Shown one piece after another: positions 1-64,000 of a stretch of DNA of 64,000 bases. A model generated the notes under the pieces. It did no database searches and was not told where the DNA came from. It worked only from the letters and a program-made list of their open reading frames with translations. The translations under genes and the position numbers were made by a program. Positions within the stretch are counted from its first letter, which is position 1. Every line of letters begins with the position of its first letter. This DNA is from Meandrina meandrites (lineage: Eukaryota; Cnidaria; Anthozoa; Scleractinia; Meandrinidae). The stretch lies in the NCBI GenBank assembly GCA_963693305.1, contig OY855905.1, positions 32,334,750 through 32,398,749 on the forward strand, given 5' to 3'.

Positions 1-1271
1 CTATGTTGTAAGCATGAAATGGCAACAAAGTTGTAAATATTTAGCAGGTCTCTTGTTACAACCACAGAGCTTATCTTCTGTTTTTCTTTCTTTCTTTCAA
101 GCAAGTCTAGCCTGTGAGCAGGCTCTCCGAGTGACCTAATCTGAAATTATTTTCCGTCCTTTCCACATGTTTATGAACATGAATCGTGGATAGTCTGATA
201 CATGTACACATATTTTAGTATATCTCCTTTTCGACAAAAATCTATTTTCTACTTTTTCAGGTATACTGTGCATATGTGCATACAGGTAGCTATGCCCCTG
301 TTTAGTGCACCAAAATTAACAGCACAACCCAACTTACCAAACCAATGAAATTCTCATGAATGTTTGTGATGTACCACCTTGGGCTAAATAAGAGGGGCTG
401 AGTGAGAGCGATAAAGCAAAAAACCTCAGCTTATAAACTGTGTTTTTTGCACTGCTCCTTGAATATTAAATGTGTTGTTCCAGAAAATGTCCATACCATT
501 CCATGGAAGGTTTTTTGGTTCAAATCCACCACCCATCTGGAAATTCCAGTTAATCCCCATACTTTCTTTAAAAGTTATGGCTTTTGCCCCCCCCCCCCCC
601 CCTCCCCCACCCCCACCCCTTTTAGATACATTTTTGGAATTGTACAACATCCTCCTCATACTTCCCACACAGCAAACATGTAGATAAGCTTTTTGTCATT
701 TTCTTGTATTTGTAACTGATGTTTTTATAATAATTATGGTGAAAAAAGTGTAGGTGTACATGCATGACGGGTACAAGAGAGGATAGTATGAATTGGGGGG
801 GGGGGGGGGTCTTTTTTTACTGTCAGTGATGTTTTTTTGGCTCATTTACAGTGTTTCAAAAATTCAAGGAAATTTTTCCCAACGAATTGATTCAAGGTGT
901 GAGTGACTCAAAATACCCGGAAATGGCATTTTAGGGAGGTCAAAATCCATTTTTTTTAGGGGGGAGGGGCGTGCCTTTTTCAGGACTGCAGTGTTGACTG
1001 AAGTGAAAGTTGTCCGCTTTGCCGTACGATTTCCGGTTCCGGTGAAAGGCTGTTTCGCTTCGCCGCTCCTTTTAATCACGAAATTCCCGCAAAAGCGCGC
1101 AATTCAGGGGCACAAGTAAAGACGGAATGTGGACAATCTGATACCGTGTGGCTATCGTAGTTGAAATCATTGTTAGTAGAGGGGGCTAACTATGTTGAAA
1201 TGAGCAGCAATAGATACGGAAGCAAAATTTATTCAAGATGACTGTCACGTGATGAACTGTTGCGATCCAAG
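1..1271. other. Region upstream of CISD2-like gene
   Basis: No supportable gene is visible. The stretch holds a C tract near 587-602, a G tract near 797-811 and T-rich sequence. The short open frames across the C/G tracts encode only proline or glycine runs and look like low-complexity artefacts. The promoter and 5' UTR of the downstream gene presumably lie in the last few hundred bases, but no clear TATA box is seen. Confidence 0.5.
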
Positions 1272-2153
1272 ATGGAAGCTATTTCACGTGCTATCAAAGT
1301 GCAGCTTCCAAACTATCTCCGATCCCTTCCAATTCCTTCTACATTTGGCGGATTTTTAAAGCTCTCGGGCAAGGAATGGGGCCAGCTAGCGCCACTGTTG
1401 GTGACTGTTTCACTCGTCTTGTATCTCGTGATTTCATCGCTGAAGCGCTCAACATCAAAGCCCGCTGCGAAGAAGCCAGACCAAGATTGGATAAACAAAA
1501 CACAGCAAAAGGACAAGGAAAAGGTTGCTGATACAATTCAAATTGAAGATTTAGCAGAGAAGGCAGCTTATCACGCTTTCTGTCGTTGCTGGAAATCAAA
1601 GAAGGTAAAACCGGCATTTTACAAGAATTTCAAATCATAAACACTGCTTTTAATTTGTATGACCATATATTTGTTAGGAGCCTCATGTGATATTTGCAAC
1701 ATCAAGCGGTCTAGCCATTAGTCTGTTTAATTGTCAGCTTGTTTATTTTGCATTACTAGTCAATATATCATTAGTTTTGCCACTTGCATTGCATTTGATG
1801 TTTTATTATTTTAAGTTTCAACATAGTTACGTAATCAGAAGTTAATCGAGGTGGTTTCAAAGAACAAAATCTTTGCGAAGTTCTCAAGGGGCCTGGGACT
1901 GAGTCGCGCTCTTGTGTTATCAAAGAATGGGATAGTTATTGAATTGCAATTTTATAATATCAGCTAATTTTTTAGTAATTCAAAGTTAACAAAGTTAAAA
2001 CTTAATAAACTAAACACTAAATAATTTATTTCATTCAATTTTCAGTTTCCAAGGTGTGATGGCTCGCATACTCAACACAATAAAGAAACTGGAGACAATG
2101 TGGGACCAGTTGTACTGAAGAGAAAAAAGCCTGCAGCATCACCTTCTTCTTAA
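1272..2153 (+). CDS. CISD2: CISD2/NAF-1-like CDGSH iron-sulfur domain protein (2 exons)
   Basis: Exons are 1272-1604 (111 codons, donor GTAAAA) and 2046-2153 (acceptor TTTTCAG, 35 codons plus TAA), joined in phase 0 to give 146 aa. The split 2Fe-2S motif is restored across the junction as [16 protein letters not shown], with ligands C104, C106, C115 and H119. Residues about 39-57 form one transmembrane helix. The N-terminal QLP..L...P.P...GF.KL...EW pattern matches CISD2 rather than CISD1, and the length is close to the 135 aa of human CISD2. By family knowledge it is a homodimeric 2Fe-2S protein anchored in the ER/outer mitochondrial membrane, with roles in calcium, iron and autophagy control. 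The start chosen is the first in-frame ATG; the frame is open a few codons further but has no ATG there. A candidate polyA signal AATAAA lies at 2350-2355. Confidence 0.95.
1605..2045 (+). other. CISD2 intron 1
   Basis: A single phase-0 intron splits the iron-ligand motif, so reading through exon 1 alone stops soon after and would give a protein lacking C115 and H119. The intron is AT-rich and no other feature is seen in it. Confidence 0.85.
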
Positions 2154-2349
2154 CAGATTTGCTTTAATGTTCACCTGGCTCAAACAAGTAGATATTCATT
2201 TCAAGGGGCACTTTGCACATGATGTCTCAAAGAGTGGTTGCACTGAAAATGTAATGCACTTTACACATGTGATTTGGAACATTTTGGTGAGGCTAGCTAT
2301 GTCATGGAGTGAACTAATGGGAAAGTGTGGTCTTTTGCAGATAGTCACA

Positions 2350-2355
2350 AATAAA
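2350..2355 (+). terminator. Candidate CISD2 polyadenylation signal
   Basis: A canonical AATAAA lies about 200 nt after the CISD2 stop codon and is followed by a GT/T-rich stretch (TGTTATTTTTATC...TGTAAATGTTGTG), the usual context of a cleavage site. Confidence 0.55.
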
Positions 2356-2439
2356 TATGTTATTTTTATCAAAAGCTGTAAATGTTGTGATTTTTTTCCT
2401 CAACTGGTGAAGTTGTACATGTTCATTATACAGGTGTAG

Positions 2440-3348
2440 CTGTAGGTACATACAGCTATTTCAATTAACATTGTCGGATTAAAGCTTCAAGCCGAGGAGT
2501 CAAGGTCGAATGGTGGAATGGGTATTTACTGTAATTTACATATCAGCGTTGAGGAAATCTACAAGTTTGTATTTTTGCATGTGGAGTATTTGTTTGTCTT
2601 TCCGTGTAACCTTTCTTGTATCTTTTCTTTCGCTGTTATCTGGTTCGGATTATTCTTCTTAAATGTACATGCGGCGAAAAAGGATCTGTTCTTCATATGT
2701 CTGAAGAGAAAGGAAACGCAAAATGTCTTGTTTGCTATATTGCTTTATCTCATTAGTATTCAGCTCGTGTGGAACACTCTACCTTTGCCCATACTCCCAT
2801 TTGATCTTGTCTTTTAGCTTTACGCTTCAATCTGACAAATTATTTCAATTGAAATAGCTGTATTCATAGGTGTTGAGTAGCCCCTCTTTCCCTTCATTTG
2901 TTGTACAAGAAGAAAAACATTACCAAGTGAGAGAAAAAATTGTCATAAACTGGACTAGAAGCAAGACATGCAGTTCAACTCTTTAAGATCACTATCCTCA
3001 AATTCTCCCAATAAGTTCTACAAGGAAGACATAGAGTTTGGTCAGGAGAATTTTTATTTTGATGCCATGGCTTTACACGCAACTCCTAATAAGGGTTTCT
3101 CAGTTGAGTGTTGACTGGCAAGCCATACCATTCTCATTGTGCATAGCCTCCTTGCCATTCAACGTGCATTGGACATGGCTCACAGGCACTTGAGGCTGTC
3201 TTTAGAGTGCATCAAAAAGCAAAGGACCAAAACTAATTACGTGTTCTGTGGGCTACCAACCAAAACGTTTGTACACAGTCAAGTGACAACATGTAGCTGA
3301 CTGCTGGGTCATCACCTACTGTGGTAGATGGAAGATGGATCTGCAATA
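2440..3348. other. Intergenic sequence downstream of CISD2
   Basis: AT-rich sequence. The longest open frame, a 99-codon plus-strand one at 2518-2817, has no recognisable domain and is rich in Phe/Leu/Ile as expected of chance translation. No RNA gene is seen. Confidence 0.4.
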
Positions 3349-3477
3349 CAGGGGCAGATCCAGGATTTTTCTTAGGAGGGGGTGCGCATAGTTTTTTTTG
3401 GCAGAATACCAGTTGTATTAGAAAGGCACCCAGCCATCTCACAGGGAGGGGGGTTACCCCCCCTAGATCCGCCCCTG
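3349..3477. mobile_element. Short inverted-repeat element (MITE-like), copy 1
   Basis: Begins CAGGGGCAGATCCAGG and ends CCTAGATCCGCCCCTG, its approximate reverse complement. The interior has GGAGGGGGTGCG and a TTTTGGCAGAATACCAGTTGT segment. The same element recurs inverted at 15713-15866, so it is a dispersed repeat family. Open frames across it are not genes. Confidence 0.75.
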
Positions 3478-3692
3478 CAACAGCTGATAGAACTGATCCA
3501 GATATTTTTGTCGGCAAGAACAACTTCATTACTGCTAGCTTATCTAGTAGCGTTAAAGCATTGCCACGCCTTTCATTAACGTGCAAACTCTGCTCATTTA
3601 ACGGTTACGATTTTCGCTGCCATCAATCATCTAAGCGAAACTCTCAGGAAATACAATTTCACTTCAACCGGTTCAAAAGTCAACATTTCTTC

Positions 3693-3864
3693 ATGGAAAG
3701 TACAAACGAGTTGTTGTCATATCAGAGATCGAACGAGACGGCGCAGTGAGTGAGAATTCCATACTGGAGAAAATGTATCTTACGCCGAAGACCTTTGAGA
3801 GGGCAGGGGCATAGATTTTTTAATGTGTTAGTGCTGTTTAGTAACAAAGTTTCACAAAATAGCG

Positions 3865-3929
<65 letters not shown>

Positions 3930-5598
3930 TGTGGTAGATAAATACCTTTTAAAGGGCCGCAACGTTTCCATGAATGGAGCTTTTTACAGTATCTTTACCT
4001 TTTTTCCTCGCTCTCCCCCAACTATCGAGAGCCAGGAATCAGGCTACGGTATCTTCGGAGCAGGGGACAGAACAAATTGAATAAGCGTCGCTGTCAACTG
4101 TTTAAATAAGTTTTCTAATCTTTTTTATAAGAACCTTTTTTATAAAAACGTTGAAGCTGAGATATACTAAAACTTTAAGAACATACTAAGAACACACCCC
4201 AGGCTGCGAGTCGTAGCAAAATTTGGGCAGGCATGCACTTTATTTTATTTTTATTCCTGTCTGTATTGTAATTTAAATTAAATAAGGGTGCAATTAAGTT
4301 GTTGTTGTTGTTGTCGTCGGAGAACGTCTTCATTTTGCTCAGGCAGGCAGCGTGGCCTAGTGGTTAGGGCGCTGGACTTGTAATCTGGAGGTCCCGGGTT
4401 CAAATCCTCCTCCCTACCACTAGATGGATTTGTCTTCGGTGGTCCCGAATTCAACTCCTCCGCGCTTCGTAAATAGCCAGCTGGTCAGCCTCCTACCAGT
4501 TGGGATTTTTAACAAAATTCTGTTCTGTTTGTAATATTTGTTTGCTTATTTACAGTGTCCACAATTAGTACAACAGTGCTAAATACTCTGACACTTAAAT
4601 AAAGTAATTTTTTTAAGTGTCAAAACCAAAACCAAAGTAATGGCCAGTCGCAAAGTACAAAACCAACTCAGTGAGCCAATCAAAACTCGAAGGAAATACA
4701 TGTAGACGGCACGAGGTGCGGGAAAACGTGCGAGCGAGTCACGATTGGTTGAGAAAGGGACGCGAGTTTTTCTAAAGCAATCACTAAGCGCAGCAATGCA
4801 AAACCAAAGCAAATGTGAATTACTTTTGACACTCAATTGAAAACGGCCCACGATTCAGATTTTAAATCAAAAGGCAAAGCATTACACTAATTAGATATTC
4901 CTACGAAATACGAATTGCACCGAGTTGCGTACTAATCAAGCTGACTAATCATCATTCATTCTTGTACCATCACCTTACACGGCTTGTTACCTTGTTTGAA
5001 TCATTCCGAGCAGAGTATACTTTGAATATTGTAGTAGTCTTGTAGTGAATTGAAACCGACGTAATGTTTATCTATATTTCTCCTATATGCGCCATTGATA
5101 CATACAGACATAGGGTGGTCTGCCTGTGGTAGTTCACGACGCGAGCGACAGAGAACGAGTCGGCGAGGGCTCGCGCGTGAGGCCTGGCGTGTAAAACCCC
5201 CAGTTGTGTAAAAACCCCAATCGAAGTGAGAGGCCTGTTCGCGGGCTAGGTATGGGAGAGAAACACTTCAATTCTGTAATTCTCGTAACATATTTTATTG
5301 ATTCATTTGCTATTTGTCATTTTAGTATGAAATAATGTCCAATATATGAGGTTGATATACACCTTGTCCTCCCTCTCAATGTACAGAAACACCAAGTACA
5401 GGCATGTTTGTTAAGTAGCTGAGCCGCTGTTTTCCTTCTCCACCCCTGAGGTTTTAACCTCTTGTCGTTAATTTTCAGGTGGATCGATTAAAAGAAATAG
5501 ATCACGCACCGGAAGTAAGACCTATTCCTCTTCCCGGAAGTGACACAACAGCTAAACTCTGTAAACCCAAAGCTAAAGATGCTAATTCTTTTTACTGA
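3693..5598 (+). CDS. Tentative 63-aa micro-gene, 3 exons, unknown function
   Basis: Proposed exons are 3693-3745 (ATG start, donor GTGAGT, 17 codons + 2 nt), 5387-5405 (19-nt micro-exon after a strong pyrimidine tract and TACAG) and 5479-5598 (acceptor ATTTTCAG, 39 codons plus TGA). All phases agree. The last exon is the best supported: a clean acceptor and a hydrophilic frame starting VDRLKEIDHAPEVRPIPLP and ending ANSFY. I do not recognise the family. No signal peptide, membrane segment or Cys motif is visible. The ATG lacks strong start context, and further exons could be missing between 3746 and 5386. Confidence 0.3.
3864..3929. repeat. (AAT)n microsatellite
   Basis: An uninterrupted ATA/AAT trinucleotide run of about 22 units. 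The plus-strand Asn run it encodes is an artefact of the repeat. Confidence 0.97.
4344..4520 (+). mobile_element. tRNA-derived SINE
   Basis: The 5' part resembles a tRNA: A-box-like TGGCCTAGTGGTTAGG, an anticodon-like loop CTTGTAA, and B-box GGGTTCAAATCC. The two ends of the would-be acceptor stem do not pair, and the match runs on into a non-tRNA tail (TAGATGG...CTTCGGTGG...GTAAATAGCCAGCTGG). It is therefore read as a SINE with an internal Pol III promoter, not a functional tRNA gene. Confidence 0.7.
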
Positions 5599-6098
5599 TC
5601 GATATACATGTACATTTCTAATTTACACGTTAGTTCTGTGAATGATTGCACATTACTATGATACCGTCTTTTTGATGATTATTTTTATTCTCGTTAATTG
5701 GCTGCGTTATTGTAAGAATAAATTAGTCCATTCCGATAAGATAAGTTATATGCTTTGCCAGCAGCTTTTTAATAACAACATAAAATCGCTCTCAACTGAA
5801 ACTCGAAGTGTTTTATACGGAGGAGATTGTTGAAAATAAAAGCAGTGTGTATATTGAAAAAAAGTTTACAAAATGCACTAAAAACCCGAGTGATTCTTGG
5901 TATATTTCCCATTCAAAACTGTTCACAAAGAACAATAGAATCCTTAATACTCTCTTGTATAATTGCCATTTAAACTGTACAAAAAGTTGTTTACATCGTC
6001 CGCCATTTTGCATACCCCAGCTGATTACACGGCATATGTGGTGTATGCCCAAACGGAGCAGTACCAGAAAAGATATGCTTGTGCTGCCGTTTTGTTTG

Positions 6099-6104
6099 TT
6101 TATT
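6099..6104 (-). terminator. Possible polyA signal of the ADAMTS gene
   Basis: TTTATT on the plus strand reads AATAAA on the minus strand, about 625 nt after the ADAMTS stop codon (6729-6731). It is the nearest canonical hexamer seen downstream, but transcripts would be needed to confirm it. Confidence 0.35.
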
Positions 6105-6728
6105 GCTATTGTCCGCTCAGGTGAGCTCTTTTGCTCACAGTTGCTCTTTTGCAAGTCTCGCAGCATATTTGACTCCATCTTTCTGAAGAGCACCAGTTCA
6201 GACGTATTGCAGCTCTACAGTAGTTTGATCTATCGCCTCTACACTGATTTTGAACTAAAAGGAAGAAAACGAAAAGCAAAACAGGTATTAAACATGGCCT
6301 CCGTGCACGTTTGCTCGACACGCGTGACCTATTTGAAAACTCTGATATCATAACGCGAGTCGCGAAAATGGAGTGAGTACCCCGCCCTAAGAGGTCGGGG
6401 AGAAGTTGGGGGTACTGGTTTTGGATAATTTAGCCAAACATTTGGAAAGTGAACAAAATTAAAGAAACATTTTACTGATCGTGGAGCAACGTACGGGTGA
6501 GGTCGTCAACTTAGCATGCCCATCGTGAGTTCCTTTCTATCTTCCATTGTAAGCTCGAATGGCTGAACCATCCGTCTCATTTGAATCGATAGGGGATGCA
6601 AACTTTGAAGGTCTTCGTACAACTACTGGAAGTGCTAGTATATAAAGCTTTTAGAAGTATTACAGCATCCTGGATTCCAGATTTTTTACGTGTACGAAGC
6701 TGATAAACATGTCTGTACGCATATGCTA

Positions 6729-7872
6729 CTACCCACGTGTTTCGTCTTGCTTTGGAGGGCATCCACCATTGGAAACCTTTATATCGTCCACGGCTACGTC
6801 ACTGGAAAATCCTCCGCCACGAATAGCCTCAATGATGATCTGCAAACAGCATAACAAAAAAGGCATTAAAGGGGCTATGTAAAGACCGGCGCATCTTGAA
6901 AAAATTGGTCAACTTTTTCAAGTTTGTCTTTCGTAATTCATCAAAGAGAAAATATCATTTTCTCTTGATTCATTTTAATCTTCCTCAAAAGTGACCATCT
7001 TTGTTTTTGTTTGGTTTATTACCACTTTGTTGGTGTTTTCTTTGTAAAACTAACAAGCTCTTATTTTTTTTAAATTTGACTTGACCTATTTCCTATAACC
7101 CGGTAGTGAAATGGGCCAGGTATTATTTTTAAAGTTTCCTTTAGTTTGAATGCGATTTCAGTGTACATTAGTTAAAGGACTTAATGATATATCGCGACAC
7201 AGCTCCTAGCTCACGCTATTTTTGGACAGTCAGTCGCATACAAACTGGTATCTGATTGAATTTGCAGGACTCAAAATAATTATTGACCAATGATTGTCCG
7301 ATAGTAAATAATACTTGATTTCCGTAATGCCGTTAAACAACTCTTATGTTTTATCACTTCTAAAAGTGACCAGTCGAGGCAATTCATTTCTGGTCCTATT
7401 CCCCACCTGGGGGAAAGGAACTAAACAAACTAAAACTAAACTAAAAGAGTCTAAGGTTCGAAAACAGCACTGCCTCTTCCCCGATACATTTTTCCTTGAA
7501 CTTACTTTTTTCCCTTCCCCCCCCCCCCCCCCCCAACCCCCAGCCCCCTCTCGGACATCTCGGCACAAGGCCATGAAGAGTTAGATTTTACCTGATATGG
7601 CAAGTAAGAGGAAATAGTAAGTCGCTCGTTATGCCACTCGTTGAGTTGATTTCTTGACTTATGCCACAGCCGCCGCTCTCTTCTGGAGCCTGGACTCTTG
7701 TAAATAACACGGAGCCAGCCCATGTTGGCACCGTACATGTGATACCAAAAGTCTATACAGACTTTTTTGGCCCGAACCATTGGACTTATTAACCTTGCAC
7801 GGTGATTTCGTTTTTGTGGATCTGATGCTTCTATGTATGCATAAAAGCCTGAAGAGAAAAGAATACGTGAAA

Positions 7873-7963
<91 letters not shown>

Positions 7964-8378
7964 ATACGAGAACGTACATTCTGAGCTATGATATAGCAAT
8001 GCTTTTTATAAAAATTTTGAACACCGCGCGCCCTCCCCACGCCCCCTTCCTCCCCCCGCAAAAAAAAATCGGATCTGCCCATAACTCCTATTCATTATAC
8101 CCACCTGATAGAGAGAGTTAAATGTAGATAAAAAACGGTTAAAACAAAACTAAGAGGCGAAATTTTCTGAAAAAAAAACCTTTGAACCGTTGCCCGTATA
8201 CAATTGTCAAGTGACCTACCTTTTGAAGTTCCAAGGGTGTGGTCGTTTGAAGGGCCCGTGTTCCTACTTGGTGTACTTCCGTTTCTCAGAGTCCAGTCAA
8301 ATTGATCCAGCGTGGACCCTTGCACGTTTTTCCACTCACAAAACCCGTCCTCAAACGAGCATGACATGTTTGTGAAAA
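6729..8378 (-). CDS. ADAMTS exons 33-35: C-terminal MAM domain
   Basis: Exons 8378-8220, 7848-7592 and 6839-6729. MAM hallmarks: [29 protein letters not shown], and [19 protein letters not shown] just before the stop. The protein ends a few residues after the last MAM cysteine, with no transmembrane segment or GPI signal, so it is predicted to be soluble or matrix-bound. Exon 34 (257 nt) has the same length as MAM1 exons 22+23 combined (167+90). Confidence 0.92.
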
Positions 8379-11300
8379 CTACAGGAAAAAGTGGCCACAT
8401 TTTAGAATGGAAATTTCTTAAAAAACGTCTAACAGGCACCGAATGGCACGAGGCACCGACAGAATCGACGTCAAACGTAACTTAAATTTTTTATAAAGAA
8501 ACATCAGAAATCTAAAATCCGATCTAAAATCTGATTAATTCTACGAAATTTTATAGGAAACACTACTATTTTAGATGGACCGCTTTGTCAAATGGCGCAC
8601 GTTTTAGCTATCCGAAAGTAACGACTCCCCGAAAGTAATGATCCGGCTCCGAAAGAAAGCATAGAAAAAGACTGGTAAATCTTAAATAGAATTTTAGAAA
8701 TACGGTAATGTAATTTTCAATATTTCCTTAACCAACAGAACTTCGCGTTATATTATAAACATTGTAGCTATGTTTCACACTTAACGTACTTGCGTGACCC
8801 CAGAGTAAGAACAGAGTAAGAACGGCGGATAATTTGTGCCACACGGCAACCATCTTTTCAGTTTAAAATGCTATAAACACCAAGATGAACTCACCATCCC
8901 CGTTACAAGGCTCTTTCCTACAAACTTTTCTAGTGGCTGCTTTGGTGTCACGTGGGCAGTTCAACGACAAGGCACCAAGAATATCGCGGCACTCAACTGA
9001 GCGGGACTGGATACTACTTCCACAAGTTTTAGAACACTGCAGCACAAACATAAAGTTACACGTCAGCCGTCGTCATAACGATACATGGGTCGGATACTTT
9101 ATGTTGCACAACAGGCAGAAAACGTTTTTGCCAATGACGTTTCCAACATTTGCAACAGCAACAAGAGAATAAGGCCCCGTCCATACTAATCCGGATAAAT
9201 TTGAAAACGCATCTTTTTTTCTCCGGTTTGGCCAACCGTCCACACTAAAACGGCATTTTCGGTCACCAAAAACGAACTTTTCGAAAACGGTCTCTAAAGT
9301 GGAGAAATTTGAAAACGCCAGCTAGGTGGTGTAGTGTGGACGGCCGAAAACAGAGCTTTTCGAAAACGCTGAGGTCAAATGAATGGCCATGTGATGTCCC
9401 CTTTTGTTTTAATTAGCAGTATAATAGCACTGCACGCGGGTTATAAATCTTGGCACATTTCTTTCGCGGTGTAACGTTCTCTGAGCAACGTAAAATCATT
9501 AAACTGCATTCTGTGAAATTCCCACTTTCTTCTATAAATATTTAGCTGAGGGTAGGTCTGAAATCTATGGATTATCGCAAAGTCCTTAAAAGTGAAATAA
9601 AAATTAGTAGTTTTTTTTATCGACGTTATCCTCGGCGTCGACAAAAACATTATAAATTCACTTATGTGAATTTAGTGCGGGCACTGGTAATAATGTACGC
9701 ATGCTCTGCCATTCATCTAGGGCCGATGCCGAGTTTCATTTTCAAATTTATCCAGATTAGTGTAGACGGTGAAAATATTGAAAACGATATGAAAACGATA
9801 GTGTGGACGGAAAACATTTTATCCGTTTTCGGGGCGAAAACTCCGTTTTCAAATTTATCCGGATTAGTGTGAACGGGGCCTAAATCACCCACCTCTGACC
9901 AGTCACCCACAATCCACTTTGCCGGGCACGGCTCGTCGTTACAAATTTGTTCGGCCTCAGGTTTCTTCGCGGTACAGAGCAATGGTTTGACCTGTTTATC
10001 AGCCAACACGCCTCTGCATTCCACTTCACGAGTTTGGTTTCCACCATTACAAGGCAACGAACAGTCACTCCATTTAGAAACACGCCATTCATACCTGAAT
10101 TTAATGGGAATAATTTTTAGTACTTGTTCTAATTACTTATACCTGATTCACACCAACAAAACATTTTTAGTTAAACCAGGTTTAAGAAAATGAAAATCAG
10201 CAACAGGCAACTGACAGACTAAATTTTACATAGGGTTCAAGCATGCTCTAACTTGTGCTTTCATTGTGCCAAATTTGAAGTCGATAAACATCAGTCAGCA
10301 ACTTCCATGAAGAAAACAATTTTAAACCGTGTTTAACTAAACAACATTTAAACATGTTTAAGCTTTGGTGTGAATGGGGTATTAGACTATGAAGTTAGTT
10401 GGAATATTTTAAACGCGGTCAGCAACCCGAGGTCTCGCGTGTTCGATGATTACCGCAGTTTTCCCGAAGAAAAGGTCTCTGATTATCTACACGTTTACTA
10501 AAACAATAGTTCTTTTGTTCGTCATTTTTAATGTAAAAAAAATCTAAGAGAACCAATTTCCGATGTATTCCACTGATTTCTTGAACTTCCAGTGCAAACG
10601 AATCCATTTCAGCAATCACAGCCAATCACATCAAGCCTCAGGTAACGAAGTCGTCCAGACTGGGTTGGTTACTGGTGGGGAGGGGGAAAGGGGAGGCTTA
10701 CACCACCATTAATCTGTCAATAGTTTGATGATTAACACAGGCGTGTTACTCTGCGTACATACCTCTCACAAGCCGTTAAATTACAAGGTCTTGTCAAAGG
10801 TTGGGGTTTATTGTGTGAAAAGCAATTACTTTCCGCAACCTCTGTGTCATCTTTGTGTTTGCGGCATTTGTATAGGTGTGTTTGAATTCCTAAAAATAAG
10901 AAACAACAACCACAAGAACGTTTTAGCCACCATTGACGTTTTATGACTGGAGCCCAGAGATATATTTGAAGTGGCTAGAAAGATCCTGTTCATCGCAAAA
11001 AAACGCTCAAAAATTCAACTGAGCGACTAAGTTTATTCTACCTTTCACATATTTGGAAAATAATGCATCAAAATTCGCGGAGGAAGAACTGAAGAAATTT
11101 GTCGGTCTAAATAATTAACGAACATGTTTGCTGGAAAACGAGCAGACGTTTTCAAGCGGTAAAATAAATTTCTCTCTTATTTAAAATGTGCAAGTTTTTT
11201 TTTCGATGGTTAAATAGATTGAAAATACTATTCTTTCATCATTCAAGCACAAACCTTCTCCGCACGTCCTGGAGCAGATAGACCACGCGAAATGAGACCA

Positions 11301-14300
11301 ATAATACAGACTGCCATTACTGTTTGGTTTGTAGAAGAGATAACGTAGGTTTATAGGGGCTGGCTTGTCGCTGATCTTAACCTTCATAAAAGATACTTCA
11401 TGCATCAGAATTAAGCGTTTGAATCGCTGTTTATTTATGAAAATTCATGCATCTACCAATGAAAAACAATGTTGAAAGTACAACCAGAAAAACAAGTTCC
11501 ATTTTAATAACTTGATTTCATTGTATAGATCTAGTAAAGGGCCTGTTTATATGGAGAAACGTTGTCTATTGTGGGACGGTTACATTTCATAGCGAAGCAC
11601 CCCGGGAGAGAGAGAGAGAGAGAGCTTTTCAAACTCTTTATAATCAGCCACGAGTCGTGAAGTTGGCTTGATAGTTGGACTGCATGTTTGCATCAACGGA
11701 TCTTGCTAATTAGAGTAATCATAAAATTATATATATGGGAAATGGAAAAGAGACACAGGGTCGAAACTGTTACCTCAGTTAAATTTCAGTTCTGGCTGTA
11801 AGTACCACTGTGGAAAGGGTATTAAGTTCAACAAATTGAAAAAGGCTTGTACTCAGCTGCTTCTCTTAAGATATGGTTAACGCGAATACCCTAGAGCGGA
11901 CGTCTGCGACTTGCACCGGAAGATTTCAAGAACCAAGATGGGTTATTTTTTATTAAATAGTAGTTTTCCCTGCATCCCGACTCTCGCCTGTCTATTAAGG
12001 AGAAGGGGCTCATCGCTAGGTCAAAAGAATTTTAACCCCAGGATAATAAGCAATGGGGCGGTGAAATCCAACAAAATTTCAGTTGCAATATCTACACGGG
12101 TTTACGTAACGATTTACCTTTACTACGATCCTTTCTTTGATGGGACCCAGTGAACTCAGGGCCTCTTTGTGACCCTGTCGCCGGTAGTTGAACTTCGCAC
12201 CAGCAAATTCATATACTGTCGACGTAGACGTCTCGTGGGCGCCATTGAAATACGGTTTCTCTGTTCCCATGCCATCTAGAACTGTCGAACAATAAATTAA
12301 GGTGGCTTACTACAGTATTTAAGAGACTCAAGAGCGCGCGCTACGATTTTCTGCCTGTCGTCAATATTGCTCGCGCGGATAAAAATTGCGCGAGCAACTC
12401 TAAAACAACACAAACAAGTTTCACCACTTAAATCGCGTTAAACCAAATTGAAAGTTCCAAATACTTTCAGAAATGTTTTATTACCTAGGACTGAAAAGAG
12501 TTAAGAGCAGGAAGGTTGATAAATAGCCCGGTAGAGGAGTTCTAATTTTGTCTTTCTTTATCGCACGCGATGCATTGCGTCACACGAGCGCGAGCTAAAT
12601 GAAAAGGCATACGCAATTCGGATCCTGTCGGAGGTTGTGCAAACTTTTTTTTGACATCAAATTACTCAAAAACCTACCGTACGACCCATAATGAAATTTT
12701 CACAAATTATTCATAGGGTTGAAACACGTCTGCGGCCAAAATTTAAGAAAAATCTGTAAGACCGATTTCGAGCTATTTTTAAAATAGCGAAAATACGACA
12801 TTTTCCTATTTTGCGAAAAATCCATCTTACAGATTTTTGTTTATTTTTGCATGAGTGTTCAATCAAAGGTAATTTTTAATTTATGAAATTTTGAGGTAGG
12901 GTCATACGGGTAGATTTTGAGTAAAACGCTATGGAAACTGCTAGTGCCCAGTCCCCTCTTAAGCACTCGGTTGCTTATTTTGGCTATCTTTAGCACCTAT
13001 ATGGTTGGAATGCCGCATATGATGGTTGTATACTGTAACAAACAGTAATTAGAGACAGGGAAAAACATTTTTGAGCATTTAACAAAAAAGTTCAAAGTTG
13101 GGCAATTTTATCCCTCAAAACTGTAGTAAGCCACCTTAAATGTATGGCTGAACAACAGAAACGGCACGTAATGCAAAGCTGCAATGAAGATCTACAACTC
13201 ATCGTAAAATATAATTATTTACGCTTTGCTACAAGCGTACCATCCCTAGGTAAACCATATTATATTGCAAAGAAACGTGTCACCAATCATGGAGAAGAGA
13301 AACAGGGTCGAAACTGGTATCTCAGTTAAATCTCAGTAGTTGTGGCTAGTAATTCTGTGCAATAGGGTATCACGTATCATATATTATTCCTAGCACTAAC
13401 CGAGGAAGTTTGGAGATGAGTCTTCTAACATGATGTTGGTAGCTCCTACTGGACACTCCAGTAGCGTCTGAAGATCTGAAATACCAGTCAAAATATCAAG
13501 AAATTCGTCACAATTCTTTATTGATAAGAAGTTGAAGACTGGAAGACTGTTACAATAAGGCAAGTTAACGTCTTGGATAGTGTTACATATTTTGCAAAGC
13601 TTGCTTGCATAACAACAATAACATAAACTGGTGAATCTCGAGGAAGTACACAAAGCTGGAGACCAAAACTTCTCCCTCCCTTCCCCCTTTAAGCAAGAGA
13701 GGTCCATCTTCACTTTGCCCCTCCCCCACCCCCTAATTTCTGAGCAAGTCTGGATCCGCCATTTTGACCAGTTACAAAAATAATAGCCGACAAACATTAG
13801 AAATAGAAATTGCGTGGCCGATTTTGTTAAGAGTACGTTGTTGAACTGGTTAAGACTTGATTGTGAAGTGTTTACCTTCTTTCGGTAATGTAGTGATAGA
13901 TCCTTTAGTCTGTGAACATAACTTGTTGTTGCCGTTACATACACCACAACTGTCCAGAGCTTTGGCAGATCCAATAACACCGTCGCATCCTACTTGCTAT
14001 AGGGTGGAGATCACAACAATTACAAGTGTTAATCGGGACTTTCGCGTACTTTTTTTCATTGAAAATATGTACAAACAATAATACAAGACTCATGTAATGA
14101 CTTGGTTAAAACTGACAAAATCTGAATGCCCCGAACACTTTTGAAATTAACAAAGTATGCGTAAGGCGATAGAAGTCTGTTTTCAAAGACATGAAATAAA
14201 TTAGGATTTATATCAACTTCTTACATGGGAGCAAAACACACAAAGTAAGGGCAAGGTGAAGTCTGCGTCGACCAAAGTAGAGCTTAATTATCCCGAATTC

Positions 14301-17300
14301 CGTAGCTTTAAGCTACCAGGAGTATTTCTAACCGTTAGGCCACCGTGCCTCCCACACGCAAAGTATTCATGCCGAAATATTTTCTATCACTAGAAAGCAT
14401 TATATATGATATACCTGACATTTCCCTTGGATACAGACATCAAACGAACTATAGTTGTCGTAACAGCGGGTCCCGTTTTCTACATTCATTGCTACGACAT
14501 CTACACTTTTACCGTCGTCGGTTGCTTCACAGAAATGTTCACAAGGATTAAGGGTTATTTCTAAAAACAAAATTAGAAGGTTTCAATATGAAAATTTCCC
14601 ACACAAACCGCTTAAGACAAAACTCACTCAAATTCCCGCGCAAAGTTGTATAATGCAGAAGTTTTCTGTAAGCTGAGCAATGTAATTTGTTAGAATGCGC
14701 ACATAACCTTTTCTGTCGCAGCATTGGTTAAAATTTGGCACGCGGTACACTTTCACTGATGAGCCATCAAGTGATAGAAAGGTTGTCGCACTTTTTTTTA
14801 ACGTAAAGTTTGACCAATCTTAATCGTTATACAACTCGCCTGACCAATCAATGAATGGAATTTAAAAGAATAAGGTTCATTTCATTGTAACACTACTGTA
14901 CATAAAAGTCTTGGAGGATTTTAACGTCAACAAAATTATACTACTAAATCACAATTATATACAGCATTATTAGCTGGAGGTTTTAAAGCTGACCTCCAAA
15001 TCCCATCGTTTTGCAGACACTTATTCTTTAATTCTCAAAAAGATTTCATTTTTGGACTAACAACCGAGTCGCAATGAAAATATTCATTCTTCACGTCAGA
15101 TAGACCACTTGTGGTTTGGCCCTACGCAACTTTTCTGGGTCTAGGCAAAGGACAATGGTTTGTACAAACATACTGTTGTCGATTGCTGTTAATCCCATCA
15201 TTCCCAGGCCACACGGGTTATTTTCAAGTGAGATGTCATCCAAAGCGAAGTCACTGAGGTAGCCATCGCCTCTCACACCTTGGAAAATGAACTGGAAACG
15301 AAATGTAAAGAACAAGGTTTGTCAGGGATAAGCTATTTATGTCACGCAATTTATATGCCTAAACCCTTAGCAGTTGTTTTGAAGACGGAAACTAGTTTAT
15401 GCTTTACCAGCATGCCAGGTTGAACAAGCTGCAGTCAAACTGACCTCATGGGAGTCTGGTTTGCAAAGAGCAGTATTTCTGCGAGTGCTGGGTCTAACAA
15501 AAAAGTCTACGCTGTAGTTTTCTTTTAAAGCAAAAAACCTATTTTGAGTCTTCACAACTGTCAATAACCTGAGGCTTCAACTAAAAATAAACATTAAAAA
15601 CTATTAATTACTGTCGTGATAAACAGCTTTCAGTTGAATGCAAAGATGACTTCAGCTCATGCTCAGTTTTGAAAGAGTCAAGTCAACGACAAAAATCCTT
15701 TCAGGTCTGCTTCAGGGGCGGATCTAGGGGGAGGGTGTAGGGGGTGCGGATCCTCCCCGCTCCTGAGATGACCGGGCGACTTTTTTTACAACTGGTATTC
15801 TGCCAAAAAATTACAAAAAATATATATGTGCACCCCCTCCTAAGAAAAATCCTGGATCCGTCCCTGTACTTTTACCCGTACAATCCCACTGGGCGTAATA
15901 AACTACAGTCTAACACAACAGGATTGTTTTGGTGTTGCTAGCTAGCCTCCGACTGCACAAAGGAAGGTTCAGCCGATTCAGCAAAGGCGTCAACATAGTG
16001 CTAATCCAGCAAAAAAATAAAACATTAACGTTTTAAAGGTTTGCTTATTTTGATTGAAACCGGCCTGAAAATATCAGTTAATAAACGTTGTTTACCCTGT
16101 ACGGCCTCCTGCTAAATATCGTGGCATATCTCAACACCCATCTGTCCCCTCTGTTTCTATTGACACTCCAAACCACTTTCTCTTCCTGTAAAAACAAACA
16201 TGGCAAAGCTTAGCCTTTTCTCCCTTTTACGAAACGAAACACTGTGGATCACTTATCAGAGTAGAAGCTCTCGTTTGTCAGCAGATCAAAACCATCAAAT
16301 AAACCGCAAGCGTTCCCTTGCGAGCGAGGTGCTGTGTCGCGTGCGAACGAAGATTCTTGTATGACAGGACATTATCATCATAAAAGTACTCCTCGAGTTC
16401 CAAATGCATCGGTTTTTTTTATCTAAAAAAGAGTAAGCGCTCATGAGCAATTAAATACTGCATGAGGTGTCTGTTTGTTGTATTTGCATCTTTGGTTTCC
16501 TCCCGTTCGTCGAACCTACTCGGAACAAATTAGTTCATAATTCTGGACGCACTTTTTTCAGAAACGTTTTGGAATTTACTTTGTAACTATCTTTATAGGT
16601 TCAGAAGTTATTTTACCTACCAAACTTGTTTTGACTACCAGCTGAAGTCCACCCATATGAGCGTCATCGCCAAATGCGTGATACCAGAACTTAAGGCATG
16701 CCACGCGCATGCCTATGAACTTGCTGACGAGCCGAGCTTTCCATCCTGGACTTGTGGGTCGAGAAGTCTCCAAAAACATGTAATGACCTATGATAAGAGA
16801 TATGGAAGATAGATTTGAAGACTCATTCAGTTTACAAATGCAGGCTCCTTTGCAAATGTGCGTACTTAATTAAACAGCTGTTTTAGTCGCGAGCTTGGAT
16901 ACAAACGGAAAGCATTTTCCAACATAATCAAAGTAGTCGCTTCACAGTGAATTTTTTCAATCGCTCTCATTCCTGTTGCTAGGTGCACGATCGAGACCAA
17001 TTGTGGCAATTTAGTGAATACCATGCTACTTGGAGAAGTTTTACCGCGCTCCCAGTGCTTAAACAATTCTTCGCCACAAAAGCTGATGTTATGTGCGAAA
17101 TCTGTTAACTAATCCTGACAATGGGCACGAGGCATCTGTTAGGATTGAGAAAATCATTAAAGGGCAATTTATATGGTACGACTTTCTCGCATGCGACAAG
17201 CTTACGCCATGACTACAACACGAATCGCGTCGTGTAAATCAACCTACCACATCCTTACGACAGACACGCGCGCGTGTAAATGGTCCTACGTCATGTCGTA

Positions 17301-20300
17301 GGCCTGTCGTTATCTTGTCGCATGCGAGAAAGTCATACCGTGTAGATCGCCCTTAACGATGCTGACGGCAATAGAACTCCATCAAAACCGACAACGTCTG
17401 TACAATTTGCACTTGTTCTTGTGAAAGCACAGAGTAGATAAACCAGTCAATATATGAGTAGAATAACAACCCATGTTGAGCGTTTTACGGGTGTTGCCCA
17501 CCTTGGGTTCCTTTAGTGTGATCTGTGGAGGGGCCAGTACCAGCTGTAGGAGTACGGCCCCTGTGGCGCTTCCAGTCGTAGTTGTCATGAAGATCATTTG
17601 TCCATCCGCACGTGTCAGTCTCAAAGTCGCAGTCGATGTTTGCTGAGATAGAAGAAAACAAATGGTTTGATTAGGATCCAAAGTGGTCAAGAAAAATGAG
17701 GGGAGAAAGTCTCGGGAGGAAATGTACCATAGCGTATTGCAGAGGTTTTCATGGTTGGAATAGGCCACCATATCAAAAGCTTAATGTATGGTTCATGCAC
17801 GTTTTCTAAGCTGTTAAAGTCCGAAAAGACATCAAACTTAATGAAAAGGGACAATATCAGCTTTGTTTTCGTATACCCGTTGGTAAAACCTGAGGTTCTC
17901 ACCTTTGAAAATATCGTATGAAGACCACTCTCCAGTGATTTCTGGTAACGACAAAGGCCCACGTCTCTTGCATTGTTCATTCCGTGATTGCTCAAATGTT
18001 AACAGCTGACCTGGGCAGTCCTAATGAAAAACGTGAAAAAAAAGTTAATATGAATAATGGCTGAGTCAATCATAAGACCTGTACAACCTCGCTAAGGTCA
18101 AACCCATGTCACTGGCGTGGAAAAGGTTACAGTGTTCAAATCTTCAAGTCTTATCGACAAATCGACTGTTCACAAGTATAGGCGTACATAATCAAACTAC
18201 ATATCACAAATTGCTACGCCCACGGGCCAAATAACTAACATTGATCATAAGCGGGGATGGGTTTAGGGGAAGGGGAGACACAAGGCGCCATTTTATGCAA
18301 ATGAGTTTATCAGGTTATGGACTGAATGTGACGGTGGGACTGGAATATCAGTGCGCGCCACTCATGTCTTAACGTTGCTATGTAGTCTTCAAGCACCCAC
18401 TACACAGCTATCATGACGTTGACAATAAGTAAATACAAGGTTCACACTTACCTTAAAATTGCAAAGTTCAAATTTAATATTCATGCCCTCACAGGGCCTT
18501 CCGTAATCTTTTGGTCTGCATGGATACAGAATATTGTTTCAATTAGACTTGCAACCACATGAGCACAACCGTAAAGAAACTGTATGTGCTTAAGAATCCA
18601 TAATTTGTTGCAAAAAGGCCATTTCTTATTCTGAGTACATAAGGCTATTTCTGATATCCTTTTGCCGTTGTTTCAAAACAAGACCTGGTTGGGCATTGTT
18701 GACTTAAAAATGAGCTGATGAGGTTCACTAGAACTTATTTTGAAACACACAGATTATGATTTCAGTAAAAATGGTTTATCGTCTCCAGACTGACCTCCGG
18801 CTCCAATCCTGATTTGTGTAGTTTTGGTTGAGAAGAGAATGGGTACTAGGAACGTAATGCGCAGCTCGTTAGTTTAACATCCTGTGCGTCACCATTACTA
18901 AAACCCAATCTCTTCTCAACTGATGATCTTCCAAACGACGACTGGGTACGAGTGCAAGTGTGCGTAATGACTTGTAATACTTACACTGGGTTGTTGCACT
19001 TTCTTGTTCGGTATCGAATCCCTACACCACATGACCGTGAACATTCACTTAGCTTACTCCATCCACTCCAGCCACCGTGAACTGGTGTTATTGTCGGTCG
19101 AGGAAGAGGAATAGAGAAATCTTCATCATCCACTGACACGCATCTTCCGAGCCGACACCACTGACGAACACAAAACAAAAACGATGTGAATTAATTTTAG
19201 AAAAAAAAAACTGGACCGCTATACGTGTTAAACCTGCAGCTTGACTGGTTCTGAGTCTTTTCGAGACGTTTAATTATCAGTCTGTCTGTTTCACTGGTTA
19301 GGATCTTCAGTCTAGTGGCTAAATGTTGCCCTTGTTAGATATGAGATATCTACCATCTCAAATCCAATGTTCGCTCGTGGAATAATTGTTGAATATTTAC
19401 CAACATGGATTATGCAGAAGACGTGTATCCTACGGAATTATATTATTTTCTGGGCAATATATCCAGCGTGCAGATGTCTGCTATATTCTCTGCTTCACTT
19501 GGAAAAGACCGTCGTCTCTTTTCCGCGTTAAGTATAAGTTATAGTATATTTTAGTATTTAAATATGTGGTGAGGTAACCTACCTTTTCTACCACACGAGC
19601 GCTACGAGGGCTTATGACCAGAAATGCATGTTTGATATTTTCAGAAACTCGTGAATGGAATATAAAAACAAGTATAAACAATGATTAAATACTTCCCCTA
19701 CCTTATTAACTCCACATTTTGTTCCTTCCAGTGCAGCAGTGCGCCTGGTTTGACAGAAGCGGTTATTATACGTCGAATAAGACAAGCGGCTACACCAGAG
19801 CTCCTTACAAGGGTCACGTTTCATCTGTGAAGTATCAGTACAAAATAATTGCTTCAAACATCCCGGGCGTTCAAGGCGCACGTAGTGGTTTGTAGATGCT
19901 TGTAATCTAGTACATTTCTACGGATACTAATTTTATGGTATTCCACTGAACGAACAGGAAACGATGGTTATTCAATTTTAATTGTCCAAGCCAAAATATA
20001 GCATGAAAACTTCAGGAAAGATTTGAGAACAGCTTCAATGCTCTTCTTGAGCAGGTTTTGTCTCAATGTTCTGAATTGAGTACAGGAGTATCACAAGCAT
20101 AACCACCGTACACTCAACATAAAAATGTTCGTTCCCCAATACTCTCGCCCTTGTTAGTGGTTTTAGGGATGGGCTATTTTATTTAGGGGGGGGGGGGGGG
20201 GGGGGGGGGGCAAAAACAAAAAACGAATTCCAACAAATTTGCACAGCAAAAGTAAAGAAAATAATTCATACACAGCAACCCAAAAGTAAACCGGCAAAGT

Positions 20301-23300
20301 TAAAGGCGGAATAATTCTTGCACAAACACAAGACGGAAAAAACAATTGAGACCAGAAAAATAACGCAATAATTGCTCAATAAAATAGTCCACCACTTAAC
20401 AGTCGGTGTTCTTCTTGTGTGTCACTGAACAACAAGATCACTATGGTTAGTGTTACTTAAAGAAAGCCGCAAGCTAAGACAGTTGTTTTCCTGACTGGAT
20501 CAGTTTTCCTAAACCGCGGAAAAAGATGAGTTAAAATAAAGCCTTACCCCGCTACAGAACCTGGTGTTTTTACCAAAGTCGTGCTGACATTGTTGGTCAA
20601 TGGTGAAAATCTGACCTGGAAGTTTTTTCAAATAAGGAATTTTATTTCTGAATGGAACGTCATCTAAACACCATAGGGCTCTAAAAACAAGATGAAAAAT
20701 AAACAGAAGTGATATTACTCAGACAAAAATCTGACTGGAGGAAGTCTTCCCCACGTTAGACATCTAGCTGCTCGTGTCCTTGGCTGCTAGTCATAGTACC
20801 CAGAGCGAGAAACCCCCCTAGAAACATAATGCCACACAACACGCCACACAGACCGTAATCCATAACACATTTTTGTTTTGCTTTGAGAGAAGAACTAAAA
20901 AAAGCGTATTGTGTGTACAGTTATTTATTTTTTGTTGATAAGCGAGCGCGCGAGAGCGACTCTGCTCGAGAAAATCGAAATCTGTGAGCAAGATTTTCTG
21001 ATTTACAGTCAGCAGAACGAAAGCCAAAAAGACACAAGGGCAATGCAATATTGTTAACAACTTTAGACGTTTTCCTTATCTTTTGACTCACTTTAGTTTC
21101 GATAGAAGATCTCTCCGACTACAAGAAGACCAATAAAACCGGTCAAATCGAGATCGCACCAGAGGCGCCATAATGCTTCCCTTGATGACGTCATTAGAGC
21201 AGTTGTTATTCACTCCGTCGTGTTCCATTCCTAATCTGTGAACAAGAGAAGGAGAACAACGTTTGAGGAATTACTTACGATTCTTGTTTCCTTGAAGTAT
21301 CTCGAAATAAAGTAAAGGTCAAATTATTAGAATTGACTGCGTAGAATTATTCAATAAGGAATCGCAAATGGTGAGCAACATTATAACTAGCTTTCGCTCC
21401 TACTTAAAAATGGCATTGCTTTCTTCTGTTGACAGTTCCCCCCCCGCCCCCCCCCCCCCCCCCCCCAAAAAAAAAAAACTATTTATGCGTGCTGTCCGAT
21501 TAAAAGCAATTTGTAATATAAGCAAACAATTATTAGATGACATCAAAAGCTTGCTACTTGCTACGAACCAGTCACATTCGCGAATTATGTTATAATTATC
21601 GATTTCACTGTCATATGTCCAAAAAGATATTTTGGACAGTGAGTCTTGTAGGTGACATATCTGCCCCAAAGTAGACAAAACAGGCATTTTTTAGTATGCA
21701 GTAATTTTACTACATCAGCCACAGTTCATTCCGATTTCCTGTGCGATGTAATAGAATTTTTTAACCCAAGAGGGGTTTATGTAAGTACCTACTGCCGCGA
21801 AAAACAGGCAAAAAAGAAGACTAATGGATTCTAATTGTGGCCTTTGAAAAGTTTAGAATTAAATACTAACTCAAGTAATGCTTATGACGTCATCAAGTAG
21901 TAGACTTACGTATGTCCCGTCTCGTGAGCGATGATGAATGATGACGTAAATCCATCTTCCTCGTTTAGTGTACAGCTTCGTATTCGGTAGCACATGCCAT
22001 GAACTGGAGCGTACCCTGCAGGTCCAGATTTTGATTGTTTGATTATTTCAAGCATTCACATAATTATATGTAATCAGCCAATCATATTTACAACTCAGTC
22101 ATAAATACCACGTAAATCAAGAAAACTCCCTACCTGATGGTCCGAAGTCCTTTCTGAGAAAAAAATAACATAAACAAAAACATTAACAAAAAAAGCACAT
22201 TAGCCTGTATTAGCAATTAATTGGGATTAGCACGGAGAACGGCGACCTCGTCTGTTGTTTATCAAAGGTCTAAATAAGATCTACCTGAAAATGCCACTGA
22301 ACATACCTTATACTTAACAACAAAAGTAAAAGCATGTTTAACACTGAGAAGCTCTTACCTTGTTATGAAAACAGTTTGGTCATAGTAATCCTTGTTAATT
22401 TTATCAAAGCCTTTGCGTGTCTTGTGGCCCCAGTAGCATACACTTGTTAAACTACTCATCGGTTTACCAGTAATTTTGATTTCTTTCTGAGATAAAAGAT
22501 AATTATACGAGAAAAATAAGACACGATTTTAATGAGACGCGAACTGGGTGTATAAATTGAACAAAATCACGCTTCGCGACTAAAGTCAGGCGGGATTTAA
22601 ACAGGGCGGGGCTTATTTAAGACCGCGGTTTAGAGCTGGTCTTCTTCTAAGACGCGTACTTATTTAGACTTGACGTTCTTGTATAAACGGATCATTGATT
22701 TGTTCGCGTCTTGATTGTTGAGACAATTGCTGTCAGCTTATTCTCGCCGAAAACGCCAAGATGGATGGCAAAAGCCAAGTAAAGAGCGACACAAAGAGCT
22801 CAAAAACCATCTGGAGCTTGCAGTTATATTTTTCACTTCAGTGACAGAGAAACTGCGTTCAGAAGCCGTATCGAAAACAATTTTTGGAACAAAAACAAGT
22901 TAGACTCCTATTTCTGTTACAGTCTCTGTTTCTTCACGAAAGAGCCCACCCTTTCGCCTCTTTGCAATCCTCATTGAGCGGCGGCAACCATGATAAAATG
23001 TTATTTTTTCCGTACTAGCTATGCCATTTCATCATGGAAACCGACATAGAAGCAAAGCTACCCTAAGCCTAGGCATACTGCTGCCCCATTTGAACGAGCT
23101 TTTCGAGTATAAATTTGACGGTATCAGCCAAAACGTTTGTCAGTCAATGGCTCTAACTGGCGTCTAATTTTGTCCGCATCTTATTTAAGCTGCGTCTTAT
23201 TTCGCTCATAAAAATAGTGTTATATACTTGGATTTGACTCTTCTATCAATTTTCAGCGGCCCGCCACCTACGAAACGATGTTCCAAATATGGAGCACACA

Positions 23301-26300
23301 TCACTTGCATAACCACTCAACCCCAGGCCGTCGTATGCACCTGAAACACGCGGTCCTATGATCAAGAACTACTGCTTCTTGTCAAACAACTTCTGGTTTT
23401 ATTTTTTAATATACCTGGATACGTAACACACCGATTACTCAATGTCGATTTTCCCTACATAAACGAAAGCAAATTAAACCAGTCTTACCGGATCTTTCTC
23501 CAGAAGTACAAGTTTTACGACAACAAAGTAAATAGGAGCACCAATGGACTTGTGTTGAAATATTCTGGAGACCTGTGAAAAGCAAACAGAAAGAATTCTA
23601 GCCATAGTGTTGGTGCATTTCCTAATAGATGCTAGACACAAAAAAATTGAATTTTGAGAGTCATACGTAACCTAAACTACTTACAATGTTCATCAAAGTT
23701 AAGATATATTTTTCCGATTTTTCTTTGCCGTGAAACTTCACTACTGAGCTGTCAGCGGTTGCCATCACTTCGATGTACTTCGGCTTCATTTTAAGCATTG
23801 AGGGATATTTAATATCGGGAAAAGAAATTGTACCTGCAAAAAGGATAACACACAACTGTGTTAATTACAGCTAAAGACTGAACTATGTAGCTTTTTATGT
23901 AACTAAGAGAATTAAAACCATTAGCTTGCTGTTAGCGTACGAGGTTTAAGCATCCGCTTTTCTTCAGTTAGTTCCAAACATATCGTTTCTGCAAGCTTCC
24001 GGCTTGTTGAAGAAGTAGAACTCGATTTTAGACATACTGTGTGCACCAATGGGAGAGGTCACCGCGATCTGCAATTTTGCCCAGGTTGCAAATTTGCTTG
24101 AATAGTTTAAAAATATGTATTCGGGCCTTACAGCACAGCTCTAAACTGCGTGACATTTTTTTTAAATTACAAAATGCGCTACTACTAATGCAGATGTGTT
24201 TTTTTTCTCCGTTCTTATTTATGACGACTATTTCCAGAATGCAAAAGAGGAGGAACGTAGCTAAAGGCAGGTTCAATCCTTCCCTCTTTCCTTCGCTCCT
24301 TCGATTCCTGCTAAACATTTTGTGAGTCCGCTGACTAGTTATAACGCTTATGCATATATTGCGAATTCAGTACTGAATCTAGAGCAACTTCGAGGGAGAG
24401 AAACCGTCTTATATTTCATCAGCTATGCACGAGCGCGAAGTGCGTGTTCCAATCAAATTAAGGCTACCTATTTATCTAGTTGGGATTTCGAGTAAGACTT
24501 CGAGTTGGATTTGAATTGAATTAGATTGGATTGGATTTCAAGCACTTTAATTGCAAAATCTTTCTTGGTGAGTCAGAACCAAAATGGTTAAAAACCTGAA
24601 CAAAATAATGTCATGTTGACCATCCTTGTTGTAACGAACATGTTCTTTTGGATTATCACTCATTCTTGTCCAAATGTTTCATTGTTTTCTGTTTTTCTCT
24701 TATACTTCAAATTCTGATACAATGTTTACGATAATTTCATTCACCAGATACAAAATAGTCGTAGACTCAAAGAGACCTTTGATACGTAAATGATATGATA
24801 AGGACGACTATTTGCACTGATATTATAGGCAAATAACCCTATTTGGAAAATAAGCTTAGGCCGCGCGGTATCAGGACCTTGTCTATTTTTGCAGGGTTGT
24901 TCCGGTGTTTTCGGGTTGAAAATTTGAATTTTCTTGCTTCAATTTTCAGGATGGACATCACGTCTGTGAATATTGCTTTACGCGCGGCCCGATTGGCAGT
25001 TTTATCCGCTATTCGCTTCTACTTCGAGTATGTTGCAATTCCGAGGCTAATCATTGCCGTCGATTAACTTCGCTATCTTGCAGCACTTAGCCACCGGCAC
25101 TATTGCAACTAAGGCAACCCTCCCTAGATTGCAAGCACTATTGAAACTTCTCCCAACTCGCTAATGCCCTCGTCATGCTGTCAGGTTGCCCATCCATTCT
25201 ATTGCACTGTGAAATTGTCCTGATATAACACAAAGATACCATTGGCCGTTGTTTGGAAGGGACTCTCGACTTCCAAATCACGTCCAGTTCGTTAGCCAAT
25301 TGAAGTACTTCCGGTAGAAAAGTTCACTGACAACGGAAGTAGATTGCATGGTGTGAACACGTAACCATCATCATTATCAACATTAGGCTAAGATCGTGCA
25401 AACAGTCCCCATTTTACGATAACCAACCTTTGTTTGACACCACTGTTACTTAAAATAGATATTTTAAGCAGTTTATTTAATGTACAACAATACTATCACG
25501 AACTTGGTACAGTGATGAAAACTCGTATCCGATGATACACATCCGATTCCTTCGGCGAATACTCTTTATGTCCATTTACACGAAGTAGTTTACTTGTGTC
25601 AAGGTCTTTGACAAACCATATGTGGCCAGTATACGTGTTCACCGCTATATCCCCCTCCGGTTGAAGATTGTAGAAAAAGACCGTTTCGCCTTCCTCAATG
25701 TAGTACAGCTGTAGAAAACAAAAAACAAAACTTACTGAAGAATGCACTACTGAGCCATGAAAAAAATTGCAACGAACAGATCAAGGAGCCTATCCCAGAG
25801 CGACAAAACACATGTGTGCACCAAGTTTCCGCCAAATCCGCAGCTTATGAAAGTCTCAATTTCCTGAAATCCTCCAATTTCAAGCCAAAAGATAAAAAGG
25901 TACTGAAAAAATAAGTTTTGTGCACCATAGATATATATATATATATATATAAATTATTTGTTATCCACATAGTTTATCAGTTCATAAAATTATTTGGTTT
26001 GTCACTGATCTCTTTATAACGTTTTTCAACAAACGTCTTTGCACATTCTCACTTCAAAGTTCGACGAAACGAAAAAATCGGAAGTGGTGTTTGAGCCCAT
26101 ACACGGGACAAATCAAAGCCGTCAGGGGAGCAAAATAATCATGCTTGAGCTCTTTTCGTTTTTACAATGGGGAAAGTAAATGATTTTCCTTGCAGATTAT
26201 ATATATTTTCTTCAAGATTTCTAGTGGGATGTCAAAACAGTTTCCTCTACTAGTTCATGATCTGCCATATCCTCGTCGGCTGTATGTTTGACAAGGTGAT

Positions 26301-29300
26301 GATGCTCAGGTTGGGAGAAGTTACATGCAGATCACTTCTGGTAACTACAGGCAAGACTAATAACAGTTTGCTAAACATGTTTTTCTTGGACAAGAAGCAA
26401 CTTGATCCGATCAAGTCGAAAAGACATTTTAATAGACTCACCTTCACAAAACGATTTGATTTGTTGATAAATGTTATGTGGCTGTTTGGCTCAGAAGGCT
26501 TTGTGGCTGCAGGAAGCTTGAGTCCAGCTGAAACAAAGCAAAGCTTGAACGTTCGATTGGATGAACAAGCTAAGAATTGTCCGCGAGATTGAAGAAGTTA
26601 TGGCAGACGAGCATGGATTCTCTTGTCTGATGGAACGGTCCCTTGACCAAAATAGATTGTTTGTGAGAGCAAAGGTTTTTGGGACAAGTATTCTCTTCAG
26701 CAATAGACTCTTGAAACGAAAGGATTGATTGTGGCTGTGCAGATTTATGCGAGGCTCTTTCTCTTATATGTGATGATCTCTAAGTGATAGAAAAGTATCT
26801 CATCGGTTCTTCTCTGTAATAGTACTTTTGGTATTTTGCTCGAAGGGATGGGGGATACTCTCCGAAACTTTGCGTGGGGGGGTGCGGCTCACTTCTCGAA
26901 ACTCTAACCCTTATTTCATATATATAATTTTCTTTACCTTTCTCAGACATGACTAAAAATAGATACCCCTTTTTCAGATTTTCAAAAACACAACTGACAT
27001 TATTGGAAATAATGCAATAGAACTAATTAACAGCAATTCCTCAAACACAGATAACATTGGATATCATACTATTCCATAAATGGTATTCGGCGTATATTTC
27101 TCCCCCGACTATTTGCTCCACTTCCATGACAAAATTTTTTAGCTAACAGTTCAAACTCAATGTACAACGACCAAGTTTTTCAATACCCGTCGAGAGCTTC
27201 GAACGTTTATGAATAATGCATGCAAACGCGTTCTTACGTAAAAGGGCAAGAATTGAACGCTACATATTTTTTTTCTATTTTTCATCTCATTGATTCTCGG
27301 TTTTTGGAACCCTTGATAAATCGCTCGTCCTCGTTTTTAACATATCACATCAAAAGTGCAACATGTTGCATGATACTCACGTGGTATGGTGACGTTGGCA
27401 TGGCCTCGCCTTCTGAGTGAGGTACCATGTGGTGGAGTGTAGGCCTTTTTATTGTTGATGAAGAGTTGTTTGCCGGAACCGAAGTCTTTCGCTATCCAGG
27501 TATGACGTGTAAAAGTATCTACGTTCTGCCATTCTCCCGTTTTCAAGACTTGGAAAAATGATTCATTTCCGTAATTGATAAAGTAAAGCTGTATAAAAGA
27601 GAACACGTTGCTTGCATTGATTACGAAGACAATTATTACAATTACAATACAATGTGAGACTAACATGGAGCACGTATCGATAACTATTCAAAGTGATATA
27701 CAAACAAGGTAGTAATGAAATGTTGGTTCTCATCTTATCTATCTTCATTGCACAAGATGAAGCATGATGAAGCATTGTGTTTATTCCTAGTGAAGACAGC
27801 ATAAGATTGTTCTTCTTATGCGCTTATGCTTATGCTTCTTAACCAGAGTAAAAATTAAAAGGCTGATGGATGAGTGGACGAAAAGATTGATTGATTGATT
27901 AATTGTCATGAATGAATGACAGAATGAATGGACAAACGAACGAACGAGTGAATGAATGATTGACTGACTAACTGACTGACTGATTGATTGAGATTGATTG
28001 ATTGATTGATTGATTGACTGATTGACTTACTGATATATTGAGATTGATTGATTGATTGCAATTACTCATTCAGTAATCAATCAATTATTAAATGAATAAC
28101 ACTGGATAGAGTGAAAGGAAAGTGGAACAAGAGGACATGATTAAAGGGGCTTTGCCACGGATTTTAACAGATTTTTTAACAGCCAAAATTCATATTTGTG
28201 GCGTAGGAGACCTAAAAGTAATGGGCCATTTTTATTAACAATTGCTATATATATTAGAGCACTGAAACTGTTAACAAGCACCTTTGGCTGCGGATGGCCT
28301 GGATAGAAATGGATTGCAACTTGAAAAATTAAGGCTAAACTTTTCATGTTTTTTCCGAGTGTCGTCAAAAAAATCAATATTTATAGCTTCAGTTTGATTT
28401 CTATCCACTAATTGAGGTCATGTTCAAAGATAATGTTTTTCATAGGTCAAGTTGCCTACCACTAATTTCAGAACAGTTTAGACCAAAAATCTGCGAAATT
28501 CCTGTGACGTAGCCCCTTTAAATAACATAAGTTATACGCGACATTTAAGAATATCAAGAAAAGTAAGTATTCACCCTGATCGCCCGGCCTGCGTTGTTAC
28601 TGATTGTAATGTAAGAGCTCTCCGAACGAGCGGCTGCGACGTGACTCGATTCTCCGTCAACTATAAAAAAGTTTAGTAATATGCTATAACAGTAATATGT
28701 AATATGAGATCAACAGACAGTGTTTGTTCGTGTACCGATCAACGGCAAATATCACCGAATGTCTCTCCCAGCCAGCTAGACTCGATTACTTCGTCCCATT
28801 TAGGATAATGAGAGGCGTGGAAATAGCATACCTGACTATATAACAAACGAATTTGCGCCCTCTAATTTCACATGAAATTATTCAACTGCGGATTTCTTCT
28901 AAAAGTAAGCTTGGCAGTTTAGAATTTCCTTAATTCCCTCCGAAAGTAAGCCACGAATCAAAAACAACAAAAGGCCATTTGAAAGAAAAATGTCATTTCA
29001 CGGCTTACAAAAATATCATTTTCAATTCACTTTTAAGGACGTGAGCTTTCTCAAAATGCAAATGATTAGTAAGGAGCAATATGGGGGTGTCAACTAGGTG
29101 CGCATTTTTTAATTATGTTGATCGGCACACACCAATGCTTTGCAACAAATGACAGTTGTCGTTAACAGTACTTCATTAGATCTATCACACAATGTAAGAA
29201 TATTTACACTAGTCAATTAAAGCTTTACTCGCGCGTTCCCTAAGCAACCCACATAAGAAATATTTCATGAAGTGATATGATCAAATTCTCCCAAGGTGTA

Positions 29301-32300
29301 CTTTACAAATGTAGGGAGACAAACAAGGAGAATTTCTTTGTTGACACGATCTTTAACCCACGGTTGATAATGATGACGCAACTGTTTGAGCATTTTATTT
29401 TTGGTATGTAATATAAGGGGAAGTCTAGCGTCAGGAGTGTCGTCGATCTTGCCTCAGTGGTGTTTTATTTAGAAGGCAATCACTACACTTTAAAACTCAA
29501 GAAATCTGCAACTGAGGGTTATTCGAATACGAAGGATTCTTTGTTGGCAGGCCATTTACATCGGTCACAGTAACAGTGGTATGTGTGTGTATGTGGCGGG
29601 GGGGGGGGGGGGGGCGAACTTTTTGAAAGCATACTTTAAGAAGACTTGCGCTAATGTGCTTAGGTTGTCGAAACGTCAGTCGCCAACAACAGTCCTTTAC
29701 AGCACTTCCATCACCTGGACGATCGCACTATACGAACTACTGAAACTCCTGGCTTTAGACAGTTTGCTATGTCAAAAATTTACGTGAACGCGCAATACAT
29801 GTAACTAACGAGCAAAAGAGCTGGGTGTAGATTCATTTGTAGATTATTCAATTACTACTACAGACGAATTATCTTGACCTTGGCATGCTGATGTTACCTG
29901 AAATGCCCTTCTGTAATTCTCGCCTTTTTCGAAAAATTGTTGGTACAAAAATACTTGAAAACGCTTGCTTTTATAACAAACTGTCGAAAATTAAGCCTAA
30001 CACAGAAAATTTCTATTCACCTCAAGCCGCGACTTTCAGAAAATGGGAACTCGAAATGATAATACGGAAACTGCTGAGCATCCTTGCCAAGGCTCTCCCT
30101 GAACTTTTTGCATCGATTTTCTTCTGTCAGACCCGAAAATCTACAAAATGGTCGGTTTTACTGTTTGAGTAAATCTTTACTCTTAAAATGCTAGCATTTT
30201 CTATTGTCAATGTTTTTGCCTTGCAAAAATGCTCAAAGCGGATGCTAGAATAATTATGTGCAAAGTTTTGGAGTCATCGGTTTGATTTCGTCTTAGCCGG
30301 ATAAAGCATGTCTAGACATGTCTGGTATGTAGACGTATGAATTCTTTTCTTACACGAATAACTTGTGATCTGTTCCGCTAAATAGCGCACGGTGTGCGGA
30401 CGAACTGCGCGCGCGGCAAATCAGCATCGCATCCGATTATGCCTCATTAATTAATCTTCTTAAAACTGAGTTTATACAAGAGTGTAACTAAAGATATTTA
30501 TACGCTTTTGATCGGTCCCGGACGAATTATCCATCTGAGACGGATGCATGATTCCGCTCTCTAGTATAAATAGTTGGGCCAAATTTAGAAAAAAGTAGAA
30601 ACAACAAATAAATTCTCCTCCAGAAAATTATTTCGTTTATTTATAGTAACGTCGGTGCAATTTTGTTGGTGCAATTTTGAAACTTGGGAGAAATTTAAGA
30701 GGCGGGTGTGTCAACCTTACTTAAACTTAACGTGCTTGCTTTAGGCAAATATTCACTTTAATTAACTGTGTGCGTTAAAAGTGTGCGTTATATTACTAAA
30801 GAAGGCAGCGTGTACTGTCGTAATGCGTCCCTGTCGAACCAAAGCTGGTGCAGCAACGATTTAACTGTTGTGTTATGGATTTTGCCAGGACGTTAAATGT
30901 TTGCGAAAAACTTTTTATAATCATCCCAGGCAAAAATATAATATACCGGGAGGCTACGCCCTGAGGTCGAACACCTTACCCTTTCATGTATCACTTTGAC
31001 AGAAAAGGTAACCTTTTATAGACGTGTGATAGAAAATACTATCCCCTTTTACATGCCTGCAGAAGGGTTACTGTATCTGTTTTCTTAATTTTTTTGCTGG
31101 AAAACCTCTTAAATACTTTAATGAATAGACTGTTCGGTTGGTCTGTTCGAGATACATTGGAACGCCCTCTTTTAAATACCAAAATGACTGTTTTCCCTAC
31201 CCTTTTATATGCTCCAACTCATAAACCCCTCTATATACCAAGAGAAAGGCATATAGAAGGTGCCCCTTTCAGGCGGAATAGTCTGTTACAGGGAGGATCC
31301 CCTCCCTCCCCCTCCCCCTCTCCGCGGCATTATCGCTCAAACGTCTGAAAAGTGAACTTTTCTGATGCTAGCAAACCTTTCAATCCGGTGGGGTAGTCCT
31401 CCATTTTAAGCTCGTCAAACGCCAGGTTGTGTTGTTCTTTGCGTTCCAGGACGGCTTTTCTATACATTAGATGCGGCCTGCCAGGCCTCGTCCAGCCCCG
31501 ATGGACTATCAGGCTTGTATTTAACACGGGCTCGATGTATATTGTGTCACTTCCTAAATCGATGATTCCTGCCTTAGAACAAAGAGAGAGCCGCCGTATG
31601 TTAAGATCTAATAGTTTGTTAAAAAAACTGTTTTGTCGCTAACAAAAACATTCATCAACAGCTCGCTTTTTGATGCCCAGAATGCTGGAAATAGCCTTTC
31701 CAAGCTTCTTCAGGGGGGGGGGGGGGGGGGGGGGGGGGTGGGGCTGGGTGGGAATGACAGTTGGATTCTGTAACACAGTACTTGGCAATGCAGTTTGATT
31801 TTACTTAACTTGTAAAATTCGGCTGACTGAGCCTGTGGAACTTTCAGAGGCTACAATGTAACGCACATGGGTAGAACACAGAATACAATACTTACTAGTC
31901 CATCGCAGTCACTTATGGCCACGCTGGTATGGAATGATTCCGTCTCGCCCACCAGATAACAGTGAACGTCCGTAGACGTCTTTCTCTCAATGGTTCCATC
32001 CTCTTTGTAACGCTCGATCATAAAGTCTGATCCAAAGAGCTTTGTGTTTACTCTAAGAGTCATTTTGATGGTCTTTCCCTTAAATTGGACCTGCAAAAAT
32101 AGAAGTACTTAGAATGTTGAACAGAACGTACCCCTGCCTAGGGTAGTTCAACGTTACTGACAATACGGCCGGCATTCTTCCTTATCCTTGTAGATGCTGA
32201 CACATTTATACGCTAATTTTTCTCACATTCCGTACTGTTCAAGCGTTTTAACCCCGTGTCGACGCTTTTATTTCAGTTAAGACTACCTCGACTCCTTCTC

Positions 32301-35300
32301 TAGGGATAGCTTCTGCCTTAAGCATTAGGACAAAGGACCTTCTAATGCAATCCTGTGCGGGATTACATGCATAGATGTTTTCCTTAAAATCACAACTCCG
32401 CCGCCTCAAAGACATTTTGTGACACTTTTTGCGCTGAGTTTCCACAATCCAAGTTTTGGAACATTCTGCACAAGAACGACATTGTTGATGGACGCGAAGA
32501 AATAAAACTGACCCAGAACAGGCAATTAATAAAATTGTCGAGAGAGGAATACTTGGTGGTATGTAGTCGGCTTAATCCATTACAATTGCAATACCTGATA
32601 GATTATGGGCCCAGCCTCCTCAGTTACACTCCGCCGACGACGTCGATGGCTGGAAAGGGTAGTCACGTGGTTGGTCACCTGACCACGATGATCTAACTCA
32701 GTTGGGTAAGTGATATCGAACTCTGCTAATGAGTTGATCAAGTGATCTGTTGAAATAAAACATAAAATCGCAAAAATGGAACAATGAATGCAACGAAAGC
32801 GTAGCCGGATTTTGGCAACTTTTCGACTACAAATAAACACGAGAAAAGAAAATTCCTCAATAACAGAAAGTCTGTAGAACACAGAGCACGGTGGTTGGAA
32901 AGCCGATTACTCAAGTATGGGATAGACGGAACAAGGTTACGTTAATATAGCGCCAGGGTATTCACGCTCAATTTAAGTTAAAAGATAAGTCCATAGCCTG
33001 TATACAGCCGTCCTGCTCCCATCAAAAAAATCCCTCCCCGATTTTTTTGAGGGGAGCAGGACGGCTGTACACAGGTTACTGAAGTCCCGAACCTACTTTT
33101 AGTAAAATATTGTTGATAAACCTCTTTTAAGCGGCCGCGACCACCTTTTTACCGTCCCGATGAGCGCTTATCTATTGTTTTCACCCCTATTTACCCGGTG
33201 ATATCAATCAATGAAAATCAATCATTGATTGCAATCAATATAATCAATAGTAATCAATAATAATCCATTGATTATTGTTGATTGGTTCAACCAATCAAGA
33301 AAAATCGAGATTCACTCACCAAATCGTCTTAATTACTATTGATTGTTATTGATTTTTATAGATAATCAATAACTGATTACGCAACTTTATGGCACGTGGT
33401 AGCGTGGACGTGCGTCACAAATCACGGGCATATTTATGTGTCAAGGGTATTTTGATTCCCCACCCTTTTTTTGGGCCCGTGCTTTGATAATTCCTTGTAT
33501 TCCCTCTGGGATTCCCACAACACACTTGTTTCCAGACTTCACTTGTTCCAGACTTTTGGAACGCATTGTGAAAGTATCTGTACGCTGTGTAGTTAAAGGC
33601 TACCACGAATGTCCCTTTAAAGTGAATATTGGGCAAACATTTTACGCATTCAAGAAAAGAGGAGAACGAGGGAATGCATTCAAAGTTGCCAATGACTGAA
33701 GAAAGTAGAAATTAACAGTAATAACATGTTCTTGTTTCGAGACAATCAAACGTTTTAGTAACAATTAGTAAGCTTTTAATAGTAAACTGTAGTAAAAATG
33801 CTACAAATTTGAAACATTCGATTTGTAATCGCATAAAGCATAGCAAATAAAGTTTACTGAATGGTTTGTTAATTCATATGGTGCGCTTTATTGAAAATAA
33901 ATAACAAATTTCATAATCAATAAAAATCAATATTAATCAATAATAATCAATAAAAATCGAGACTCACTCAACTTTTAGGCATTGATTTTTATTGATTTCC
34001 AATACCAATCAATTAATTGTTATTGATTATTATTGATTTTATTGATTATAGATTTTCATTGATTGATATCGCCGGGCTATTTAGCGGCTAGCAAGAATGT
34101 AATATACAATGCTTGGTTTTGTTTTCAAGAAGCTTGGACAGACCAGTGTGACGGCTGATAAAATCATTCACACACAGGTTTTTTGTCGTCTTCATTTGAT
34201 TCCGTTGTTCCTTTTCACGCTATTTTGTATTGAAGAAATGTAGCCTTATGCTACTTCCGTTCCACTGTGTAACTGAACTCAAAGCTGACGTTAATCCAGG
34301 TTTAGATTAATTATGATTTGAACAACAGGACACTCGTGAGATTTTGGCGCACGCGAGGCCAAGCTAGGGTCAATCAGTCGAACGGACAATCGTGATGCAA
34401 TTATAATCAGCTTATTAAATTATCAGCGCCGGGCATGAGGAGAGCAGGTGTATACAAAAGAATTAAGTGATATATCGAAGGCTTATTTTACTCGTTCAAC
34501 ACTGCAATGAGCTTTAAAATCAATTGTGCTCGCTTTGGTGTTGATCATTTATCCTTACCGATAAATACACTCTTCTTTTGACGCAAGTTTCAAGGGGTAC
34601 TCCCCTGGGGTATTAGTGTTACAATAAGGCATGTTTACCCACGGCTTAGTAATCAAACTCGCCTTTAAGCGGCACCACATCCTCGGCCGGCGACCAGAAG
34701 TGGCATTGCGAAACGTCGTCTGTGTACACAAGCTACCCAGTCGACTGTTTCTCCGGCACGTTTGCCATAACACATTATAAATAAGAACGTTTCTAACACT
34801 ATTTTGGAAACCTTTTTTTTTCTCGACGTCAATGCACGTTTGGGTAAATCGTTATTAGCAAGAACAAGAAGGCTATTCCTGAAGCTAGGGGACCTGCGCT
34901 TGCGTGAGTGGGGAGGGCGGGGAAGGGCGTGTACATGCGTTGGTGTATAATTACGTAATCCAAGGTAATAACGTCAAAAACTGGGAATTTCTGAAGAAAG
35001 GGGTTTTAGGATCAGTAAAAAGTTTTGAACTTCTTTGGGGACTCAAGTGAAAGGAGTTAAAAATTATGTGACTAGGTAAAAACTGAATATACGACGAATG
35101 ACATACAAGAATGATTTTTTAAGAACATTCCGGCGATGTTATTACTTTTGTTCTGGCTTGTTCGGGAAATATTTTCAAGTGGCGACAATCCATTAACTTC
35201 AACCCGGATATGATCTACTTGAAAATTAATCAACGTCCGTTGGTCGTCAGTTTTCAAAAGCGATGACTGATTACTTCCTGAGACATGAGCGAGTCTCTGT

Positions 35301-38300
35301 AATCAGGCTTTAATTAACTATAGTTTTCTGCTCCGATTATAGCCAGGTTAAAGGTTAAAAGTCTGCCCCAATCCTGGATATAGGAGAATCATCGTTTGTC
35401 AGCCCCGGGGCTTATTTTAACTCTGGGCAGAGTTTAGCGACTAGGAATAGTAAGCACAAGAAATGAACTTAATTATCAGTGAGAATTGAAAGTAAATGTC
35501 ACATTTATCACTCGTCTGGCAGGGAAATATGTGTTTTGCCCTTCAGGAAAACCTTTCTTAGATTTCACAGCCAAAAATATAGCAAATCTTAAGTTTGCGA
35601 TGTGGCATTGAGTCACTGCCAGGTTATCGCACATGTCAACATCCTTATGCTTACCATGGGGCCTTTTGCGCTGTGATTGAGAATCAACCCTTGCTGCCAG
35701 ATCATGATAAGATAATGAAAATTATAATAAACCTGATTAACTTCTGTTTTGGCGCGGAACTTTGTGTCATCCCTAGTGCTGGCATAGTTAACTGCGTGAG
35801 TGTGACATGCAGTCGTTAAAGTATAAGCTCTAGTTGTCTCCCACCTTACCCCAAATTCTTAGCCTGTGCAGCTGGCGGGATTAGCGGGCACGAGTGAATT
35901 CTCGCTTCTTGGCGGCCAAAAAAAAGCACTCGCTCGCGAAATCCCGCTAGCTACGCAGGCTACCAAATTCTTAGCCTGCCAGTCTAATTGTTACAGTAAA
36001 GTTATTTTCTAACCGAGTATTCGCAAAACTAAAACCAAAGCAATAACAGCGACCAATAATCACAAGAAACGTATAAACAGCACAATGACTACGTGGCCGG
36101 CGCCAACCGCGGGAATTGGTTTTAGTTTCAGTAACTGATTGGTCAAGTCGGTGTTGCGAGCTTTTAAACCAATCCCTGAGCACCGTAAAGACCGTTAAGT
36201 AAAACCAAAAGAACCACAGAAGGTATTTTACAAACACGATTAACAACGAACTAACTAATGCAATGAACCAGCCAGAGGGTAGCAAAGGGAGGGGTGGGGG
36301 GGGGGGGGGGGGGGGTGTGTGGTCATGATCTCGTTTCACGCACAAACTTTTTAACGAAATCCACGTGTCACGTATACTTGAAACAGCAGATTAGGTCAAA
36401 AATTCACGAATCCCGTTTTTTTTTCTCGCTATTTTCACTCGTCACGGTCTATTTTTTGCTCTTATCATGCGTCCCGTCCCGCTGCCCTCCAGCTAGAATA
36501 CCAAGCAAAAAAAAAAAGAAAACTAACAAAAAAAAACACGCGCGGGAAAACACGCGCGCAAGCTGAGTCAGATTTGATCTGCTTGTCCGTTAATTAGTTG
36601 AATTGGAATAAAGAATGTTAGCTGTGATTGTCTAGAGCACCGGGAGAACGGGCACGTTGCACGAGGGATTTTTTTTTTTCATGACCAAAGGTAGAAGCCG
36701 GAAATTCAAGGCAAAACGAGTTAATCTAATGAATCGTATTCAATGGCTAAATATGGCTTGCGTGCAGACGGCAAATTTCCTACACGACTGTGGTTGGAAA
36801 CTGAGAAATTACCTTACATAAACAATAAGGTTCAAGGATAAGGTTTATTGTAGCCCCCATCACTTTATGAGATCAGTGATGCTTTGATGTTAGCCGTTAA
36901 AAGAGAGAATATTATGTTCATTCTTTTAACACCTTGCGAAGATTTTCGACACGATCAGTGAAGAGCGGAAATATTTCGAAGTAGCGAACGGAGTGTTAGA
37001 CCATTAGAAGTTGTGGTGATTAGAAAGGAAGTTTTGTCGCGTTAGAAACAAGGAGTAAAGCTCTTTTTCATGCAACTTCTTCTGAAGTAAATGTTACTCC
37101 CCGCCGGTTAATTAATATGGCCACTGGCTGTGTTTTCACCAGGACAATTTTAGCTAGATAAAGTCAGAAAAGTCCGGAAATACAGTGAAAACACTTTGTC
37201 TAGTGTTTAGCGAGTTAACAGTGCCAACTGTTTTCACAAGGAAAAACAACGGGTTTTCTCGCCTTTACGACAGGAAACTCACGCAGAGTTATACTACCTC
37301 GCAAGATGGTTTAACTTGTCCCAACAAATACCGCAGCCAATCGCATCGCGTGTAGTGACAGATGCCTGCCAAACAATCTGGCAAAATTATTTTCCAGACG
37401 CTCGCATTGTGGTTCTTTCGAAACAAAACCTTGTATGCTTGTAAACATGGCTCACGAATTGCAAACCTTTTCCCAATTCTTTCGCCGTTTTACAATTCCT
37501 CCGGGCCTTACCTGTTTCACAGCGTTGGCATGCAGCATCATTTCCCGCATTATGGGCAACCAGCAGTTCTTCAATACCAAATTCAGTCCTATGCCACATG
37601 CAATACCCTCGACAAGCTCAGTAGTCCTGACTTACACTGCTTACGGCAACGAAAGCGAAAGCTCAACGGACGAAGAAAATACAAAGCCAGGAGCTACGAA
37701 TAGGAACCGTGGCTCCAACTGGACATTTTTGAAAGTTGTGCGGATTTGTAATTGAATCTTTCGAGTTATTTTTTCCAGTGAAAACAGATGTTATGTTTAA
37801 CTAGCTAATGTCGGTCGGCAAACAAACACCTAGGAAGAATGTTCAGCTAGTTAATCGGCCTAGTGAAAACACAGCCACTGACGGGTAGAACTGGATTGTT
37901 TCACACCAAATCAAGTTGCAATAGCTCAACAGGGTCACAGGACGACACGAGCACATACAATTTTAGTCCGTCTCAGTTTTGTAACTGACCTTGTTGGTAA
38001 ATCCGAAAGAGTTTACTGGGTGCAGAGCAGAATTTAACTCCTTTGAAAAAGCCTTTGTCTCCTAAGAGTTTAATTTCAATGTACATAAAAGGTAATTTTT
38101 GATCGTATTACATAATAACTTATAGTTATCTAACCAGTGACCTTGCAAAAAAGAACAAATTCAATAATTCTCTTCTTACGACCTTCTCATGGAGCATGGC
38201 CAAAATTGAGAAACACACTTCCTCTACGTACGCACAATTTAAGTTAAATATCTTTTTGAACACGACAGCTTTAGCTCAAGATGAGCACCTCTTTATATTG

Positions 38301-54845: not shown

Positions 54846-56560
54846 CAGATAATTTAGCAATCGCCATTCAGCGTGTGGTTTGTTTTCTTAATCTACCCCC
54901 TCCTGAATTTCCAGATAACTTTTAAAGCCAAGATGCTAATGAGGAATTCCAACAGGTCAATAGATTTGAGCCTTGCCAAATCATCCATGCCCGGTTGTTT
55001 AGAGGTTGGATAATGCTATCCACTGGATAAATCACTATCCACTGGGCAGTGTAGTACCAGCATGTTTTGTTTTTCAACATTTGTTTACTGGATAGTGATT
55101 TATCCAGTGGATAGCTTTATCTGCCCTTGAAAAGCTGGAGGGGGGGGGGGGGGGGCGCGGTGGGCAGTCAAGTAGCCCTTTCTGGTTCTTGAGTTTTTGT
55201 CGTTCTTTGCCTGGTTTGGTACCCATGTTCCTCTTCACACCTGGGCCGGGTTGTTCAAAGCACGATTAAGCTAATCCTGGATTAGCGTGAATTTTAGTTT
55301 CAGTATTTTATTTTTCAGTGAGGTTTTCTGTTTATATTTTTTCCCTCCAGTTTTGATATCAACTAATCTCAAACTTCTCAAAACATCACCAATAAAAACA
55401 CTTTTATACAAGAGAAATTGAACTCTCGATTAACTTTTAATCCTGGTTTAGTGTTAATCGTCTTTCGAACAACCTGGCCCAGTGTTCTTTTTGTAACCTC
55501 ATTTATTTTTAGTTTATTTTTATTTCAGCCAAAAGCGATTTAAAATCAATGAACTTACCGGCAAAATAAGCCATGATTGATCTACTTACCCATTTTATTC
55601 GCTTATGAGACAAAATGTTTTATCCCTGTACCTTTGTTACCCAGTTATGGAAGGGGTTGTTCAAAGCACATTTCAGCTAATCCAGAATATTGATTTGAGG
55701 TTGTACTTTTTTACTTTTTTATGTGGTACGTTTTCAGTTGATAGTTTTTGAAAATTGTTACTAAACACGCTCAAGCGACTCCATCAAACAGTGGTCTCAA
55801 ATAAGTCTACATGTAAAACCTTGGGTATATTTTAATCCAGTGTTTGAGTTAACCCCAGTGGGTACCCTGGATTTATGGTGACAAGGAGGTGCAAAATTGG
55901 CTCATAAATTAAAACACCCCCAAAAAACCATCAGACCTGAAGCGAAACCCCCAAAAATTCCGTGGACCAACATCGGACCCGAAAAATCCCACGCTGAATT
56001 TCGAACCATGAAAATACTCCAGAAGCAAAGAACAACACCCATTTTTGGATATACCTAAAAATGTCCCTGGTAAAGCAAAGCTAAGAAAAATGCCTGCCAA
56101 AATTTCATTGCCTCCCAAAATCCCTTAATTTACCCCCCATTACCCACTCCCCAACCCCCCCCCCCCCCCCCCCCCCCCCGGTGCGGCGTTAGCCAGGCCC
56201 AGATCTCTATCGTGCGCCCTATATAGGAGTGGAACCCAGGATAACTTGCATGCGCCAAACCACCCCAAACCAGAGGAAAAGCAAAATCATCTTTGGAGAC
56301 GCGCACGCACAGATGACGAATTAAACTAAATGCAAGACTATGTACTAAAAGTGAGACTAAAACTGAAAAGCAAGAATACCGGAACAACTTCTAAAGAGCT
56401 TTAATAACCTAGATAGGCCCTATCCGATGAACTCTACGGGAGATGGGCAGGGCAGTAGAGATAACATTGTGCTCCCGCCTCTATAACCCTTTAATAGAGT
56501 GTTTGCGTTCGACGATAGGAGAACGCAACCCTATTTTCTTGTGTAGCTAAGAATAATCGA
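54846..56560. other. Intergenic repeats between UBE2D copies, first half
   Basis: Holds foldbacks at about 54990-55140 (GGATAATGCTATCCACTGG against CCAGTGGATAGCTTTATC) and 55246-55482 (GGGTTGTTCAAAGCACGATT against AATCGTCTTTCGAACAACC), a G tract at about 55140-55156 and a 25-nt C tract at 56155-56179. No gene is seen. Confidence 0.6.
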
Positions 56561-56564
56561 AATT

Positions 56565-56703
56565 TCGTTTCTTCTGCAATTTGCCTCGCTTTCGTTTCTT
56601 CTGCAATTTGCCTCGCTTTCGTTTCTTCTGCATTTTGCCTCGCTTTCGTTTCTTCTGCATTTTGTCTCGCTTTCGTTTCTTCTGCATTTGCCTCGCTTTC
56701 GTT
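56565..56703. repeat. Minisatellite, about 27-bp unit, five copies
   Basis: Unit CGTTTCTTCTGCAATTTGCCTCGCTTT repeated about five times with small changes. In plus frame it encodes repeats of PRFRFFCIL, which is why a spurious open frame appears. Confidence 0.92.
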
Positions 56704-56956
56704 ATTGGCCTCAGCTTGACGATCTCACTCGAGTGGCCTCGGTGGTACTTTACATGTATTTCGATCGTGCAGCCATTGTCGACAGAGCAAGGGATTACGT
56801 TGAGGCTAGGCGAGACCCAACGCAGGCAATGAGCGTATTGACAAGTCTTTCGCGTGATTCGATCTTGCGCAAGAATCGCTTTGTGACGTTTGCTATCGTA
56901 GCACGCACCAATTAGTGAACCGTAAAAAAAAAAACCTTTACGGCCTTTATGACATT

Positions 56957-57000
56957 TGAAACTGATGAAGACCGAAGATGTTCGGTCGAAACGTCTCCTC
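56957..57000 (+). ncRNA. Hammerhead ribozyme-like motif
   Basis: Core CTGATGA (56962-56968), stem II GACCGAA/TTCGGTC with loop GATG, core GAAA (56988-56991), then CGTC, giving the canonical GUC triplet and a palindromic ACGU minimal stem III. The stem I pairing is weak here, so activity is uncertain. Confidence 0.55.
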
Positions 57001-57059
57001 TATGGGGAAAATGGTAAACGAAGAAAAGCAAGGCTGATTGAACAGCTGGGAACTATATA

Positions 57060-57106
57060 TATTTCCAATATTTCGGAAGGCACGGCCTTCCTTCTTCAGG
57101 GTGTTA
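57060..57106 (-). ncRNA. Hammerhead ribozyme-like motif within foldback
   Basis: Minus strand: core CTGAAGA (57099-57093), stem II GGAAGGC/GCCTTCC with 3-nt loop, core GAAA, then TATTGG. The arrangement equals that of the Penelope-like arms at 42420 and 44379 with different stem II sequence. It sits between inverted flanks (57012-57050 GTAAACGAAGAAAAGCAAGG... and 57115-57160 ...CTTTTCTTCGTTTAT). Confidence 0.6.
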
Positions 57107-57964
57107 CAAAGAAACAGTTCCCAACTGTTCAATCAGCCTTACTTTTCTTCGTTTATTATTTTGTTATAGCTGATTAGATCTTCTACATTTAGAGGATCCG
57201 GTACTTCTATTTCTTCACGGTGGTCCTTGCAAATTTAAATTCGTTGTAAAAATGGGGAAAACTGATAACATTTTTTCACGCAAGGCAAGTTACAAGTAGC
57301 ACGTTGTTCTTCAATGGCGAGCATATCGAACGCACTACATAATCTACGATTACTCCTAGTTTTAAAAATAATAATAATAACAACGATAGTTGACTTTTGA
57401 ATGCAAAAACAACGGAAGTAACGTTGGATTTGCTTATCACTTAAACGTGTTACTTTCTGGATTTTGTAAGATAACTAGAATTAACCTGTACTTCCAACAA
57501 TCCCCCCCCCCCCCCCCCACTCCCCCTCCCGGGATTGAAGGGGGGTGGGGGCGACTGACGAGTCAGTAGAGGACGTCCTTGGCTCGATTACCAGCTGCTG
57601 TTTCGGCAATCAGCCCGCGCTCCTCTTCTCGGTGAGGAAAGACCGAATTCGAGCGGCGGAAATCGAACCTAAGAAAGTCCCAGTTGTCTCCAGCCCCCAG
57701 TCTGCAGATGAAAAAAGCCTGTTGAGCGGGAAAATGAAAATGAGACGTCTGCACGTAGTTTCGGGTCTTTTGGCGTGATATTTACCAAATTGCTATTACA
57801 TGAATATTTGGTCTTCCGATCCGATTGACTTTCCTCCAACCTTTTATCTTTAGGACACTATATGCATGTATACGTTGATTTATTTTTGGTGTGTCATTCA
57901 AGCGCTTTGAGTTTATTTTTGGAATCGGTAAAACTGTTTCAAGAATAATAATGTTTCAGTTATG

Positions 57965-58152
57965 CCACTAGTCCAATTGTGGACAATTGTCTGCGCATGC
58001 TCGTGATTTTTCTGGACTTTTTGTTTTGAGGGTCGCGTGTGATTGGTTTATCGCGGGCATGCGCAGACAATTAACCCCGGACCCTCTTTAGGACCCTCTC
58101 TCCCGTAGTGTTGCGTGACAAAGAGAGGGCCAGAACTGGACAACTGGACTAT
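57965..58152. mobile_element. Foldback element
   Basis: ACTAGTCCAATTGT at the left and ACAACTGGACTAT at the right are complementary; internal arms TGTCTGCGCATGC and GCATGCGCAGACA also pair. Short, noncoding. Confidence 0.65.
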
Positions 58153-59234
58153 TATGTTACTTGCGCGGGGTGTGAGCGATTTCTAACCTGTATTGTCAAA
58201 TTTTACTAGTACTCTGTTCTCAATTGATTTGTTTCCTCCGTGTTTAGCGTGAGCGTTATATAAGCTCTTGAAAATTTTATCTAAAAATTATGTTTGATAT
58301 TTTGCGCTTCCAATTGCGTGAAAGACGTAATGGTCAGCGGAAGTACAAACGAAACTTTACGACTGACTGGCCACCAGGAGGCCACCAATTTTCCTCCACA
58401 TACTATATTCCTGTTTTGCATACGCAAATACAGTCGTAAAAAGGGATATTTCCAACTCAGTTATAAATCCATGCAAACTTTTATAGTACGCTTTGGTCAC
58501 CTGTGACGGCTGTGGCATGAAAGGGACCTCATCATCAAGCCACAAGGAAGTCTCTACGTTTTGATCAACCCTAAGAAGTGGAAAATCTAGAACCTGAGTC
58601 TATTAGCATGGCCGTAGGCAGGATTTTGCTTGGGTGGGAGCGAGCACCGGAAGCATGAGCGTCCAGCGGGGGATCCGAGCGTTTATTTCCCCGGGAAATT
58701 TTGAAAAATCAAGCTGATGAAGTCCTCTTTTCCTGCATTCTGACAGTCATTTCAACCCTCTCTCAGCGGAACTTGGCGACGCGCGAGGAGGTGCGGATAC
58801 ACCAATCGCAGCAACCCCCCCCCCCTCCCCACCCCCTATGACTGCGGCCCTGATAAGTAATATTAGTGACGCAAACTGTATAGGGACTGAACGCAGTTGC
58901 TCTAGTTAAGGGCTTTTTCTCGCTTTTACGTCACTACTTTCGTGAGCTTGAAAGAAGTGAAGAATGTACAGAAACAACAAAGATCCCAACTTACTTCCTT
59001 TCCACCTGAAGCCCCCGGCCATCGTGCGCCTCAGTTGCGGAGGAACAAATTAGCTGCTTATCCCTCCAGCTACCCTTCCCTCCGTCAGAAATAATAAATA
59101 GGCATTCTTCCGTCCTGCAGTAGCGGTTTAATATGTGATATGTTGAAGCAAGAGTCGACTTCGGTTGAGCAATGTGACGCCATTCTCCACGAACCAACAC
59201 CCATAAAGAGAACTGGAAACGAGCCCGGCTGTAC

Positions 59235-59390
59235 CGTAGTCATGTGATCATCTTTTAGCCAATGGCAGAAGGCAAAAACAGCTCACACGTTTCGTCTTGG
59301 TCTCCATTAACAGGAAGTTTGCGATCTAAATCACACTATAAAATTTACCATTTCTTCCAGTTTTTCATAGCATAATAGCTTTCAAAGAAA
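59235..59390 (+). promoter_or_regulatory. Core promoter of UBE2D copy 2
   Basis: CATGTGATCA (59241-59250), TAGCCAATGG (CCAAT box, about 59256-59265), ACAGGAAGTTTGC (ETS-type, about 59310-59322) and ACTATAAAAT (TATA-like, about 59335-59344), 47 bp before the ATG. Order and spacing match copy 1. Confidence 0.65.
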
Positions 59391-63264
<3,874 letters not shown>

Positions 63265-64000
63265 ACTCAAAAGAACTGTGACTTTCTCCTGTCTTGCAAG
63301 AAGTCGTGCTGTTCTCGAAAACTCTTTGTTATGTATAAGGTTACTTTCTCTGCCTGTGCCCCGTAAGTTAGGTCAAGCACATGTACTTCATTTGTGCTTC
63401 CCATAACTGATTCACTTGTAATTTTGTATCAAAGTCATCTTAGAGTGAACATACGGCACAAAGCAAGGCCTTGGTAAGGTGGGTATCAAAATGTGATTTG
63501 AACACCAAACTTTTGTTGTTTGAAGGATTGTTAGACAGGTATTTGCACTAGAAGTTAGTCTGTTGGTACTGAAGTCTGAATAGCACCATTCATAACCATG
63601 ATGGTAAAGATAAATATTTAAGAGTTGAAACAAATTTGAATCAAAACCAAAATCATTTCTTTTGACAGTCGTGAGTGCAAATGTTTGCCCAATGCACTTT
63701 CAAACTTAGAAATTTGGTGGTCAATCACATTGTGTTTAATGCCCACTTTATAGGACATCTTTCTGCACCATGTGTTCACACTTAGATGATGAAGATTTGA
63801 AATGGTATACCTGTACAGTATATCGGTCATAGATTGTAGCGTTTTCTAGCAGAGTGGATTGTGTGTCCATTCGTTAAATTCAGATCTTGATTAATGTGGC
63901 CTTAATTTCAGTAACGTATGCTAGATTTTTGTCTGTTAATGGTGAAGCTACATGTAAGTGTTTTCGTTTATGTACATACGCAGTGATTGTTAATAATATC
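63265..64000. other. 3' flank of UBE2D copy 2
   Basis: Presumed 3' UTR and downstream sequence. No canonical AATAAA is seen before the window ends and no other gene is visible. Confidence 0.4.

Follow-up and report, generated by a model that had tools for sequence, protein, structure and literature searches.

In the HIF pathway, VHL is known as the protein that reads hydroxyproline inside cells. Human VHL is also said to bind hydroxylated collagen IV, as Kurban reportedly described in 2008. As described in PMC9528729, hydroxyproline (Hyp) is contacted in the human protein (pVHL) by Trp88, Tyr98, His110 (through its backbone), Ser111, His115 and Trp117; Ser111 and His115 bind the Hyp hydroxyl and Tyr98 binds its carbonyl. 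ADAMTS2, 3 and 14 are procollagen N-propeptidases (PMC4448532, PMC12362006). According to a review, every ADAMTS has one or more convertase sites, and ADAMTS13 needs no removal of the prodomain (PMC4448532); full activity of ADAMTS2 is described as requiring prodomain removal (PMC12362006).

The locus considered here, in a window of 64 000 nucleotides from the coral Meandrina meandrites (the whole stretch of DNA analysed), combines features of both systems. Like ADAMTS2/3/14, the encoded protein has a propeptide, a reprolysin domain with HExGHxLGMEHD, a cysteine-rich region, TSP1, spacer, TSP1 repeats and, by eye, a PLAC-like tail; unlike them, it and its relatives carry one or two VHL copies in place of the furin-containing end of the prodomain, as well as two MAM domains, one of them within the cysteine-rich region. 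In comparison with pVHL, the VHL copies of these proteins (VHL-ADAMTS) are secreted, fused to a protease, present once or twice and devoid of the elongin-binding alpha domain with its BC-box; they also differ by S111T, Y98F and W88Y/F and by having two exons per domain.

Gene structure and linkage of the VHL exons

The gene lies on the minus strand; its start codon is at 39418 and its end at about 6106, a span of 33 kb. Protein P0001 of Oculina patagonica (1589 residues) gave collinear tblastn matches to it over its full length, and the P0001-guided splice model has 1507 residues, is gap-free and is 90.2% identical to P0001. All closed introns of the model are GT-AG; one remained unclosed (about 7590 to 6855), and past it the gene end was taken from tblastn.

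Exon 1 (39347..39418) carries the start codon and the signal peptide; the claim of a signal peptide stands, as judged by eye. It is followed by exon 2 (39164..39200; tblastn and splice model) and by exons 3–5 (31377..32746; individually 32746-32595, 32090-31896 and 31572-31377), which encode the ADAMTS propeptide with a polybasic HRRRRRSV (Pep_M12B_propep, E 1.3e-13). The original prediction had placed two VHL repeats between propeptide and catalytic domain, and its coordinates were correct, on the minus strand: the first repeat, VHL1, consists of exon 6 (28575..28660, entered in phase 1 and left in phase 0) and exon 7 (27381..27588), the second, VHL2, of exon 8 (26442..26527, with the same phases) and exon 9 (25504..25708, with a weak donor). 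Exons 10–15 (21092..23833) encode the zinc metalloprotease (reprolysin, PF01421, E 3.4e-15), with the Zn motif HETGHTLGMEH at residues 570-580. Downstream are exons 16–20 (17903..20680; disintegrin/cysteine-rich part and central TSP1, PF17771 and PF00090), exons 21–24 (15174..17642; MAM domain 1, PF00629, residues 832-987), exons 25–32 (8895..14560; rest of the cysteine-rich region, spacer and further TSP1 repeats, PF19236, PF05986 and PF19030) and the last exons (6106..8378; tblastn with P0001), which hold MAM domain 2, a second PF00629 stretch, and the cysteine-rich PLAC-like tail, the latter assigned by eye.

The Pfam order is propeptide, two VHL beta, reprolysin, cysteine-rich, TSP1, MAM, cysteine-rich rest, spacer, TSP1 repeats and MAM; MAM domain 1 sits between the central TSP1 and the remaining ADAMTS cysteine-rich region. 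With an M12B propeptide, a reprolysin domain containing HExxHxxGxxH, a cysteine-rich region, TSP1 and a spacer, the protein is an ADAMTS, in agreement with the predicted context of the repeats.

Two candidate exons between exons 5 and 6 were rejected, one at 30123-30021 and one, with a furin-like RKRR, at 29953-29898. The second served only to restore the phase that the first had upset, and the homologues run directly from exon 5 to exon 6; the P0001-guided model does not contain them either.

The linkage of the VHL exons to the protease had been predicted from splice-phase continuity. The phases are indeed continuous through exons 5–10 (1-0-1-0-1), with GT-AG at each junction; the donors of exon 9 (CCAA^GTTCGT) and exon 5 (GTTTGC) are weak. 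Could exons 6–9 be a separate gene, or could transcripts stop after exon 9? Besides the weak exon 9 donor, one may point to an in-frame stop codon a few bases past it, inside the intron (25496-25503), to P0125 and P0126, short database proteins of other corals or relatives, whose ends coincide with this stop, and to a 324-residue Actinia entry that stops just after VHL1. Against such an artefact of the gene model, the VHL region is joined to the protease in 12 related proteins, which answers the worry about a separate gene: nine continue through the same exon 5–10 joins and three have one VHL there. Moreover, five of the twelve are encoded on contigs of 4834-7103 bases (proteins of 1441-1590 residues), too short for such introns; since the gene spans 33 kb here, we infer that these contigs are transcripts. 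We therefore regard an artefact as very improbable. A truncated isoform is possible; if the intron after exon 9 were retained, the product would be a secreted propeptide-VHL-VHL protein that lacks the protease.

VHL identity and the hydroxyproline pocket

A Pfam search and a superposition on VHL had been proposed as checks of the VHL assignment, and both spoke in its favor. PF01847 (VHL beta) matched the VHL1–VHL2 pair with E 5.7e-18 (65.2 bits) and the single repeats with E 4e-7 and 1.1e-9 (30.4 and 38.6 bits), each exceeding the curated cut-off (21 bits). A profile built on the VHL regions from ten relatives, eight of them tandem and two single, and run against PDB retrieved 24 distinct sequences at E <= 0.001; all were VHL, with a best value of 2.5e-9. 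Structure models were built from the Oculina relative with 10 rows (P0007 left out) and with 7 rows; for the second repeat of this relative the predicted model has a structural match to the VHL beta-sandwich. The match to human VHL ends at 156, and neither Cys nor a BC-box ([STP]LxxxCxxx(hydrophobic)) occurs in the VHL region of any of 11 proteins. Judging by sequence, the elongin-binding alpha domain is absent, as predicted, and the region would not class as an E3 receptor of pVHL type. The tandem in the window has three N-glycosylation sequons and no Cys, which fits a secreted domain.

The claimed ungapped alignment to human 87-117 needed a small correction: both repeats fit 88-117, with one residue missing in the loop after 88. 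In each domain, the intron lies between the equivalents of human residues 85 and 86; the intron splitting VHL1 contains a GATT-type tandem repeat (27949-28058).

The pocket residues corresponding to human W88, Y98, S111, H115 and W117 are encoded, on the minus strand, in exon 7 for VHL1 (F249, 27582-27580; F258, 27555-27553; T271, 27516-27514; H275, 27504-27502; W277, 27498-27496) and in exon 9 for VHL2 (Y347, 25702-25700; F356, 25675-25673; T369, 25636-25634; H373, 25624-25622; W375, 25618-25616). Thus, the window has F/F/T/H/W in VHL1 and Y/F/T/H/W in VHL2, with two of the five positions identical to human VHL and three occupied by similar substitutes. As far as sequence tells, the chemistry of the hydroxyl-binding pair (position 111 and His115) is kept, and each domain has an aromatic cage together with a hydroxyl at 111, His115 and Trp117. 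The left-hand-side contacts N67 and R69 are, by eye, not kept.

In proteins P0001-P0011, positions 98, 111, 115 and 117 of VHL2 (or of the single VHL) are F/T/H/W in all 11; at position 88, ten have Y and one has W. The VHL1 copies of nine proteins likewise have F/T/H/W in 9/9, with Y at position 88 in eight and F in one. Four of the five pocket positions fall within the 15 invariant positions of 82 in VHL2 (P 0.003 for at least four of five being invariant) and within the 14 of 83 in VHL1 (P 0.002, computed likewise), where both P values treat core and surface alike and assume interchangeable positions, an assumption that does not hold for core residues.

Distribution among anthozoans and relation to ADAMTS2/3/14

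A search with a 946-residue query (it still held the two rejected exons; the VHL and protease parts were unaffected) returned 12 proteins, 11 of them with PF01847 and ADAMTS domains; the twelfth was a cricket papilin without this combination. With Dendronephthya, added by a search with the protease region, there are twelve VHL-ADAMTS, among them proteins of Oculina, Porites, Acropora, Exaiptasia, Actinostola, Paramuricea and Dendronephthya. Seven of the twelve are assigned to anthozoans and the other five fall among them in the tree described below. Identity to the 946-residue query was 44-85% among the named hexacorals; for Paramuricea it was 42%, across 63% of the query. When only the VHL regions served as query, a protein search that covers proteins of about 110-350 residues gave 12 matches: the 324-residue Actinia ADAMTS entry and 11 short pieces belonging, by eye, to the same family. 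The propeptide-VHL-protease architecture is conserved in Anthozoa, in corals and sea anemones. The octocoral group (P0010, P0011 and P0017) has one VHL and the hexacoral group two; either a duplication in hexacorals or a loss in octocorals could account for this.

Databases already contain these proteins together with their PF01847 assignments; source names among the matches listed are ADAMTS2, 3, 14, hypothetical or none. Literature searches found no paper discussing VHL domains in ADAMTS, the looser searches being judged from their best matches; those for PF01847 led to a Toxoplasma kinase study and to none on VHL-ADAMTS. The architecture may already be drawn in an eLife article (PMC12549020) that has a figure supplement surveying Nematostella metalloproteases; the accessible text of the article contains neither VHL nor Hippel, and ADAMTS once.

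With P0001 residues 425-860 as query, 904 proteins passed 1e-30. The best 120 of the 904 comprised the 12 VHL-ADAMTS (the 12 with PF01847, seven bearing anthozoan names), four TSP1-rich proteins of a different kind and 104 others that lack PF01847; among these matches listed, the 104 read as ADAMTS2, 3 or 14 wherever a number was legible. PF00629 (MAM) was present in all 12 VHL-ADAMTS and, by reading, in none of the 104 other ADAMTS-type matches listed. We built a quick tree of 28 rows: the 12 VHL-ADAMTS, 12 chosen from the 104 and four PDB chains; papilin P0012, being without the motif, was dropped. The VHL group (SH-aLRT 91) joined ADAMTS2/3/14 (98) as against ADAMTS1/4/5/13, the only ADAMTS outside 2/3/14 in the tree; the three octocoral rows (support 100) were separate from the nine hexacoral rows (99). 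For the tree as a whole, the program warned of long branches. Among the sequences compared, in search and tree, the nearest bilaterian relatives are ADAMTS2/3/14.

In bilaterians, R-x-[KR]-R starts 16-19 residues before SVVxFHG in all eight sequences parsed (nine were tried). Between the VHL region and the protease this pattern was found in none of the 12 VHL-ADAMTS; two octocoral proteins have it inside the VHL domain. A polybasic stretch near the propeptide start is present in 10 of the 12, and the remaining two sequences begin after that stretch. With no furin site between VHL and protease, the catalytic domain should keep its VHL domains attached.

Possible roles of the VHL pair

We propose, at roughly even chances, that the coral protein is a secreted protease of ADAMTS2/3/14 type whose VHL beta pair binds Hyp in a matrix protein and docks or positions the enzyme. 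Two VHL beta domains would replace the end of the prodomain, furin site included, and remain joined to the catalytic domain; the pair would bind 4-hydroxyproline, either in collagen or in some other hydroxylated protein of the matrix, and, once bound, would dock or position the protease. Two pockets could give avidity for repetitive Gly-X-Hyp sequence. What favors this reading is the VHL profile and fold, the kept pocket residues, the kinship with ADAMTS2/3/14, which cut procollagen, the collagen IV binding reported for human VHL, and the sequons and lack of Cys that suit a secreted domain. Counting against it, Y98F loses the phenol that in human VHL hydrogen-bonds the Hyp carbonyl, a single protein retains W88 while the others have Y or F, and N67 and R69 are, by eye, not kept; also, the invariant T/H/W could serve folding rather than binding, and Hyp in a triple helix may be out of reach for a pocket that takes an extended peptide.

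The chief rival, which we hold to be rather unlikely, is that the VHL repeats are a substitute prodomain that folds, chaperones or inhibits the catalytic domain in cis with no Hyp binding, the pocket residues being kept for stability or internal contact. The repeats do sit where the C-terminal prodomain and furin site would be, and ADAMTS prodomains are described as aiding folding (PMC12362006); however, the conserved residues match those with which VHL contacts its ligand, and exons 6–9 could be skipped without a change of frame. A model of 615 residues covering prodomain, VHL pair and protease had a mean pLDDT of 50, too poor to place VHL relative to the active site or to tell whether they touch. 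Slightly less probable still is that the repeats are matrix-binding modules for a ligand other than Hyp. Such folds are commonly re-used for other ligands, which speaks for this reading, and so do Y98F and W88Y, which alter the Hyp site; the hydroxyl at 111 and His115 are, on the other hand, invariant in the hexacoral and octocoral proteins compared.

Returning to Hyp binding, one could speculate, somewhat more tentatively than for the docking role itself, that VHL was recruited to read prolyl hydroxylation outside the cell, in stem Anthozoa or earlier, so that the protease would sense Hyp in its substrate and couple oxygen- and ascorbate-dependent collagen hydroxylation to maturation of the matrix. 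If true, the module that couples oxygen to HIF inside cells would also link collagen hydroxylation to the matrix outside. A conserved, secreted VHL fused to a relative of collagen-processing enzymes makes extracellular Hyp reading of VHL type directly testable; VHL-ADAMTS may also bear on the origin of the VHL module and would offer a new means by which an ADAMTS is targeted and matures with no conventional furin cut.

Elsewhere in the window, a 506-residue open frame at 42691-44208 (plus strand) has reverse transcriptase (PF00078) and GIY-YIG (PF01541) domains, a pair that we take to be as in Penelope-like elements. A MitoNEET_N domain (PF10660, E 4.3e-17) at 1242-1637 (plus strand) presumably belongs to a CISD-type gene. 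Two further repeats are an AAAT array (7870-7966) and one with a 27-base unit (56563-56703).
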